A stretch of 64,000 nucleotides of DNA from Mesorhizobium japonicum MAFF 303099 (lineage in GTDB: Bacteria; Pseudomonadota; Alphaproteobacteria; Rhizobiales; Rhizobiaceae), in the NCBI RefSeq assembly GCF_000009625.1, contig NC_002678.2:5860001-5924000 (forward strand). Direction: 5' to 3'. Below, one piece after another: positions 1-64,000 of the stretch; position 1 is the first letter of the stretch; the number at the start of each line of letters is the position of its first letter. The position numbers and the translations under genes were made by a program. Below the pieces are notes generated by a model. The model was not told where the DNA came from. It was given only the letters and a program-made list of their open reading frames with translations, and ran no database searches.

Positions 1-99
1 CGGGAATCATGGTCCAATCCATCAGGGTTGCCGCGGTCCTGGCCCGTGCCGTAGACAGGCGGCCGTGAAGGGCGTTTGCCGATGGCGGAGCAGAAGAAC

Positions 100-972
100 A
101 TGTCGGATCTGATGAAGACCATCTCCTCGGCCAGGTCGCATGGCGGCGTGCAGGGCGTCTACTCTCACGCGTCGGATGCCTGCGCCTGTGACATGGTTTT
201 CGCCGTCTTCGTGCCGCCGCAGGCCCGTGAGAAACCTTGCCCGGTCGTCTGGTACCTCTCCGGCCTCACCTGCACACATGCCAATGTCATGGACAAGGGT
301 GAGTACAGGCGCATGGCCGCGGAGCTTGGCCTGATCGTCGTCTGTCCCGACACCAGCCCGCGCGGCGGCGATATTCCCGACGAGAAGGACAATTGGCAGT
401 TCGGCAGCGGCGCCGGCTTCTACCTCGACGCCACGCAAGCGCCTTACGCCACGAACTACCGCATGTATTCCTATGTCACCGAGGAATTGCCGGCGTTGAT
501 CGCCAAGGTATTTCCGGCCGATATGACGCGCCAGGCGATCTTCGGTCACTCGATGGGCGGGCATGGTGCGCTGACGATCGCGCTCAAAAATCCCGAGCGC
601 TTCAAAAGCTGCTCGGCCTTCGCGCCGATCGTGCAGCCGAGCACCGCTGGCTGGTCACGGCCGGCCCTCGAAAAGTACCTTGGCGCGGACGAGGCATCGT
701 GGCGGAGCTACGATGCCACCTTGCTGATCGAGGATGGCCACCGTTTCCCCGAGCTTTTCGTCGACCAGGGAACGTCGGACGGCTTTCTCAGGGACGGGCT
801 GAGGCCCTGGCTGCTGGAAGCAGCCTGCACCAGGGCCGGCATTGCGCTGACCCTGCGCATGCAGGATGGCTACGACCACTCGTATTTCTTCATCTCGACA
901 TTCATGGACGACCATCTGAGATGGCACGCCGAAAGATTGTCCGGCCCGGTTCGTGGCACCGGGTCACGCTGA
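100..972 (+). CDS. fghA: S-formylglutathione hydrolase
   Basis: This is an esterase-D family alpha/beta hydrolase that hydrolyses S-formylglutathione to formate and glutathione, the second step of glutathione-dependent formaldehyde detoxification in the cytoplasm. With the ATG at 100 it has 290 residues, close to the usual 275-290. The nucleophile elbow GHSMGGHGA puts the catalytic Ser at about residue 151, with Asp in VDQGTSDGF and His in YDHSYFF near the C terminus. Start choice is uncertain: a TTG (76) and ATGs at 82, 100 and 112 are all in frame. The ATG at 100 has a GGAG about 10 bases upstream, and family proteins usually begin near the MKTIS at 112. The usual partner, class III alcohol dehydrogenase, is not in the window. 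Confidence 0.93.
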   Translation: MSDLMKTISSARSHGGVQGVYSHASDACACDMVFAVFVPPQAREKPCPVVWYLSGLTCTHANVMDKGEYRRMAAELGLIVVCPDTSPRGGDIPDEKDNWQFGSGAGFYLDATQAPYATNYRMYSYVTEELPALIAKVFPADMTRQAIFGHSMGGHGALTIALKNPERFKSCSAFAPIVQPSTAGWSRPALEKYLGADEASWRSYDATLLIEDGHRFPELFVDQGTSDGFLRDGLRPWLLEAACTRAGIALTLRMQDGYDHSYFFISTFMDDHLRWHAERLSGPVRGTGSR

Positions 973-996
973 AGCAACGGCATATCCCCCAGCGGG

Positions 997-1173
997 CTAA
1001 TCCCGCAACAGGTCGAACATCAGCTTGAAGAAGCGGTCGGCATCGACTTCGTGAGCGATGCGCGCATTGTCCATCTCGCCGCGCTCGCCCCAGAAATCGG
1101 CAACCGTCGCGCCGAAAGCATAGGTGCCGGACAGATCGACGCCGACGGCGATTTCAAGTGCAGCGTCCAGCAT
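997..1173 (-). pseudogene. 3' remnant of a nucleoside hydrolase gene
   Basis: Read on the minus strand, the last 58 codons before the TAG at 997-999 resemble the C terminus of inosine/uridine-preferring nucleoside hydrolases: a [18 protein letters not shown] segment in the place of the family's VDVE-GELTRG-TVVD strand, then [14 protein letters not shown] and a terminal helix. The similarity stops at about 1173, exactly where a plus-strand SDR remnant begins. No start codon and none of the catalytic N-terminal part (the DxDxxxDD motif) is present, so this is a decayed fragment. The family call comes from the remembered consensus of this C-terminal block. Confidence 0.5.
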
Positions 1174-1356
1174 TTCGCCGACCGCATCCCGTTGCGCCGC
1201 ATCGGCCAGCCGGACGATGTCGCGGCCGCCGTGGCGTTCCTCGCCTCGGACGAGGCAAGGCACGTCACCGGCGTCGACTGGCTGATCGACGGCGGCCAGA
1301 CATTGCAGAGCTGGGCCAACGCGCCGGCGGGGGTTGCGTTTCCGCAGTATCGCTAG
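1174..1356 (+). pseudogene. 3' remnant of a short-chain dehydrogenase/reductase gene
   Basis: From about 1177 the plus strand reads [16 protein letters not shown], then [15 protein letters not shown] and [11 protein letters not shown], and stops at TAG 1354-1356. This is the conserved C-terminal block of SDR enzymes (the IPLxRxGxPEDVA...FLxSDxAxxxTG...DGG pattern). The Rossmann half and the catalytic Tyr-Lys are missing. The frame stays open upstream to 1051, but there the plus strand is only the complement of the nucleoside hydrolase remnant, so the open frame is fortuitous. The two remnants face each other 3' end to 5' end at a sharp junction near 1173-1177, as expected after deletion or recombination of two older genes. 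Confidence 0.65.
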
Positions 1357-1410
1357 TTAGGAGCAGCTTTTCCAACCTCACGAGCCGTCAGGTCGGTCGA
1401 ACGCTTTGCA

Positions 1411-2703
1411 TCAAAGGCCGAAGCGATCCTTCAACCGCCCCGACAGGATCGCCGCCTTCACTCCGAGCGGCCAGAAGCGGTGAAACCGGATTGGCTTGAG
1501 CGGCGATATTGGCATGGGAAACGGCGAGGTCTCGCGGCCTTGCAACCGCTGCGCCAGGGCAGCACCCATCGCCGAGGCCATGGCGACGCCACGGCCATTG
1601 TAGCCTAGGCAGATCAGCACGCCGTCCTCCGGCTCGTGAATGTGCAGAAGATGGTCCTTGGTGATCGCGACCCGGCCGTTCCAGCCATGTGTCCAGCGTA
1701 CTCCGGCGAGTGCCGGCCACAGCCGCAACGCATAGTCGGTGAGGTAGCGGATGGCGGAAGCATCACCGATCGGCTTCATCGGTCCGCGGCCGCCCATGAG
1801 AAGGCGGTTCTGCGCGTCGATGCGATAGTAGACGGTGATGTTGCCGGCTTCGTAGAGGACAGGCCTGTCGGGGAGAATTTGAGCCGCGGCCGCCGGCGCA
1901 AGCGGCTCGGTCGCGGCGATCGCGCTGAACACCGGAACCAGGGATTGCTCCAGGCCCGGCCACAGGGCTCCGGTATAGCCATTGGTCGCGACAAGCACCT
2001 TCTCGGCGCTGACCGAGCCGTTGGCGGTTTTGAGGACCCATCGTCCAGCCTCTCTCTTCAGCGAAAGCACTTCGCTGCCACCGAAAATCCGCGCGCTGGC
2101 GTTCCGCGCGGCGGCTGCCAGGCCAATCGTGTATTTCAGGGGATGGAGGTCGCCGCCGCGGGCGTCGAACATGCCGGCTATGTATCTGCCGGTACCGGTT
2201 CGTGTCGCCATCGCCTGTGCATCCACCATGCTGACCGGCATGCCCCGCCGCTGGCATTGCGCGGCCGTGGTCCGCACCGCGGCTTGCGGCTTCGGCCGGA
2301 TGGCCGCGCGTATGGTGCCGTTCTGCCGGGCATCGCAGGCGATCGACAGGCGCTTGATGAGGCCGAAGGTGAAATCCGGCGCGCCGTAGGAAAAATCGAT
2401 CATCCGCGGCCCAAGCTCTGGGCCGAACATCGCCTCGATCGTGTCGGGATCGTATTTGAGGCCGGGATTGACCTGGCCGCCATTCCTGCCCGACGCACCC
2501 CAGCCCGGCTGTTGGGCCTCGAGCACGGCGACGTCGTCGCCGGCCTCCGCCAGATGCAAGGCGGTGGAAAGCCCCGTGAAGCCGCCGCCGACAATGGCGA
2601 CCCTTGCCCGCTGCGCGCCGGCAAGGGCGCAGTAATCGCCGATGCCGCCGGCCGTTTCGCGATAGAGGCTTTTCGGAGGGTTGCTCTCAAGCATACTGGG
2701 CAT
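1411..2703 (-). CDS. FAD-dependent oxidoreductase, DAO family (gamma-glutamylputrescine oxidase-like)
   Basis: The 430-residue protein has the N-terminal dinucleotide-binding motif VAIVGGGFTGLSTALHLAE at about residues 32-50 followed by WGASGRNGGQVNPG, typical of OrdL/PuuB-type D-amino-acid-oxidase-fold enzymes that oxidise amines or N-substituted amino acids. A C-terminal GYNGRGVAMASAMG closes the FAD site. The ATG at 2703 (MPSMLES) gives the usual N terminus; ATG 2694 is also possible. It lies 161 bases downstream of the HisC-like gene on the same strand, with a hairpin between them, so it may be a distal cistron with attenuated expression. A second enzyme of this family is at 62692-63996. 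Substrate not determined. Confidence 0.82.
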   Translation of the reverse strand: MPSMLESNPPKSLYRETAGGIGDYCALAGAQRARVAIVGGGFTGLSTALHLAEAGDDVAVLEAQQPGWGASGRNGGQVNPGLKYDPDTIEAMFGPELGPRMIDFSYGAPDFTFGLIKRLSIACDARQNGTIRAAIRPKPQAAVRTTAAQCQRRGMPVSMVDAQAMATRTGTGRYIAGMFDARGGDLHPLKYTIGLAAAARNASARIFGGSEVLSLKREAGRWVLKTANGSVSAEKVLVATNGYTGALWPGLEQSLVPVFSAIAATEPLAPAAAAQILPDRPVLYEAGNITVYYRIDAQNRLLMGGRGPMKPIGDASAIRYLTDYALRLWPALAGVRWTHGWNGRVAITKDHLLHIHEPEDGVLICLGYNGRGVAMASAMGAALAQRLQGRETSPFPMPISPLKPIRFHRFWPLGVKAAILSGRLKDRFGL

Positions 2704-2792
2704 CGTCAAAGTGACCGGGGAGAAACACACAGGCCCGAGAGGCTGGACGGGAGCCGTTGGGCGAAAGGGGATGCGCCACCTGCGAAAACTCC

Positions 2793-2820
2793 ATATTGGG
2801 AACGGCAGACCGTCCAATAT
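2793..2820. terminator. hairpin between the HisC-like and FAD oxidase genes
   Basis: ATATTGG (2793-2799) pairs with CCAATAT (2814-2820), and inside it ACGG (2802-2805) pairs with CCGT (2810-2813) around a CAGA loop, with two unpaired bases on one side. It sits in the 161-base gap between two minus-strand genes. There is no T-tract, so it could be an mRNA processing or attenuation structure rather than a full terminator. Confidence 0.4.
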
Positions 2821-2864
2821 CGTGCCCGGTGCGCTTCAGGCAATTCAGCATGGCTTTCGGGAAA

Positions 2865-3968
2865 TCACAACAGCTGCGACAGCGCGGCCATGAAGTGGTC
2901 GTTCTCCGCTGGCGAGCCGATGCTGACACGCACATAGCTGTCAAAACCTTCCTGCTTCCAGGGTTTGACGATGACGCCTTCGCGCAGCAGGCCCTCGGCG
3001 AAGGCGGAGGCATTTTGCCGGCAGTTGAAAAACAGGAAATTGCCGCGGGAAGGGGCGACGTCGAAGCCCATGTTCCTGAGGAGACTCTCGACCTGCGTTC
3101 TTTCCGCCTTGGCCAGCGCGACGACCTTCGCGAGGTGTTCCTCATCCGCGAGTGCCGCCAGTGCGGCCGCCTGCGCCATGCCATTGGCGTTGAACGGTGT
3201 GCGCACCCTGTCGAGCAGGGCGCGCAATTCCGGGTCGCCGACAATGCCGAAGCCGATCCGCAACCCGGCAAGCCCGAACGCTTTGGAAAATGTCCGCAGC
3301 ACAATCCAGGGCTGGTCGCGTTCGCAGAGGTCAGGCAGCGACGAGGCATAGTCGTCGCCTTCCGCATATTCGGCATAGGCTTCGTCGACGACGATCAGCG
3401 TCTCGTCGCTGACCGCATCCAGAACCTTCGACAGGTCGCCGGCGGACAGCCAGCTGCCGACCGGGTTCATCGGGTTGGAGAACAGCAGCATGCGGGGCCG
3501 CTCGCGCACCGCGTCGATCAGGGCGTCGGCATTGATGGTGAGGTCGTCGTTGACGGTCACTCGTTTGACGCTCGCGCCCATCAGCGTCGCGTAGTCCTCG
3601 TGCAGCGGGAATGATGGATAGAGCGTGACGACGGAATCGCCGGGCCTTAACACGGCACGGCTGATGACGGAGAGAAGGTCCTCCGAGCCATTGCCGAGGA
3701 TGATTTGGTCCTCACCGAATCCATATTTGGCGGCGATCGCCTGGCGCAGTTCGCGCCCGGCCGGATCCGGATAGAGCCGGAACATCTCGGCGCCGGCCTG
3801 CAGCATCGTGGCCAGCGTCGGGCTCGGGCCGAGCGGGTTTTCATTCGAGCCCAGCTTGGCGATCCTGGCCGGAGCATATCGTTGCATGACCTCGGTGATG
3901 GTCAGCCCGGAATTGTAAGGCGACGGGCGCGTGACTTCGGTTCGGACCATGTCTGAAGCTTTCGACAC
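2865..3968 (-). CDS. HisC-like class I/II aminotransferase
   Basis: The protein has 367 residues from the GTG at 3968, chosen because GAGGAG lies seven bases before it; the ATG at 3950 is the alternative. It has histidinol-phosphate aminotransferase features: KLGSNENPLGPSP near residue 38, YPDPAGRELRQAIA, FSNPMNPVG near 163, the PLP-contacting VVDEAYAEY (Asp about 195) and Schiff-base Lys about 229 in RTFSKAFGLAGLRIGFG. No other his biosynthesis gene is nearby, and the gene is divergent from a cluster containing a HisD paralogue, so this is probably a catabolic paralogue acting on another amino or oxo acid. Biosynthetic HisC or an aromatic aminotransferase cannot be excluded from sequence alone. 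Confidence 0.78.
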   Translation of the reverse strand: MSKASDMVRTEVTRPSPYNSGLTITEVMQRYAPARIAKLGSNENPLGPSPTLATMLQAGAEMFRLYPDPAGRELRQAIAAKYGFGEDQIILGNGSEDLLSVISRAVLRPGDSVVTLYPSFPLHEDYATLMGASVKRVTVNDDLTINADALIDAVRERPRMLLFSNPMNPVGSWLSAGDLSKVLDAVSDETLIVVDEAYAEYAEGDDYASSLPDLCERDQPWIVLRTFSKAFGLAGLRIGFGIVGDPELRALLDRVRTPFNANGMAQAAALAALADEEHLAKVVALAKAERTQVESLLRNMGFDVAPSRGNFLFFNCRQNASAFAEGLLREGVIVKPWKQEGFDSYVRVSIGSPAENDHFMAALSQLL

Positions 3969-4116
3969 GAGCGGGCTCCTCTGCGGTCGGCCGACGGACT
4001 CCCGTCGACGGGTTCTCAATCACTGGGTTTCGCTGCATCGTTCCCGGGGTGAGTCAGGTCATTGACAGGCGCACTGGTGCAGCGAATTTTGTTAGGAGTA
4101 GCGTAGCCGAAACCGT

Positions 4117-4136
4117 TTGTATATGCTTGTATATGT
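4117..4136. promoter_or_regulatory. tandem operator, candidate site for the HutC-like repressor
   Basis: Two copies of TTGTATATG start at 4117 and 4127, one helical turn apart, in the divergent gap between the HisC-like gene and the SDR operon. Similar 10-base-period elements occur at 8216 and 9588, before two other units of the same cluster. HutC-type GntR repressors are known to bind TGTATA-containing boxes, and such a repressor is encoded at 7445. That it binds here is an inference. Confidence 0.5.
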
Positions 4137-4195
4137 AACTTGATCTGGTAGTCTCTCTATGCGAACGGAAGCGCGACACCGGCAAGGAGGATCAC

Positions 4196-4969
4196 ATGCG
4201 CAATGCTTCTCTGTTCGATCTCGCCGGCAGGAAAGCGCTTGTCACCGGCGCCAGCCGCGGAATCGGCCGCAGCATCGCCGAGGCGTTGAGCGCTGCCGGC
4301 GCCGACGTCGCGGTCACCGCGCGCAGCCTGGCGTCCCTCGACGGGACCACGGCGGCGATCCGTGCGGCCGGCGGGGTTGCGCATGCCGTCGCTCTCGACG
4401 TCACCGATGTCAACCGCTGCCGGACCGCCACCGCCGAGGCTGCGGGCCTGCTCGGCGGTCTCGACATCCTCGTCAACAATGCCGGAATGGAAGAGGTCAG
4501 GCCTTCGCTCGACGTCGACGAGGCGCTGTGGGACCGGATCGTCGACACCAATCTCAAGGGGGCGTTCTTCTGCGCCCAGGCGGCCGCGCGGCAGATGCGG
4601 GATGCCGGGCATGGCGGCGCCATCATCAATCTCTGCTCGCTGACGTCAGAAGTCGGCATTCCTACCGCGGTGCCCTATGGCTCTTCGAAGTCGGGCCTGC
4701 TCGGCATGACCAGGGCGCTGGCGGCGGAGTGGGCGGGTCTCGGCATTAGGGTCAACGCCATCGCCCCGGGTTACTTCCGGACGGCGATGACCGATGTGTT
4801 CTACAGCAACGAGGCATGGCAGCAGTCTATGCTCGCCAAGATCCCGCAGCACCGTTTCGGCGATCTCGGCGACCTGCACGGCGTTGCCGTCTTCCTTGCC
4901 TCGGATGCGGCGGCCTACATAACCGGCCAGTCCATTCCGGTGGATGGCGGCTTCCTGGCATCGATTTGA
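4196..4969 (+). CDS. short-chain dehydrogenase/reductase
   Basis: A classical SDR of 257 residues. The cofactor motif VTGASRGIGRS is at residues 17-26, NNAG at 94-97, and the catalytic set is Asn119, Ser148, Tyr161 and Lys165 (YGSSK), followed by IRVNAIAPGYFRT and a C-terminal ITGQSIPVDGGF. A strong AAGGAGG ends five bases before the ATG. It is the first gene of the plus-strand operon with the HisD-like and zinc alcohol dehydrogenase genes, just downstream of the tandem TTGTATATG element. Three alcohol dehydrogenases of different folds in one operon suggest stepwise or stereochemical oxidation of a polyol-like substrate. An SDR/HisD/Zn-ADH set recalls the HpsP/HpsN/HpsO enzymes of dihydroxypropanesulfonate degradation, but the substrate here is unproven. 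Confidence 0.88.
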   Translation: MRNASLFDLAGRKALVTGASRGIGRSIAEALSAAGADVAVTARSLASLDGTTAAIRAAGGVAHAVALDVTDVNRCRTATAEAAGLLGGLDILVNNAGMEEVRPSLDVDEALWDRIVDTNLKGAFFCAQAAARQMRDAGHGGAIINLCSLTSEVGIPTAVPYGSSKSGLLGMTRALAAEWAGLGIRVNAIAPGYFRTAMTDVFYSNEAWQQSMLAKIPQHRFGDLGDLHGVAVFLASDAAAYITGQSIPVDGGFLASI

Positions 4970-5049
4970 GGCAGCGCTAAAGGTTCGAAATCAACGTCTT
5001 GCGCAACGTAACCGGCCGGCGCGTTGCGTTCCAACAAAGAGGAACATCC

Positions 5050-6372
5050 ATGTCCGACGTCAGCTTCCACGATCTGTCATCGCTCGACGCCACCCAGCGG
5101 TCCAGCCTGCTGAAGCGCGCCGAGGCCGATCTGTCGGTCTTCGTCGAAAAGGTCCGCCCGATCATCCAGGCCGTCAAGGACGAGGGTGACGCCGCGCTGA
5201 TCCGCTTCGCCAGGGAGCTCGACAAGGCCAATGTCGCCGAAGGCGGACTACAGGTGTCGGAAGCCGAGTTCGACGCGGCCTTCGACAAGGTCGAGAAGGA
5301 TGTCGTGGAAAGCATCGGCTTCGGCATAGACAATATCAGGCGTTTCCATGAGGAGCAGAAGCCGGAAACGATGTGGCTCAAGGAAGTCCGGCCGGGCGCC
5401 TATGCCGGCGACCGCTATACGCCGATCGCGTCCGTCGCGCTCTACGTGCCGCGCGGCAAGGGCGCCTTTCCGTCGGTGACGATGATGACCTCGGTTCCGG
5501 CAGTCATTGCCGGCGTGCCGCAGATCGCCATCGTGACGCCGCCGACATCGGACGGTTCGGTGGATGCGGCGACCCTTGTCGCCGCCCGCCTCGCTGGCGT
5601 GCACACCGTTTACAAATGCGGTGGCGCCCAGGCCGTCGCCGCCGTCGCCTACGGCACTGAAACGGTGAAGCCCGCGCTCAAGATCGTCGGCCCCGGCAGC
5701 CCATGGGTGGTTGCGGCAAAAAGCGAGCTGTCGTCGATCATCAACACGGGTCTTCCGGCCGGCCCGTCGGAAGCCATCATCTTTGCCGATGACAGCGTCG
5801 ACGGCGGCCTTGCCGCGCTCGATCTACTGATCGAGGCCGAGCACGGACCGGATTCTTCGGCCTATCTGGTGACGCACAGCCGCAAGGTCGCCGAGGCCGC
5901 ACTTGCCGCACTCCCGCAACACTGGTCGCGGATGACCGAACAGCGTGTGGAGTTCTCGCGCGCGGTGCTGACCGGCAAGCGTGGCGGCATCGTGCTGACC
6001 GCGTCGCTGGAAGACAGCTATCGCTTCATCAACGACTATGCGCCCGAACATCTGGAAATCCTGTCGAAGGAGCCGTTCGCGCACCTCGGGCATATCACCG
6101 AGGCAGCCGAAATCCTCATGGGCCCGCACACGCCGGTGACCCTTGCCAACTTCGTCCTTGGGCCTAATGCCGTGCTGCCGACCAGCCGCTGGGCGCGCAC
6201 CTATGGGCCGCTCTCGGTGACCGATTTCGTCAAGCGCTCATCTGTCGGCTACGTCACCTCCGCCGCTTATCCGGAATTGGCGAAGCATGCCCGCAGGCTT
6301 GCCCGCTACGAGGGCTTCAGCTCACACGAAAACGCGGTCTCGGAAATCCGCGACCGCTACCTCGCCGGCTGA
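5050..6372 (+). CDS. HisD-family dehydrogenase paralogue (HpsN-like), not canonical histidinol dehydrogenase
   Basis: The 440-residue protein has the histidinol dehydrogenase fold: ALYVPRGKGAFPSV near residue 130, the KCGGAQAVAAVAYGTETV segment, PAGPSEAIIFADD near 236 and APEHLEI with the catalytic Glu333-His334 pair. Compared with the E. coli HisD zinc ligands Gln259, His262, Asp360 and His419, it has Glu262, His265, Asn367 and His426, and the GTNHVLPT block reads GPNAVLPT. Two changed ligands and the loss of that His argue against histidinol as substrate. HisD-family enzymes are known to oxidise other primary alcohols to acids in one four-electron process, for example HpsN on (R)-2,3-dihydroxypropane-1-sulfonate. 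The ATG at 5050 follows AAAGAGGAA. It lies 80 bases after the SDR and 15 bases before the zinc alcohol dehydrogenase. Confidence 0.8.
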   Translation: MSDVSFHDLSSLDATQRSSLLKRAEADLSVFVEKVRPIIQAVKDEGDAALIRFARELDKANVAEGGLQVSEAEFDAAFDKVEKDVVESIGFGIDNIRRFHEEQKPETMWLKEVRPGAYAGDRYTPIASVALYVPRGKGAFPSVTMMTSVPAVIAGVPQIAIVTPPTSDGSVDAATLVAARLAGVHTVYKCGGAQAVAAVAYGTETVKPALKIVGPGSPWVVAAKSELSSIINTGLPAGPSEAIIFADDSVDGGLAALDLLIEAEHGPDSSAYLVTHSRKVAEAALAALPQHWSRMTEQRVEFSRAVLTGKRGGIVLTASLEDSYRFINDYAPEHLEILSKEPFAHLGHITEAAEILMGPHTPVTLANFVLGPNAVLPTSRWARTYGPLSVTDFVKRSSVGYVTSAAYPELAKHARRLARYEGFSSHENAVSEIRDRYLAG

Positions 6373-6387
6373 ACGGAGACGATCGCG

Positions 6388-7413
6388 ATGAAGGCCGCAC
6401 GGCTTTATGGACCCGGCGATCTGCGGGTGGAGGACGTTGCCCCGCCAGGCATTCCGGATCCCGGCTGGGTGAAGCTCAGGGTCGATGCCGCCGGCATTTG
6501 CGGTTCGGACCTGCACAATTTCCGCACCGGCCAATGGATAAGCCGCTCGCCTTCGACGGCCGGCCATGAGCTGACCGGCACGGTGACCGCGCTCGGCGAG
6601 GGCGTCGACACCGTCGCCGTCGGCGACAGGGTGGTTGCCGATTCCCGCTTCTGGTGCGAGGAATGCGTGCAATGCCGTGCCGGCAGGCGCCATCTCTGCG
6701 CTTCGCTGGGCTTCGTCGGCGAAGTCTGCGACGGCGGCTTCGCCGAACAGGTCGTTCTACCCGCGCGGCTGCTGCATGTTGTCGATGCAGCACTGGACGA
6801 GCGGGTCGCCGCGATGGCCGAGCCGCTCGCTGTGGCGCTGCACGCGGTGCGGCGTCTGCCGAAGACGGCAGGCTCCGTGCTTGTCGTCGGCTGCGGGCCG
6901 ATCGGCGGTCTCGCCGCACTGCTGCTTTCGCGGAGCTTTGCCGGCACGGTGCTTGTCGCCGACCGCAACCAAGCCCGCTGCGCCCGCGTGGCGCGGGTGA
7001 CCGGCGCAACAATCGTCGACCTTGACCGTGATGCGATTGCCGCAGCGACTGGCTACGCCCCCTTGCTGGCGGCCGTCGAGGCGACCGGCAGCATCGCCGC
7101 ATTCAACCAGTTGCTCGGCGTTCTCGATTCCGGCAGCGCTGTGGCGATGGTCGGCATCTTCCATGGCCGTCTCGACATCGACCCCAACCTTCTGGTCGAA
7201 CGCGAGATCGCGCTGCTGGGGTGCCATGCCTTCGCCGACGAGTTGCCCGACGCCGTGCGGATGCTGGGTGAATTGAGCGAACCTTTGCTCGCCCTGATCG
7301 ATCGCGAGATCGGTCTCGACGATATTCCGGCCGCCTATGAGCGGCTGTTGGCGGGGCAAAGCGACGGCTTGAAAACAATCATTCGCATGCGGCAACCTGT
7401 TGAGCCGGCGTGA
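6388..7413 (+). CDS. zinc-dependent medium-chain alcohol dehydrogenase
   Basis: A 341-residue MDR-superfamily enzyme. Catalytic zinc ligands are Cys38, His60 and Glu61 (GICGSD, AGHELTG), structural zinc ligands are Cys90, Cys93, Cys96 and Cys104, and the cofactor-binding motif VVGCGPIGGLAA is near residue 168. It resembles sorbitol/threonine dehydrogenase-type enzymes that oxidise a secondary alcohol. It starts 15 bases after the HisD-like gene with a GGAG before the ATG, and the repressor gene follows 31 bases later, so all are probably one transcript. In the HpsNOP comparison this would be the HpsO-type 2-dehydrogenase, an inference from family membership only. Confidence 0.88.
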   Translation: MKAARLYGPGDLRVEDVAPPGIPDPGWVKLRVDAAGICGSDLHNFRTGQWISRSPSTAGHELTGTVTALGEGVDTVAVGDRVVADSRFWCEECVQCRAGRRHLCASLGFVGEVCDGGFAEQVVLPARLLHVVDAALDERVAAMAEPLAVALHAVRRLPKTAGSVLVVGCGPIGGLAALLLSRSFAGTVLVADRNQARCARVARVTGATIVDLDRDAIAAATGYAPLLAAVEATGSIAAFNQLLGVLDSGSAVAMVGIFHGRLDIDPNLLVEREIALLGCHAFADELPDAVRMLGELSEPLLALIDREIGLDDIPAAYERLLAGQSDGLKTIIRMRQPVEPA

Positions 7414-7444
7414 CTTCCGATAAATTGCCGGAAAGGATTTTGAA

Positions 7445-8176
7445 ATGATCGATTTGCCCGATACGGCGAGCCCTCTTTACGAGAAGGTGAAGGACTACAT
7501 CCTGGCCAACATCGGAACGGGCCGGTGGGGCAAGGATCGCAAGCTGCCGTCCGAGAATGAGCTGGTGGCTTCGCTTGGTGTCTCGCGCATGACGGTCCAC
7601 CGGGCCTTGCGGGAACTGACCGCGGCGGGGTTCCTGATCCGGCTGCAAGGCGTCGGCACCTTCATCGCGCCACCCCGGCCGCAATCGACGCTGATCGAGA
7701 TCAACAACATCGCGGCCGAGATCGTCGAGCGCGGCAACAGGCATCGTTCCGAAGTCCTCGTGCTTGAAACCATCATGCCGACCAAGGAACTTGCGCTGTC
7801 CTTCGAGTTCCCAAAGCGCGTCGCGATCTATCACTCGGTCGTCGTCAATTTCGAGAACGATTTGCCGGTGCAGCTCGAAGAGCGCTTCGTCAATCCGAGC
7901 CTGATCCCCGACTACGACAAGCAGGATTTTTCGAAGACGGCGACCTACGATTACCTTATGCAGAAGACCCCGGTGACCGAGGTCGAGCATATTATCTCGG
8001 CGATCCCGGCCGACGCCGAGACTGCGCGGCATCTCAATATCGATGTCGGTAGCTGCTGTCTGTTTCTGCACCGTCGCACATGGACGGGTGCGATCGTCGC
8101 CACCATCAGCAAGCTAACTTATGCCGGCAGCCGCTACTCGCTCGGCAGCCGCTATTCCCCCTCCAAGACCAACTGA
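7445..8176 (+). CDS. HutC-like GntR-family repressor with UTRA domain
   Basis: This 243-residue regulator has an N-terminal GntR winged helix (residues about 10-77: LYEKVKDYIL, LPSENELVASLGVSRMTVHR, GVGTFIAPP) and a C-terminal UTRA ligand-binding domain (about 95-235). The whole length reads like the histidine-utilisation repressor HutC, including NIAAEIVERGNRHRSEVLVLE, VQLEERFVNP, PDYDKQDFSKTATYDYL and the terminal GSRYSLGSRYSP. No hutU, hutI or hutG is adjacent, so the effector need not be urocanate. It lies inside the operon it probably controls, and TGTATATG-type operator pairs occur at 4117, 8216 and 9588. RBS AAAGGATTTTGAA precedes the ATG. Confidence 0.85.
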   Translation: MIDLPDTASPLYEKVKDYILANIGTGRWGKDRKLPSENELVASLGVSRMTVHRALRELTAAGFLIRLQGVGTFIAPPRPQSTLIEINNIAAEIVERGNRHRSEVLVLETIMPTKELALSFEFPKRVAIYHSVVVNFENDLPVQLEERFVNPSLIPDYDKQDFSKTATYDYLMQKTPVTEVEHIISAIPADAETARHLNIDVGSCCLFLHRRTWTGAIVATISKLTYAGSRYSLGSRYSPSKTN

Positions 8177-8215
8177 CGCCGAAAGCCAATGCAGGTCACG
8201 GAATCTTCGACGCAG

Positions 8216-8235
8216 ATGTATGTACATGTACTGAT
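8216..8235. promoter_or_regulatory. tandem operator upstream of the phosphotransferase gene
   Basis: ATGTATGTAC (8216) is followed at a 10-base step by ATGTACTGAT (8226), just after the repressor stop and about 50 bases before the kinase gene. The core TGTATGTACA is close to published HutC-type boxes and to the elements at 4117 and 9588. It may allow a separate promoter for the kinase gene under the same repressor. Confidence 0.4.
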
Positions 8236-8283
8236 AAGAGCAGTTTCGCGCCTTGCAGACGGATTGGCTGGAAGGGGCGACCG

Positions 8284-9576
8284 ATGATGCAGAGCCGCAC
8301 GGCAAGGATCCGCGCCCTCGCGCAGCACGACGTCGGCGAAGCGCAACGCGCGCTGGCGGCCTTGCTGGGCGATCTGTTCGCAATGGCCCCCGGCAATGTC
8401 CGCATCAATGTCGACAAATACAGCCTCAATTCGTTGAACGGCTTCTTCGACAGCGAGGGCCAGGCCTATTTCTTCAAGTTCCATCAGGAGGAACGCGAGG
8501 AGGGCATGACCGGCGAATACTACCGGGCCGAGATCCTGTCGCGTGCCGGCCTGCCGGTGGATCAGCCTGTCCATATGTCCGCTCAGCCTGGCGAGCAGAT
8601 CCTTGTCTATCGCCGCCGCACGGATCCGAGATTCTCGGATGTGCTGTTTGCGCTGGATACTGAGGACGATGCCGGCAAGCGGCGCGAGGCGGTCCGTGCC
8701 GAGCGCAACCTGTCCGCCAGGCTGCTCGAGGTCTATCTCGAGACGCTGCACCCTGTGACTGTCGCAGAGGTCTCGGCGGAGCCGATCCACCGGCTGTTCT
8801 ATGAGCGGCTGATCGACGCCGATACGCGCTTATCGCCGGGCGGCCGCCTGGCGGATTTCTATGTCGGCAAACCGTTTGTCTTTCCCGGCATGGAACTCGA
8901 CTGGGATCGGTTCTCCCGGCTGAAATTCGTCATCAACGGCCAGCTGTATAAAAGCAGCATCGGCGAGCTTTTCGATGCCGCGGCGGCGCGCTTGCGGCCG
9001 GACCGGCTGGCCGATGCCGGCGGCGTGGTCGCGCATGGCGACGCCCACAATGCCAATGTCTGGTACACGGAAGAAGCGGGGAGGGCGGAGCTGTCCTTCT
9101 TCGATCCTGCGTTTGCCGGCTCGCATATCCCGACGCTGCTGGCCGAGGTGAAGGCGACGTTCCACAACATCTTCGCCCATCCGTTCTGGCTCTACGATCC
9201 GGCCATCGCGACGGAGACTTTCCGCGCGCAGGCGCGGCTGGAAGGAAACCTGCTCCATGTCGACACCGACTGGGATTTGAGCCCGGTTCGCCGCGACCTG
9301 TTGGAGGTCAAGGCCACCGCTTTGTGGCGGCCTTTGCTGCTCGAGCTCAAGCGGCGCGGCATGCTGCCGGCGGATTGGCGGGCGGTGCTGCGCTCGGGGC
9401 TTTTCCTGTCGCCGACCCTGGTCATGAACCTGCGCGCCGGCGCGCGCAGCCACACGCCGGCCTCTTCCCTCATAGCCTTTTCAGTCGCGATCATGGTTGG
9501 CAGCGAGCCCGATGGCGGGGCCGATCGGGTGACCGATTTCCTCGACTTGATCGATCCTGAGAGCGCGAGCGGATGA
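8284..9576 (+). CDS. APH/choline kinase-fold phosphotransferase, substrate unknown
   Basis: From the ATG at 8284 (GGAAGGGG six bases before it) the protein has 430 residues. The aminoglycoside phosphotransferase/choline kinase catalytic loop is clear as VVAHGDAHNANVW, followed by the metal-binding ELSFFDPAFAG. The N-terminal lobe carries YFFKFHQEE and YYRAEILSRAGLP, matching the family's Lys strand and helix. It is longer than typical APH proteins because of a helical C-terminal part. It sits between the repressor and the ABC importer and has an operator-like element of its own, so it probably phosphorylates a substrate or intermediate of this pathway. I cannot assign that substrate. Confidence 0.7.
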   Translation: MMQSRTARIRALAQHDVGEAQRALAALLGDLFAMAPGNVRINVDKYSLNSLNGFFDSEGQAYFFKFHQEEREEGMTGEYYRAEILSRAGLPVDQPVHMSAQPGEQILVYRRRTDPRFSDVLFALDTEDDAGKRREAVRAERNLSARLLEVYLETLHPVTVAEVSAEPIHRLFYERLIDADTRLSPGGRLADFYVGKPFVFPGMELDWDRFSRLKFVINGQLYKSSIGELFDAAAARLRPDRLADAGGVVAHGDAHNANVWYTEEAGRAELSFFDPAFAGSHIPTLLAEVKATFHNIFAHPFWLYDPAIATETFRAQARLEGNLLHVDTDWDLSPVRRDLLEVKATALWRPLLLELKRRGMLPADWRAVLRSGLFLSPTLVMNLRAGARSHTPASSLIAFSVAIMVGSEPDGGADRVTDFLDLIDPESASG

Positions 9577-9587
9577 GACATGCCAAC

Positions 9588-9607
9588 TTGTATATGCATG
9601 TATGTAT
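9588..9607. promoter_or_regulatory. tandem operator and promoter of the ABC importer operon
   Basis: TTGTATATGC (9588) and ATGTATGTAT (9598) repeat with a 10-base step, like the elements at 4117 and 8216. Eight bases downstream lies a candidate promoter: TTGACA at 9615-9620 and TGAAAT at 9638-9643, 17 bases apart. The importer's first gene starts at 9773, leaving an untranslated leader of roughly 120 bases. Confidence 0.45.
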
Positions 9608-9772
9608 TTTAGCCTTGACATCCGCTCCCGCTGACGCTGAAATATCGCTGCACTTCACCGTGAAGTGGTGGGCAAGACGCCGAGGCACAGTGCCGCAAGA
9701 GCAGAAACCCACAGTCTCACCAGACCGGATGCTTGGGTAAAAAAGCGGTCTGATCATCAAGGGGAACTTGAG

Positions 9773-10783
9773 ATGATGCGTAACCTAGCAGGACAATTTC
9801 GCGCGCTCATGATGGCCGCCGCCATCGGGCTCGCCGCCGCGCCAGCAGCCCATGCGGCCGATGCAGCCATTCCCACGACGCCCGAGGCAGGACCGTTCAA
9901 GATCGGCATCGAGCCGTGGCTTGGCTACGGCCAGTGGCATGTCGCCGACGCCAAAGGCCTGTTCAAGGCAAATGGCCTGTCGGACGTCCAGATCGTCAAT
10001 TTCGCCGAGGACAAGGACATCAACGCCGCTTTGGCCAGCGGCCAGCTCGACGCCGCCAACATCGCCACCCATACGGCGATGGGCATGGTGGCCGCCGGCC
10101 TCCCGGTGAAGATCGTGCTGCTGCTCGATGTCTCGATGACGGCCGACGCCATCATCGCCGGCAAGGACGTCACCTCCATCGCCGACCTCAAGGGCAAGCA
10201 GGTTGCTTTCGAGGAAGGCACGACCAGCGACATCCTGCTCAAATACGCGCTCGCCAGGAATGGCATGTCGATTGCCGACGTTCAGCCGGTTCCTATGCCT
10301 GCCTCCGATGCCGGCGGCGCCTTGATCGCCGGCCGCGTGCCGGTCGCGGTCACCTACGAGCCCTACCTCACCGTCGCCATGGCGCAGAACAAGGACGTCA
10401 AGCTGCTGTTTTCCGCTGGCGAGGATCCCGGCCTTATCAGCGACGTGCTGGTGGTGCGCGACGAGGTCATCAAGTCGCGGCCCGGCCAGGTGCTGGCCAT
10501 GATCAAGAGCTGGGACGCCGCACTCAAGGACTATAACGCCGATACGCCCGGTGGCCGCGCCATCATCGCCAAGGCGGTCGGGTCCGACGTCAAGGACCTC
10601 AACACCGCTTTCGACGGCGTGCGCTATTACTCGCTGGCCGAAAACAAGACGGCGCTCACCGGCGATTTCACCACCAAGACGTTCGCAGATGTCGAAGCAG
10701 CCGCCAAGAACGCCAAGCTGCTGCAGGCCGATGTGACGCCGGAACAGATGATCGACCCGTCCTTCGTCAAGGCAGCGCAATGA
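9773..10783 (+). CDS. ABC transporter substrate-binding protein, taurine/nitrate (NMT1/THI5-like) type
   Basis: A 336-residue secreted protein. The signal peptide runs from MMRNLAGQF through a hydrophobic AAAIGLAAAPAAHA, with cleavage expected near residue 29-30. The mature part begins with FKIGIEPWLGYGQWHVADAKG and has the SsuA/TauA/ThiY-like periplasmic fold pattern (ALASGQLDAANIATHTAMGM, GKQVAFEEGTTSDILL, VTYEPYLT). RBS AAGGGG lies nine bases before ATG 9773. It is followed by permease and ATPase genes to complete an importer. The family takes up sulfonates, nitrate, cyanate, pyrimidine precursors and some aromatic acids, so the ligand is open. A sulfonate would fit the HpsN-like hypothesis for the cluster. 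Confidence 0.85.
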   Translation: MMRNLAGQFRALMMAAAIGLAAAPAAHAADAAIPTTPEAGPFKIGIEPWLGYGQWHVADAKGLFKANGLSDVQIVNFAEDKDINAALASGQLDAANIATHTAMGMVAAGLPVKIVLLLDVSMTADAIIAGKDVTSIADLKGKQVAFEEGTTSDILLKYALARNGMSIADVQPVPMPASDAGGALIAGRVPVAVTYEPYLTVAMAQNKDVKLLFSAGEDPGLISDVLVVRDEVIKSRPGQVLAMIKSWDAALKDYNADTPGGRAIIAKAVGSDVKDLNTAFDGVRYYSLAENKTALTGDFTTKTFADVEAAAKNAKLLQADVTPEQMIDPSFVKAAQ

Positions 10784-10799
10784 TAGAGGCCGGATCGCG

Positions 10800-11675
10800 G
10801 TGGTAGCACAGATGTCCGCCGAGCCCCCCGCGAAAACCGGCCCGGCGCGCTCGGCGCCAAAGGCGGCCACGAAACGGGCGAGGCGCCGCCGATCCTCCGG
10901 GATCGGCGCGCCCATCGCCAGGTCGCGTTTCCTGATGATCGCGGTGGCCGTCTTTGTCGGGCTTGGCCTCGCCTGGTGGGCGGCGACCGGGCTGGAATGG
11001 GTAAAACCCATCTTCCTGCCGTCGCCCGGCAGCGTCGCGACCCAGATAGCCAAGCTCGCTGCTGACGGCACGCTGTGGCTGGACCTCACGGCCTCGGCGT
11101 ATCGCATTTCCATCGGCTTCCTCATCGCTTCGGCACTGTCGATCCCGATCGGCGTGCTGATCGGCAGCTTCCGCTCCTGGGAGGCTGGTATCGAGCCGCT
11201 GGTGGATTTCATCCGCTACATGCCGGTCGTCGCTTTCGTGCCGCTCTCCATTCTGTGGGCCGGCACCGGCGACACGCAGAAATTCCTGATCATCTTCATC
11301 GGCACTTTCTTCCAGCAGGTGCTGATGGTCATGGACAATGTGAAACGGGTTCCCGCCGATTTCATCGGCCTTGGCCGCACGCTCGGCCTGCCGGACCGCA
11401 AGATCCTGACGCGCATCGTCGTGCCCAGCGCCCTGCCGGGCATCTGGGATACGCTGCGCATCAGCCTCGGCTGGGCATGGACCTGGCTGGTGCTGGCAGA
11501 ACTTGTCGCGGCGACCTCCGGGCTTGGCTATCGCATCACCGTGTCGCAGCGCTATTTCCAGACAAACACCATCATCGGTTACATCCTGCTGCTCGGCGTG
11601 CTCGGTCTCATCACCGACCAGGTCATGAAGGCGCTGGAGAAGGTGCTGTTCCGGCAGGATGGCCATTCGCAATGA
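10800..11675 (+). CDS. ABC transporter permease, SsuC/TauC type
   Basis: A 291-residue inner-membrane protein with a long, basic, Ala/Pro-rich cytoplasmic N terminus (about residues 1-42) and about six membrane segments, the first being FLMIAVAVFVGLGLAWW. The permease signature loop is LGRTLGLPDRKILTRIVVPS, followed by ALPGIWDTLRISLGWAW. The GTG at 10800 or the ATG at 10812 may be the start; neither has a strong RBS. It lies 16 bases after the binding-protein gene and 10 bases before the ATPase gene. Confidence 0.87.
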   Translation: MVAQMSAEPPAKTGPARSAPKAATKRARRRRSSGIGAPIARSRFLMIAVAVFVGLGLAWWAATGLEWVKPIFLPSPGSVATQIAKLAADGTLWLDLTASAYRISIGFLIASALSIPIGVLIGSFRSWEAGIEPLVDFIRYMPVVAFVPLSILWAGTGDTQKFLIIFIGTFFQQVLMVMDNVKRVPADFIGLGRTLGLPDRKILTRIVVPSALPGIWDTLRISLGWAWTWLVLAELVAATSGLGYRITVSQRYFQTNTIIGYILLLGVLGLITDQVMKALEKVLFRQDGHSQ

Positions 11676-11685
11676 GGAACCGCCG

Positions 11686-12468
11686 ATGACTGTTCCCAAA
11701 TTGCACATCGCTGGCCTAGACAAGAGCTTCGGCACGGGCGAGCGGCGCACGGAAGTGCTGCGCGACATCAATCTCGATCTTGCCGACAATGAGTTCGTCT
11801 CGCTCGTCGGCACGTCGGGCTGCGGCAAGAGCACGCTGCTGTCGATCGTTGCCGGATTGCAGGACTTCGACGCCGGTGAACTCAGCATCGATGGCGCGCC
11901 GATCCTGCAGCCGGGTCTCGACCGCGGCGTCGTCTTCCAGTCCTACACGCTGCTGCCCTGGCTGACGGCGCGGCAGAACATCGAGTTCGCCCTCAAGGCC
12001 GCCGGCTACGATCGCACCGCCTGCCGCGAGATCGCGCTCGAGCATCTCGACCTCGTCAAGCTGTCGCAAAGCGCCGACCGCTTTCCGTCCGAACTGTCGG
12101 GCGGCATGAAGCAGCGTGTCGCCATTGCGCGCGCGCTTTCCTATCGACCCAAGATGCTGCTGATGGACGAACCGTTCGGCGCGCTCGATGCCTTGACCCG
12201 GCATCAGATGCAGGAATTGCTGACCCAGATCTGGGAGGAACACAGGCTGACCGTGCTGTTCGTCACGCATGATGTGGAGGAGGCAGTCTATCTGTCGGAC
12301 CGCATCGTCGTCATGGGCATCGGCCCGGGACGCATCATGCAGACCTTCAATGTCGACATCGAACGCCCGCGCCGGGAAGAGGTGATGGAAACCCCGGCCT
12401 TCATGGATCTGCAGCGCGGCGTGCACAAGGCGATCCGCGAAGCATCAAGACGTCCCGAAATGGTGTAG
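11686..12468 (+). CDS. ABC transporter ATPase, SsuB/TauB type
   Basis: A 260-residue ATPase. Walker A GTSGCGKST is at residues 42-50, the Q-loop VVFQSYTLLPWLT marks the nitrate/sulfonate/taurine subgroup, and LSGGMKQRVAIARAL, Walker B LLMDEPFGALD and the H-loop FVTHDVEEAV follow. The ATG at 11686 is preceded by TGAGGAA; the frame is open upstream to 11659 but overlaps the permease. It is the last gene of the plus-strand cluster and is followed by a nested inverted repeat facing the convergent exporter operon. Confidence 0.92.
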   Translation: MTVPKLHIAGLDKSFGTGERRTEVLRDINLDLADNEFVSLVGTSGCGKSTLLSIVAGLQDFDAGELSIDGAPILQPGLDRGVVFQSYTLLPWLTARQNIEFALKAAGYDRTACREIALEHLDLVKLSQSADRFPSELSGGMKQRVAIARALSYRPKMLLMDEPFGALDALTRHQMQELLTQIWEEHRLTVLFVTHDVEEAVYLSDRIVVMGIGPGRIMQTFNVDIERPRREEVMETPAFMDLQRGVHKAIREASRRPEMV

Positions 12469-12473
12469 TCCCA

Positions 12474-12564
12474 GCGAGGCCTCCTCTGCATTGCGCGGAA
12501 TGACGAAGCAGCCGTCCCGGAATATCCGGGCCCGGCTGTCCCTGCTCACATCAGGAGGCCTCGC
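12474..12564. terminator. nested inverted repeats, bidirectional terminator between convergent operons
   Basis: An outer perfect 12-base inverted repeat, GCGAGGCCTCCT (12474-12485) and AGGAGGCCTCGC (12553-12564), encloses a second hairpin in which CAGCCG and CCCGG (12508-12520) pair with CCGGG and CGGCTG (12526-12538) around AATAT. It lies between the importer ATPase stop (12468) and the stop of the minus-strand exporter gene (12608), where it could end transcripts from both sides. No T-tract is visible. Confidence 0.5.
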
Positions 12565-12607
12565 AAGCAGGTTTCGTCAGGAGGGGCGATCGGATCGGTT
12601 CGCACAC

Positions 12608-14503
12608 TCACGTCGCTTTGCCGAGCGCCGCGTCCATTCCCATCTCTTCCTCGGAAATGTCGTCGAACGAAGCGTAGTTCATGTTGTAGAGGCGGGCGTA
12701 GAGGCCCTTCCTCTGCATCAGCTGTTCGTGGTTGCCGCTCTCGACGATCTCACCGTTCTGCAGCACGATGATGCGGTCGGCGCCGCGGATGGTGGCAAGC
12801 CGATGGGCAATGACCAGCCCGGTGCGGCCTTCCAACAGTTTGATCAGCGCCTTCTGGATCAGCATCTCGGTGTAGGAATCGATGCTGGCCGTGGCCTCGT
12901 CGAGCACGAGGATCTTGGCGTCGGCCACCAGCGCCCGCGCGAAACTGATGAGCTGGCGCTGGCCGAGCGAGAGGTTGCCGCCGCGTTGCTCTAGCTGGGT
13001 ATCGTAGCCATCGGGCAGTTGTTCGATGAAGTCGTGCGCGCCGACGGCCTGCGCCGCGCGCACCACTTCGTCGCGGCTGGCGCCGGTTTTGTGGTAGCGG
13101 ATGTTCTCCAGCACCGTGCCGGAGAACAGGAACGGTTCCTGCAGCACCATGGCCACCTGGTCGCCGAGCGAATCCTGCGTCAGGTCACGCACATCATGGC
13201 CGCCGACCAGGACCTGACCCGACCAGACGTCGTAGAAGCGGTGCACCAGCGCCATCGAGCTCGACTTGCCCGATCCGGTCGGACCGACAAGCGCGACGGT
13301 CTCGCCCGGATTGACGCGGAAAGAGATGTTCTTCAGCACCGGCTGGTTCGGCCGATAGCCGAAGGTGACGTTCCTGAACTCGACCGAGCCGTCCGTTTCG
13401 CGCGACAAGGCCACCGCATTGTCCTTGTCGCTGACATCCACCGGCACGTCGAGCACTTCGGAGATGCGCTGGCCGGAGGCCATGGCGCGCTGCATGACGC
13501 TATACTGCATGGTGAGCGAGCGGATTGGGTCGAAGAAGCGCTGGATGTAGAACAGGAACGCCACCATGACGCCGACATCGAGGCTGTGCGAGAGCACCAT
13601 CGAACCGCCGACGACGATGACCGTCGCCATGGCCATGCCGGTAAGCGTGTCGACGATCGGCACCATCACCTGGGCATATCTAGCTGACCGCAGATGGGCA
13701 TTGAGGTTGGCCAGCACCTTCTCGTCATAGAGGTCGAAATTGACGTGCTGGCGCTCCAGGCTCTGCACGGTGCGCACGCCATGGATGCCTTCGGCGAGCG
13801 CCCCGTTGGCGATGGAATTGGTTTCGTGCGCCGCCATGAAGGCGACCTTGGCGCGCGGCAGCCAGAACAGCCGCACGATGAACAGCATTGGCATGGTCGA
13901 CAATGTCAACAGTCCGAGCCGGAAATCGAGCCAGAGCAGGACGGTGACGATACCGAACAGCAGCACGATGTCGCCCACCGACATCACCGATGTCTCGAGG
14001 AATTCCTGCATCGAATTGACGTCGCCCTGCAGGCGCGACATCAGCCGGCCGACCTCGGTCTTGTCCATGAAGCTGAGCGACACAAGCTGCAGATGGCTGA
14101 ACATGGCGCGGCGCAGATCGGACAACACGTTCTCGGCCACCTTGCCGACGACGCTTTCCTGCACATAACTGGCGGCATAGTTGATCAGGATGATCACGGT
14201 GAAAGTGATAATCGCGGAGATCATCACCGAGCGGTCGAGCCGGCCCGGAGCCATGCCGTGGTCGATGGCGTAGCGGATGACCAGCGGGATCGCCAACTGC
14301 GTCAGCGTGAACACCAGCACTGCCGCCACAGAGATGAAGATCCGGCCTTGATAGGGCCTCACGAAGCTCCAGATGCGCCTGATGATGCGCGGATCATAGG
14401 CCTTGCCGAAAACCTCTTCCTCGTCGCGATGCGAGCCGACGACGGCCTTGGTCGGCCGCCCGCTCTTGTCGTCCTTCTCGTCATCGTCCCGCGTCGACAT
14501 CAT
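12608..14503 (-). CDS. heterodimeric ABC exporter, subunit with canonical Walker B
   Basis: A 631-residue half-transporter of the MsbA/BmrD type. The transmembrane domain spans about residues 50-345 and the nucleotide-binding domain about 372-610. Walker A GPTGSGKSS is at 407-415, Walker B ILVLDEA with catalytic Glu536, and the H-loop is VIAHR. The signature reads LSLGQ (511-515) instead of LSGGQ. Its ATG overlaps the upstream half-transporter stop by four bases, so translation is coupled. The pattern is that expected of the consensus-Glu subunit of a heterodimer: its own Walker motifs pair with the partner's intact LSGGQ. Substrate is unknown; the family exports drugs and lipids. Confidence 0.9.
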   Translation of the reverse strand: MMSTRDDDEKDDKSGRPTKAVVGSHRDEEEVFGKAYDPRIIRRIWSFVRPYQGRIFISVAAVLVFTLTQLAIPLVIRYAIDHGMAPGRLDRSVMISAIITFTVIILINYAASYVQESVVGKVAENVLSDLRRAMFSHLQLVSLSFMDKTEVGRLMSRLQGDVNSMQEFLETSVMSVGDIVLLFGIVTVLLWLDFRLGLLTLSTMPMLFIVRLFWLPRAKVAFMAAHETNSIANGALAEGIHGVRTVQSLERQHVNFDLYDEKVLANLNAHLRSARYAQVMVPIVDTLTGMAMATVIVVGGSMVLSHSLDVGVMVAFLFYIQRFFDPIRSLTMQYSVMQRAMASGQRISEVLDVPVDVSDKDNAVALSRETDGSVEFRNVTFGYRPNQPVLKNISFRVNPGETVALVGPTGSGKSSSMALVHRFYDVWSGQVLVGGHDVRDLTQDSLGDQVAMVLQEPFLFSGTVLENIRYHKTGASRDEVVRAAQAVGAHDFIEQLPDGYDTQLEQRGGNLSLGQRQLISFARALVADAKILVLDEATASIDSYTEMLIQKALIKLLEGRTGLVIAHRLATIRGADRIIVLQNGEIVESGNHEQLMQRKGLYARLYNMNYASFDDISEEEMGMDAALGKAT

Positions 14504-16383
14504 GCGGCTCCCTCGAGCCGGTCGTCATCCGGCCGCAGCTGCAAGTCGTAAAGCGCGCGATAGCGACCGCCCAGCGCCAGCAATTCCTCATGCGTGCCGC
14601 GCTCGACGATGCGGCCGCCCTCGACGAACAGGATCTGGTCGGCATGCATCAGCGAACTCAGCCGATGCGAGATGATCAGCGTCACGCGATCCTTGGCGAA
14701 ACGCTTCATTGCCGCGCGGATACGCTGCTCGGTGCCGGCATCGATTGCCGCGGTGGAATCGTCGAAGACCAGAACCGATGGCCGCAACATCAGGCTGCGG
14801 GCGATGGTCAGGCGTTGGCGCTGGCCGCCGGAAAGCGATGCGCCGCGCTCGCCGACGACCGTGGTGTAGCCGGCCGGAAGTCCGATGATATAGTTGTGTA
14901 ACTGCGCATATTCGGCGGCCTGTCCGATGCGGGTTTCACGCGCCCAGGGGTTGCCATAGGCGATGTTGTTCTCGATCGAGGTGGTGAACAGGAACGCGTC
15001 CTGCTGCACCACGCCGACCACCTTGCGCAGCGATTGCAGCGTGACCTTGCTTATGTCCTGGCCGTCGATGGTGATCGCGCCCGAGGTCACGTCGTAGAAG
15101 CGCGGGATCAGATGCGCGATGGTCGACTTGCCGCTGCCGGGCGGTCCGACGATCCCTATCGTCTCGCCGGACCTGGCCTCGAAAGAGATGCCGGACAGCG
15201 TCGGACGATCGCCCGCGCCTTCATAGCGGAAGCCGACATTGTCGAAGCGCAGCACGCCCTCGGTGATGACGAGCTCCCTGGCGTCGGGCGCATCCTCGAT
15301 GTCGAGTTCGGTGTCGAGCAGTTCGAACAGCCGCGTGCCGCAGGTCGAGGCGCGCGCGAACGAGTTGACCATCAGGCCGAGCTGGCGCACCGGCATCTGC
15401 AGGATGGTCATGAAGGTGAGGAACTGCGCGAGCGTACCGACGCTGATCTGGCCCGCGATCACCTTCTGGCCGCCGAACCACAGCACCAGCCCCATGGCGG
15501 CCAGGAAGGAAAAGTTCATGGCACTGGTGTTGGAGACGCGGATGTCGACGCGCTGATTGGCCAACTCCAGCGCGTCCTGCTTGGCGCGGTCGAATTTCTT
15601 GAGCTCATGGCGCTGCGCCGCAAAGGCGCGCACGACGCGGATGCCGCCGAGATTTTCATCCATCACTCTGCTCAACACCGACAGCCGCTCCTGCAGCGTC
15701 AGCCAGGTGCTGCGCAATCTGAGCTGTGTCACGGAGGAGCGCCAGGCGACGAAAGGCACGAAGCTGAGGCTGAGCAGCCCGAGCACGAAATCGGTGCTGA
15801 TCAGGAGATAGGCGCCGACGCCGATCAGCACGCCGAGCAGCACCACGCGCAGGATGCCGGTGGAAAAGAACATGCGCACGCCGTCGAGATCGAGCAGACC
15901 GAGCGTGATCAGGTCCCCGGTATGGACCTTGTCGTGGAAGGAGAAGCTCAGGCGCTGGATCTTCTCGTAGAAGGCGAGACGCAATTCATAGCCGGTTTGA
16001 TGGCCGACGGCCTCGCCATAATAGTTCTGCGCCATGGTGAAGAGACCGCGCAGGATGCTGACGAAGAGCAGTGTCAGCGCCGTGTGCCACAGCGCCTGTT
16101 CCGCCACGGCACCGCCACTGGCGGCGATCACGCCTTGCGCCTGATCGATGGCGCGTCCCAGCAGGCGTGGGATGAAAAGCTGCAGCGTCGCGGCGATGAA
16201 GGTCGAGACGAGGGTGATGGCGACCTGCCAGGGATGGCGCAGCGTCATGCGCACGATGCGCAGCAAGGTGCTGAGGCCCTTGCCCCAGGAGGCTTCCGCC
16301 ACATGGGCAAACGATTTGCCGCGCTTCGCCGCGCCGCTGGCTGCATCCGTAGGCAAGGAAAATATCCAATCCAATCCGGACAT
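14500..16383 (-). CDS. heterodimeric ABC exporter, subunit with degenerate Walker B
   Basis: A 627-residue half-transporter with membrane segments from about residue 53 to 345 and an NBD from about 378. Walker A GPPGSGKST is at 412-420 and the signature LSGGQ at 517-521. Walker B ends FDDS, with Asp542 in place of the catalytic Glu. This Asp, combined with the LSLGQ signature in the partner, makes one non-hydrolytic ATP site, the known arrangement in TM287/288- and BmrCD-type exporters. It is the first gene of the two-gene minus-strand operon. The start ATG at 16383 has no strong RBS. Confidence 0.9.
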   Translation of the reverse strand: MSGLDWIFSLPTDAASGAAKRGKSFAHVAEASWGKGLSTLLRIVRMTLRHPWQVAITLVSTFIAATLQLFIPRLLGRAIDQAQGVIAASGGAVAEQALWHTALTLLFVSILRGLFTMAQNYYGEAVGHQTGYELRLAFYEKIQRLSFSFHDKVHTGDLITLGLLDLDGVRMFFSTGILRVVLLGVLIGVGAYLLISTDFVLGLLSLSFVPFVAWRSSVTQLRLRSTWLTLQERLSVLSRVMDENLGGIRVVRAFAAQRHELKKFDRAKQDALELANQRVDIRVSNTSAMNFSFLAAMGLVLWFGGQKVIAGQISVGTLAQFLTFMTILQMPVRQLGLMVNSFARASTCGTRLFELLDTELDIEDAPDARELVITEGVLRFDNVGFRYEGAGDRPTLSGISFEARSGETIGIVGPPGSGKSTIAHLIPRFYDVTSGAITIDGQDISKVTLQSLRKVVGVVQQDAFLFTTSIENNIAYGNPWARETRIGQAAEYAQLHNYIIGLPAGYTTVVGERGASLSGGQRQRLTIARSLMLRPSVLVFDDSTAAIDAGTEQRIRAAMKRFAKDRVTLIISHRLSSLMHADQILFVEGGRIVERGTHEELLALGGRYRALYDLQLRPDDDRLEGAA

Positions 16384-16716
16384 TAGCCCGGACGAATGAA
16401 GCAGACTCAGTTCTGATGGCGTGATGTTACGCGTGTCCGACTTGACCCTTCAAGAGGCCAATAGCGGCATCGCACTGTGCCTGACGACAGTGCCGACATC
16501 GGTCGTCGACAGGCGCTTGCGGCCTTGTCGCCCAAAGTTCCTGAAATGGGTGTCGAGGCGACTTTCGCTGGCATAAACAATTCATAGCATTGACGCGCAG
16601 ATTCTCCAGCTCGACCTAGTCTTGACGGACTATCAGTTCTGCGTCGCCGACACGGACCAGCCAGGTCCGGCAGCGAGGGCCGACGCCGCCGTCAATAGCA
16701 AGAAGGGCAGTCTTCC
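16384..16716. other. intergenic region, 333 bases, no gene recognised
   Basis: This is the divergent space between the exporter operon and the DadA-like oxidoreductase gene. I see no convincing reading frame, tRNA or strong hairpin. It must hold both promoters. An AAGAAGGG at about 16700-16707 may serve the TTG start at 16717. Confidence 0.5.
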
Positions 16717-18063
16717 TTGACAAGTTTTCCCTTTACCGAAGCCATGCCGATCCAGTTTCAAGCACCGTTGCCGAAGGCTTCGGAGGTTGTGGTCATCGGC
16801 GGCGGCGTCATCGGCGTGACCACGGCTTTGTTCCTGGCGCGGCGCAACATTTCGGTGACATTGCTGGAAAAGGGCCGCATCGCCGGTGAGCAATCGTCGC
16901 GGAACTGGGGCTGGATCCGCCAGCAGGGCCGTGATGCCGACGAACTCCCTGTTGTCATCGAAGCGCAGCGCCTCTGGCGTCAACTGGCCGAGGAATGCGG
17001 CGAGGACATCGGGCTGAGGCAGACAGGCGTCACCTATCTTGCGCGAACCGACAAAGAGATGGCCGGCTTCGCGAAGTTCCTGAAGATCGCCCAGATACAC
17101 GGCGTCGACACGCGTCTCCTCGACCAGGGCGAGACGGCCAAGCTGATCCCGGCCATGTCGCGCTCTTTCAAGGGTGCGATGACCACCCCATCGGACATGC
17201 GCGCCGAGCCATGGGTCGCGGTTCCCGCGCTTGCCCGCCTGGCCGCCCGGGAGGGCGTCACCGTCATCGAGAATTGTGCAGCGCGCAAGCTCGACATATC
17301 GGCTGGACGCGTTAGCGGGGTCTGGACCGAACTGGGCCGTATCGCCACCTCGAGCGCGGTCGTCGCGAGCGGTGCGTGGACGTCGCTCTTCCTGCGCACC
17401 CACGGCGTCTCCATTCCGCAGCTCAGCGTCAGGGCGACCGTCGCCGCGACCGGACCCATGCCCGAAATCCATTCTGGTGCCGTGGCCGACGACCATATCG
17501 CATTCCGGCGTAGGCAGGATGGCGGCTACACGCTGGCATCGGGAGGCACCAGCCAGTTGTATGTCGGGCCTGACGCCTTTCGTCACGCGACCAAATTTGT
17601 TCCTGCCCTGGTGGCGAATCCTTTTGGCACCTCCTACCTGCCGGCGGCGCCGCGCGGCTATCCGGACGGCTGGTCAACCCCACGCCGATGGAACGCGGAC
17701 GAGGAAAGCCCCTTCGAACGGATGCGCATCCTCAACCCCGCCCCCAAAGCCTCGGCGTTGCGCGATATCGAGCGCGAATTCACGGCACTTTTCCCACAGT
17801 TCAAGACGGTGCCGATCAAGGCGAGCTGGGCGGGCATGATCGATGCGATGCCGGATGTGGTGCCGGTCGTTGATCGCGCCGCCGAAATTCCGGGTCTCGT
17901 TGTTGCCACCGGGATGAGCGGTCACGGCTTCGGCATCGGACCCGGAATGGGCCGCGTCGTGTCCGACCTCGTCCAGGGAAACGAGATCGGGCATGATCTT
18001 CACAGGTTCCGTCAATCCCGCTTCAGCGACGGCAGCCCGATCAAGCTGGGACCCAGCCTTTAG
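16717..18063 (+). CDS. FAD-dependent oxidoreductase, D-amino-acid dehydrogenase (DadA)-like
   Basis: A DAO-fold flavoprotein of 448 residues if the TTG at 16717 is used, or 439 from the ATG at 16744. The FAD motif VVVIGGGVIGVTTALFLARR is near residue 24, followed by GEQSSRNWGWIRQQGRD and near the C terminus GLVVATGMSGHGFGIGPGMG. The SSRNWGW signature is typical of rhizobial amino acid oxidases/dehydrogenases of this subgroup. It is followed by a relic of another DAO gene (18069-18185) and then a D-2-hydroxyacid dehydrogenase, so it may act in D-amino acid or N-methyl amino acid catabolism. The exact substrate is unknown. Confidence 0.8.
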   Translation: MTSFPFTEAMPIQFQAPLPKASEVVVIGGGVIGVTTALFLARRNISVTLLEKGRIAGEQSSRNWGWIRQQGRDADELPVVIEAQRLWRQLAEECGEDIGLRQTGVTYLARTDKEMAGFAKFLKIAQIHGVDTRLLDQGETAKLIPAMSRSFKGAMTTPSDMRAEPWVAVPALARLAAREGVTVIENCAARKLDISAGRVSGVWTELGRIATSSAVVASGAWTSLFLRTHGVSIPQLSVRATVAATGPMPEIHSGAVADDHIAFRRRQDGGYTLASGGTSQLYVGPDAFRHATKFVPALVANPFGTSYLPAAPRGYPDGWSTPRRWNADEESPFERMRILNPAPKASALRDIEREFTALFPQFKTVPIKASWAGMIDAMPDVVPVVDRAAEIPGLVVATGMSGHGFGIGPGMGRVVSDLVQGNEIGHDLHRFRQSRFSDGSPIKLGPSL

Positions 18064-18068
18064 ATCGG

Positions 18069-18185
18069 GCGTCGGACGTCACGGGCCTCATCGGCGGCGC
18101 CGTCATCGGCAAGATCGTGTCGCAACTCGCCGCCGGTTTGCCGCCAGTGATCGATCTGACGCCTTTCCGGCTGAGTAGGTTCTGA
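18069..18185 (+). pseudogene. C-terminal relic of a second DAO-family gene
   Basis: Directly after the oxidoreductase stop, the plus strand reads 38 codons including TGLIGGAVIGKIVSQLAAG and PPVIDLTPFRLSRF before a TGA at 18183-18185. This is the usual last segment of DAO-family oxidoreductases, where GRxxADLVTG is followed by a conserved DLxPFRxxRF end. The complete neighbour already has its own version (HDLHRFRQSRF), so this is a leftover of a tandem copy or of a recombination event. There is no start codon or FAD domain. Confidence 0.55.
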
Positions 18186-18237
18186 GAGCGTGCTGCTGTA
18201 TCGGCAGGCCTTTCCGTTCTTGCATGGGGGAAACGAC

Positions 18238-19677
18238 GTGACCGCAAACACCAACACACAGGCCGTTGAGCCGATCGATCCGCAGGGGATGTACACCGTG
18301 CTGATCTGCGATTTGGTCGGCCTGCGCTTCGGACCTGACGGCAAGCCTGATCCCAGCGAAGTGCGCGCCTATATCGAAGCCAAGGGCGGCCGCTTCCACC
18401 TGTCCGCGCTTGGCGACAAAGCGGGCCTCGAGCGGGGCCGGGTGCATTTCTTCTACCAGCCGGATCTCAGCACCCGCGAGGAGCTGATCGAAGCCGCCGG
18501 CGACGGACGCTATGACGCCGTCATTGCCGCGGCGACCTTCCTGCCCCCCGAAACCGTCTTTGCGCTCGCCGGCGTGCGGATCGGCGCCGGCACCGGCAAT
18601 ATGGGCTCGCGCTCCTGGGGCGGCGGCAGCGGCGAGGGCGGCAGCGCGGTGCTGATGAACACGCCCGGCATCAACAGCCGCGCCACCGCACAGATGGTGA
18701 TGAAGGCGATCCTGAAAGTCCTGCCGGATCTGCCGGTCGGCTTGCTTCACGACCGGGTGGCGCGCGCCGATTTCGACACCGGCAGGGAGCTGCGCGATTT
18801 CCCGACCGAAAAGCTCGAAGGCAAGACCATCGCGATCATCGGCTACGGCAATATCGGCCGTGAGGTCGCTAAGCTCGCTCGCGCCTTCGGCATGCGCGTG
18901 GTGATCCATGCACGGCCACGGCACCGCGACTGGATCGAAGCCGAGGGCTTTGCCTTCGCGGCGGATCTCGCCGATGCGGCTGAAGGCGCCGATGTGCTCA
19001 GCGTCCATGTCGGCCTCGGCAAGCAGGACGCGCAGACCGGCCGCTACGCCAATGCCGGGCTCATCGGCGCCGAGGTCTTGTCCCGCATGAACAAGGGCGC
19101 CGTGCTGGTCAATTACGATCGCGGCGAGCTTGTCGACGTCGCAGCGCTTGGCGACGCCCTCGATACAGGGCAGATGCGCCATGCCGCCATCGATGCGGAC
19201 CTGTTCAGAGATGCCTCGACCGGGCGCCTTTCCGGCCCGATGCTGCCCTATCTCGACCTCGTCGAGAGGCATGGCGAAAAACTTGAACTTCTGCCGCATG
19301 CTGCAGCCGATACGGACCATCCGTCGCGCGTCGCCGGCGCCAAACAGGCCGTCGACCAGCTGTTTGATGTCATCTGTCGCAAATCGGTGACCAATGCCAA
19401 AGGCACCGTGCCGCCGGGTTATCTCTCGCTTGGGGCGACAACGCCCCCAGGCATTGGACCGGTGACGGCGGATCATTTTTTGAAATTGACTGCCAGCGAC
19501 TGCTCAGAACTGGCGGATGTCTGTGATCGGCAAAGCCGGTTGTGGAAGGCTTTGTCGGATGCGCCGCTCACCAAGCGTGGGGCGATTGTCGGCGAACGAG
19601 GCGAAGAACTTGTCCGGCTGATCGACCGCTTCTGCCATCTGGCTGAGAAACTCAACCTCAGAGGTCCTTATCAATAA
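18238..19677 (+). CDS. NAD-binding D-2-hydroxyacid dehydrogenase with C-terminal extension
   Basis: The GTG at 18238, with GGGGGAAA just upstream, gives 479 residues. The central dinucleotide fold is clear: IAIIGYGNIGREVAKLARAFG, VLVNYDRGELVD (substrate/catalytic Arg region) and the catalytic His in LLPHAAADTD. Family members are usually 310-340 residues; this one has about 95 further residues after the dehydrogenase core, including TVPPGYLSLGATTPPGIGP and a helical SRLWKALSDAPLTKRGAIV. It also has the unusual Gly-rich insertion SRSWGGGSGEGGS near residue 122. Probably cytoplasmic and NAD(P)-dependent; the substrate is unknown. It is codirectional with the DadA-like gene. Confidence 0.75.
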   Translation: MTANTNTQAVEPIDPQGMYTVLICDLVGLRFGPDGKPDPSEVRAYIEAKGGRFHLSALGDKAGLERGRVHFFYQPDLSTREELIEAAGDGRYDAVIAAATFLPPETVFALAGVRIGAGTGNMGSRSWGGGSGEGGSAVLMNTPGINSRATAQMVMKAILKVLPDLPVGLLHDRVARADFDTGRELRDFPTEKLEGKTIAIIGYGNIGREVAKLARAFGMRVVIHARPRHRDWIEAEGFAFAADLADAAEGADVLSVHVGLGKQDAQTGRYANAGLIGAEVLSRMNKGAVLVNYDRGELVDVAALGDALDTGQMRHAAIDADLFRDASTGRLSGPMLPYLDLVERHGEKLELLPHAAADTDHPSRVAGAKQAVDQLFDVICRKSVTNAKGTVPPGYLSLGATTPPGIGPVTADHFLKLTASDCSELADVCDRQSRLWKALSDAPLTKRGAIVGERGEELVRLIDRFCHLAEKLNLRGPYQ

Positions 19678-19747
19678 CATCACGCTGTCGCCGCGGGTTG
19701 TCACGGCAGCAGGTCTGAGCGAGACACTCCGCCGCAATCTTCAATAT

Positions 19748-20818
19748 TTAACCCACCGCAGGCTCGATCCGATATCGGTGTGGAACGCCTGTCGCTGCCC
19801 GGTTGCGGATTTTATCGGGCGCTTGACCTGCCAGCACCGCGACTTCATCGTCGCGCACCGGCGTGTAGAGCCGATAATATTGATGGCTATTCATGTTGAG
19901 TTCGGCTGGAACAACGGCGCTCACGTCCACCGCACTCACCTTGTCGCTGATGGTTGCCATGTTGTCGGGGCCTCCGGCGCCAAGCCGGGGGCCGTTGAAT
20001 TCAATTGCAGCGCTCAAGAAGGTCAGCACCCAATCCTCATGGGTGTAGTAGACGGTAACCCCACGCCCGAGGTCGGGCAGCGCCTTCAGTTTGTCCTGCC
20101 GGTCGAACGCATCGGAATCCTCGTCGGCGGCGGCGAGAATGATTTGGTTGAAGATGGTCGGAAGATGCGTCGCCGGTACGGCCGGTTGGGCCTCGCCGGG
20201 TTTTGTATCTTGCGGTTGCGCCAGCAATGCCTGAACGCCAAAACGCAGCGCAAAGTTTCCCATGCTGTGACAGAGCAGGTGAACGGTCGGACGCGGCGCC
20301 GTCGGGGCAAGGCCGGCAAGCTCCGTCGCCAACCTGCGGATCACTCGGGCAAACGCGGGGCCACTCTGTCGTGATGTTGCCCGGTCATGCTGGTAGCCGA
20401 TCAATGTGCCGGCAGAGGGCCAACTGAAGACGATGATCTCGGCATCTATTCCGTAGAAGCTCAGGATCGTCGCCGCACGTTCGACGCTGTCGGAAAAGGT
20501 GTTGAAGAAGCCATGCGCGAACAGGATGATCGTCTTTGCCGCACTGAATGCCGGATGAAGCGCGGCAAACATCTGGTCGCTTCCGCGAATTTGAGCCTTG
20601 CCCTTCTCGACAAGTATCTTCTCGTCATACACAAGCAGGGTGCCGGGCACGATCTTGCCCTGCTTGGGAGCTCCGGTGACCGTCACCTGGACCTCTCCAT
20701 ATCGAAGATCGACGCCTTGGGCCTGGCTGGGATTGGGGCCGAAACCGATGATCCGCCCCTGACTGTTCACGATCGGGTTTCGATTGCTGACGAAATGGAC
20801 CTTGTAGGTGTTGGCCAC
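19748..20818 (-). CDS. alpha/beta hydrolase, DUF900 family
   Basis: A 356-residue protein with an alpha/beta hydrolase core: the oxyanion region IILFAHGFFNTFSDSVERA near residue 97, FSWPSAGTLIGYQHDR, the nucleophile elbow LLCHSMGNFALRFGVQALL with Ser near 183, and a C-terminal His in NMNSHQYYRLY. This pattern (HGF, FSWPS, HSMGN) is that of DUF900, a poorly characterised esterase-like family common in alphaproteobacteria. There is no obvious signal peptide. It stands alone on the minus strand, convergent with the hydroxyacid dehydrogenase. Confidence 0.75.
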   Translation of the reverse strand: MANTYKVHFVSNRNPIVNSQGRIIGFGPNPSQAQGVDLRYGEVQVTVTGAPKQGKIVPGTLLVYDEKILVEKGKAQIRGSDQMFAALHPAFSAAKTIILFAHGFFNTFSDSVERAATILSFYGIDAEIIVFSWPSAGTLIGYQHDRATSRQSGPAFARVIRRLATELAGLAPTAPRPTVHLLCHSMGNFALRFGVQALLAQPQDTKPGEAQPAVPATHLPTIFNQIILAAADEDSDAFDRQDKLKALPDLGRGVTVYYTHEDWVLTFLSAAIEFNGPRLGAGGPDNMATISDKVSAVDVSAVVPAELNMNSHQYYRLYTPVRDDEVAVLAGQAPDKIRNRAATGVPHRYRIEPAVG

Positions 20819-21218
20819 AGGTTCCTCCGGACAGGATCAGGGGTGTCAGATCAGGCAAACGTTCGGCAATTCACTCCAGGGCGGCACAATCTTGTCTGCG
20901 AACCGCATACCCGGGCCCTGGCTCTCTCCGGATACTTTAGCAGTGCTTGCGGTGGCCAAGCGTAGTTCCGTTATTTCACGTCATGAAAGAACGTATTTGT
21001 TATTTCTAATATGTTCATGCCGTATCGGCAAGCAATTTTGCGACATCTCTTCTTTCACGTCTTGATGCTTTGCATGCGCCACACATGGCGCCGAACCTGA
21101 GTTTTTGCGGCGACCGATCACACCGATGGCCCTGGTAGCGGGCCGCGCGCGTTGGTGCTTGACGCCTAGGTTCGCGCCGGAAAATCCGGATACCGATCCT
21201 GGCGGATCGGCCCTCGGC
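20819..21218. other. intergenic region, 400 bases, no gene recognised
   Basis: It contains a relatively AT-rich stretch at about 20960-21060 with two TTTCACGTC motifs (near 20975 and 21052), probably promoter DNA for the minus-strand hydrolase. No reading frame here resembles a family I know, and I see no tRNA-like fold. Confidence 0.4.
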
Positions 21219-22715
21219 TCAGCAGCGCGGACCCGCCACCATCCGCGCCACCCGCGTCATGTCGGTGCTCATCTCGCGGTCGTCGTCGAGCGGGCTGACG
21301 AGCGCGCGCACGGCGGCGAAGGTGCGCTGCGGCCCTTCACCCATGGTGTCGACGACACCGCGCAACTCCACACCCGTCGCCGCGAAGATCAGCTCCATCG
21401 CCACGAGATAGCGCATGCGCTCGACGATCTCAGCGGTTTTGGCCACCACCCTGGGCGCCATCGACGACTGATCCTCGATGCCGTCCGACACCGCGAGCGG
21501 GCTGAGTGACATCGGGTTGGCCAGATGCCGAATTTCGGCCTCCAGCGCGGACAAGGGTTTTTGCAGTTCCGCATAGCCCTGGCGGCTGCCGCCCCTGGCC
21601 GACAGGAAGCGCGGCAGTTCGGCTGTTGTCGGCGACATCAGCTTCATGCAGCGATTGGCGGTGCCGACGGCGCAATGCGCGAGCGCCTGGCCCAGTTGCT
21701 CCCAGGCCAGCGTCATCGCCGTCAGGTCGAAATTGCCGTTGGAAATCACCCGTTCGCCCTCGGCCAGGATCACGGGATTATCGCCGGAATGGGTCAGTTC
21801 GATCTCGGTCGCTAGCCTTGCCTGTTCGAACGCATTGAGCAGGCCACCCCAGACCTGCGGCACGCAGCGATAGCTGAGCGGATCCTGCAAGCGCCGTGCC
21901 GCCTTGTCCTGCCAAAGGCCGCTTCCGGCTAGTTCCGCGCGCAACCGCGCGCCGATCTCGCGCTGGCCGAAGGCCGGCCGCGCGGCAAGCGCCTGTTCGT
22001 CGATCGCGGTGAGGGACGAGCGGAACGCCTCGTAGTTGAGCGCCACGGCGGCCAGCGCCCAGTCGATGAGATGGGCGACGTCTTCAAGGTACAGGCACGC
22101 CGTTCCGGTCGACAGGCTGTTGGCGACGATGATGGCGTGGCCGTCCTTTTCGCGCAGGTCGAGCGGCTCGAGCCGGGCCAAGGCAAGCGCCTCGGCGGAG
22201 GGCATGATCCGGCCCTGGAACTCCGCCTCGCCATCGCCGCGCAGCGACCTCGCCATATGGCCGAGATGAGCAAGATCGGCCGCGCCGATCGAGCCCCAGG
22301 TCGGGATCACCGGATGCACGCCGGCATTGAGCGCGGCGACAAGGCCCATCACCACGCGTTCGGAGGTGCCGGTGCCACCGGCGGCCATACCTGAAATGCG
22401 CGCGGTCATCAGCGCCCGCACCGCCTCTGTCGGGAGCGCCGGTCCGATGCCCATGCTGTGGCTGAGCGGCACGCTGTGCTGGAAGGCGATCAGGTCGGCC
22501 TGCGCGAGCGGCGTGTCGACACAGGCGCCGAGGCCTGTGGTGACGCCGTACATCGGTTTGCCAAGCCCGGTCAGATGTTCGATGAGGGCGCGGCTCGCCC
22601 GGATTCGGCGCATCGCTTCTTCGCCCAGCATCAACCGGGCGTTGCGGCGTGCGATCTCGGCGACGTCAGCCACGCCGAGCGGCTTGGCGTCGAGCAGTAC
22701 TATCCGGGCTGTCAT
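21219..22715 (-). CDS. aromatic amino acid ammonia-lyase (HAL/PAL) homologue lacking the MIO tripeptide
   Basis: The 498-residue protein is full length for the histidine/phenylalanine ammonia-lyase fold: MYGVTTGLG with the family Tyr56, SHSMGIG, PTWGSIGA, DPLSYRCVPQVWGG near 278, SGDNPV and a C-terminal helical bundle. The cofactor site is abnormal. Histidases read GSVGASGDLAPLAH, where Ala-Ser-Gly cyclises to MIO; here residues 141-153 read GSIGAADLAHLGH, so Ser and Gly are missing and the loop is one residue shorter (codons at 22278-22283). GNFHG is also changed to GNFDL. It cannot form MIO in the usual way, so ordinary lyase activity is doubtful. It is the most distal gene of the minus-strand ectoine-catabolism block. 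I do not assign hutH. Confidence 0.8.
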   Translation of the reverse strand: MTARIVLLDAKPLGVADVAEIARRNARLMLGEEAMRRIRASRALIEHLTGLGKPMYGVTTGLGACVDTPLAQADLIAFQHSVPLSHSMGIGPALPTEAVRALMTARISGMAAGGTGTSERVVMGLVAALNAGVHPVIPTWGSIGAADLAHLGHMARSLRGDGEAEFQGRIMPSAEALALARLEPLDLREKDGHAIIVANSLSTGTACLYLEDVAHLIDWALAAVALNYEAFRSSLTAIDEQALAARPAFGQREIGARLRAELAGSGLWQDKAARRLQDPLSYRCVPQVWGGLLNAFEQARLATEIELTHSGDNPVILAEGERVISNGNFDLTAMTLAWEQLGQALAHCAVGTANRCMKLMSPTTAELPRFLSARGGSRQGYAELQKPLSALEAEIRHLANPMSLSPLAVSDGIEDQSSMAPRVVAKTAEIVERMRYLVAMELIFAATGVELRGVVDTMGEGPQRTFAAVRALVSPLDDDREMSTDMTRVARMVAGPRC

Positions 22716-22854
22716 GTCTTGCCTGTATCCTGTGACCAGATGCCCGGACCAGCATTACAACGGGCGTAGCCGTTTGTGACGGCTCGCAGACGCGACTGCA
22801 AGCCATTCCCATTGGGGCAGCGGCGAGAAGGTGGCCAGAGCGAGGATCAGGAAA

Positions 22855-23958
22855 CTATGCCTGCCGCTCCGCGATGGCATCGGGGACGACCACCAGCTTG
22901 CCGACAAAATCCTTGGCGACGAAATCCGCCTGTGCGCGGTGGAAATCGGAGAGCCTGTAGACACCTCCGACCAGCGGCCGGATCTTTTTCGCCTCGATAT
23001 AGCCGACGATACGGCGGAAATCCGCGCGCGTGCCCTGGCTCGAGCCATGCAGCTGCAATTGCTTGAGATACATGGTCCTGAGATCGAGCTGCACCACCGG
23101 CCCGGCGATTGCACCGGCGGTGGTGTAGCGGCCTTCGGGCCTGAGAATACGCAGCAGGTCGTTGAAGATCGCGCCGCCGACGAGATCGGCGACCACGTCG
23201 ATCGGCTGGCCGCCGGTCACTTCAGCCACGGCCCGCGGCAGGTCAGCGACGCCGCGGGTGATGACGGCCTCGGCGCCGATGTCGAGCACCGCCTGTTCCT
23301 TGCCCTTGCCGACGACGGCATAGGGAATGGCGCCGCGCGCCCGCGCCAGCTGGACGATGCCGGAGCCGACGCCGCCCGAAGCGCCGGTGACCAGCACACG
23401 CTCACCGGCCTTCAAGCCGGCGCGTTCCAGCATCTGTTCGCCGGTCAGGTAGGCGCAGCAGAAGGTGGCGAGCTCGACATCGCTCATATCAGTATCGACG
23501 ACATGGGCGTTCTCGGCAGGCACGGTCTGGTATTCGGCATAACCACCGTCGCGGCCATGACCCATATAGTCGATGTCGGCGAGTGAATCGTCATCGCGGT
23601 TGTAGATGGAGAAATCGACCATCACCCGCTCACCGATCCGCTCCGGCGAAACGCCTTCGCCAACGGAAACGATGGTGCCAACCGTGTCGGTGCCCTGGAT
23701 GCGCGGGAAAACAAGCGTGTTGCCCTGACGCCGCCAGGTCGACACGGCGGCCGCGTCCTCTTCCGTGCCATAGGCGCCCTGGCGCACCCAGACGTCGGTG
23801 TTGTTCATCCCGCAGGCGCTGACCTCGACCAGCACTTCACCAGGGTCAGGCGAGGGCACTTTCACGTCGGTGCGGTAGACGAGTTTTTCCGGTCCGCCGT
23901 GCCCGGTGAGCAGCACGGCGGCCATGGTGGCAGGGACGGTTGTGGTCATGGCAGTCAT
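22855..23958 (-). CDS. medium-chain dehydrogenase/reductase, quinone oxidoreductase-like
   Basis: A 367-residue MDR protein with the N-terminal GroES-like domain (MAAVLLTGHGGPEKLVYR, GEVLVEVSACGMNNTDVWVR), PRIQGTDTVGTIVSVGEGV and the Rossmann motif VLVTGASGGVGSGIVQLARA near residue 193. The catalytic-zinc His-Glu pair and the four-Cys structural zinc cluster are absent, which points to a zinc-free NADPH-dependent reductase. It begins eight bases after the aminotransferase gene stop and is probably in the same transcript; an MIO-less HAL homologue follows 139 bases later. It is not part of the known ectoine pathway, so its role there is open. Confidence 0.8.
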   Translation of the reverse strand: MTAMTTTVPATMAAVLLTGHGGPEKLVYRTDVKVPSPDPGEVLVEVSACGMNNTDVWVRQGAYGTEEDAAAVSTWRRQGNTLVFPRIQGTDTVGTIVSVGEGVSPERIGERVMVDFSIYNRDDDSLADIDYMGHGRDGGYAEYQTVPAENAHVVDTDMSDVELATFCCAYLTGEQMLERAGLKAGERVLVTGASGGVGSGIVQLARARGAIPYAVVGKGKEQAVLDIGAEAVITRGVADLPRAVAEVTGGQPIDVVADLVGGAIFNDLLRILRPEGRYTTAGAIAGPVVQLDLRTMYLKQLQLHGSSQGTRADFRRIVGYIEAKKIRPLVGGVYRLSDFHRAQADFVAKDFVGKLVVVPDAIAERQA

Positions 23959-23966
23959 CGTCGATC

Positions 23967-25346
23967 TCAGAGATTGGCAAACACACTCTTCACCGCATCC
24001 GCAGTCTTCGAGACGACGATGTCGGCTTGCTCGCGGGTCAGGCAGAGCGGCGGTGCGAAGCCCAGAATGTCGCCCTGCGGCATGGCGCGGCCGATGACGC
24101 CGCTGGCGGCCAGCGCTGTCGCCACTTGCGGCCCGATCTTCTGCGAAGCGTCGAAGAATACCCGGTCGTCCTTGTCGGCGACGAACTCGACCGCTGCCAG
24201 CATGCCGTCGCCGCGCACCTCGCCGACATTTTTATGGCCACCGACGGCCTTGGCGAGTTCGGCACGGAAATAGGCGCCGGTTTCGCCGGCATTCGTCACC
24301 AGATCCATCTCGTCGATCAGTTCGAGATTGGCGACTCCGGCGGCAACGCAGATCGGATGCGCCGAATAGGTCCAGCCATGGCCGAGCGAGCCGAGTTTGT
24401 CGGAACCCTGCACCAGCACCTGCCACACCCTGTCGGCGACGATGACGCCCGACAGCGGCGCATAGGCCGAGGTCAGGCCCTTGGCGATGGTGATCAGATC
24501 CGGCTTGATGCCGTAATGATCGGAGCCGAACATGGTGCCCAGCCGGCCGAAGCCGGTAACCACTTCGTCGGCGACCAGAAGCACGTCATATTTCTTCAGC
24601 ACCGCCTGGATCTTTTCCCAGTAACCGGCAGGCGGCGGCACGATGCCACCGGTGCCGAGAATCGGCTCGCCAATGAAGGCGGCGATGGTTTCGGGACCTT
24701 CGGCCAAGATCATCTCCTCGAGCTTGTCGGCGCAGTGCTGCGAGAACTGTTCCTCGCTCATCGAGCGGTCGGTGCGGCGGAAATAGTACGGCGCCTCGGT
24801 GTGCAGCACCGGCGCGCGCGGGAGGTCGAAGGCGTTATGGAACAGGTCGAGCCCGGTCAGCGATCCGGTCATCACGCCCGAGCCGTGATAGCCGCGCCAA
24901 CGCGAGATGATCTTCTTCTTCTCCGGCCGGCCCAGCACATTGTTGTAGTACCAGATCAGCTTGATGTTGGTTTCGTTGGCGTCCGAGCCGGAGAGGCCGA
25001 AATAGACCCTCGACATCCCCTTCGGCGCGCGGTCGATGATCATCTTGGCCAACGTGATCGAGGCCTCGGTGCCGTGTCCGACATAGGCATGATAGTAGGC
25101 GAGGTTCTTCGCCTGTGTGGCGATGGCATCAGCGATCTTCTGGCGGCCATAGCCGACATTGACGCAATAGAGGCCAGCGAAGGCGTCGATGCTCTTCCTG
25201 CCATTGTTATCCCAGACGGTGACGCCTTCACCACCGGCCATGATGCGGGTCGGGCTCTCACCGCGTGCGTGCGTGCCCATATGCGTCGAGGGATGGAAGA
25301 AGTGGTCGCGATCCCAGGCGTTGAGTTCGTTGGACTGGTTGAGCAT
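23967..25346 (-). CDS. class III aminotransferase, DoeD-like (diaminobutyrate transaminase candidate)
   Basis: A 459-residue omega-aminotransferase. SGSDANETNIKL near residue 120 and RWRGYHGSG near 150 bind PLP, Asp260 lies in VADEVVTGFGR, and the Schiff-base Lys289 in TIAKGLTSAYAPLSG. By sequence alone it could use beta-alanine, putrescine or another omega-amino donor. The context (next to an asnC/Lrp gene, a semialdehyde dehydrogenase and the ectoine operon) supports the DoeD role: removing the amino group of diaminobutyrate to give aspartate semialdehyde. It is 32 bases downstream of the dehydrogenase gene, on the same strand. Confidence 0.82.
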   Translation of the reverse strand: MLNQSNELNAWDRDHFFHPSTHMGTHARGESPTRIMAGGEGVTVWDNNGRKSIDAFAGLYCVNVGYGRQKIADAIATQAKNLAYYHAYVGHGTEASITLAKMIIDRAPKGMSRVYFGLSGSDANETNIKLIWYYNNVLGRPEKKKIISRWRGYHGSGVMTGSLTGLDLFHNAFDLPRAPVLHTEAPYYFRRTDRSMSEEQFSQHCADKLEEMILAEGPETIAAFIGEPILGTGGIVPPPAGYWEKIQAVLKKYDVLLVADEVVTGFGRLGTMFGSDHYGIKPDLITIAKGLTSAYAPLSGVIVADRVWQVLVQGSDKLGSLGHGWTYSAHPICVAAGVANLELIDEMDLVTNAGETGAYFRAELAKAVGGHKNVGEVRGDGMLAAVEFVADKDDRVFFDASQKIGPQVATALAASGVIGRAMPQGDILGFAPPLCLTREQADIVVSKTADAVKSVFANL

Positions 25347-25378
25347 TTTTGGTCTCCTTGAGATGTGGCCGGGCGGAC

Positions 25379-26872
25379 TTATGCGACGTCCAGGCAGAGA
25401 TACTTGAGATCGGTGAACGCTTCGAGCCCGTGGCGCGAGCCCTCGCGGCCGATGCCGGACTGCTTGACACCGCCGAACGGGATCGGAGCGCCGGTGATCT
25501 TCACCCGGTTGATGGCGACCATGCCGTAGTCGAGCGCGCGGCCCATGCGCTGCTGGCGGGCACCGTTATCCGTCACGACATAGGCAACCAGGCCATATTC
25601 CGTGGCATTGGCGCGCGCGATCACCTCGTCCTCGCTGTCGAAAGGCGTCACCGCGGCGACCGGCCCAAAAGTCTCTTCGCGCATGATCAGCGCCGCGTCG
25701 GAAACGTCGGCCAGCAGCGTCGGCTGGTAGAACAGCGGCCCGGCCTGGTGTCGCTTGCCGCCGGCAAGGCAGCGCGCGCCATGGGCGAGCGCATCGGCGA
25801 CCTGCTCCTCGACTTTCTGGACGGCGCGCTCATGCAGCAGCGGCCCGATGTCGGTCATGTCGTCAAGGCCATTGCCGGTCCGCAGCGCCTCGATCCGCTT
25901 GGCGAAGGCAGCGCAGAAGCGATCGTGGATCGGCCGCTGGACGTAGATGCGGTTGGCGGCGAGGCAATCCTGGCCCGATGTGGCGAATTTGGCGTCGATG
26001 GCGATGCTCACCGCCTTGTCGAGATCCGCATCGGCAAACACGATGAGCGGAGCGTGGCCGCCAAGCTCCATCACCAGCCGCTTCATCGTCGGCGCGCTCT
26101 GCGCGGCAATCAGCCTGCCGATCTCGGTCGAGCCCGTAAAACTCATGGCGCGCACGCGTGTGTCTTCGCACATCCGCCCGACGATCGTCGCGGCCTTGCC
26201 GGTGACGATGTTGAAGACACCGGCCGGCAGTCCGGCGCGCTCGCCAAGCTCGGCCAATGCCAGCGCCGACAGCGGCGTTTCCGAGGACGGATGCGCGACA
26301 ATGGTGCAGCCGGCGGCAAGGGCGGCGGCCGCCTTGCGGGTCAGCATGGCCGAGGGGAAATTCCACGGCGTGACGATGCCGACGACGCCGAGCGGCTCGC
26401 GCCGCACCATCATTTCTGCGTTCGCCAGATGGCTGGTGACGCTCTCGGCGTTGAGGCGCTTGGCTTCCTCCGCATACCACTCGACGAAAGAGGCGGCATA
26501 GTCGATTTCGCCGAGCGATTCCTGCAAGGGCTTGCCCTGTTCCAGGGTCATCAGCAACGCGAGGTCGTCTTTCGCGGTGATGATCAGCTCGAACCATTTT
26601 CGCAGGATTCTTGACCGCTCCTGCGGCAGCAGCGACCGCCAAGCCGGAAAAGCGAGCGCGGCGGCGTCGATTGCTTGTGTCGTTTGCCGTGCATCCAGCG
26701 CCGCGACGAAGGCGACCGTGCTTCCCGTCGCCGGATCCGTGACCTCAAAGCTTTCGGCGGCCTCGCTCGCCGTCCAGTGGCCGTCGACATAGGCGAGTTC
26801 GCGCAGCAGACGGCGGTCGGCGAGGCGGTCGAGCGCCTCATGGCGATGCGAGCGGGCGAAATGCGCGGACAT
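25379..26872 (-). CDS. semialdehyde dehydrogenase, DoeC/GabD-like
   Basis: A 497-residue ALDH. VTPWNFPSAM is at 168-177, the general base Glu269 in MELGGHAP and the nucleophile Cys303 in GQDCLAANR. The closest general class is succinate-semialdehyde dehydrogenase. In ectoine catabolism the orthologous position is held by the enzyme oxidising aspartate semialdehyde to aspartate (DoeC/Ssd), which the neighbours support. One oddity: the cofactor-binding Lys of the LKPxxxTPLSA motif is His194 here (AHPSSETPLSA), which may alter NAD/NADP preference. It is transcribed from the region shared with the lrp gene. Confidence 0.83.
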   Translation of the reverse strand: MSAHFARSHRHEALDRLADRRLLRELAYVDGHWTASEAAESFEVTDPATGSTVAFVAALDARQTTQAIDAAALAFPAWRSLLPQERSRILRKWFELIITAKDDLALLMTLEQGKPLQESLGEIDYAASFVEWYAEEAKRLNAESVTSHLANAEMMVRREPLGVVGIVTPWNFPSAMLTRKAAAALAAGCTIVAHPSSETPLSALALAELGERAGLPAGVFNIVTGKAATIVGRMCEDTRVRAMSFTGSTEIGRLIAAQSAPTMKRLVMELGGHAPLIVFADADLDKAVSIAIDAKFATSGQDCLAANRIYVQRPIHDRFCAAFAKRIEALRTGNGLDDMTDIGPLLHERAVQKVEEQVADALAHGARCLAGGKRHQAGPLFYQPTLLADVSDAALIMREETFGPVAAVTPFDSEDEVIARANATEYGLVAYVVTDNGARQQRMGRALDYGMVAINRVKITGAPIPFGGVKQSGIGREGSRHGLEAFTDLKYLCLDVA

Positions 26873-27002
26873 GGTCGAAGCCTCCCGGTTCGGTCTGATC
26901 CTGGGAGACTATCCGTCGTGGGCGGACAGAGAGGCTGTTTGGGTGTCCTGAAGTAGAGAGATTCTCTCTATTGTGCCGCCTCTGCAGACGATTTCTCCAG
27001 CA

Positions 27003-27494
27003 CTACGGCGACACCGGCAGCAACTCGGCGATGGGAAGTGCGATCTCTTCTTTCACCGTCTTGGTGACGATGTAGGTGAAGTAGCGGTCGATACCGATCT
27101 CGCGGTCGAGCAGGCCGTCGACCAGCCGCTGGTAGGCGTCGATGTCGCGCGCCATCACCTTCAGCACATAGTCGACGCCGCCGCCCACCGACCAGCAGGC
27201 GACGATCTCGGGGATATCGCGGATGACGCGCTCGAAGCGGTCGAAATCGGCCTGGCGGTGGCTGGCCAGCGTCACTTCCATCAGCACGGTGGCCACCGGC
27301 GCCACGACGCGCATGGCGATCCTCGCGTGATAGCCCGAGACGATGCCGGCCTTCTCCAGCTTACGCAGCCGCATCCAGCATGGGGTCGGAGACAGCCCCA
27401 CCTGCTCGGCCAGTGCCAGCTTGGTGATGCGCCCGTCGCGCTGGATGGCGTCGAGGATTTTGAGGTCGATGGCGTCGAGTTTCGCGGCAGTCAT
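27003..27494 (-). CDS. asnC: Lrp/AsnC-family regulator of ectoine catabolism
   Basis: A 163-residue Lrp/AsnC protein. The helix-turn-helix is at about residues 8-55 (LDAIDLKILDAIQRDGRI, LAEQVGLSPTPCWMRLRKLEKAG) and a RAM effector domain follows (VACWSVGGGVDYVLKVMA). It is divergent from the MocR regulator across 83 bases and upstream of the DoeC- and DoeD-like genes. An AsnC-type regulator (asnC/doeX) in this position is a constant companion of ectoine degradation genes, where diaminobutyrate-derived metabolites are the known effectors. The regulatory target here is inferred from position. Confidence 0.85.
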   Translation of the reverse strand: MTAAKLDAIDLKILDAIQRDGRITKLALAEQVGLSPTPCWMRLRKLEKAGIVSGYHARIAMRVVAPVATVLMEVTLASHRQADFDRFERVIRDIPEIVACWSVGGGVDYVLKVMARDIDAYQRLVDGLLDREIGIDRYFTYIVTKTVKEEIALPIAELLPVSP

Positions 27495-27577
27495 CAGGGC
27501 TCACTTTTTCGTCCACAGTACCATGATGGCGCATTATTTCGATTGTCAATTGCACTGATTTCGATCTCTAATAAGTC

Positions 27578-28963
27578 ATGACATTGTGGCAACCCGACCC
27601 CGCGCTCATAAGGCGGCCAGCCTATCAATCGCTTGCCGACCAGTTCGCGCGCGCCATCCATGACGGGCGCCTTGCCAATGGCGCACGCCTGCCGACGCAT
27701 CGCCGGCTGGCCGACGATCTCAATTTGTCGGTGCAGACCGTCAGCCGCGCCTATGAGGAATTGATCCGGCGCGGCCTGATCTCGGGCGAGATCGGCCGCG
27801 GCAGCTTTGTCCAGACGCAGCGTCGCGAGCCGGAGCCGCCCTATCTGCCCGAGCGCCTGGGCGAGGTCATCGATCTCTCCATCCTGAAGCCGGTCTGCGA
27901 GCCCATGCATCTGGAGAGGTTGAAGCAGGCACTGGGCTGGCTTGCCGAAAACCTGCCGTCGAGTTCAGCGTTGTCCTTCCGGCCCAACATGGTGTTTCCG
28001 CGCCACCGTGCCGTGGCGGTCGAATGGCTGAAATTGTGCGGGCTCGACATTTCAGCCCAGAACATCAGCCTGACCAATGGCGCCACCGCCGGCATGACGG
28101 TGGCGCTGATGAGCGTGGCGCCGCCTGGCTCGACCGTTGCCACCGAGGCGATCGGCCACCACACGCTGGTGCCGCTGGCACGCTATCTCGGCTTCAACCT
28201 CCAAGGACTGCCGATCGATGATAACGGCCTGATCCCGGAGGCGCTGGACGAGGCCTGCCGTCTTTCCGACATCCGCGCGGTGTTCGTGCAGCCCTCGGTG
28301 ATCAACCCGACGGCAACGCTCATGGATGCCCAGCGGCGCGAACAAATCGCCGCGGTTGCGCGCAAGCATGACATCGCCATCATCGAGAACGACGTGCTGG
28401 GCCCGCTGGTCGAGGATCGGCCGCCGCCGGTCGCCGCCTTTGCCCCGGAGCGCACGCTCTACGTCACCTCTTTCACCAAGATCACCGTGCCCGGCCTGCG
28501 CATCGGCTATCTTGCCGCGCCCGACCGCTATGTCGCCGCCGTCGCCAACCGGCATCTGGTGTCGAACTGGATGGCGACGCCGCTGGTTGCCGAGATCGCC
28601 ACCAAATGGGTGACTGACGGCACGGCGATGGAGCTCGTCCTCTGGCAGCGCGCCGCATTGCGGCGGCGGCAGGATATCGCCGCCGAAGTGTTGGCCCGCA
28701 TCGACTACCGCGCCCGCCGCGACGGGCTGCATATCTGGCTGCAACTGCCCGACGACCGCGCCGAGGAGGGCTTTGTCGCCCAGGCCCGGCTGCAGGGCGT
28801 GGCAATCGCGCCCGGCACATCCTTCCGCATTTCCGACGCGCCCTGGCATCCGGCGGTGCGCATCTCGCTGGGCTCGACCACCGAAGGGGAACTGCGCGCC
28901 GGCCTCGGCGTTGTCACCAAGCTGCTGCTTGGCGATCCGGAGCATTTGCTGCTCGCGATCTGA
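27578..28963 (+). CDS. enuR: MocR/GntR-type PLP-dependent regulator of ectoine use
   Basis: A 461-residue MocR protein: an N-terminal GntR winged helix (about residues 15-78: LADQFARAIHDGRLANGARLP, LADDLNLSVQTVSRAYEEL) linked to an aminotransferase fold I domain with PLP Lys301 in TSFTKITVPGLRIGY. The known EnuR of Ruegeria binds PLP through Lys302 and senses N-alpha-acetyl-diaminobutyrate and diaminobutyrate. The position directly upstream of ehuABCD-eutABCDE and divergent from asnC matches the ectoine loci of Rhizobiales and Roseobacter. There is no good Shine-Dalgarno before the ATG. Confidence 0.88.
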   Translation: MTLWQPDPALIRRPAYQSLADQFARAIHDGRLANGARLPTHRRLADDLNLSVQTVSRAYEELIRRGLISGEIGRGSFVQTQRREPEPPYLPERLGEVIDLSILKPVCEPMHLERLKQALGWLAENLPSSSALSFRPNMVFPRHRAVAVEWLKLCGLDISAQNISLTNGATAGMTVALMSVAPPGSTVATEAIGHHTLVPLARYLGFNLQGLPIDDNGLIPEALDEACRLSDIRAVFVQPSVINPTATLMDAQRREQIAAVARKHDIAIIENDVLGPLVEDRPPPVAAFAPERTLYVTSFTKITVPGLRIGYLAAPDRYVAAVANRHLVSNWMATPLVAEIATKWVTDGTAMELVLWQRAALRRRQDIAAEVLARIDYRARRDGLHIWLQLPDDRAEEGFVAQARLQGVAIAPGTSFRISDAPWHPAVRISLGSTTEGELRAGLGVVTKLLLGDPEHLLLAI

Positions 28964-29008
28964 GCATGTCGCCCAAAGTGCGAAGCGGTTTCGGGACGAT
29001 GGCATGCC
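28963..29008. repeat. imperfect palindromic intergenic repeat
   Basis: GCATG at 28964 and GCATGC at 29002 bound an imperfect inverted repeat with GCCCAAAGTGCGAAGCGG and TTTCGGGACGA between them. Elements of this kind (GCATGTCGCCCAAAAGTG...) are dispersed in rhizobial genomes. It lies just after enuR and before the ehu promoter and may act as a weak terminator for enuR. Confidence 0.5.
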
Positions 29009-29053
29009 CAAAAAACCAGCCACGATTGATCGGAAAATGTGCGCAATCAGAAT

Positions 29054-29088
29054 AATTGTCATGATATTATTTTCCCAATTGACATGAT
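29054..29088. promoter_or_regulatory. direct repeats upstream of ehu, candidate EnuR operator
   Basis: AATTGTCATGAT (29054-29065) and AATTGACATGAT (29077-29088) are 11/12 identical and 23 bases apart, about two helical turns, in an AT-rich stretch 56 bases before the ehuA start. MocR regulators commonly bind pairs of direct repeats. That EnuR binds here is inferred from position and arrangement. Confidence 0.45.
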
Positions 29089-29143
29089 TTGGCGCGTTCC
29101 GCATCGTTAAGGGCACAGGCTTCTCCAGCACGGGGAAATTCAT

Positions 29144-29928
29144 TTGTCCGCACCCATCATCAAGGTCGATGCCATTTCGAAGAGCTTCGGTGCCTTCAAG
29201 GTGCTGGACGGCTTGTCGATGCAGGTCATGCCGCGCGAAAAGCTGGCGCTGATCGGCCCCTCGGCTCGGGCAAGACGACGATCCTGCGCATCCTGATGAC
29301 GCTCGAGCGCATCGACGGCGGCCACATTCAGATCGAGGGCGAGCAGCTCTACCACATGGAGCGCAACGGCCAGCTGCTGCCCGCGGACGAGCGGCATCTG
29401 GCGCGGATGCGTCAGAAGATCGGCATGGTGTTCCAGCTGTTCAACCTGTTTCCACACAAGAGCGTCATCGACAATGTGACGCTGGCGCCGATGCTGACCA
29501 AGGGTATGCCGCGCGCCGCCGCCGAGAAGCGGGCGATGGAACTGCTCGACATGGTCGGCATGGCCGACAAGGCCAAGGCGATGCCGGCGCAACTGTCGGG
29601 TGGTCAGAAGCAGCGCGTGGCGATCGCCAGGGCGCTCGCTCTGCAGCCCAAGATCATGCTGTTCGACGAGGTGACGTCGGCGCTTGATCCGGAACTGGTC
29701 GAAGAGGTGCTCAACGTTCTGTGGCGGCTTTGCGCCGAGACCGACATGACCATGCTGCTGGTCACCCATGAAATGGGGTTTGCCCACGACTTTGCCGACC
29801 GGGTGCTGTTCTTCGATCGCGGCAAGATCGTCGAGGAGGGCAAACCCGACGAGATTTTCCGCAATCCCAAACAGGAGCGCACGCAAGGCTTCCTGAAGAA
29901 GATCATCGCGGCCGGACATCGCGTCTGA
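29144..29928 (+). pseudogene. ehuA: ectoine importer ATPase with a frameshift in the P-loop
   Basis: This is the polar amino acid/ectoine-type ABC ATPase of the ehu system, but no single frame covers it. From the TTG at 29144 the frame gives IIKVDAISKSFGAFKVLDG...LALIGPS and then fails; from about 29266 the next frame continues SGKTTILRILMTLERIDGG, MVFQLFNLFPHKS, LSGGQKQRVAIARAL, LFDEVTSALDPE and VTHEMGFAHDFADRV. At 29261-29269 the DNA reads TCGGCTCGG where TCGGGCTCGG is needed for GPSGSGKTT, so one G is missing from a short G run. It is either a real inactivating deletion or a sequencing/assembly error. All other motifs are intact, which favours a recent event or an error. Confidence 0.85.
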
Positions 29929-30014
29929 CCGTCATGCCCGAGGCGACAACGCCGTCCTCCAGGGACGGAAAGCCGCCTCGAACAAACCAAGACAAGAAAC
30001 AGGAGTTGGGAACA

Positions 30015-30866
30015 ATGAAGAAACTTGGCATTCTGGCCGGCGTCGCCGGCTTGGCACTGGCGGCGGTTCTGGCCGCCTCGATCCCGGGCTCGGCCGACGA
30101 CAGCAAGCTCGAGCAGCTGAAGGCACAGGGCTTCGCCCGTGTCGCCATCGCCAATGAGCCGCCCTACACGGCGGTGGCGGCCGACGGCAAGGTGTCGGGC
30201 GCGGCACCCGACGTGGCGCGTGAAATCTTCAAGCGGCTCGGCGTTGGCGACATCGTCGCCTCGATCTCCGAATATGGCGCCATGATCCCCGGCTTGAAGG
30301 CCGGCCGCTTCGATGTCGTAACCGCCGGCCTGTTCATGAAGCCGGAGCGTTGCGCCGCGGTCGCCTATTCCGAACCGGTGCTGTGCGACGCCGAGGCGAT
30401 GCTGGTGAAGAAGGGCAATCCGAAAGGCTTCAAGAGCTACGAGGACGTCGCCAAGGACACATCCGCCACGATCGGCGCGCCCGGTGGCGGCACCGAGGAG
30501 AAGCTGGCACTCAACGCAGGCGTGCCGCGCGAACGCGTCATCGTCGTGCCGGATGGCCAGAGCGGCCTGAAAATGGTGCAGGACGGCCGCATCGACGCCT
30601 ATTCGCTGCCGGTTCTGTCGATCAACGATCTGATGAAGAAGGCCAACGACCCGAACCTCGAAGTCATCGCCCCGGTGCAGGGCGCCCCGGTCTATTGCGA
30701 CGGCGCCGCCTTCAAGAAGGGCGACGAGGCGCTGCGCGATGCCTATGACGTCGAGCTCGCCAAGATGAAGAAGTCGGGCGAGTTCGCCAAGATCATCGAG
30801 CCTTACGGTTTCTCGGCCGCCGCCGCGATGTCGACGACGCGCGACAAGCTCTGCTCGGCGAAGTAG
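30015..30866 (+). CDS. ehuB: ectoine/hydroxyectoine substrate-binding protein
   Basis: A 283-residue periplasmic binding protein of the amino acid (SBP family 3) type. The signal peptide MKKLGILAGVAGLALAAVLA continues to a cleavage near residue 28, before DDSKLEQLKAQGF. The mature protein has VAIANEPPYTA, GAAPDVAREIFKRLG and FDVVTAGLFMKPERC, as in EhuB of Sinorhizobium, which binds ectoine and hydroxyectoine in the periplasm for delivery to EhuCD. AGGAG lies nine bases before the ATG. A repeat-rich intergenic element follows, as is common after binding-protein genes that are expressed in excess over their permeases. Confidence 0.88.
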   Translation: MKKLGILAGVAGLALAAVLAASIPGSADDSKLEQLKAQGFARVAIANEPPYTAVAADGKVSGAAPDVAREIFKRLGVGDIVASISEYGAMIPGLKAGRFDVVTAGLFMKPERCAAVAYSEPVLCDAEAMLVKKGNPKGFKSYEDVAKDTSATIGAPGGGTEEKLALNAGVPRERVIVVPDGQSGLKMVQDGRIDAYSLPVLSINDLMKKANDPNLEVIAPVQGAPVYCDGAAFKKGDEALRDAYDVELAKMKKSGEFAKIIEPYGFSAAAAMSTTRDKLCSAK

Positions 30867-30878
30867 GTGCCTCTTCTT

Positions 30879-31058
30879 CCTTCTCCCCGTTTACGGGGAG
30901 AAGGTGTCACGAAGTGACGGATGAGGGGCGGCGCCATACCTTTATAAGTTCGCGATGCCCCTCATCTGCCTGCCGGCTTTCGTAGCTCGAAAAGCCAAGC
31001 AATTGGGTTTTCGCCCGCTACGCGGACCGCTCCTCAACTCCCCGTGAACGGGGAGAAG
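30879..31058. repeat. RIME-like mosaic of palindromes between ehuB and ehuC
   Basis: The 5' end is a perfect hairpin, CCTTCTCCCCG (30879-30889) with CGGGGAGAAGG (30894-30904). It is followed by GTCAC/GTGAC (about 30905-30917), ATGAGGGGC (30921-30929) with GCCCCTCAT (30957-30965), a GGCTTT...AAAAGCC stem, and a closing CTCCCCGT/ACGGGGAG hairpin near 31038-31055. Composite palindromic intergenic elements of this type (RIME) are a hallmark of rhizobia. The placement suggests a role in differential mRNA stability of ehuB versus ehuCD. Confidence 0.65.
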
Positions 31059-31085
31059 GGGCTAAAATGAAATGTTGGAACCTAG

Positions 31086-31745
31086 ATGACCCAGTGGTCC
31101 GGCTATCTCGGCCTGATATTGCAGGGGGCGCTTGTCACCATCGAGCTGACGCTGATGGGGTCGGTGCTTTCCCTGATCATGGCCTTTCTGGCCGGCATGG
31201 GGCGGCTGTCGCGGTTCTTCGCGCTGAGGGCGCTCGCCACCGCCTATATCGAATTCTTCCGCGGCACCTCGATCTTCGTGCAGCTGTTCTTCGCCTATTT
31301 CGTGCTGCCGCTGATTGGCCTCGAACTGACTCCACTGCAGGCCGGCGTGCTGGCCTTGGGCCTGAATGTCGGCGCCTATGCCGCCGAGGTGGTGCGCGGC
31401 GCCGTGCAGTCGATCGGCCGTGAACAGCATGAGGCCTGCATCGCGCTCAATCTCGGCCGCTGGCAAGGCCTGCGCCATGTCATCCTGCCGCAGGCCTTTC
31501 TGGTAATGCTGCCGACCTTCGGCAACAACGCCATCGAACTGCTCAAGGCCACCTCCGTGGTCTCGCTGATCTCGCTCGCCGACCTGACCTTCCAGGCGCA
31601 GGTGGTGCGCGCGCAGACCGGCAACACGATGGTGCCGTTCGCCACCATCCTGGTCATCTATTTCGTCCTGGCGCTGCTCATTTCTTGGGGTGTGCGCTCG
31701 CTGGAGCGCCGCATGGCGCGCGGCCTTGATGGGGTGCGCGTCTGA
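31086..31745 (+). CDS. ehuC: ectoine ABC importer permease
   Basis: A 219-residue HisM/GlnP-type permease with an N-terminal GALVTIELTLMGSVLSLIMA membrane segment, the EFFRGTSIFVQLFFAYFVLP core and the EAA-like loop NLGRWQGLRHVILPQAF. The stop overlaps the next permease by one base (TGATG), so the two are translated together and should form a heterodimer. Function follows the Sinorhizobium EhuC precedent and the intact gene order. Confidence 0.88.
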   Translation: MTQWSGYLGLILQGALVTIELTLMGSVLSLIMAFLAGMGRLSRFFALRALATAYIEFFRGTSIFVQLFFAYFVLPLIGLELTPLQAGVLALGLNVGAYAAEVVRGAVQSIGREQHEACIALNLGRWQGLRHVILPQAFLVMLPTFGNNAIELLKATSVVSLISLADLTFQAQVVRAQTGNTMVPFATILVIYFVLALLISWGVRSLERRMARGLDGVRV

Positions 31746-32404
31746 TGGAGTGGGATTGGGATTTCGTATGGCAGATCATGCCGACGCTGATCCAGGGGGT
31801 GAAGATCACCATCCTGGCGACGCTGCTGGGCTCGGTGCTGGCGGCGATCGTCGGGCTGGGCATCGCGCTGGCGCGCCGCTCGCCCAACAAGGCGCTGTCG
31901 CGCACCGTCGGCTGGTCGGCCGAATTCATCCGAGGCACGCCGCTTCTGGTGCAGCTCTATTTCATCTTCTACGTGCTGCCCGACATCGGCATCCTGCTGC
32001 CGCCACTGGTTGCCGGTGTCATAGGGCTCGGGCTGCATTACGGCACCTACACGGCGGAGGTCTACCGCGCCGGCATCGACAATGTACCGCGTGGCCAATG
32101 GGAAGCCGCCAAGGCCTGCAATCTCAGCGCCAGGCAGACCTGGACGCACATCATCATCCCGCAGGCCATTCCGCCGATGATCCCGGCGCTGGCCAATTAT
32201 TTCATCGCCATGTTCAAGGAGACGCCGTTGCTGTCGGCGATCACCGTGCTGGAACTGATGAACCAGGCCAGAAGCGTCGCCAACACCTACTATCGTTACA
32301 TCGAGCCGATCACACTGGTCGGCGCCTTCTTCCTCGCCATCAGTCTTTGTTCGGTCGTGCTGCTGCGCTGGCTGGAACGCCGTTACGGCAAGATCGAGAG
32401 ATAG
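31745..32404 (+). CDS. ehuD: ectoine ABC importer permease
   Basis: A 219-residue paralogue of the preceding permease, with MPTLIQGVKITILATLLGS, EFIRGTPLLVQLYFIFYVLP and the cytoplasmic loop NLSARQTWTHIIIPQAIPP. It starts within the stop of ehuC and ends three bases before eutA. Two permeases of equal length and one ATPase are normal for this transporter class. Its activity would depend on the frameshifted ehuA. Confidence 0.88.
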   Translation: MEWDWDFVWQIMPTLIQGVKITILATLLGSVLAAIVGLGIALARRSPNKALSRTVGWSAEFIRGTPLLVQLYFIFYVLPDIGILLPPLVAGVIGLGLHYGTYTAEVYRAGIDNVPRGQWEAAKACNLSARQTWTHIIIPQAIPPMIPALANYFIAMFKETPLLSAITVLELMNQARSVANTYYRYIEPITLVGAFFLAISLCSVVLLRWLERRYGKIER

Positions 32405-32407
32405 CCG

Positions 32408-33187
32408 ATGAAACCTTTGCCCGAGATCAAGGTCTATCCAAAACGGCCATCACTCGATGACCGCCCGCTCGACAAGCGCGTCGGCCTGATCATCCTGGCC
32501 ACGGATCACACCAGTGAGCCGGACTTTCGCCGCATGGTGGCGAGCGAGCGCATCGGTGTCCATGTCGCGCGTATCCCCTATGCCAATCCGACGACGCCGG
32601 AAAATCTGCGCAAGATGCAGCCGGCGTTGACGGCGGGGGCTGCGCTGATCCTGCCCGATGAGAAGCTCGACGCCATCTGCTACTCCTGTACGTCGGCCTC
32701 GGTGGTGATCGGTGATGCCGAGATCGAGACGGCGATCCAGGCGGCCAAGCCCGGCGTTCCTGTGGTCACTCCGCCAATGGCTGGTGTGCGCGGGCTGAAT
32801 GCCTTCGGCGTGCGCCGGATCAGCATTCTTACCCCCTACACGGTCGAAACCTCCAGGCCGATGGCGGCCTATTTCGCGGCGCGTGGTTTCGAGATAGCCA
32901 GCTTCACCTGTCTCGGTTTCGAGGACGACCGAGAGATGGCGCGCATCCCGCCGGCAGCCCTTGTCGATCTCGCGCGGCAAGTGACCGACCCGCAGGCCGA
33001 CGCGCTGTTTGTGTCCTGCACGGCGCTGCGCGGCGCGCTTGCGGTCACCGGCATGGAACAGGCAATCGGCCGTCCTGTAGTGACCAGCAACCAAGCGACA
33101 GCCTGGAACTGCTTGCGGCTGTGTGGCGACGAGACGCCGCGCCCCGAATTTGGGCAGCTGATGACGCTTCCTCTGCCGCGCGATTGA
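32408..33187 (+). CDS. eutA: ectoine utilisation protein EutA, Asp/Glu racemase fold
   Basis: A 259-residue protein of the arylmalonate decarboxylase/Asp-Glu racemase superfamily. The two half-site cysteines are Cys94 (AICYSCTSASVVIG) and Cys204 (LFVSCTALRGA), both retained, which suggests racemase or isomerase chemistry rather than decarboxylation. Its neighbours identify it as EutA, whose exact reaction in ectoine/hydroxyectoine catabolism is not settled; a role with EutB and EutC on the hydroxylated derivative has been proposed. It starts three bases after ehuD and its TGA overlaps the eutB start by one base. Confidence 0.87.
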   Translation: MKPLPEIKVYPKRPSLDDRPLDKRVGLIILATDHTSEPDFRRMVASERIGVHVARIPYANPTTPENLRKMQPALTAGAALILPDEKLDAICYSCTSASVVIGDAEIETAIQAAKPGVPVVTPPMAGVRGLNAFGVRRISILTPYTVETSRPMAAYFAARGFEIASFTCLGFEDDREMARIPPAALVDLARQVTDPQADALFVSCTALRGALAVTGMEQAIGRPVVTSNQATAWNCLRLCGDETPRPEFGQLMTLPLPRD

Positions 33188-34179
33188 TGATCATGACGAC
33201 CGTCTCCCTTAACGATATCCGCGCCGCGCGTGAGCGTATTGCCAGCAAGGTCGAGTACACGCCGACTGTTTTATCCTCGAGCCTTTCGGAACGTCTCGGT
33301 GTCCCCGTCCATCTCAAGCTCGAGCATCGCCAGACTACCGGCAGCTTCAAGCTCCGCGGCGCCACGAATGCCGTCTCTTCGCTGAGCGCGGAAGAAAAGG
33401 CAGGCGGTGTGGTCGCGGCCTCGACCGGCAACCATGGCCGGGCGCTGGCACATGCTGCGAAGCTCGAAGGCATGCGCGCGGTGATCTGCATGTCGCGGCT
33501 GGTGCCCCAGAACAAGCTCGACGAAATCCGCCGGCTCGGCGCCGAGGTCCACATCGTCGGCAACAGCCAGGACGATGCCCAGCAGGAGGTTGAGCGGCTG
33601 GTGGCGCAGCAGGGGCTGGTGATGCTGCCGCCTTTCGACAATCCCGCCATCATCGCCGGGCAAGGCACGCTCGGGCTGGAGATGATCGAGCAGGTCCCGG
33701 ATGCCGCTCTGGTGCTTGTGCAACTCTCCGGCGGTGGCCTGGCTTCCGGCGTCGCCACAGCCGTCAAGGGCATCAGGCCCGGGACAGAAGTCATCGGCGT
33801 TTCGATGGCGCGGGGTGCTGCGATGAAGGCGAGCCTCGATGCCGGCCGGCCTGTCCTGGTGGAGGAACTGCCGACGTTGGCGGACTCGCTGGGTGGCGGC
33901 ATCGGCCTCGACAACAGGCTGACCTTCGCCATGTGCCGCGACCTGCTCGACGAAATCATCTTGCTCAGCGAGGACGAGATCGCCGCAGGTATCTGCCATG
34001 CCTATGCGCAGGAGCGCGAGATCGTCGAGGGCGCCGGCGCGGTCGGCATCGCAGCGCTTCTCGCCGGCAAGGTCAAGGCGAAAGGGCCGATGGTCGTACT
34101 TCTCTCCGGCCGCAACATCGACATGAATGCGCACCGCCGGATCATCTGCGGCGAGGCAATCGGGGAGCGCGCCGCATGA
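33187..34179 (+). CDS. eutB: threonine dehydratase-like PLP enzyme
   Basis: A fold-type II PLP enzyme of 330 residues. PLP Lys55 is in TTGSFKLRGATNA, followed by ASTGNHGRALAHAAK, a Gly-rich phosphate loop QLSGGGLASGVATAVKG and EGAGAVGIAALL. Start ATG 33187 lies in the TGATG overlap with eutA. In ectoine loci this gene is eutB, a serine/threonine dehydratase-like enzyme thought to act on hydroxy-diaminobutyrate-type intermediates from hydroxyectoine. It overlaps eutC by four bases (ATGA). Confidence 0.88.
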   Translation: MIMTTVSLNDIRAARERIASKVEYTPTVLSSSLSERLGVPVHLKLEHRQTTGSFKLRGATNAVSSLSAEEKAGGVVAASTGNHGRALAHAAKLEGMRAVICMSRLVPQNKLDEIRRLGAEVHIVGNSQDDAQQEVERLVAQQGLVMLPPFDNPAIIAGQGTLGLEMIEQVPDAALVLVQLSGGGLASGVATAVKGIRPGTEVIGVSMARGAAMKASLDAGRPVLVEELPTLADSLGGGIGLDNRLTFAMCRDLLDEIILLSEDEIAAGICHAYAQEREIVEGAGAVGIAALLAGKVKAKGPMVVLLSGRNIDMNAHRRIICGEAIGERAA

Positions 34180-35168
34180 GCCGTATGACGATTCTGACCG
34201 AAGCAGAACTGCGCAAGATCGTAACGCTCGATCTCGACGCCGTCGCCTGCGTCGAGAACGCTTTTCGCGCGCTCGCCACTCTGCCCGTGGCGATGCCGCC
34301 GATCCTGCGGCTCGACATTCCCGAGCATCGCGGCGAGGTCGACGTGAAGTCCGCTTATGTGCCCGGTATCGATGGCTTCGCCGTGAAGATCAGCTCCGGC
34401 TTCTTCGACAATCCAAAGCTCGGCCTGCCGAGCGGTGGCGGCATGATGGTGCTGCTTTCGGCAAGGACCGGTGTGGTAGAGGCGCTGCTGCTCGACAATG
34501 GCTACCTCACCGATGTCCGCACCGCTGCGGCTGGTGCGGTTGCGGCGAAGCATCTGTCGCGCGAAGACGCCACCGTGGCAGCAATCTTCGGCGCCGGTTT
34601 GCAGGCAGGTCTGCAACTGGAAGCGCTGCGCCTTGTCAGGCCGATCGCCGAAGCCCGCATCTGGGCGCGCGACGCCGCCAAGGCTGAAGCCACCGCTGCC
34701 CGCTTGCGCGAAAGACTGGGCATTACCGTGCACGCCGAGCCCGATGCAGCGGAGGCGGTTGCCGGCGCCGATATCATCGTCACCACCACACCGTCGACCG
34801 AGCCGCTGATCAAGGCAGGCTTCATTTCGGCCGGCCAGCACATCACCGCCATGGGCTCGGACGCCGAACACAAGAACGAGATCGCGCCGGCCATCCTGCG
34901 CATGGCCGATCTCTATGTCGCCGACAGTGCGCGCCAGACGCGGCGTCTGGGCGAACTGCATCATGCCATCGCGGCAGGGGTGATGGCCGCCGATGAAGAC
35001 GTGACCGAACTCGGCCAGATCATCGCCGGCACCAAACATGGCCGGCGCGCGGCCAGCGATATCACCATCGCCGACCTGACCGGCACCGGCGTGCAGGACA
35101 CGGCGATCGCCACGCTCGCCCGCAACCGCGCGCGGGCGGCCAATGCCGGAACCATTTTTGAAAGCTGA
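34176..35168 (+). CDS. eutC: ornithine cyclodeaminase-like protein
   Basis: A 330-residue OCD/mu-crystallin family protein with KISSGFFDNPKLGLPSGGGM, LTDVRTAAAGAVAAKHL, the dinucleotide-binding VAAIFGAGLQAGLQLEAL and TMGSDAEHKNE-like ITAMGSDAEHKNEIAP, where the Asp matches the catalytic Asp of cyclodeaminases. The ATG at 34176 overlaps the eutB stop. In the ectoine pathway it is EutC, proposed to work with EutA and EutB on hydroxyectoine breakdown; it could act as an imine reductase or a lyase rather than on ornithine. Confidence 0.88.
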   Translation: MSRMTILTEAELRKIVTLDLDAVACVENAFRALATLPVAMPPILRLDIPEHRGEVDVKSAYVPGIDGFAVKISSGFFDNPKLGLPSGGGMMVLLSARTGVVEALLLDNGYLTDVRTAAAGAVAAKHLSREDATVAAIFGAGLQAGLQLEALRLVRPIAEARIWARDAAKAEATAARLRERLGITVHAEPDAAEAVAGADIIVTTTPSTEPLIKAGFISAGQHITAMGSDAEHKNEIAPAILRMADLYVADSARQTRRLGELHHAIAAGVMAADEDVTELGQIIAGTKHGRRAASDITIADLTGTGVQDTAIATLARNRARAANAGTIFES

Positions 35169-35181
35169 TGCTGGCCGCAAA

Positions 35182-35226
35182 GCATGATCCGGAAAAGTGG
35201 GAACCGGTTTTCCGATCAGATCATGC
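35182..35226. repeat. palindromic rhizobial repeat between eutC and eutD
   Basis: GCATGATC (35182-35189) and GATCATGC (35219-35226) bound an inverted repeat whose inner part is GGAAAAGTGGGAACCGG followed by TTTTCC. This element is dispersed in many rhizobial genomes. It interrupts the otherwise tightly overlapping eutABC-eutDE operon, so it may adjust the expression of the two enzymes common to ectoine breakdown. Confidence 0.6.
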
Positions 35227-35302
35227 TCAAGCAAAATTCCTGGAGCCGGGTTCACCGAAGTTGAAACGGACTCCAGGGCCCAACAAACGAGGAAGCAAAA
35301 GA

Positions 35303-36481
35303 ATGCAACCAAATCTGAAATTCTCGCGCGGCGAATTTGCGGATCGCCTCGCCAAGACGCGGCGAGCCATGGAGGCCAGGGGCGTCGATCTCCTCATCGT
35401 CAGCGACCCCTCCAACATGGCCTGGCTGACCGGTTATGACGGCTGGTCCTTCTACGTGCACCAGGCGGTCATCGTGCCGCCCTCGGGCGAGCCGGTCTGG
35501 TACGGCCGCGGCCAGGACGCCAACGGCGCCAAGCGCACCGCCTATCTCGCGCAGAACAACATCGTCGGCTATGCCGATCACTATGTGCAGTCGACGGAAC
35601 GCCACCCGATGGATTTCTTGTCCAGCGTGCTTTCCGATCGCGGTTGGGGCAAGCTCACCATCGGCGTCGAGATGGACAACTACTGGTTCTCGGCCGCCGC
35701 CTTCGCCTCGCTGCAGAAGCATCTGCCCAATGCCCGCTTCGTCGATGCCACCGCGCTGGTCAACTGGCAGCGCGCGGTGAAGAGCCCGACCGAGATCGAC
35801 TATATGCGCAAGGCCGCCCGCATCGTCGAAGCCATGCACCAGCGCATTTTCGACAGAATAGAGATCGGCATGCGCAAATGCGATCTCGTCGCCGAGATCT
35901 ACGATGCCGGTACGCGCGGCGTCGACGGTATTGGCGGCGACTATCCGGCGATCGTGCCGCTGCTGCCGTCTGGCGTGGACGCCTCGGCGCCGCATCTGAC
36001 CTGGGACGACCAGCCGATGAAGCGGGGCGAGGGCACCTTTTTCGAGATCGCCGGCTGCTACAACAGGTACCACTGTCCGCTGTCGCGCACCGTGTTCCTC
36101 GGCAAGCCGACGCAGGAATTCCTCGATGCCGAGAAGGCGACACTGGAAGGCATGGAGGCGGGGCTTGCCGCCGCAAAGCCCGGCAACGCCTGCGAGGACA
36201 TCGCCAATGCCTTCTTCGCCGTCTTGAAGAAATACGGCATCGTCAAGGACAACCGGACCGGCTACTCGATCGGTCTCTCCTATCCGCCGGATTGGGGCGA
36301 ACGCACGATGAGCCTGCGTCCCGGCGACCACACCGAACTCAAGCCCGGCATGACCTTCCATTTCATGACCGGGCTCTGGCTGGAAACGATGGGGCTGGAG
36401 ATCACCGAGTCCATCCTGATCACCGAAACCGGTGTAGAGTGCCTGGCCAATGTTCCGCGCAAACTGGTGGTGAAGAATTGA
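35303..36481 (+). CDS. eutD: ectoine hydrolase
   Basis: A 392-residue M24 (creatinase/aminopeptidase P-like) protein also known as DoeA. It opens the ectoine ring by hydrolysis, giving N-alpha-acetyl-L-2,4-diaminobutyrate, in the cytoplasm. Visible are the creatinase-like N domain (RRAMEARGVDLLIVSDPSNM, WLTGYDGWSFYVHQ) and the pita-bread C domain from about residue 165 (EIDYMRKAARIVEAMHQ, FFEIAGCYNRYHCPLSR, FHFMTGLW). The usual five metal ligands of M24 peptidases are not all present, in line with the metal-free ectoine hydrolases described. ATG 35303 follows GAGGAAG. The TTG start of eutE overlaps its stop by four bases. Confidence 0.92.
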   Translation: MQPNLKFSRGEFADRLAKTRRAMEARGVDLLIVSDPSNMAWLTGYDGWSFYVHQAVIVPPSGEPVWYGRGQDANGAKRTAYLAQNNIVGYADHYVQSTERHPMDFLSSVLSDRGWGKLTIGVEMDNYWFSAAAFASLQKHLPNARFVDATALVNWQRAVKSPTEIDYMRKAARIVEAMHQRIFDRIEIGMRKCDLVAEIYDAGTRGVDGIGGDYPAIVPLLPSGVDASAPHLTWDDQPMKRGEGTFFEIAGCYNRYHCPLSRTVFLGKPTQEFLDAEKATLEGMEAGLAAAKPGNACEDIANAFFAVLKKYGIVKDNRTGYSIGLSYPPDWGERTMSLRPGDHTELKPGMTFHFMTGLWLETMGLEITESILITETGVECLANVPRKLVVKN

Positions 36482-37488
36482 GCCCGATATCCAGCCTCCG
36501 CCCGTCGCCGATCGCGCCGACTGTCGATTTCGATCGTGATGGCGTCCAGCACGGTTTCCTGCGCCTGCCCTACAGCCGCGACGACTCGGCCTGGGGCTCG
36601 GTGATGATTCCGATCTGCGTCATCCGCAACGGCAAGGGACCGACGGCACTGCTGTCCGGCGGCAACCATGGCGACGAGTATGAAGGGCCGCTGGCGCTCT
36701 ACGATCTCGCCCGCGCGCTCGATCCCAAGCAAGTCAGCGGCACGGTGATTATCGTGCCGGCGATGAACTATCCGGCCTTCCGCGCCGGCACGCGGACCTC
36801 GCCGATCGATAAGGGCAACATGAACCGCAGCTTCCCCGGCCGGCCGGATGGCACGGTGACCGAGAAGATCGCCGACTACTTCCAGCGCGAATTGCTGCCC
36901 CGCGCCGACATCGTCTTCGACTTCCACTCCGGGGGAAAGACGCTGGATTTCGTGCCGTTCTGTGCGGCCCATACTCTGCCCGACAAGGTGCTGGAGAAGA
37001 AAGCCTTCGATGCGGTGGCGGCATTCTCGGCGCCCTTCTCGATGCGCATGATCGAAATCGACTCGGTCGGCATGTACGACACGGCGGCCGAGGAGATGGG
37101 CAAGGTCTTCGTCAGCACCGAGCTTGGCGGCGGCGGCACCTCGCGCGCTCAAACGGTGCGGATTGCACGGCGTGGCATTCTCAATGTGCTGCGTCATGCG
37201 GGCATTGTTGCTGGGGCGGTCGAGAAGGGCAGAACGCAATGGTTGGACATGCCGTCGGGCGATTGCTTCTCCTTCGCCGAGGAGGACGGCATGATCGAAA
37301 CCATGGTCGATCTCGGCGAGCCCGTCGAGAAGGACGCGGTGCTGGCACGAATCCATTCGGTTGGCCGCACCGGCATTGCCCCGCAGGAGATCCGGGCAAA
37401 AATGTCGGGCATGCTGGCGGCGCGGCATTTTCCCGGACTGGTCAAGGCTGGCGACTGCGCGGCGGTCGTAGCTGTGGAGGTCGATTGA
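36478..37488 (+). CDS. eutE: N-alpha-acetyl-L-2,4-diaminobutyrate deacetylase
   Basis: A 336-residue AstE/AspA-type zinc deacylase, also known as DoeB. Zinc ligands are His64 and Glu67 in GGNHGDEYEG and His150 in VFDFHSGG; NMNRSFPGRPDG binds the substrate carboxylate in this family, and STELGGGG carries the probable catalytic Glu. It removes acetate from the EutD product to give diaminobutyrate, the substrate for the DoeD-like transaminase at 23967. The only in-frame start at the expected place is TTG 36478, inside the TTGA overlap with eutD. Last gene of the operon. Confidence 0.92.
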   Translation: MSPISSLRPSPIAPTVDFDRDGVQHGFLRLPYSRDDSAWGSVMIPICVIRNGKGPTALLSGGNHGDEYEGPLALYDLARALDPKQVSGTVIIVPAMNYPAFRAGTRTSPIDKGNMNRSFPGRPDGTVTEKIADYFQRELLPRADIVFDFHSGGKTLDFVPFCAAHTLPDKVLEKKAFDAVAAFSAPFSMRMIEIDSVGMYDTAAEEMGKVFVSTELGGGGTSRAQTVRIARRGILNVLRHAGIVAGAVEKGRTQWLDMPSGDCFSFAEEDGMIETMVDLGEPVEKDAVLARIHSVGRTGIAPQEIRAKMSGMLAARHFPGLVKAGDCAAVVAVEVD

Positions 37489-37706
37489 TCGGAGCGGCTG
37501 CGTCCCGGCACATGCCGCGCGGTTCCCGGCGGTTGCGGCTGGCCGCGCCGGCCATCAATTTTCTCCATCGAATGGAAGTGTAAATTAACGAGAGGCAGAC
37601 AAACTAGGCATTGGCAAGCGGACCCTCGCTCTGCTGCCATCGTTGCGGGCATTGGACCGCGCGACATGGCGATGATCGTTGAACGCCCGGACGCCTGGTC
37701 TGAATC

Positions 37707-38828
37707 ATGAGATCTTCGACTGGAGAACACTATCCGGCGCTGGACCATGTTCGTGGCCTTGCGGCTTTCCTGGTCTTCACCTGGCATTTCCTTCATCAGT
37801 CTCCCGAGGGGCCGGTGCCCTATGATTTCGTGCCCGCCGTGCCCATTTTCAGCCTGCTGGATGAGGGGTTCACCGGCGTTTCATTGTTCATGACGCTCTC
37901 CGGCTACCTGTTCGCCAAGCTTCTTGACGGGAAACAGGTCAGCTATCTGCCCTTCTTCGCCAACCGGGCGCTGCGGCTGCTTCCGCTCTTGCTGGCCGTG
38001 ATAGCCATCGAGGCTTGCCGCGTATCTATGGCGGGCCAGCCCCTGGGCGGCTATTTCACCGACGTCGGTAAGGGGGTGATCTTTCCCACCCTCCCGAACG
38101 GCGGTTGGTCGATAACCGTGGAAGCCCACTTCTACATCCTGCTGCCGTTCCTGCTGATGGCGTCCAGACGCTTCCCGTTCGCGCCGTTGCTGTTCATCGC
38201 TGCAGCCATTCTGCTGAGGTGGGCGCTTTACGTGCAGCTCGGCGAGGTACAATCGGCGGCGGCCTGGACCATCATTGGCCATGCCGATCAGTTTCTGGCC
38301 GGCATCCTTGCCTTCCATCTCCGCGCCCATGTGAAGGACCGGCACTGGCTCGCGCTAGCCGTTCTGCTGGCCTTTTCGGGGTTCTTCTGGTGGTTCGATG
38401 CCGCCGGGGGATTTTACCAGCTAGGGCACTATCCCTCGCCGCATTGGATATGGATCATCCTGCCAACGGTGGAGGCGGCGGCCTATTCGTTTGGGATCGC
38501 CTACTATGACACCAGCTTTCCAAGGAAGCGAACAGGGCTGCCGTTCAGGATCCTGGAGAAGGCTGGCGCCTACAGCTATTCGATCTATCTCCTGCACCTG
38601 TTCTTCGTCATGCAGTTGGCGGCGTTCATAAACACGAACATCATGGGCATAAGCAATTTCTACGTTGCCTGCCTCTGGTCCTTGCTGTGCTTTCTGGCGA
38701 CGATCCCGATCGGCTATCTCAGCTACACCTGCATCGAAGCGCCATTTCTGCGCCTGCGTAGACGATATGCGGGGCCGGCTGTTGCTGATCCGGTCCTGTT
38801 CAAGGATCGGCCGGCCACGGCAGCTTAG
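37707..38828 (+). CDS. acyltransferase family 3 membrane protein (OafA/ExoZ-like)
   Basis: A 373-residue polytopic inner-membrane protein. LDHVRGLAAFLVFTWHF with the conserved active-site His of acyltransferase_3 is at residues 13-29, FTGVSLFMTLSGYLFAKL and FFANRALRLLPLLL follow, and about ten hydrophobic segments reach YSIYLLHLFFVMQ near 290. Such proteins O-acetylate or O-succinylate surface polysaccharides or lipids. It stands alone; the 218 bases before it show no hairpin or frame that I recognise. The acceptor is unknown. Confidence 0.85.
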   Translation: MRSSTGEHYPALDHVRGLAAFLVFTWHFLHQSPEGPVPYDFVPAVPIFSLLDEGFTGVSLFMTLSGYLFAKLLDGKQVSYLPFFANRALRLLPLLLAVIAIEACRVSMAGQPLGGYFTDVGKGVIFPTLPNGGWSITVEAHFYILLPFLLMASRRFPFAPLLFIAAAILLRWALYVQLGEVQSAAAWTIIGHADQFLAGILAFHLRAHVKDRHWLALAVLLAFSGFFWWFDAAGGFYQLGHYPSPHWIWIILPTVEAAAYSFGIAYYDTSFPRKRTGLPFRILEKAGAYSYSIYLLHLFFVMQLAAFINTNIMGISNFYVACLWSLLCFLATIPIGYLSYTCIEAPFLRLRRRYAGPAVADPVLFKDRPATAA

Positions 38829-39010
38829 GCGCCGCGCCTTCGCTGGGCAGCGCCCTGCAGAAATATCTGACAGAGACCATCGGCTCGGGGCATCTCGCCG
38901 TCAACGCTGGCTAGCCTGCAGCGGGCCCGGTGCAGTTCGTACACGAGGATACTCATGTCCAGTTCGGCGGTTTTCCGCTACGCTGGAGTCCGCGTGACTG
39001 GGAGCATCGA

Positions 39011-39691
39011 TTGCGTGAATTTGCGGAAGGCCTGATCGAGAGGCCGCAGACGGTTGCCGAGCAGGTCGCCAACGTGCTGCGCGAGGCCATTGCTAGCGGA
39101 ACGCTGAAGGCCGGCACGGCGCTACGCCAGGACGACCTTGCCGAGCAGTTCGGCTTCAGCCGCATGCCTATTCGTGACGCGCTTCGCCAATTGGAGGCGG
39201 AGGGCATTGTCTCCATTCACCCCACCAAGGGCGCGCATGTCGCACGGATGGACGGCGCCGAGATCAGCGAAATCTACGCGGTGCGCGAATTGCTCGAATG
39301 CGAAGCGCTTCGCCTCTCCATTCCGGCTTTGTTGGACGGCAAGCTCGATGAGGCCGAACAGGTGCTCGACCAGATCGACGCGGAGCGCAATGTCGGCCGC
39401 TGGGGGGCGCTGAACCGGACCTTTCACCTGTCGCTCTACGCTGCCTGCGGCAACCAGCGTCTGCTCGGTCTGATCGAGGCGCACCACAACGCCGCCGATC
39501 GCTATGTCCGCATCCTCTTGTCGAACCTCGACTATCGCACCCGCTCACAGGCGGAACATCGCGACCTGCTGGCTGCCTGCCGCCAGCGCGACGGCAAGAA
39601 GGCCGTGAGCGTTCTGCGCCAGCACCTTCGCGAAGGCAGCGGCACGCTCGTCAATGCGATAGAGGGCGGCGGCCTGTCGCGAAAATCCTAG
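39011..39691 (+). CDS. GntR-family regulator, FadR/FCD subgroup
   Basis: Read from the TTG at 39011 (GGGAGC seven bases upstream) the protein has 226 residues; the frame is open further upstream but without an RBS. The winged helix spans about residues 12-75 (VAEQVANVLREAIASGTLKAG, LAEQFGFSRMPIRDALRQLE, VSIHPTKGAHVA) and the FCD effector domain about 85-215 (EIYAVRELLECEALRL, NRTFHLSLYAACGN, EHRDLLAACRQRD). It is convergent with the sugar-locus MaoC gene 80 bases away, so it may control that locus or act on unlinked genes. Confidence 0.85.
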   Translation: MREFAEGLIERPQTVAEQVANVLREAIASGTLKAGTALRQDDLAEQFGFSRMPIRDALRQLEAEGIVSIHPTKGAHVARMDGAEISEIYAVRELLECEALRLSIPALLDGKLDEAEQVLDQIDAERNVGRWGALNRTFHLSLYAACGNQRLLGLIEAHHNAADRYVRILLSNLDYRTRSQAEHRDLLAACRQRDGKKAVSVLRQHLREGSGTLVNAIEGGGLSRKS

Positions 39692-39770
39692 TCGCGATGG
39701 TCCTGCTGCTCGGGCTGGAGCGCATCACCGCGTGCGCCACCGGTTCGTAAGAACCGCACCGATTTTCAGC

Positions 39771-40217
39771 TCAGGCCGGCTTGCGTTCGACGATGTAGAT
39801 GTGGTCGGCGGCGAGCACCACTTCGCCGCGCTGGTTGATCACCTCGCAGCGTTCGATTACCCGTCCTGAGCCCGGCCGCTTGGTATCGTCCTCCTTGGCC
39901 GTAATGGTGGTGCGCGTGCGGATCGTGTCGCCGATGAACACCGGCTTGATGAAGCGCAGCCTGTCATAGCCATAGGAGAAGGCGACGGGGTTGATAATGC
40001 TCGCCGTCAGCCCGATGCCGACCGAGAACACCAGCGTGCCGTGCGCGATGCGCTGGCCGAACGGCGTCGCCTTCATGTACTCGGCGTCCATGTGGTGCGG
40101 GAAGAAATCGCCGGTGTGGCCGGCATGGACGACGAAGTCGGTCTCGGTGATGGTGCGGCCGCTGGTCAGCCGCGAAGAGCCGATTTCATAGTCTTCGAAA
40201 TAGGTGATCTGTTCCAT
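39771..40217 (-). CDS. MaoC-family (R)-hydratase-like protein
   Basis: A 148-residue hot-dog fold protein. The hydratase motif is present as [18 protein letters not shown] with its Asp-His pair, then [15 protein letters not shown] and [19 protein letters not shown]. It is the last gene of the minus-strand sugar operon and overlaps the Gfo/Idh dehydrogenase stop by one base. The block [19 protein letters not shown] is repeated exactly in the second MaoC protein at 51292, so the two are close paralogues. It probably hydrates or dehydrates an acyl-CoA or acid; the substrate is not known. Confidence 0.85.
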
Positions 40218-41293
40218 CAGGGTCTTTCCGCGATCAGCGTCGCCGGCGCCGCGCTCGATTTATAGGCGGCTTCCACCAGCGCCATGGTGCTCCAGGCGTC
40301 CTCGACCGAGCTGACCAGTTCGTCGTCTTCTCCTGATGCAAAGCGCTGCACATTGGCCATGCGCCCGACGAATGCGTCGGGGAACCATTCGCCGGCAAGC
40401 GGCACCGCGATCCAGTCCGTCCCGCCCTTCGGATGGATTTCCAGAATGTCCGGCTCGCCCCGGGGATAGTCGAGGTTGAGGCCGAGCTTGAGATAGGCGG
40501 CGCCCTCGGTGCCGCAGATGCGAAATTCGCAGGCTTGGTGCCGGCGGCCGAATTTGTGGTCATGGTTGATCGACAGCGCGCAGCGCACGGTGTCGCCATA
40601 GTCGAGAATGGCGCTGGTGCGCGTCTGCGCCACCTTGTGGTTGGGATGGCCGAGCGTCTTGGCGTGGACGCCCTTGGGATCGCCGAGCAATTGCCGGATG
40701 AGGTCGAGATAATGGATCGAGTGCATGGCGATCTCGACGCGCGGCGCCTTGAGCAGGAACTCCCACAACTCCCACGGTGTCGCCAGCGCCAGCCAGGCAT
40801 CGAAGTCGACGATCTCGCCGAGCCAGCCCTTGGCGATGGCGTCCTTGAGCGCCAGCATCATCGGCGCGAAGCGCAGCTGGAAGTTCACGGCCGCCTTGAG
40901 GTTCTTGGCGCGGCAGATTTCGAGGATTTCGGTTGCCTCGCCAAGATAATTGCCCATCGGCTTCTGGATCAACGCGACCGCACCGTCGGGCAGGTCTTTC
41001 AGGATCTCGGCATGCCGTCCCGGCGGGGTCGCCAGATCGAAGATCGCATCCTGGACGGCTGCGGCTTCGCCGACCGAACGGAACGCCGTCACGCCCCATT
41101 TGTCGGCCAGGGTTGTCGCCTTGGCCTGGTCCGGATCATAGAGGCCGGCAATCGGAAAGCCCGCTTTGCGATAGGCGGGAAAATGCGCGTCGCCGACGAT
41201 CGATCCGGAACCGAAAGTGACGATCGGGCGAGGCTTCGAGGGTTTTGGCCAGGACTGGACGAGTAGGGCAGGGTCGAAACCACCCTCAGTCAT
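40217..41293 (-). CDS. Gfo/Idh/MocA-family oxidoreductase
   Basis: A 358-residue NAD(P)-dependent dehydrogenase-like protein. The N-terminal Rossmann motif is [19 protein letters not shown] near residue 26; the family EKP motif is replaced by QKP in [15 protein letters not shown]; the C-terminal domain has [18 protein letters not shown] with the usual HxxD-like pair. Starting at ATG 41293 it overlaps the RhaM gene by eight bases. In the operon it may oxidise the imported sugar or a sugar acid. The missing Glu in EKP makes it slightly unusual. Confidence 0.83.
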
Positions 41294-41615
41294 AGTGGAA
41301 GGCCTCGTCCATACTGGCCCACCATTCGCCCTCCTTGCGGGTCGCGAGCGGCTCCTGGCATGGTATGCAGACCGCCCACCATTCCTGCGTCTTCGGGTCG
41401 GCTGCCATCTTGGCCATGTCGGCCGCATAGTCGGTGCCGTGATATTCGAAATAGGAAAACAGCAGGTTCTCCGGCCGCCTCAGATAGATCGAGTAATTCT
41501 TGATGTTGCAGGCCGAGATCATGGTCAGCACGTCGGGCCAGACGGCGGCATGCAGGCGGACATACTCCTCGACCTTTTCCGGCTTCAACCCCAGCACCAT
41601 GCCCATTCGCTGCAT
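41286..41615 (-). CDS. L-rhamnose/L-fucose mutarotase family protein
   Basis: A 109-residue RhaM-type (DUF718) protein that interconverts sugar anomers. The catalytic His22 lies in YVRLHAAVWPDVL, followed by NYSIYLR, LLFSYFEYHG and a C-terminal [13 protein letters not shown], matching family length (about 105-110) and motifs. It points to a 6-deoxyhexose or a related pyranose as the transporter's substrate. It lies nine bases after the enolase-superfamily gene. Rhamnose versus fucose cannot be decided from sequence alone. Confidence 0.87.
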   Translation of the reverse strand: MQRMGMVLGLKPEKVEEYVRLHAAVWPDVLTMISACNIKNYSIYLRRPENLLFSYFEYHGTDYAADMAKMAADPKTQEWWAVCIPCQEPLATRKEGEWWASMDEAFHYD

Positions 41616-41624
41616 ATCCGACTC

Positions 41625-42737
41625 CTATTTCGTGATCGCCGTGGTGAATTCGGCGATGCTCATGGCCTTGACCGCGTCCCAATCCCAGTCGATGCCGATG
41701 CCGGGTTCGTCGGGCGCCAGCGCATGCCCATCCTCGATGCGCATATGCTTGCCGGTCAACTGGTCGAGTTGCGGAATGTACTCGACATACCTGCCGTTCT
41801 GAACCGCGCAGGTCAAGCTGACATGCAGCTCCATCAGGAAATGCGGGCAGACCGGAATGTCGAAGGCCTCCGCCGCATGGGCGATCTTGAGCCATGGCGT
41901 GATGCCGCCGATGCGGCCGACATCGACCTGCACGATCGAGCAGGCGCCTTTCTGCATGTATTCGCGAAAATGGCGGATCGAATAGAGCGATTCGCCAATG
42001 GCAATTGGCGTCGGCGTCGAGTTGGACAACCTGATATGGCCGTCAATGTCGTCGGCCGGCAGCGGCTCCTCGATCCAGGCGAGGTCGAGTTCGCGCAGCC
42101 GCGCCGCGCGCCGGATCGCCTCGTCGACCGAAAACCCCTGATTGGCGTCGGTCATGATCTCGTAGCCGTCGCCCACAGCCTTGCGCACCGCCGACAGGCG
42201 GGCGAGATCCTCCGACCCGTGCGGCCTGCCGATCTTCACTTTCGAGCCACGAAATCCCTTCGCCTTGGCAGCCAGTGCGTCGTCGACAAGTGCTGCGGTC
42301 TCGATGTGCAGCCAGCCGCCCTCGGTGGTGTATAGCGGGCAGCGGTCCTTGGCGCCGCCGGCGAGTTTCCACAGCGGCAGGTTCTGCTTCTTCGCCCTCA
42401 GATCCCAGAGCGCCGTATCGATCGCCGCAATGGCGATGGAGGTGATCGCACCGATGGTCGTCGCATGGGTGGCGAATTCGAGATCGTGCCAGATCGCCTC
42501 GATCATGTCGGGGTCGCGGCCGATCAGGCGTGGCGCCAGATGGTCGGACAAGAGCCGCATCACCGACGAACCGCCGGTGCCGATCGTGTAGCTGTAACCG
42601 GTGCCGATCGCGCCGTCGGAATCGGTGATCGTGACGATGGGTGTTTCCTGGCTGACGAAACTCTGGATGGCATCCGTGCGCCTGACCTTGGGCACAAGGT
42701 CCACCATCCGCAGTTCGACTTTCTCGATTCTAGCCAT
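41625..42737 (-). CDS. enolase-superfamily sugar acid dehydratase, mandelate racemase subgroup
   Basis: A 370-residue protein. The Lys-x-Lys base pair is Lys166/Lys168 (GSKVKIG), magnesium ligands are Asp197 (DANQG), Glu223 or Glu224 (IEEPL) and Glu249 (GES), and the Asp272-His299 dyad of the MR subgroup is visible (VDVGRIGG, CPHFLMELH). Such enzymes dehydrate aldonic or aldaric acids or cycloisomerise their lactones. With a mutarotase, a lactonase (48073) and a Gfo/Idh dehydrogenase it suits a non-phosphorylative sugar oxidation route. It lies three bases after the ATPase gene. Confidence 0.87.
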   Translation of the reverse strand: MARIEKVELRMVDLVPKVRRTDAIQSFVSQETPIVTITDSDGAIGTGYSYTIGTGGSSVMRLLSDHLAPRLIGRDPDMIEAIWHDLEFATHATTIGAITSIAIAAIDTALWDLRAKKQNLPLWKLAGGAKDRCPLYTTEGGWLHIETAALVDDALAAKAKGFRGSKVKIGRPHGSEDLARLSAVRKAVGDGYEIMTDANQGFSVDEAIRRAARLRELDLAWIEEPLPADDIDGHIRLSNSTPTPIAIGESLYSIRHFREYMQKGACSIVQVDVGRIGGITPWLKIAHAAEAFDIPVCPHFLMELHVSLTCAVQNGRYVEYIPQLDQLTGKHMRIEDGHALAPDEPGIGIDWDWDAVKAMSIAEFTTAITK

Positions 42738-42740
42738 CGG

Positions 42741-43838
42741 TCAGCTCCGCAATGTCTTTCCGGTCTCGGCGGCAAACAGATGCGCCTGCGACAGGTCGAG
42801 GCTCATCGCCACCCGCTCGCCGGAGCGCAACGGGCGCGGGTTCAGCATGCGCGAAACCCAGTCCGTGCCGTTGAACTCGACGAACACAAGCGTCTCGTTG
42901 CCGAGCGGCTCGGTGACGGTGATCGGCAGGTCGATCTGATGGACATCGGCCGCCCCGCCGGAGCTGATGCCATGGCCGGTCGGATAGATGTCATCCGGCC
43001 GCAACCCGAACACAACCTTGTCGCCGGTCGCGACATTGGCCTTGAACTGGGCGGGCAGCGGCAGCTTTTCGCCGCTGGCGAAAACCAGCTGGCCGTCATC
43101 GACCGTCGCCTCGTGCAAATTCATCGGCGGCGAACCGATGAAGCCGGCGACGAAGCGTGTCGCCGGGCGGCGGAACACCTCGTCTGGCGTGCCGACCTGT
43201 TCGATATGGCCGTCGCGCATGATGACGATGCGATCGGCCAGCGTCATCGCCTCGACCTGGTCGTGGGTGACGTAGATCACTGTCGACTGCACCTTGGCAT
43301 GCAGCTTCTTGATCTCGGTGCGCATCTGCGTGCGCAGCTTGGCGTCGAGATTGGAAAGCGGCTCGTCGAACAGGAACACGTCGGGGTCGCGCACGATGGC
43401 GCGGCCCATGGCGACGCGCTGGCGCTGGCCGCCGGAGAGCTGCGACGGGCGGCGGTCGAGCAGCGTATCGAGGCCGAGGATGGCCGAGGCCTCGGCGACG
43501 CGGCGATCCATGTCCTCTTTGGCCGCACCGGCGATCTTCAGGGAGAAGCCGAGATTCTCGCGCACCGTCATGTGCGGGTAGAGCGCGTAGGACTGGAACA
43601 CCATCGAGATGTTGCGCGAGCGCGGCGGCAGATCGTTGACGATACGCCCGCCGATCTCGATCGTACCGGCGCTGATTTCTTCGAGCCCGGCAATCATACG
43701 TAAAGTCGTTGACTTGCCGCAGCCTGACGGGCCGACCAGCGCGATGAATTCGCGGTCGGCAATATCGAGATCGATGCCATGCACGATCCCGATATTGCCG
43801 TAGCGCTTGGTCAGTTTTTTGAGGGAAACCGTTGCCAT
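42741..43838 (-). CDS. sugar ABC transporter ATPase, MalK/UgpC type
   Basis: A 365-residue CUT1-type ATPase: Walker A GPSGCGKST near residue 38, Q-loop VFQSYALYPHMTV, signature LSGGQRQRVAMGRA, Walker B FLFDEPLSNLDAKLR and H-loop YVTHDQVEAMTLADR, then an OB-fold regulatory domain from about 240. One such ATPase serves the two permeases upstream; the gene is five bases downstream of the second permease. Confidence 0.92.
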   Translation of the reverse strand: MATVSLKKLTKRYGNIGIVHGIDLDIADREFIALVGPSGCGKSTTLRMIAGLEEISAGTIEIGGRIVNDLPPRSRNISMVFQSYALYPHMTVRENLGFSLKIAGAAKEDMDRRVAEASAILGLDTLLDRRPSQLSGGQRQRVAMGRAIVRDPDVFLFDEPLSNLDAKLRTQMRTEIKKLHAKVQSTVIYVTHDQVEAMTLADRIVIMRDGHIEQVGTPDEVFRRPATRFVAGFIGSPPMNLHEATVDDGQLVFASGEKLPLPAQFKANVATGDKVVFGLRPDDIYPTGHGISSGGAADVHQIDLPITVTEPLGNETLVFVEFNGTDWVSRMLNPRPLRSGERVAMSLDLSQAHLFAAETGKTLRS

Positions 43839-43842
43839 GGGA

Positions 43843-44715
43843 TCAGCCTTTCACCGCGCCGGAGGTCAGGCCGCCGACAAGGTGTTTCTGGACGATATAG
43901 GTGAGGGTGAGTGCGGGAATGATCATCACCACGGCCAGCGCGCACATGCCGCGCCAGTCGATGGTGAACTCGGCCGTGTAGTCGAGCAGGCCGACCGGCA
44001 ACGTTTTGGCGCTGACCGAGCGGGTCAGTTGCGAAGCCAGCGCGAATTCGTTCCAGCAGGTCAAGAAGGCAAAGATGGCGGCAGACGCAATGCCCGGTCC
44101 GGCGAGCGGGAACTCCACCTGCCAGAAAGCCTGCCAGCGCGTGCAGCCATCGATCTGTGCGGCCTCGGCGAGGTCTTTCGGCACCTGGCGGAAGAAGCCG
44201 TCGATCAGCCAGATGGTGAACGGCACGTTAAGCGCGACATAGGCCAGGATCAGCCCGAAATGCGTGTCGATGATGCCGAGCCGCACGTAGAGGAAGAACA
44301 GCGGCAGCGACAGCGCGATGCCCGGCACGGTGCGCGTCAGCATCAGGCCGAGGAAGACGCTGGATTTGCCGCGGAAGCGGTAGCGCGCGAAGGCATAGCC
44401 GCCGGCCATGCCGATGGCGACCGCAATGATCGTCGAGGTCACCGAGATGATCAGCGAATTGCGGAAATATTCGATGACCGGGATGCCGCCTTTGCCGATG
44501 CCCGAGAACATTGCGATGTAAGCGTCGAACGAGATCTCCTGCGGGATCCACACCGGCGGCTTGGCCATGATCTCGACGGTTGGCCGCAGCGATGACAGCA
44601 CGATCCAGAGGCCGGGCAGGCAGATGGTCAGCATCGCCAGGAACAGGCCGATGCGATAGACGATGCCCAGCAGCCGGCGCTTCAGGCGGGCGGAAGAATT
44701 CTCGTCCATCACCAC
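43843..44715 (-). CDS. sugar ABC transporter permease, MalG type
   Basis: A 290-residue membrane protein with about six segments (YRIGLFLAMLTICLPGLWIV at the N terminus). The EAA loop is DLAEAAQIDGCTRWQAFWQV followed by EFPLAGPG, and it ends HLVGGLTSGAVKG as usual for MalG-type proteins. It overlaps the preceding permease gene by seven bases. Confidence 0.92.
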   Translation of the reverse strand: MVMDENSSARLKRRLLGIVYRIGLFLAMLTICLPGLWIVLSSLRPTVEIMAKPPVWIPQEISFDAYIAMFSGIGKGGIPVIEYFRNSLIISVTSTIIAVAIGMAGGYAFARYRFRGKSSVFLGLMLTRTVPGIALSLPLFFLYVRLGIIDTHFGLILAYVALNVPFTIWLIDGFFRQVPKDLAEAAQIDGCTRWQAFWQVEFPLAGPGIASAAIFAFLTCWNEFALASQLTRSVSAKTLPVGLLDYTAEFTIDWRGMCALAVVMIIPALTLTYIVQKHLVGGLTSGAVKG

Positions 44716-45605
44716 TCCGCGCCGATCTGCGTGCGCGCCGCGGCGAGCTTGTTGAAGAAATAGACGGTGAAGGCGATCGACAGCAGGATCGAGAAATAAG
44801 CCATGGCGTTGGCCATCCCCATGCGCCCGTCGCTATAAGCGGTGCGCGCCACTAGCGTCCACAACAGCTCGGTGCGGCCCGCCGGTCCGCCATCGGTCAT
44901 GATCTTGACGATGTCATAGGCGCGCGCCACGTCGAGCGAACGGATGGTCATGGCGATATAGGCGAATGGCATGACGAACGGCCATGTCACATAGCGGAAG
45001 GTCTGCCAGGGCGTGCAGCCGTCGACGCGCGCAGCCTCGATCGGCTCCTTGGGCATGGCGAGCAGGCCGGCAAGGATCAGGATGGCGAAGATCGCGGTCG
45101 ACGACCAGATCTCGGCGATCGAGATCGCGATGAAGGCGAGATGGCCCTCGATCAGCCACGGAATGGCGTCCTGCGTAATGCCGAGCGACTGCAGGGCGTT
45201 GTTCACCAGGCCGATATTGTCGTTGAACATGAACTTGAACTGGAAGCCGACGAGGATCGGCGAGAACATCATCGGAAACATCATCAGCGTGCGCAGGATG
45301 CGCTGACCGCGCGTCGCCTTCTCGACCAGCATAGCGAGCCCGAGGCCCAGCAGCATTTCGAGATTGAGCGCGATGGTCAGCAGCAGCACTGTGCGCCCGA
45401 ACGCCCACCAGAAATCGGTGTTGGCCAGGATCGAGAGATAGTTCCGGAAGCCGACGAAGACGAAGAATGTTTCGGGCTTGGTCAGGCGGAACGGTGTGAA
45501 GCTGGAATAGAGCGACAGAAGCAGCGGCACGACGACGACCGCGGCCAGCACGATGAAGGCTGGAAGCAGCAGCAGGAATGGCGCCGATGGCTTGAAGCCC
45601 TTCAT
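44709..45605 (-). CDS. sugar ABC transporter permease, MalF type
   Basis: A 298-residue permease starting at ATG 45605 with a first membrane segment PFLLLLPAFIVLAAVVVVPL. The EAA loop is EPIEAARVDGCTPWQTFRYV. The frame is open upstream of 45605, but only across the hairpin and intergenic DNA. It pairs with the MalG-type permease, and the binding protein gene lies upstream past a strong hairpin. Confidence 0.9.
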   Translation of the reverse strand: MKGFKPSAPFLLLLPAFIVLAAVVVVPLLLSLYSSFTPFRLTKPETFFVFVGFRNYLSILANTDFWWAFGRTVLLLTIALNLEMLLGLGLAMLVEKATRGQRILRTLMMFPMMFSPILVGFQFKFMFNDNIGLVNNALQSLGITQDAIPWLIEGHLAFIAISIAEIWSSTAIFAILILAGLLAMPKEPIEAARVDGCTPWQTFRYVTWPFVMPFAYIAMTIRSLDVARAYDIVKIMTDGGPAGRTELLWTLVARTAYSDGRMGMANAMAYFSILLSIAFTVYFFNKLAAARTQIGAEW

Positions 45606-45687
45606 CAGAATCCTGTTGGGTTTTGCATTGCGTGGGCGGGGCGCCGAAAGGTGGTGTGCATCGCGGAGCTTCCGGCGAGACGCGATC

Positions 45688-45714
45688 GCCTCCCCCATTC
45701 CTGATGGGGGAGGC
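45688..45714. repeat. perfect intercistronic hairpin after the sugar-binding protein gene
   Basis: GCCTCCCCCAT (45688-45698) pairs perfectly with ATGGGGGAGGC (45704-45714) around TCCTG. It lies between the binding-protein stop (45731) and the permease start (45605). Hairpins here typically stabilise the binding-protein message or partly terminate, raising binding protein over permease. Confidence 0.6.
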
Positions 45715-45730
45715 GGCCTTGGAGACGGTT

Positions 45731-47050
45731 CTAGAGCTTGCCGGCATCCTGCAGGATTTGCGTCGCCTTGGCGGCGGCTTCGTCCAATGCCTGCTTGGCG
45801 GTCTTGTCGCCCAGGATCGCCGCCTGAAGTTCGGGATAGACGGCGTTCGAGATTTCGATCCACTCAGGCGTCTGCGGCACGGCGAAGGCGTGCTTGGCTT
45901 CTTCCTGGAAGGCGGAGAGAACCTCCTTCTTGTAGGGATCGTTTTCGGCCTGCTTCAGGTCCCAATCCCACACGGCCGTGCGTGTCGGCAGCGGGCCTGC
46001 TGCGGCCTCGAGCTTCTGGCTGTCCTCATTGGTCAGCCACCAGACGAGCGATGCGGCGGCGGCCTTGTTCGGGCAGTTCTCGGTCACCGAAAAACCGTGG
46101 AACCCGGACCATCCGGTGCGCTTGCCGGAAGACCCCTTCGGCGCGACCTTCACGCCGACATTGCCCGCCACCTTCGACGACTTCGGGTCGTTGAAGAAGC
46201 CGGCCCAGCCCGGCCAGTCCAGATTGATGGCGACGGTGCCGGAGGCAAAGCCCTGGCCTAGATCGTCCCAGAGATAGTTGGTGGTTCCGGCTGGCACGGC
46301 CTTGGCCTTGTAGAGATGGACGAACCAGTCGAGCGCCCGGATGCCGGCCTCCGAGTTGAAGACCGGCTTGCCGTCCTTGTCGAGATACTCGCCGCCTTCG
46401 GCGACCACCATCTCGTAGAAGCGGCCGTTGATAGCCTCTTCCTTGCCGGCAAATTGCGTGCCGTAGAAATTGGGCGGGTTGGCGAAGAATTCGGCCTGAT
46501 CGGTGACTTCCTTCCAGCTGTCCGGCGGCACCAGGTCATAGCCGTATTTAGCCTTGAACTTAGTCTTGTTGTCGGCGTTCTCGTAGAGGCTCTTCTGGTA
46601 GTAGAGCGCCGAGACGTCGAATTGCGCGCGCGGCAGCATCTCCAGCTTGCCGTCGATGGTAGCCGCCTTGATCGTCGACGGCACGAAGGCGTCGATCTCT
46701 TCCTTGGGCAGCAATTTGCTGAGGTCAGTGTAGAGGCCGGTATATTGCGGCGCGAAGGACGAATGGTTCCAGCCGACGCACCAGTTGGTGCTGCCAGAGG
46801 CGATGTCGGACTTCAACTCCTTGTCGATGTCGAAGCCATTCTTCTTGGTCAGGATGTTGACCTTGGCGCCGGTGGCCTTCTCCCATTCGGGAATGCGCTC
46901 ATAGAGCTTTTCATATTGCTGGCCGCCGATCAGTTTCACGTCGACGGTGACGCCTTCGAACTTGCCGGGCAGGTCGCCGGCAAGGGCCGTGCCTGCACCG
47001 AATGCAAGCACCAATGCGCCGGCGGAGACGCCGGAAAGCAGTCTGTTCAT
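45731..47050 (-). CDS. sugar ABC transporter substrate-binding protein (family 1)
   Basis: A 439-residue secreted protein. ATG 47050 is preceded by GGGAGGAAA. The signal peptide MNRLLSGVSAGALVLAFGAG ends at TALAG near residue 24. The mature part (VTVDVKLIGGQQYEKLYERI, NWCVGWNHSSFAPQYTG, FNDPKSSKVAGNVGV, SGWSGFHGFSVTENCPNK) is that of large CUT1 sugar-binding proteins. It is the first gene of the minus-strand operon and divergent from the IclR gene. The ligand is unknown; its neighbours suggest a deoxysugar or uronate-like sugar. Confidence 0.88.
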   Translation of the reverse strand: MNRLLSGVSAGALVLAFGAGTALAGDLPGKFEGVTVDVKLIGGQQYEKLYERIPEWEKATGAKVNILTKKNGFDIDKELKSDIASGSTNWCVGWNHSSFAPQYTGLYTDLSKLLPKEEIDAFVPSTIKAATIDGKLEMLPRAQFDVSALYYQKSLYENADNKTKFKAKYGYDLVPPDSWKEVTDQAEFFANPPNFYGTQFAGKEEAINGRFYEMVVAEGGEYLDKDGKPVFNSEAGIRALDWFVHLYKAKAVPAGTTNYLWDDLGQGFASGTVAINLDWPGWAGFFNDPKSSKVAGNVGVKVAPKGSSGKRTGWSGFHGFSVTENCPNKAAAASLVWWLTNEDSQKLEAAAGPLPTRTAVWDWDLKQAENDPYKKEVLSAFQEEAKHAFAVPQTPEWIEISNAVYPELQAAILGDKTAKQALDEAAAKATQILQDAGKL

Positions 47051-47113
47051 TGGTTTCCTCCCTGGGTGCGCCTTAGCGGCGACCGCAACTTGTCCGCGTG
47101 ACAAGAAATGCTA

Positions 47114-47146
47114 CATTCATATACAAACAAAACATTCATACATACG
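47114..47146. promoter_or_regulatory. direct repeats in the divergent promoter, candidate IclR operator
   Basis: CATTCATATACAAA (47114-47127) and CATTCATACATACG (47133-47146) share CATTCATA and repeat at a 19-base step, in the 170-base region between the binding-protein gene and the IclR gene. IclR-type regulators usually act from such divergent regions. Confidence 0.4.
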
Positions 47147-47220
47147 TCAAGGCGAAATTTTGTTTCCGCCGGCCGCATTCCTGCGTATATGAAGGGCAGA
47201 ATTCACTGGAGAAATGCCTC

Positions 47221-48006
47221 ATGGATGACAGCGAAGACGAGCGCTACCGCGCGCCGGCGCTCGACAAGGGGCTCGACATTCTTGAGCTGCTGGCCGGCGT
47301 CGACGGCGGCCTGACCCAGGCCGAAATCGCCAAGAAACTCGACCGCAGCCCGAACGAATTCTACCGCATGCTCGACCGGCTGGTGCGGCGCGGCTATGTC
47401 ACAAGGCTGGATGGCGACCGCTATTCACTGACGTTGAAACTGTTCGGCTTGGCGCAATTGCACGCTCCGGTGCGGCGGCTGGTCTCCTACGCCACGCCGC
47501 TGATGCGCGAGCTAGCCGAGACTTCGCAGCAGGCCAACCAACTCGTTGTTTTTGATCGTGGTTCCGCCGTCGTTATTGCCCAACAGGAGGCGCCGAACTA
47601 CTGGGGCATCTCGATCCGGGTGGGCTCCCACATCAGCCTGTTCGACACGGGTTCTGGCCATGTGCTGCTCGCATTCCGCTCGCAGGAAGAGCGGCAGATG
47701 ATGATCTCCGAACATGTCCGCAGCACCGACAAGACGGCGCAGTCGGTCGAGTTCTTCACCCGGCTCGACCAGATCCGCGACCGTGGCTACGAGATGATGG
47801 CCTCGATGCAGACCGCCGGCGTCTTCAACCTGTCGGCGCCGGTGCGCAGTTCCGACGGCAAGGCCATCGCCGCCCTGTCGATCCCCTACATCACCGTCAT
47901 CAACACGCCTTCCGCGCCCGACATCACCCGGACCATCGAGTTGTTGCTGGTCACGACCGAGAAGCTGTCGCATCTGGCCGGATCGGCTGTAGGGTCGGCA
48001 GCATAA
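47221..48006 (+). CDS. IclR-family regulator of the sugar locus
   Basis: A 261-residue IclR protein: helix-turn-helix at about residues 12-70 (ALDKGLDILELLAGVDGGLT, AEIAKKLDRSPNEFYRMLDRL) and the effector domain at about 85-255 with LFDTGSGHVLLAF and ALSIPYI. ATG 47221 has GGAGAAA upstream. It is divergent from the ABC importer operon and followed by the lactonase gene, so it most likely controls both. Confidence 0.87.
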   Translation: MDDSEDERYRAPALDKGLDILELLAGVDGGLTQAEIAKKLDRSPNEFYRMLDRLVRRGYVTRLDGDRYSLTLKLFGLAQLHAPVRRLVSYATPLMRELAETSQQANQLVVFDRGSAVVIAQQEAPNYWGISIRVGSHISLFDTGSGHVLLAFRSQEERQMMISEHVRSTDKTAQSVEFFTRLDQIRDRGYEMMASMQTAGVFNLSAPVRSSDGKAIAALSIPYITVINTPSAPDITRTIELLLVTTEKLSHLAGSAVGSAA

Positions 48007-48072
48007 ATTCTTATTTGAATGAAGAATTCCTCCGTGAGATTATCTGACCAAAGCCAATTGGGAGGAGCTCCA

Positions 48073-48912
48073 GTGATCATCGACACCCATCTGCATCTCA
48101 TCGATCGCTCGGCCTTGCGCTATCCCTGGCTTGCCGGCGTGCCGCAGCTCAACCGCGATTTCTCCTACGAGGACTATGCCACCGAGGCGCAGCGGGTCGG
48201 CGTCGAGCGCGTGCTGCACATGGAGGTCGATGTCGATCCCGCTGACATCGAAGTCGAGACTGCACGGGTGGAAGGTCTGTCGCGACAGGCCGGCAGCATG
48301 CTGGTCGGGGCGATCGCGTCCTGCCGGCCGGAAGACGCGGATTTTCCGGCCTATCTCGAAAGGCAGCGGACAAATCCTTTCGTCAAGGGTTTCCGCCGTG
48401 TGCTCCATGTCGTGCCCGACGATCTGTCGGAAGGCGCGGTGTTTCGCGACAACATCAAGCGGCTTGGCGGCATCGGCCTGACTTTCGATCTCGTCGTGCT
48501 GCCGCACCAGATTCCGAAGGCGATAGCGCTGGCCGACCTCGCACCCGACGTCCAGTTCGTTCTCGACCATTGCGGCGTCCCTGACATCAAGGGCGGAGCC
48601 GAGCATCCCTGGCGCGCGCATATGAGCGAGATCGCGCGGCGTCCGAACGTCATGGCCAAGATCTCCGGCGTGGTCGCCTATGCCGATCCCGTCAACTGGA
48701 CGGTCGGGACGCTGCGGCCCTATGTCGAGCACACCATCGCTGCGTTCGGCTGGGACCGTATCGTCTGGGGCAGCGACTGGCCGGTCTGCACGCTTGGTGG
48801 CGGCCTGTCGACCTGGGTGGCAGCGACCCACGCGCTGCTTTCCGGTTGCAGCATCGCGGAGCGCGACAGGTTGCTGTCGGGCAATGCCCGCAAGCTCTGG
48901 CGGCTGGAATAG
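48073..48912 (+). CDS. amidohydrolase-family sugar lactonase
   Basis: A 279-residue amidohydrolase_2 (PDC/lactonase) protein. The GTG at 48073 is chosen because GGAGGAG lies five bases before it and the protein then starts VIIDTHLHL, the HxH metal motif (His6, His8). Other conserved points are FVLDHCGVPDIKGG and VWGSDWPVC with the catalytic Asp. Proteins of this kind hydrolyse L-fucono-, L-rhamnono- or galactaro-type lactones. With the mutarotase, dehydrogenase and dehydratase on the other strand it completes the first steps of an oxidative sugar pathway. Confidence 0.85.
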   Translation: MIIDTHLHLIDRSALRYPWLAGVPQLNRDFSYEDYATEAQRVGVERVLHMEVDVDPADIEVETARVEGLSRQAGSMLVGAIASCRPEDADFPAYLERQRTNPFVKGFRRVLHVVPDDLSEGAVFRDNIKRLGGIGLTFDLVVLPHQIPKAIALADLAPDVQFVLDHCGVPDIKGGAEHPWRAHMSEIARRPNVMAKISGVVAYADPVNWTVGTLRPYVEHTIAAFGWDRIVWGSDWPVCTLGGGLSTWVAATHALLSGCSIAERDRLLSGNARKLWRLE

Positions 48913-48968
48913 TTGGATTTGCCTCTCGCTGAGACGTGGCCCAGACGTTCTCCTCCGTTCGGCTTCGT

Positions 48969-50132
48969 TCAGGCTCCTCCGCCGGCAGCGCCGGACACCT
49001 GCGCCGGGGGACTCTCGCGAAACAGGCTGATGAGATCGGCAACCACCTGGGAGGCTTTGTGGCCGGAAGTCATGCCGGACAGGAGGCGGTCAGACGCTGC
49101 CTGCTGGAACGCCATGTAGCCGTCATGGCGCGGCCGCACCCATGCGCCCTCCAGCGTCGCGCGCGTGTCGTGATAGAAATTGCCGGTCGCGGCGTTGACC
49201 GTCTGGTCCTCCCAGGCGGCAGCATGGCCTGGTTGGCCACCGGCAGCGGCATAGGCGCTGCGTTGCACGTCGCCGCTGGCAACCCAATAGGCGAAGTCCG
49301 TCGCCGCATCCTTCGCCTTGGAAAAGCCTGACACCGCTATGCCCGTGCCGCCGAGCGCCGAACCGACAGGGCCGTTGGCGCCAACGACCGGGATGTCGGT
49401 GAAGGCCAGCCGGCGCGCGCGAAACCCTGCTATCGCATAGGAGACATAGCCATAGATCAGCGGAGCGCAGACGATCTTGGAATCCGCCTCCGCCATGCGT
49501 TCTGAAACCGCGATCGGATCCATCTCGAAACAGGCCGGTTCGACCAGTGCGGCGATCTCGCGCATCTTCTCGAAGACTTCGCTGCCGGTCTCGCTATCGA
49601 TGAGATCGAGGGACGGATCAGTCGCGCAAGCGTGCCCGAGATTGCCGGCCAGTGTGTAGAACACCATCAGCACATGCGGCGGGCGCAGCGGCAAAAGCAC
49701 GCGGCCTTGCCGGGCGAAATCGAGCACCTCGCTCCAGCGCGCCGGCGGCGCGTCGAGCGCATCCGGCCGCCAGGCCTGGACCTGGCTGGCGGCATCGATC
49801 GGGAAGGCCCATTGCCGCCCTCGCCAGTTGTAGCTCGGATAGGACTGGCCGACACTCCCCGATGCAAGGGCTGCGCGCTCGGCCTCGCGGCCGGCGACAT
49901 CCAGCGGTGCGAGGCAGCATTCCGCGGTGATCTGGCCGACATGCGGGTGGTCGATGACGATCAGATCATAGGCGCGCGCCAGTTCCTCGACCGGGAAGGA
50001 TTCGAAATCCTGCAGCGAGCGCTTGTCCCAGTGGATAGCGACGCCGGTCTTCTGCTGCCAAAGCGAAGAGCAGGCGACCATCGGATCGTAGCCGCGCGGA
50101 TGGCTCCAGGTCATGCCCTTGAGCGTGGTCAC
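48969..50132 (-). CDS. solute-binding-like protein without signal peptide
   Basis: A 387-residue protein resembling extracellular solute-binding family 1: [20 protein letters not shown] at the start, DLIVIDHPHVGQI, YNWRGRQWAFPIDAASQVQA, GGTGIAVSGFSKAKDAATDF and AFQQAASDRLLSG. The GTG start at 50132 lies in a GTGA overlap with the CoA-transferase stop, and no hydrophobic signal sequence precedes the mature-like part. It is therefore predicted cytoplasmic unless another start is used. It is translated in one operon with a CoA-transferase and a MaoC hydratase, with no permease or ATPase beside it. Function unknown: perhaps a repurposed sugar-acid or acyl binding protein. Confidence 0.7.
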   Translation of the reverse strand: MTTLKGMTWSHPRGYDPMVACSSLWQQKTGVAIHWDKRSLQDFESFPVEELARAYDLIVIDHPHVGQITAECCLAPLDVAGREAERAALASGSVGQSYPSYNWRGRQWAFPIDAASQVQAWRPDALDAPPARWSEVLDFARQGRVLLPLRPPHVLMVFYTLAGNLGHACATDPSLDLIDSETGSEVFEKMREIAALVEPACFEMDPIAVSERMAEADSKIVCAPLIYGYVSYAIAGFRARRLAFTDIPVVGANGPVGSALGGTGIAVSGFSKAKDAATDFAYWVASGDVQRSAYAAAGGQPGHAAAWEDQTVNAATGNFYHDTRATLEGAWVRPRHDGYMAFQQAASDRLLSGMTSGHKASQVVADLISLFRESPPAQVSGAAGGGA

Positions 50133-51295
50133 AGGCCGAACTCCTCGCGGATCGCGGCACTGTGCTCGCCGATGCGTGGTGCCGCGCGATCGACCTTGGC
50201 CCTGATGCCGTCGACCCTGAGCGGCGAACTGGTGGTGAGGATCGAGACATCGTCCTCGCGCGTCACCGTCTGCAGCATGTCGAGCGACTGAAAACCTTCG
50301 CTGGCCAGCATCTCCGGCCAGGTCAGCACCTTGGCGCACCAGATGTCGGCCGGCTCGAGAATGGCGAGCCATTCGTCGATGGTTTTGCTGGCGACCCGCT
50401 GTGCGATGATCGCCTTGATGTCGTCGCGCGCGGTGAACCACGACGCCGGTTCGTCGCGATAGGGCGCCAGCTCGTCGAGCGACAGCAGGTCGGCGAGTTT
50501 CGGGATCGGCGTCATGGCAATAGCGAGATAGCCGTCCTTGGCCGGGTAGACGCCGTAGGGCGCCGAGAGATAGGCATGCGCGCTGCGGAAGCTGGAGCGC
50601 CTGGGCAAGCGGCGGCCGTCATTGAGGTGCGTGGTCAGCACCTCGAACTGGAAATCGACCAGCGCTTCCAGCAGGCTGGTTTCGATATGGCTGCCCTGGC
50701 CGGTAATGCCGCGCCGCACCAGCGCCGCCAGAATGCCTTGCGCGCAGGCCGCACCCGCCAGCATGTCACCGATGGCCAGCCCGAACGGCACCGGCCCCTG
50801 GTCCTCGTCGCCGTTCAGCCACATCACGCCGGAGCGCGATTGCGCCAGCAGATCCTGGCCCGGCCGCTTGACCCATGGGCCGTGCTCGCCATAGCCGCTG
50901 ATCGAGGCGTAGACTAAACGCGGATTGATCTTGCGAACGGCCTCATAGTCGAAGCCGAGCCGCTCGATGACGCCGGGCCGGAAATTCTGGATCAGCACAT
51001 CGGCCTTGGCCAGAAGCCCGCGCAGCGCCTTGAGATCGGCCTCGTTCTTGAGGTCGATGGCAAAGCTTTCCTTGGCGCGGTTGATGGCGTGGAAGATGGT
51101 GGAATCGCCGCCGATCTCGGTGTCGCTGAGATAGAGCCGGCGCGACAGGTCGCCGCCATCCGGGCGCTCGATCTTGATGACACGGGCACCGAGATCGAGC
51201 AGGCGCAGCGAGCAATAGGGGCCGGACAGGAACTGGCTCATGTCGACGACGGTGAGACCGGCAAGCGGCAATTCGGCGGTTGCCGGCATTCTCAT
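50129..51295 (-). CDS. class III CoA-transferase (CaiB/BaiF family)
   Basis: A 388-residue enzyme. [19 protein letters not shown] near residue 9, [16 protein letters not shown], the catalytic Asp in [15 protein letters not shown] near 150 and [20 protein letters not shown] are family hallmarks. Such enzymes move CoA between carboxylic acids, for example formyl-, succinyl- or mesaconyl-CoA. The ATG at 51295 overlaps the MaoC stop by four bases, and the gene overlaps the next by four, so the three are strictly coupled. It probably activates an acid for the MaoC enzyme. Confidence 0.88.
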
Positions 51296-51843
51296 TTCTC
51301 CGTCTTGCCGACGAAATCGGCCGGGTTGCGGTACTTCACCGTCTGCAAATGCTCGCAATAGAGGACGAGTTCGCCTTCGCCCTTGAACACTTCATAACTG
51401 GCACGGATCAGCCCCATCTCCTTGTAGCGCGGCGTCTTGTCGAGGTTGGAGCGGATCGAATAGATCGTGTCGCCAATGAAGACAGGCTTTATGAAGCGTA
51501 GTCTGTCATAGCCGTAGGAAAAGGCGTTGACGCAGTTGGTCGCGACCAGCCCCAGCCCCGCCGAAAAGACGAAGGCGCCGGCGATCAGCCGCTTGCCGAA
51601 AATGCCTTCGCTCTCGGCGAACATCTGGTCCTGCACATAGGGATGGATGTCGAGCACCAGCGTGTTGAAGAGGTGGCTGTCGCCTTCCGCCATCGTGCGC
51701 CGCAGCGACCGGATTTTCTGGCCGACCGGCCAGTCCTCGTAGAACCAGTTCTCGGCGTTCCATACAGGCAGCGCGGCGTGCTCCTGGGGCATGTTTTTGG
51801 GGTAGGTCGAGGCCACGCCGACGGTGGGAGCAAAGTTGTTCAT
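51292..51843 (-). CDS. MaoC-family hydratase, second paralogue
   Basis: A 183-residue hot-dog protein starting at ATG 51843. It has a longer N terminus than the paralogue at 39771, including [20 protein letters not shown] and [18 protein letters not shown]. It shares [20 protein letters not shown] and [10 protein letters not shown] with that paralogue. First gene of the MaoC/CoA-transferase/binding-like operon. The exact acid hydrated is unknown; the extended form resembles enzymes acting on dicarboxylic acyl-CoAs. Confidence 0.85.
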
Positions 51844-52041
51844 ACCTGGCTCCACAGGGCGCGGAGGAGGTCCCACGCAACCATTTCAACTCGCGTCAAG
51901 GCGCCAGATCGCATGACGTTTCCTCCCGTCAATCTTCTTTTGTAAATAGTATTTTCACATATGGGGTTACGTTGCAAGCGAGGATAGCGAAATTTTGCCC
52001 AATCCCGCGCGCTCAGGCGCAGGCAGGCAGCGGAGGAAATC

Positions 52042-52116
52042 ACGAACAAGGATTGTCTGGTCTTTGTCGGCAGCCTGAACCGGGAGGCGCCTTATTTCAG
52101 CGCGCAGGCCTGCTGA
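52042..52116 (+). pseudogene. N-terminal relic of a seven-bladed lactonase gene
   Basis: After a good GGAGGA (52032-52037) the plus strand reads ACG then NKDCLVFVGSLNREAPYF before losing similarity and reaching TGA at 52114-52116. VxVGSLNRxxPYFxxAxGxG is the usual start of 6-phosphogluconolactonase/YkgB-type beta-propeller lactonases of rhizobia. The expected ATG is ACG and the remaining blades are missing. Only about 18 codons support the call. Confidence 0.35.
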
Positions 52117-52119
52117 CGG

Positions 52120-52157
52120 ACATCGGCGCGCCGTCAAGATCGGCGCCGCGCCGATGT
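52120..52157. repeat. perfect 11-base inverted repeat
   Basis: ACATCGGCGCG (52120-52130) and CGCGCCGATGT (52147-52157) form a perfect stem with a 16-base loop, just beyond the 3' end of the Tim44-like gene (stop at 52211, minus strand). It may terminate that gene, though no T-run follows on the minus strand. Confidence 0.4.
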
Positions 52158-52210
52158 GCCTAAGGATCGTGCGCTGAGGCGCCACCGACGCCCCCATACA
52201 ATGGTCGGAC

Positions 52211-53197
52211 TCAGGCCTGTTGAATTGCCGAGAGCTTCCAGTTCGAGCCATTCTGACGCGTGAATGTCCACAGCTCGGTCGTCTCTGTCGGATGGTCTTC
52301 GTCGCCCTCGACGACCTTGCCGCTGCCCCGTTCGCGCATCACGTCGCGGGACTCGTAGCGCAACGCGGCCGTGGCGTAGTCGCGGTCATTCTCGCGCCAG
52401 CTTTCGGCGATGTCGGCCTGCAGCAAGGTGATGTCGGAGACCTCGTTCCTGAGACCTTTCTGGGCATTGTCCGCCAGCTCTTCTGAGAGATAGGACACCA
52501 TCTCAGGCGTTGTCGCCCGGCGCAGGGCGGCATGGTCTTCGCGCCCGAATGCTTCCTGGATGTCAGTCAGCAACTGCTGGAATGCATCGAGGTCAGTTTG
52601 TGCGAGCCGGATCTCTTCCGAATCGGCAGCCAGAGAGGCTCCGCCCGAACCATCACCAAAGCCGGGAATTGTGAATGAGCTTGCCGTCTGCTGCTGTGCC
52701 GCAGCGCGGTTTTCAAATCGCGACGCCTGGGCATTGCCGGCACCGGCGAGCGCCGGGGCAGGGCCCTGCGCCGACTGCGTGCGGAAGAAGCGGATGGCCA
52801 GCATGATGGCGCCGCCGATGAGCAGGGCCTGCAACAGGAAGCCGAACATGCCGGCCAGGCCGCCGAAGCCTTGGCCCAGGAGCAGGCCGATCAGGCCGCC
52901 GATCAGCAGGCCGCGCATCATCGTTCCACCGAAGCCGCTCATGAAGCCGGGCCTCTGCGGGCCGGCCTGCGGCTGCCGGGCGGCAGAGTTCACGCCGGTG
53001 TTGGGTGTCATCGAACGCTCGACCGGAGCGATCGGCGCTGGCGCGGTCCTGGTCGGCGGCGCCGACTGGAACGTGCGGGTGCCGCGACTGCCGAAACTGC
53101 CGCCGCGCCGAGCCTCGGCATGATCGATCGCGACCATGGAGAATGCGAGGAACAGTCCGGCAAACAGGGTTGCAAATCGGCTGGTGCGAGACATCAT
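52211..53197 (-). CDS. Tim44-like domain membrane protein
   Basis: A 328-residue protein with a signal or anchor sequence (FATLFAGLFLAFSMVAIDHA), a low-complexity Arg/Gly/Ser/Pro/Thr region (about 29-80), glycine-rich membrane segments (MRGLLIGGLIGLLLGQGFGG and the following FGFLLQALLIGGAIMLAI), and a C-terminal Tim44/mL45-like domain from about residue 190 (LAQTDLDAFQQLLTDIQEAF, LRYESRDVMRERGSG). Family members are common in alphaproteobacteria; the mitochondrial relative anchors the import motor, while the bacterial role is poorly known, perhaps in membrane protein assembly. The zinc-ribbon gene lies just upstream on the same strand. Confidence 0.85.
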   Translation of the reverse strand: MMSRTSRFATLFAGLFLAFSMVAIDHAEARRGGSFGSRGTRTFQSAPPTRTAPAPIAPVERSMTPNTGVNSAARQPQAGPQRPGFMSGFGGTMMRGLLIGGLIGLLLGQGFGGLAGMFGFLLQALLIGGAIMLAIRFFRTQSAQGPAPALAGAGNAQASRFENRAAAQQQTASSFTIPGFGDGSGGASLAADSEEIRLAQTDLDAFQQLLTDIQEAFGREDHAALRRATTPEMVSYLSEELADNAQKGLRNEVSDITLLQADIAESWRENDRDYATAALRYESRDVMRERGSGKVVEGDEDHPTETTELWTFTRQNGSNWKLSAIQQA

Positions 53198-53251
53198 CGG
53201 AGGTGAACCTTTATCGATGTGGTTTTTGGAAGTTTCAGCAGGCGCCGGGCG

Positions 53252-53551
53252 TCAATCGAACAATTCCTCGAAGAAGGATTTCTTCCGCTTGGGATAGCGG
53301 TGGCCCTGCGAGCGCAAATAATCGTCATCGCGGCCGTGTTGCGGCTGGGAGAAGGCTGCCGGCTGCGGCGCGGGCGACGCCTCCCTGCCGGAACGCTCGA
53401 TGATCTTGTCGAGTTCGCCTCGATCAAGCCAGACGCCACGGCACTGCGGACAATAGTCGATCTCGATACCCTGGCGTTCGCTCATCACGAGCGCGACGCG
53501 GCAGGAGGGGCAAACCAAACCAAGGAGGGAAGATGTCATACGGGGCTCCAA
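53252..53551 (-). CDS. small zinc-ribbon protein, zf-TFIIB family
   Basis: A 99-residue protein with two CPxC knuckles, Cys14/Cys17 (VCPSCR) and Cys34/Cys37 (YCPQCRGVWLDRGEL). The WLDRGEL tail of the ribbon is diagnostic for the zf-TFIIB domain. The C-terminal part is charged and disordered, ending KKSFFEELFD. Met5 (53539) is an alternative start. Role unknown; 54 bases upstream of the Tim44-like gene and probably cotranscribed. Confidence 0.83.
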   Translation of the reverse strand: MEPRMTSSLLGLVCPSCRVALVMSERQGIEIDYCPQCRGVWLDRGELDKIIERSGREASPAPQPAAFSQPQHGRDDDYLRSQGHRYPKRKKSFFEELFD

Positions 53552-53736
53552 ACCGAAAGGATTGAGCCCGCTTGACCGAAAAAGGTGGAAACGGGCCCGT
53601 TAAAGCGGTCCGACATCACAATCACCAGAAGCGATCGTCAGAGGGGCCCGGCCCGCACCAGACAGTTAGGAATGCGGAGCCGGGCCTTCAAGGGCGATAT
53701 TGCCGGCAGGAATGATTTGTTCAGCCTTGCCCTTGC

Positions 53737-54726
53737 TCAGACCGTCACAACGATCTTGCCGAACTGCTCGTTCGATTCGAGGTACCGGTGCGCCTCGACG
53801 ATCTGGTCGAGCGCAAAGGTCCTGTCGATGATCGGCCTCAGCGTTCCGGTTTCCAGGCCTTCGAGGATAAACGCCTTGGCGGCCTCCAGCTTCTCTGGGT
53901 TGCCGGTGATCTCGTGCACGAGATAACCACGCAGCGTCAGCGTCTTTCCCAAGACGGCAGCCAGAGGGAACGGCGTCGGCTCGACGCTCAACCCGCCATA
54001 TTCGATGAGAATGCCGCCCTTTGACATTGCCGCCGTCAGCGGCTCGAAGATTGGGCCGCCGATTGCATCGAGCACGACGCGCACGGCTTGCGGTCCCGCG
54101 ATCTCGCTCAGCCGTGCAGCGAGATCCTCCTCGGCCAGGACCACAACATGCGCCGCGCCGGCGTCGAGCAAGGCCTGTTTCTTTACCGACGTTCGCGTCA
54201 CCGCGATCGCTGTCGCGCCAATTTTGTTGGCGATCTGGATCGCGGCAAGCCCGACGCTGCTTGAGGCCGCGGTGATGACGACAGCGTCTCCGCTGCTCAG
54301 TCTGGCGATGTCGATCAGGGCGCCATAGGCGGTGAGATATTGCATCCAGACAGCCGCCGCTGTCTGCCAGTCGAGCGACGATGGGTGCTTGACGATGAGC
54401 CCGGCGGGATAGGCGACCACCTCGCCGTAAGCCGGCCAGCACACCATCGATTGCGGCGGGATGACGCTGACAGCGTCGCCCGGGACGAAATCCTTCACGC
54501 CTTCGCCGACTGTTTCGACAACCCCCGCCGCCTCGAGACCAAGTCCGGAGGGCAGGGGCGGAGTCTCGATATAGCTGCCCGCGCGCAGCAGCGCCTCGGC
54601 GCGATTGAGGCCGAGCGCCTTGACGCGGATTTGAACCTCGCCTGGAGCCGGTGGAGGAAGGTCGATATCCTCGATGCCCAGGACTTCGGGACCGCCATGC
54701 TGGTGGAAGCGGACAATACGAGCCAT
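53737..54726 (-). CDS. quinone oxidoreductase-like MDR protein
   Basis: A 329-residue zinc-free MDR enzyme: ARIVRFHQHGGPEVLGIEDI at the start, GEVQIRVKALGLNRAEALLR, the Rossmann segment VVITAASSSVGLAAIQIANK near residue 150 and YGGLSVEPTPFPL near 245. It is likely to be an NADPH-dependent quinone or enone reductase. It is divergent from a LysR gene 102 bases away, the usual arrangement of a regulator and its target. Confidence 0.85.
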   Translation of the reverse strand: MARIVRFHQHGGPEVLGIEDIDLPPPAPGEVQIRVKALGLNRAEALLRAGSYIETPPLPSGLGLEAAGVVETVGEGVKDFVPGDAVSVIPPQSMVCWPAYGEVVAYPAGLIVKHPSSLDWQTAAAVWMQYLTAYGALIDIARLSSGDAVVITAASSSVGLAAIQIANKIGATAIAVTRTSVKKQALLDAGAAHVVVLAEEDLAARLSEIAGPQAVRVVLDAIGGPIFEPLTAAMSKGGILIEYGGLSVEPTPFPLAAVLGKTLTLRGYLVHEITGNPEKLEAAKAFILEGLETGTLRPIIDRTFALDQIVEAHRYLESNEQFGKIVVTV

Positions 54727-54828
54727 TCGGGTTACTCCAAATTATCTGAACCGAATGAGCTATGCAGCCAAAGGCTTCATGGATAAATGGGCGTAGGGAT
54801 AAAGCAGTAGAAACCAGAGGTTTCGAAT

Positions 54829-55731
54829 ATGGATAGGCTCGAGAGCATGGCCGTGTTCGTCAAGGCGGTCGACCTTGGCTCGTTCGCGGCTGCTGCGGTC
54901 GCGCTCGACCTGTCCGGGCCGATGGTTGGCAAGCATGTCCGCTTTCTCGAAGATCGGCTGGGGGTGCGCCTCATCAACCGCACCACGCGCCGCCAGAGCC
55001 TGACCGATTTCGGCCGCGCCTATTACGAACGCTGCCGGGTCGTGCTGGCCGAGGCGGAAGCGGCCGAGGCGCTCGCCGCCGACCAGTTCTCGGAACCGAG
55101 AGGCAGACTGCGCGTGACCATGCCGGCGCATTTCGGCCGCCACTGCGTCACCCCCGTGCTGCTGAAACTGGCGCGGCACTATCCGATGCTGGAACTCGAC
55201 CTGTCACTCAGCGACCGCTTCGCCGATCTCGCCGAAGACGGCTTTGACCTCGCCATCCGCACCGGCGACCTGGAGGACAAGGCCGGCGTGATCGCGCGCC
55301 GCGTTGCGCGCCAGGGTATGGTCGTCTGCGCCGCGCCCGCCTATCTCAGACGTCACGGTGAGCCACGGCGGATCGAAGACCTCGCCGACCATCAGGCAAT
55401 CGTCTACCGCCGGCTCGGCCAGGTCGTTCAACCCTGGCTGTTTGCGCGCGAAGGGCAGCCAGCGCAGGAGATCGTCCCCAGCGGTCGCCTGCGGCTCGAC
55501 GATCTCGATGCCATCGCCGACGCAGCGGTCGACGGCATGGGGTTGGCGTGGCTACCTTATTGGCTGGTTCGCGAACGCATCCAGGCCGGCGCGCTGGTCG
55601 CACTGGTGCCGGGCCAGCCGCGCTATCCCTACGACTGCCACGCCCTTTGGCTGCAGACGCCACATTTGCCGCTCAAGGTGCGGCTCGCCGTCGATGCGCT
55701 GGCGGCCGCTTTGCCGAAACTGATGGGCTGA
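54829..55731 (+). CDS. LysR-family regulator
   Basis: A 300-residue LTTR: the N-terminal helix-turn-helix (MDRLESMAVFVKAVDLGSFA, LSGPMVGKHVRFLEDRLGVR, LINRTTRRQSLTDFGRAYYE) and an effector domain from about residue 90 (GRLRVTMPAHFGRHCVTPVL, DGFDLAIRTGDLEDK, GMGLAWLPYWLVRERI). It most resembles the CrgA/AaeR-like subgroup. The divergent oxidoreductase gene is the probable target. Confidence 0.88.
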   Translation: MDRLESMAVFVKAVDLGSFAAAAVALDLSGPMVGKHVRFLEDRLGVRLINRTTRRQSLTDFGRAYYERCRVVLAEAEAAEALAADQFSEPRGRLRVTMPAHFGRHCVTPVLLKLARHYPMLELDLSLSDRFADLAEDGFDLAIRTGDLEDKAGVIARRVARQGMVVCAAPAYLRRHGEPRRIEDLADHQAIVYRRLGQVVQPWLFAREGQPAQEIVPSGRLRLDDLDAIADAAVDGMGLAWLPYWLVRERIQAGALVALVPGQPRYPYDCHALWLQTPHLPLKVRLAVDALAAALPKLMG

Positions 55732-55826
55732 TCGCAAACAGAGCAGGCTTGCGCTCTTTGCGGCGTCGCCTTCCCTGCCATATTAAGGTGGCTGACTGAA
55801 TGTGCGCATTGCAGGAGAGGCGGTTC

Positions 55827-57473
55827 ATGACCAAAGGTTCGGATCTGTTCGTCGCGGCCCTCGAGAATGAAGGGGTCGACCGGATCTTCGGCATTCCGGG
55901 CGAGGAGAATCTCGACATCGTCGAATCCATCCGTCGCTCGTCGATCCAGTTGATCTTGACCCGCCACGAGCAGGCGGCCGCCTTCATGGCCGCCACCTAT
56001 GGCAGGCTCACCGGCAAGGCAGGCGTGTGCATCACCACGCTTGGCCCCGGCGCGCTCAATCTGACGACCGGCGCGGCCTATGCGCTGCTCGGCGCGATGC
56101 CGATGATCATGATCACCGGTCAGAAGGGCATATTGTCATCGCGGCAGGCGCGTTTCCAGATCGTCGACATCGTCGCGGCGATGAAGCCGCTGACCAAGCT
56201 GTCGCGCCAGATCGTCTCGCCGAAGATGATCCCCTCGCTGGTGCGCGAAGCCTTCCGCGTTGCCCAGGAAGAGCGGCCCGGCCCCGTCCATCTGGAACTG
56301 CCGGAGGACATTGCGGCGGCCGAATGCGAGCCGGTGGCGCTGGTGCCGACACACCCGGTCGAACTGCCGTTGGCCAGCCCGGGCGCGCTCGATCGCGCCG
56401 CCCGCATGATCATGGAGGCCAAACATCCGCTGCTGATGTTCGGCGCGGCGGCGTCGCGGCCGCGCGTGACCCCCGATGTCGCCCAGTTCGTGCTGCGCAC
56501 GCAAATACCCTATTTCACCACGCAGATGGGCAAGGGCACGGTGCCTGGCGGCACCGAACTCTACATGGGAACAGCGGCGCTGTCGGAGCGCGACTATGTG
56601 CACGAGGCCATCGAACAGGCCGATCTGATCATAACGATCGGCCACGACACGGTGGAGAAACCGCCCTTCATCATGGGCGCCAATGGGCCGAAGGTCATCC
56701 ATGTCGGCTACCACTCGGCCGATGTCGAGCAGGTCTATTTCCCGCAGGCCGAGATCGTCGGCGATCTCGGCCCGTCGCTGGCGCTGCTGGCGGACCGTAT
56801 CGAAGGCAAGATCCCCAACGCGCAGGCCTTGCTGCCGCTCAGGGAAAACATTCTGAGCCGGATCGCCGCGCGCGCCACCGAAGACCGCTTTACGCCGCAG
56901 CGCATCGTGCATGACGTGCGCGCTGTGATGCCGGCGGACGGGATCCTTGCCCTCGACAACGGCATGTACAAGATCTGGTTCGCGCGCAACTACCGCACGC
57001 GCATGGCAAACACGCTGCTACTCGACAATGCGCTGGCCACGATGGGCGCCGGCCTGCCGTCGGCGATGATGGCGTCGCTGCTCTTTCCCACGCGCCGCGT
57101 GATGGCCATTTGCGGCGACGGTGGGTTCATGATGAACAGCCAGGAACTGGAGACCGCCGTCAGGCTGAAGCTCAACCTCGTCATCCTGCTGCTGGAAGAC
57201 CATGCCTATGGCATGATCCGCTGGAAGCAGGCGGTCGACGAATTCCCGGATTTCGGCATGACCTTCGGCAATCCGGATTTCGTCAAATACGCCGAGGCTT
57301 ATGGCGCCAAGGGAACCAGGGTTACGGAGATCGCCGATTTGCGGCCGGCGCTGGAACGGGCCTTCACCGGCGGCGGCGTACATCTCGTCGTCGTGCCCAT
57401 CGACTATTCCGAAAACACCAGGGTGCTTGTCGACGAATTACGCGAGCGGCTGCCGGCGCCGCGTACGCCCTGA
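55827..57473 (+). CDS. acetolactate synthase large subunit-like TPP enzyme
   Basis: A 548-residue thiamine diphosphate enzyme. The cofactor-activating Glu48 is in RHEQAAAFMA, GPGALNLTTGAAYALLGAMP follows, and the diphosphate-binding motif begins GDGGFMMNSQELETAVRLKL and ends LLLEDHAYGMIRWKQ, where the usual Asn before the metal-binding Asp is Glu. No small subunit gene follows, so it resembles catabolic or accessory acetolactate synthases. ATG 55827 has AGGAGAGG upstream. Pyruvate is a likely substrate but another 2-oxo acid is possible. Confidence 0.83.
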   Translation: MTKGSDLFVAALENEGVDRIFGIPGEENLDIVESIRRSSIQLILTRHEQAAAFMAATYGRLTGKAGVCITTLGPGALNLTTGAAYALLGAMPMIMITGQKGILSSRQARFQIVDIVAAMKPLTKLSRQIVSPKMIPSLVREAFRVAQEERPGPVHLELPEDIAAAECEPVALVPTHPVELPLASPGALDRAARMIMEAKHPLLMFGAAASRPRVTPDVAQFVLRTQIPYFTTQMGKGTVPGGTELYMGTAALSERDYVHEAIEQADLIITIGHDTVEKPPFIMGANGPKVIHVGYHSADVEQVYFPQAEIVGDLGPSLALLADRIEGKIPNAQALLPLRENILSRIAARATEDRFTPQRIVHDVRAVMPADGILALDNGMYKIWFARNYRTRMANTLLLDNALATMGAGLPSAMMASLLFPTRRVMAICGDGGFMMNSQELETAVRLKLNLVILLLEDHAYGMIRWKQAVDEFPDFGMTFGNPDFVKYAEAYGAKGTRVTEIADLRPALERAFTGGGVHLVVVPIDYSENTRVLVDELRERLPAPRTP

Positions 57474-57509
57474 CGGCAGCGGCAAAGCCACTGTCAGGAC
57501 CTCTTGGTT

Positions 57510-58157
57510 TCATCTGGCGCCGGGCACCCATTCCGTTTGGATCAACGGGATTTGCGGGGCGGCGTTGCGCGGCAGGGTTCCCTTGATCCGGGGATCGTCG
57601 GTGATTTCGAAGCCCGCCGCATAGGGCTCAAACCCGCAAGCCCGGTAGAAACCGATGACGCTGTGATGGTCAATGCTGCTGGTGTGCAGCCAGATGCGGC
57701 GGGGGCCGAGGCGCCATGCCTTGTCCAGCGCACCGGCCATCAGCCGCCTGCCAAGGCCGCGGCCGGTCAAGGAAGGAAACAGGCCGAAATAGGTGATCTC
57801 GATCTCGTTGTCGTCGGCCATGCGGAATTCGACCATGCCGACATGGCCGCCGCCTTCATCATGGCCGTAATAGAGATGCTGGCGCGGGTCGGCGAAATGC
57901 GCTGATATTTCAGCATCCGACATTTCGGCGGCGCGGTCCCACAGCCAGGGAGCGCCGATCTTGAGGAAGATCGCGCGGTAGGCGGCGCTGTCGGGCCTGG
58001 AGATCCGGGTCATTGCCAGGGGCTGGGCGAGACCTGGTACCGGCGCCCGCGCTTCCATCCATGTCACCGCGTTGACGATCTTGCCGGCCGGCACGCGCCG
58101 GTAGCCGGCCGAGAGGTCGGTGACTTCGTCCGGCAATGCGCCTTCGGTGACCAGCAT
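57510..58157 (-). CDS. GNAT-family N-acetyltransferase
   Basis: A 215-residue protein starting at ATG 58157, preceded by AGAGGA. The acetyl-CoA site is seen in ITYFGLFPSLTGRGLGRRLM (the R/QxxGxG/A motif), followed by GPRRIWLHTSSIDHHSVIGF and YRACGFEPY. Substrate unknown. It is convergent with the TPP enzyme gene (36 bases) and divergent from the M20 gene. Confidence 0.83.
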   Translation of the reverse strand: MLVTEGALPDEVTDLSAGYRRVPAGKIVNAVTWMEARAPVPGLAQPLAMTRISRPDSAAYRAIFLKIGAPWLWDRAAEMSDAEISAHFADPRQHLYYGHDEGGGHVGMVEFRMADDNEIEITYFGLFPSLTGRGLGRRLMAGALDKAWRLGPRRIWLHTSSIDHHSVIGFYRACGFEPYAAGFEITDDPRIKGTLPRNAAPQIPLIQTEWVPGAR

Positions 58158-58331
58158 CTGTCCTCTATCTCTGCCAAGCATTTTCGCCGGCATGCAGTAA
58201 GCTGATGCCAACTCTGCGCTCGCCTGCCAAGAGCTTCCCGGGTTGGGCCATCGTTTTGGCCCGACCTGTCTCCTTGCCTTTCCACGAAATGGCATATGAG
58301 ATATGATACACCATTAACGAGAAAGCGGAAT

Positions 58332-59636
58332 ATGATGCCTGAGCGAATTGCCGACGAAGCCATTTTGCGCGCAGTCGATGACGGGTTCGCGCGGCAAGTC
58401 GCGTTCCTGGCGGACCTCGTGCGCTTTCCTTCCCAGCGCGGCGAGGAACACGCCGCGCAATCCTTCATGGCGGCCGCTTATGAGGCCGATGGCTACGCGG
58501 TCGACATGTGGCGCGTCGATGTCGACGCGATCCGTAACCTGCCTGGGTTTTCACCGGTTGCGGTCTCCTATGACGATGCCTTCAATGTCGTTGCCACCCA
58601 CACGCCGAGAAACGCCACCGGCCGTTCTCTGATCCTCAACGGCCATATCGATGTGGTGCCGACGGGGCCGCTCGACCGCTGGGTGCGCGACCCCTACGAT
58701 CCGGCCATCGAAGACGGCTGGATGCATGGCCGCGGCGCCGGCGACATGAAGGCCGGCCTGTCGGCCTGTCTCTACGCGCTCGCCGCCTTGCGCCGCCTCG
58801 GCTATCAGCCGGCCGCGAATGTTTACCTCCAGTCGGTGGTCGAAGAGGAGTGCACCGGCAATGGCGCGCTGGCCTGCCTGCAACGCGGCTATCGCGCCGA
58901 CGCCGCCTTCATTCCCGAGCCCTTGGAACCGCGCTTGATGCGGGCGCAGGTCGGGCCGATCTGGTTCAGGGTCGAGGTCGACGGCGATCCGCAGCACGCC
59001 TCCGGCGCTTTCTCGGCCGGGGCCAATGCCATCGAAAAGGCCTTTCTCATCATCCAGGCGCTGAAACAGCTCGAAATCGTCTGGAATGCACGCAAGGTCG
59101 ACGACAAGCATTTCTGCGATCACCCGCACCCGATCCGCTTCAACCTCGGCAAGATCGAAGGCGGTGAATGGACATCGAGCGTTCCGGCGCGCTGTGTCTT
59201 CGAGATGCGGGTCGCCACCTATCCCGGGCAGAAGCTCGAGGATGCCAGGGCCGAGCTCGAAACCTGCATCGCCGATGCGGCCCGCGCCGACCCGTTCCTT
59301 GCCAATCGCCCGCCCAAGATGAGCTATATCGATTTCATGGCCGAGGGCTATGTTTTGGAGGGTGCCGACGAGATGGAAGCCGTGCTGCGCCGCGGCCATA
59401 CCGCCGTGTGGGGCGAGCCGCTGACGGAGCATGTCACCTCGGCGACCACGGATGCGCGCTTCTTCGGCCTCTATGCCGACACACCGGCGATCGTCTATGG
59501 CCCGATCTGCCGCATGCCGCATGGCTATGACGAGGCCGTCGATCTGGACTCGGTGCGCAAGGTCACCCAGACCATAGCGCTGTTCATCGCCGACTGGTGT
59601 GGTCTCGAGCCGATCGATCCGGAGATGAGCTCATGA
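58332..59636 (+). CDS. M20-family deacylase (ArgE/DapE-like)
   Basis: A 434-residue zinc amidohydrolase. Metal ligands and catalytic residues are His105 (LNGHIDVVP), Asp138 (GRGAGDMKAG) and Glu171/Glu172 (VVEEECTGNG); the lid domain lies at about 215-335. It is annotated in general as acetylornithine deacetylase/succinyl-diaminopimelate desuccinylase, but no arginine or lysine genes are near. It is the first gene of a coupled operon with a hydroxylysine kinase-like gene and a phospho-lyase-type gene, so it probably releases an amino alcohol from an N-acyl precursor. ATG 58332 is used; ATG 58296 is in frame but has no RBS. Confidence 0.85.
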   Translation: MMPERIADEAILRAVDDGFARQVAFLADLVRFPSQRGEEHAAQSFMAAAYEADGYAVDMWRVDVDAIRNLPGFSPVAVSYDDAFNVVATHTPRNATGRSLILNGHIDVVPTGPLDRWVRDPYDPAIEDGWMHGRGAGDMKAGLSACLYALAALRRLGYQPAANVYLQSVVEEECTGNGALACLQRGYRADAAFIPEPLEPRLMRAQVGPIWFRVEVDGDPQHASGAFSAGANAIEKAFLIIQALKQLEIVWNARKVDDKHFCDHPHPIRFNLGKIEGGEWTSSVPARCVFEMRVATYPGQKLEDARAELETCIADAARADPFLANRPPKMSYIDFMAEGYVLEGADEMEAVLRRGHTAVWGEPLTEHVTSATTDARFFGLYADTPAIVYGPICRMPHGYDEAVDLDSVRKVTQTIALFIADWCGLEPIDPEMSS

Positions 59637-60691
59637 ATGCGGCTGTGCCTGACGCTTTTGGCGAAACGCTGGCCCAGGATGCGCCTGACGTTTCGATCGC
59701 CGATGCGCTTGCCATCTTGCGCCGGCACTACGGCCTCACCGGCAGCGCGCGTCCGTTGCCGGGCGAACGCGACCACAATTTCCACATCCATACCGACGGC
59801 GAGGGCGAGTTCGTCCTCAAGGTTTCCCATCCGGCGGAGGAGGCCGGCTTCACCGATTTCCAGAACAAGGCGCTCGACCACATCCTTGCTGTCGACCCGA
59901 CCTTGCCGGTTCCTTCGGTGCGCAAGAGCCTTGAGGGCGACGCGCAGTTCACGGTCAGCGTCGGCGGATCGGCGCCGCGCATCATCCGGCTGGTCACCTA
60001 TCTGCCCGGCCAGTTGCTGTCGCGCTGCCCCACGTCGGCGGCGCAGGATCGCAATCTCGGCATTTTCCTTGCCCGGCTTGGCCGGGCGCTGCGCGGCTTC
60101 TTCCATCCGGCCGCCGGCAGCGACCTGCTCTGGGACATCCGCAAGGTCGCCAAGACGCGGCCGATGCTGGCTTATATCGCCGATTCCCGTCATCGGGCCA
60201 TGGTCGAACGCGTCATCGAAGCCTTCGAGGCGCGTGCGGCGCCGGTCATTCCCAGCCTGCGCGCCCAGATCGTCCACAACGACATGAACTCCTACAATGT
60301 GGTGATGGACGCCGAGCGGCCGGAGGTGGTCAGCGGCATTCTCGATTTCGGCGACATGATCCATTCGCCGCTGATCTGCGACCTCGCCATCGGCGCCGTC
60401 TACCGCTGGCCGGCTGAAGGTCATCCGCTGGCGCCGGCCGCGCGCTTCGTCGCCGGCTATCAATCCGTGCAGCCGCTCGAGGCCGAAGAGATCGGCATCC
60501 TTTTCGATCTGATCCGTGCTCGTCTCGCGCTCATCGCCAACATCGCCAGCTGGCAGGCGGAACGGTTTCCAGCCAAGCGCGACTATGTGCTGCGCCTCAT
60601 CGCCGAGGTCTGGACCTCGCTCGAACGGCTCAACGGGCTGTCATCCGATGAGGCCCGCCGTTATTTTCTCGATCATTCCAATCCGGAGTAG
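59633..60691 (+). CDS. hydroxylysine kinase-like phosphotransferase (APH fold)
   Basis: A 352-residue kinase. The N-lobe reads RPLPGERDHNFHIHTDGEGE and FVLKVSHPAEE with the ATP-binding Lys63, close to the opening of animal hydroxylysine kinase (LPSYDDQNF...YVLK). The catalytic loop is IVHNDMNSYNVVM with Asp217 and the metal site ILDFGD with Asp238. It overlaps the deacylase stop by four bases and its own stop abuts the class III PLP enzyme start. The pairing strongly suggests GTP- or ATP-dependent phosphorylation of an amino alcohol followed by elimination of phosphate and ammonia. Homoserine or choline kinase-like activity is an alternative. Confidence 0.8.
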   Translation: MNAAVPDAFGETLAQDAPDVSIADALAILRRHYGLTGSARPLPGERDHNFHIHTDGEGEFVLKVSHPAEEAGFTDFQNKALDHILAVDPTLPVPSVRKSLEGDAQFTVSVGGSAPRIIRLVTYLPGQLLSRCPTSAAQDRNLGIFLARLGRALRGFFHPAAGSDLLWDIRKVAKTRPMLAYIADSRHRAMVERVIEAFEARAAPVIPSLRAQIVHNDMNSYNVVMDAERPEVVSGILDFGDMIHSPLICDLAIGAVYRWPAEGHPLAPAARFVAGYQSVQPLEAEEIGILFDLIRARLALIANIASWQAERFPAKRDYVLRLIAEVWTSLERLNGLSSDEARRYFLDHSNPE

Positions 60692-62002
60692 ATGCACGTG
60701 TCCCAGTCTTCGCCATATCAAGCAAATGCCGACTCGACGGCATCCGAGCAGGCCCTGCTCGAACGCCGCGCAAGGCTGCTTGGGCCGACCTATCGCGCCT
60801 TCTACCGCAACCCGATCCATCTGGTGCGCGGCAGCGGCGTCTGGCTCTACGATGCGACAGGCCGCAAATTTCTCGACGCCTACAACAACGTCGCCTCGGT
60901 CGGGCACTGCCATCCGCGCGTCGTCGAGGCGCTGTCGGGACAGGCCGCTACTCTCAACACCCATACCCGCTATTTGAGCGAGATCATCCTCGATTATGCG
61001 GAAAAACTGCTCGGCACGGTTCCCTCCCATCTCGGCCATGCCATGTTCACCTGCACCGGCAGCGAGGCCAACGACCTCGCCATCCGCATCGCCCAGCACT
61101 CGAGCGGCGGTACCGGCGTCATCATCACCGATTTCGCCTATCACGGCGCCACGATCGCGACCGCGCAGCTGTCGCCAGCGGCGGTCGGCGCGAAGGGCGT
61201 GCCCGTGCACCACCGGACCGTGGCCGCGCCGGACACGTTCCGCGACCACGGTCGCGCCGCGAAGGACTTCGCCAAGAATGTCGCCGCCGCCATCGAGGAC
61301 ATGCGAGCGCAGAATATCCGCCCGGCGGCGCTGCTGCTCGACTCGGCCTTTTCCAGCGACGGCATTTTCTTCCCCGACGCGGCTGTCATGCGCGAGGCGG
61401 GGGATCACGTTAGGAAGGCCGGCGGCATCGTCATCGCCGATGAGGTCCAGTCCGGCTTCGGCCGCCTTGGCCAGGGCATGTGGGGTTTTGCCAACTATGG
61501 CCTCGAGCCCGACATCGTCACCATGGGCAAGCCGATCGGCGACGGCCATCCGATGGGTGCGGTACTGGTGCGGCCGCGGCTTGTCTCGTCCTTCGGCTCC
61601 AACACCGGTTATTTCAACACCTTCGGCGGCAATCCGGTCGCGGCCGCCGTCGGCATCGCGGTGCTGGACGTGATCGAAGGCGAGGGGCTGATCGAGAACG
61701 CGCGCAATGTAGGCGCCTATACGGCTGACCTGCTGCGCGCGCTGCAGGGCCGTCATGGCATGGTCGGTGACGTCAGGCACAACGGTCTCTATTTCGGCGT
61801 CGAACTGACAGCGGACGGCGGCGAAGCGCTGGCGGCCAGCAAGACGTCTTCCGTCGTCGAAGCGATGCGCGAGGACGGCGTGCTGATCTCGTCCTGCGGT
61901 CCGCGCGGCAATGTGTTGAAGATCAGGCCGCCTCTGCCCTTTGCCAGGGACAATGCCGAGCAACTGGCCGAGACGCTCGATCGTGCTTTGTCGAACTGGT
62001 GA
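60692..62002 (+). CDS. class III PLP enzyme, ethanolamine-phosphate/phosphohydroxylysine phospho-lyase-like
   Basis: A 436-residue class III aminotransferase-fold protein. FLDAYNNVASVGHCHPRVVE (59-79), NTHTRYLSEIILDYAEKLL, GSEANDLAIRIA and the PLP-Lys280 in TMGKPIGDGHPMGAV match the AGXT2L/ETNPPL/PHYKPL phospho-lyases more than transaminases (whose Lys motif is usually AKG). Asp250 binds the PLP nitrogen. Those enzymes remove phosphate and ammonia from an O-phospho amino alcohol to give an aldehyde. The start abuts the kinase stop (TAGATG). True aminotransferase activity cannot be excluded. Confidence 0.82.
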   Translation: MHVSQSSPYQANADSTASEQALLERRARLLGPTYRAFYRNPIHLVRGSGVWLYDATGRKFLDAYNNVASVGHCHPRVVEALSGQAATLNTHTRYLSEIILDYAEKLLGTVPSHLGHAMFTCTGSEANDLAIRIAQHSSGGTGVIITDFAYHGATIATAQLSPAAVGAKGVPVHHRTVAAPDTFRDHGRAAKDFAKNVAAAIEDMRAQNIRPAALLLDSAFSSDGIFFPDAAVMREAGDHVRKAGGIVIADEVQSGFGRLGQGMWGFANYGLEPDIVTMGKPIGDGHPMGAVLVRPRLVSSFGSNTGYFNTFGGNPVAAAVGIAVLDVIEGEGLIENARNVGAYTADLLRALQGRHGMVGDVRHNGLYFGVELTADGGEALAASKTSSVVEAMREDGVLISSCGPRGNVLKIRPPLPFARDNAEQLAETLDRALSNW

Positions 62003-62011
62003 TCGGGACGC

Positions 62012-62668
62012 ATGCTGAAGCTCGAACATCAAACCCTCAACGATCGCGCCTATGGCGCGCTCAAGCAGGAATTGATTTCAGGCGGTTTCAACCCAGGCCA
62101 GACCCTGGTCATCCGCAAGCTTGCCGAAACCTTCGGCATCTCGACGACGCCGATCCGTGAGGCGCTGCAAAGGCTGGTGGCAGAGCGGCTGCTCGAGATG
62201 CAGAACAATCGCTCGATCATTGTGCCGCTGCTGTCGGCGCCGGCCTTCGAGGAACTGACCCACATCCGCATCGCCGTCGAGGGGTTGGCGGGTGAGATGG
62301 CCGCCACGCGGATAAACGAAAGCGGGCTGGTCGAGATACAGGCGACGCTCGCCGGCATGCAGCGCGCCATCGAGGCCGGCGACGCCAGGGCCTATCATGC
62401 GCTGAACGAGGCCTTCCACTTCGCAATCTACCAGCACGCCGGTGCGCCGATCCTGCTCAACATGATCCGCGATCTCTGGGGCCGGGTCGGGCCCTATCTC
62501 AAGCTGCTGATGCAGGCCGACCGCTATATTCCGCAGTCGAACGACGCGCATCGCAGGATTGTCGCTGCGTTGGAGCAGCGCGATGGCTCTGCTGTCCGGG
62601 TCTCCCTCGAGCAGGACATCGCCGTGGCGGCCGCGGTTCTTTCAGAAAATCTTCGCACGACGACCTGA
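62012..62668 (+). CDS. GntR-family regulator, FCD subgroup
   Basis: A 218-residue regulator: winged helix at about residues 6-70 (LNDRAYGALKQELISGGFNP, LAETFGISTTPIREALQRL) and FCD domain at about 80-210 (LTHIRIAVEGLAGEMAATRI, ALNEAFHFAIYQHAG, SNDAHRRIVAALEQRD). It starts nine bases after the phospho-lyase-like gene, so it probably controls the preceding operon from its end. An AT-rich ATGGCATATGAGATATGAT stretch before the first gene (about 58289) could be its operator. Confidence 0.86.
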   Translation: MLKLEHQTLNDRAYGALKQELISGGFNPGQTLVIRKLAETFGISTTPIREALQRLVAERLLEMQNNRSIIVPLLSAPAFEELTHIRIAVEGLAGEMAATRINESGLVEIQATLAGMQRAIEAGDARAYHALNEAFHFAIYQHAGAPILLNMIRDLWGRVGPYLKLLMQADRYIPQSNDAHRRIVAALEQRDGSAVRVSLEQDIAVAAAVLSENLRTTT

Positions 62669-62691
62669 TCGACGGCAGGCTGGGTCGGGGC

Positions 62692-63996
62692 CTATGCCGT
62701 CTCGTCCAACCGGTCGCGCAGCATGCTCCAGCCAAGCAGCATGTTGGGCGCGTGCCGCAACAAGGCATGGAACGGGACCGGAGCCGGCGGCGCGAACGGC
62801 AGCGGCAAATCTCGGGCTTCGGTTCCGGTGGCCCAGTCGGCCAGCACCTTGCCCATCGCGGTCGTCATGGCGATGCCGCGCCCGTTGCAGGCGCGGCCGG
62901 CGATCAGCCCCGGTCCAAGATCCAGGAGGTGCGGCAGGAAATCCGGTTCGACCGCGGCCATTCCTGACCAGCCATAGGCAGGCGGCGGCAGGTCCGGCAG
63001 GTCGAGATGCCTGGCCAGCCGCCGCCAGATCGTGTGCGGCACGCGTGTGTCGGCGCCGGCGCTCAGAATATGCATGCCGCCGCTGATCAGCCGATTGTCG
63101 GCATCGAAGCGGAAGGTGAAGAGATTGCGCCTGGTGTCGCCCACGCCTTGCCCGCCGGGAAGCAAACGCGTCCGCACGTCGCGCGGCAAAGGCTCTGTCG
63201 CGATCTGGAAAATCTTCAGCGGAAAATAGCTTCGTTGCAGCAGCGGATTGAGCGATCCGCCATAGGCGTTGGTGGCGATCAGCACCTTGCCGGCACGCAC
63301 CGAGCCCGATGGCGTTTTCAGCGACCAGCCATCGACCACGCGATCGACCGAAGTGACCGGCGTGCGCTCGAAGATTTTGGCGCCAGCCTTCTGCGCCGCA
63401 TCGGCCAGTCCGTTCGCGTAGGCGACCGGATTGAGTACGCCACCCGAGCGGTCCATCCACCCGCCGACATAGCCGCGTGCACCGGTCAGCGCCTCAACGC
63501 CTTGCCGATCCAATGTGACCGCAGGCCGGCCACGCCGTGCCCATTGCGCGGCGCGCGATTTGACCTTTTCGAGGGCGGCAGGCGAATGTGCCGGTTGGAT
63601 CCATCCGTTCTGCACGGCGTCGCAGTCGATGCCGTGCCGTTTGATCAGGCCGAAGACCAGGTCTGCACTGCCGGCGGCAAAGTCGATCAGGCGTTCGCCG
63701 CGCTCGGGGCCGAGATGCGCAAGGATGCTGTCCGGGTCCATCTTGGCGAAGTTCGGCACGACGAAACCGGCATTCCGGCCGGTCGCGCCCCAGGCGATGA
63801 TTTCGGCTTCGAGAACAGCCACGGAGATGCCTTTTTCAGCGGCGTGCAGCGCGGTCGACAGGCCGGCAAACCCGCCGCCGACGATGGCCAGATCGACATC
63901 CAGCCCGCCTTGCAGCGCAGGCCGTTCCCGGCGGTTGCGGCTGACGGCGTGCCAGAGCGAAGCGCCATGCGCTTCCTGCCCGATCGCAGCGGTCAT
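62692..63996 (-). CDS. FAD-dependent oxidoreductase, DAO family
   Basis: A 434-residue flavoprotein with LAIVGGGFAGLSTALHAAEK near residue 36, WGATGRNAGFVVPNFAKMDP and NGRGIAMTTAMGKVLADW near 380, the gamma-glutamylputrescine oxidase/OrdL pattern. It is a paralogue of the gene at 1411-2703 (both have a SGRNGG/TGRNAG segment and FGLIKR near the same place). It is convergent with the GntR gene, 23 bases apart, and the window ends four bases before its ATG, so its upstream region is not visible. It may oxidise the amine freed by the neighbouring operon. Confidence 0.82.
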   Translation of the reverse strand: MTAAIGQEAHGASLWHAVSRNRRERPALQGGLDVDLAIVGGGFAGLSTALHAAEKGISVAVLEAEIIAWGATGRNAGFVVPNFAKMDPDSILAHLGPERGERLIDFAAGSADLVFGLIKRHGIDCDAVQNGWIQPAHSPAALEKVKSRAAQWARRGRPAVTLDRQGVEALTGARGYVGGWMDRSGGVLNPVAYANGLADAAQKAGAKIFERTPVTSVDRVVDGWSLKTPSGSVRAGKVLIATNAYGGSLNPLLQRSYFPLKIFQIATEPLPRDVRTRLLPGGQGVGDTRRNLFTFRFDADNRLISGGMHILSAGADTRVPHTIWRRLARHLDLPDLPPPAYGWSGMAAVEPDFLPHLLDLGPGLIAGRACNGRGIAMTTAMGKVLADWATGTEARDLPLPFAPPAPVPFHALLRHAPNMLLGWSMLRDRLDETA

Positions 63997-64000
63997 GAGC

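Follow-up and report, generated by a model that had tools for sequence, protein, structure and literature searches.

What does a full-length homologue of the histidine and phenylalanine ammonia-lyases do when it lacks the residues that make their MIO cofactor? The question is raised by a gene of Mesorhizobium japonicum MAFF 303099 lying in the window analysed here, a stretch of 64,000 nucleotides (NC_002678.2, positions 5,860,001 to 5,924,000). Coordinates given without a prefix are those of the window.

Gene and Loop Sequence

The gene and the sites discussed below are as follows:

21219–22715, minus strand: PF00221 lyase homologue of 498 amino acids, predicted to be MIO-free, AAD clade (profile, fold and tree)
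22257–22295, minus strand: loop GSIGAADLAHLGH (residues 141–153), where the MIO tripeptide would lie (alignment)
22278–22283, minus strand: codons of Ala145-Ala146
21558–21560, minus strand: codon of Lys386 (in Gln-Lys; residue counts below)

The reading frame is open and begins with ATG. The PF00221 profile covers residues 13–470 (E 9.1e-129), and this near-full-length match, together with the fold, places the protein in the aromatic amino acid lyase superfamily. Aligned with Pseudomonas putida HutH, whose loop reads GSVGASGDLAPLAH, the loop of the window protein is one residue shorter (GSIG-AAD); Ala145 is retained, and the Ser and Gly of Ala-Ser-Gly are gone. The X-Ser-Gly of the MIO-dependent ammonia-lyases and aminomutases (HAL, PAL, TAL) is thus missing, which sets the protein outside that group. 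Tyr56 and the RCVPQVWG segment (residues 283–290) are present. An earlier note on this DNA had described a full-length lyase homologue without the MIO tripeptide that keeps Tyr56, RCVPQVWG and its full length, and the profile search and alignment bear out its coordinates, its residues and the loop one residue short.

The protein resembles HutH (TIGR01225) in family, length, the conserved tyrosine, the RC-PQV segment and 34% identity to the P. putida enzyme. It differs in lacking Ala-Ser-Gly, in scoring 379.7 bits against a curated TIGR01225 cut-off of 539.15, and in having Lys386 where HutH has valine. His86, which corresponds to His83 of HutH, is arginine in 81 of 121 AAD relatives (the query and the best 120 of 1,432 matches). 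The AlphaFold monomer model, built on a 17-row alignment, had a pLDDT below 50 at residues 57–70, 77–88, 142–146 and 407–416. A promoter and terminator scan of 20800–27700 found fewer sites than in shuffled sequence.

Conservation of the Gene

Loss of the motif would by itself permit decay, and the window protein could on that account be a decaying HutH copy or the product of a sequencing error. The earlier note had proposed a collection of homologues with the same motif, and these proved abundant: GAAD is present in 121/121 proteins, namely the query and the best 120 of 1,432 matches of the homologue search, which are the nearest ones, and in 38/38 loci from whole-protein searches, representing 35 distinct genomes. 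A further set of 80 loci, located partly via the motif, was left out of these counts. The window gene is under purifying selection, with a dN/dS of 0.054–0.156 (median 0.127) against 40 orthologues more than 85% identical. Tyr56, Lys190, Arg283, Asn313, Glu414 and Lys386 are invariant in the 121 AAD sequences (query and best 120 of 1,432). The AAD proteins form a deep clade of their own (below), and the same genome carries a separate, normal HutH with Ala-Ser-Gly. Selection, the motif in all 38 loci, the deep clade and the separate HutH refute decay or error, to which we give a negligible probability.

Within the genus, the AAD gene was found at 85% identity or above in 59 of 146 genomes (56 full length and 3 partial). 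The genus hits also include five of a form with 56–60% identity, one of which sits in a genome among the 59.

Relationship to Ergothionase and HutH

The best solved sequence match of the window protein is ergothionase from Treponema denticola (6s7j, E 7e-72). The same structure ranks first by fold (TM 0.88), with P. putida HutH almost equal (TM 0.87–0.88), and identity is 29% to the ergothionase as against 34% to HutH. As HutH has a near-equal TM and the higher identity, the pairwise scores were indecisive, and the kinship was decided by tree. Ergothionase, absent from the earlier note, is an already solved MIO-free relative with an identical shortening of the loop; that it lacks MIO is stated in a 2026 paper (PMC13405746).

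A tree of 84 proteins, which includes one very divergent CAD row, contained a branch with 100/100 support that separated AAD, AGD and ergothionase from the sampled ASG and GY rows. The same branch was recovered at 100/99 in a tree of 75 proteins from which the loop and Gln-Lys columns had been dropped. AAD and AGD were sister clades in both trees (100/96) and together sister to ergothionase, and AAD was a clade separate from ergothionase (100/99, tree without the loop columns); the rows of these trees are hand-picked representatives, and the midpoint rooting serves the drawing only. The simplest reading of these sequences would be one single loss of MIO for AAD, AGD and ergothionase.

The residues agree with this branch. 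Relative to two HutH references, the loop lacks one residue in 121/121 AAD, 120/120 AGD and 120/120 ergothionase-set proteins, and ASG was found in none of these three sets. Lysine stands at position 386 in 121/121 AAD and 120/120 AGD proteins and in 115/120 of the ergothionase set, the other five having asparagine; the residue is valine in the two HutH references, valine, isoleucine or cysteine in the ASG rows of the outgroup sample, and tyrosine in its GY rows. Lysine is not a perfect mark of the branch, an ergothionase-like protein of Sinorhizobium meliloti (L171) having alanine there. The window protein thus has the short loop, Lys386 and the common branch of the ergothionase group, within which the lysine is not universal. 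The loop motif was also considered as a diagnostic of the AAD clade and was rejected, since GAAD also occurs in a Polaromonas protein (L170) that falls within the ergothionase-like group.

With the T. denticola enzyme (6s7j, 6s7q) the window protein shares the PF00221 fold, the shortened loop, the tree branch and equivalents of Tyr56, Lys190, Lys386, Arg283 and Glu414. Apart from identity and clade, the two differ in a set of near-invariant residues considered below, and Asp411, invariant in AAD, is glycine in the ergothionase set, glutamate in AGD and alanine in the HutH references. The AGD paralogue of the same genome (C1:1445246-1446691, L027:8235-9743) is like the window protein in its sister clade, its loop without the MIO residues (GSIG-AGD) and its Gln-Lys, but is only 41% identical to it, and an ornithine-cyclodeaminase-family gene precedes the paralogue (the pair at C1:1444236-1446691, L027:7237-9743). 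Near this pair, the opposite strand carries aconitase-X, Rieske and desaturase-family genes.

Other PF00221 forms predicted to be MIO-free were seen in passing. A second kind in the same genome (C1:106328-107749, minus strand; L026:8281-9783) has a loop short by three (GS-GY-L) and tyrosine at the position of Lys386. In the tree, nine sampled rows of this GY type cluster together (86/87) on the MIO side, and the gene lies at most 10 kb from a HutH-like ASG homologue in four checked genomes (G287, G195, G318, G403). A very divergent form from a genome of the same family (L153; loop GSIGC-AD) groups with ergothionase; its branch is long and was flagged as doubtful by the tree program.

The Ectoine Neighbourhood

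The genes between the lyase and the ectoine cluster, and the cluster itself, are listed below:

22855–23958, minus strand: medium-chain (zinc-type) dehydrogenase/reductase (profile), upstream of the lyase with a gap of 139 bp
23967–25346, minus strand: class-III aminotransferase (profile), presumably DoeD-like by position
25379–26872, minus strand: aldehyde dehydrogenase, succinate-semialdehyde-dehydrogenase-like, below the family cut-off (profile), which we take to be DoeC-like by position
27003–27494, minus strand: Lrp/AsnC regulator (profile), assumed from its position to be DoeX-like
27578–28963, plus strand: MocR-type GntR/aminotransferase regulator, divergent (profile), by position presumably EnuR-like
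29296–37488, plus strand: ectoine uptake and breakdown genes (curated models; other transporter genes by position only)

EhuB, EutA, EutB, EutC, DoeA and DoeB all score above the cut-offs of their curated models. The earlier note had set the lyase among ectoine-catabolism genes. That holds in the window, where the lyase ends a run of genes on one strand (AsnC regulator, aldehyde dehydrogenase, aminotransferase, dehydrogenase/reductase, lyase; 27494 down to 21219) divergent from the ectoine cluster, but it does not carry over to relatives. The flanking aminotransferase and aldehyde dehydrogenase stand beside the lyase in 14/40 close orthologue loci and in none of 39 more distant ones; in other close loci, the lyase lies among unrelated transporters. 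The ectoine neighbourhood is genuine but local, and an association with eut/doe genes is not conserved. A dedicated enzyme of ectoine or hydroxyectoine catabolism would fit the position of the lyase at the end of its run, but the counts in both sets of loci and the 139-bp gap before the gene speak against it. An ectoine role was accordingly rejected as the general function on the locus counts, and as an account of the window protein we consider it highly improbable.

Neighbours in Distant Loci and a Recurrent Partner

Neighbourhoods were compared in 80 AAD loci, comprising 41 close loci (at least 85% identity) and 39 distant ones (below 85%, mostly rhizobia). Because these loci were found partly through the motif, the counts describe neighbourhoods and not natural frequencies, and each neighbour cluster was typed by one representative.

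An ornithine-cyclodeaminase-family gene lies downstream on the same strand in 29/39 distant loci, one gene away in 18 and two away in 11. Also present in the 39 loci were genes for an OpuAC binding protein (11), MaoC (14), a CoA-transferase (11), an SDR (11), a HutC-like GntR regulator (15) and UbiD (3, two of them with UbiX); sugar-type or amino-acid-type transporters occur as well. Eleven of the 29 loci share one gene order: CoA-transferase, SDR, MaoC, HutC-like GntR, lyase, OpuAC and cyclodeaminase-family gene, then permeases and the ATPase of an ABC transporter. A PhnD-like binding protein was recognised in 8/11, and upstream genes in 7/11 encode a LysR protein and a PF03601 exporter-like protein. 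The representative regulator scored 279 bits (HutC cut-off 220) and the ATPase 312 (ProV cut-off 327). Solved relatives of the OpuAC neighbour include ProX, EgtUC, OpuBC-type binders of quaternary amines and engineered sensors. The AAD locus of Paracoccus aminophilus has CoA-transferase, SDR and MaoC upstream of the lyase and, downstream, six flavin oxidoreductase genes with LLM-class or NtaA/DmoA annotations. OpuAC, cyclodeaminase-family, CoA-transferase and MaoC clusters were found in none of the 41 close loci, within flanks of at most 10 kb, some of them short.

The cyclodeaminase-family gene recurs beside lyases of all three groups. The Polaromonas copy, near an ergothionase-like lyase, is 73–75% identical to the Rhizobium and Inquilinus copies beside AAD and 73% identical to the copy beside AGD in the window's own genome; that of Rhizobium leguminosarum shares 70% identity with the own-genome copy. 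By comparison, the AGD lyase and the Polaromonas lyase share only 41% and 32% identity with the window protein. This difference, with partners 70–75% identical, points to a functional pair of lyase and cyclodeaminase-family protein. At AGD loci, the matched ranges of the two genes were 5–17 bases apart in 16/16 cases compared by hand, and the order of the two genes differs between lineages. Within the genus, the partner gene is present in 118/146 genomes (E 1e-100). By hand count, it occurs in 58/59 genomes with AAD (3 of them partial) versus 60/87 without, a comparison confounded by kinship and given no weight here.

Proposed Function

Of the readings considered, we favour, as probable, that the window gene encodes a MIO-independent lyase for C–N (amine) elimination, on the ergothionase branch but in a clade other than ergothionase and acting on another substrate. 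The earlier note had suggested changed chemistry, naming a MIO-independent lyase, an isomerase or a binding protein; the lyase fits the purifying selection and the kinship to ergothionase, while the other two gained no positive support.

The most probable alternative is ergothionase itself, which would release trimethylamine from ergothioneine or ergothioneine sulfonate. The branch and the shortened loop are held in common, and rhizobial relatives have beside them a HutC-like regulator and an OpuAC binding protein, among the solved relatives of which is EgtUC, a binder of ergothioneine. The PF03601 exporter-like gene of 7/39 distant loci is, moreover, 29–32% identical to a YeiH-family gene adjoining the Polaromonas ergothionase-like gene. 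Set against this are the 29% identity to the T. denticola enzyme, the separate AAD clade and a genome with a single urocanase, one gene from HutH. In addition, the ergothionase-set residues R57, W61, N62, K63 and E142, each present in 118–120 of the 120 proteins, are replaced in the window protein by T60, A64, C65, V66 and A145. The four proteobacterial ergothionase-like proteins examined all keep N62 and K63, with R57, W61 and E142 varying. Because these near-invariant residues differ, the substrate probably differs from that of ergothionase. They lowered our estimate of a straight ergothionase identity to unlikely, and judged by its residues the window protein is probably not an ergothionase. 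An aminomutase working without MIO would share the fold of the MIO aminomutases, and the CoA-transferase and MaoC neighbours could process a beta-amino acid, but the solved aminomutases score below both ergothionase and HutH and a narrow literature search found no MIO-free aminomutase; we think this very unlikely. Little more probable is a HutH descendant that has lost catalysis and serves in binding or regulation. The missing cofactor tripeptide would suit it, but the six residues invariant across the 121 sequences, from Tyr56 to Glu414, are kept as those of an active site would be.

Ergothionase-like genes elsewhere were also noted. On pSymA of S. meliloti (L171, 7938-12921), one annotated hutH lies inside ABC transporter genes and near a gene annotated as dimethylsulfoniopropionate lyase. 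On a Paracoccus saliphilus plasmid (L173, 1-9605), another directly follows hutI, hutH, hutG and hutU, with a sulfate-exporter-family gene farther upstream.

For the favoured MIO-independent lyase, we propose that Tyr56 and Lys386 would serve as general base and acid, set in a conserved framework of Arg283 and Glu414. Such an enzyme may do without the electrophilic cofactor if its leaving amine comes activated, most likely in the form of a quaternary, betaine-type amine; alternatively, the substrate itself may stabilise the carbanion. Elimination would then yield an alpha,beta-unsaturated acid of the acrylate type. Ergothionase reportedly works on an activated leaving amine, trimethylamine from ergothioneine. 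CoA-transferase, MaoC and SDR, as well as UbiD, could plausibly process an unsaturated acid. The OpuAC-type neighbour, the HutC-like regulator and these enzymes would be consistent with a substrate of the betaine type and a product of the acrylate type, and the substrate is perhaps a quaternary amine, on an argument which presumes that neighbours share a pathway and which draws on neighbours missing from the close loci. For a substrate that stabilises the negative charge there is a parallel in PAL, for which a MIO-independent side pathway with electron-poor substrates (cinnamates) is described (PMC7247363), so the fold can react without MIO; in another paper, a MIO-less PAL mutant is used as a blank (PMC3903478).

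Discussion

A conserved lyase homologue of the ergothionase kind, MIO-free as judged from its sequence, is real. Our literature search, which covered titles and abstract openings and few subscription papers, found no MIO-free or betaine lyase besides ergothionase. More tentatively, AAD and AGD may be new families of MIO-free lyases whose substrates, betaines or amino acids different from ergothioneine, may contain sulfur in some lineages, and which would work in a module of two enzymes with a dedicated partner of the ornithine-cyclodeaminase family. As MIO-free relatives are already known, the surprise is smaller; the interest stays because there are two well-populated rhizobial clades and a recurrent partner gene, whose function was not found in the literature searched.

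AAD-clade genes without Ala-Ser-Gly (L174, L175) are annotated in public records as hutH, histidine ammonia-lyase. As these genes lack the residues that make the cofactor, the annotation is probably wrong. If AAD and AGD proteins are active without MIO, cofactor-free elimination extends beyond ergothionase, and the question of which substrates free the lyase fold from MIO would become directly testable. The AAD and AGD genes of soil and nodule bacteria may mark new routes for nitrogenous plant or microbial metabolites.
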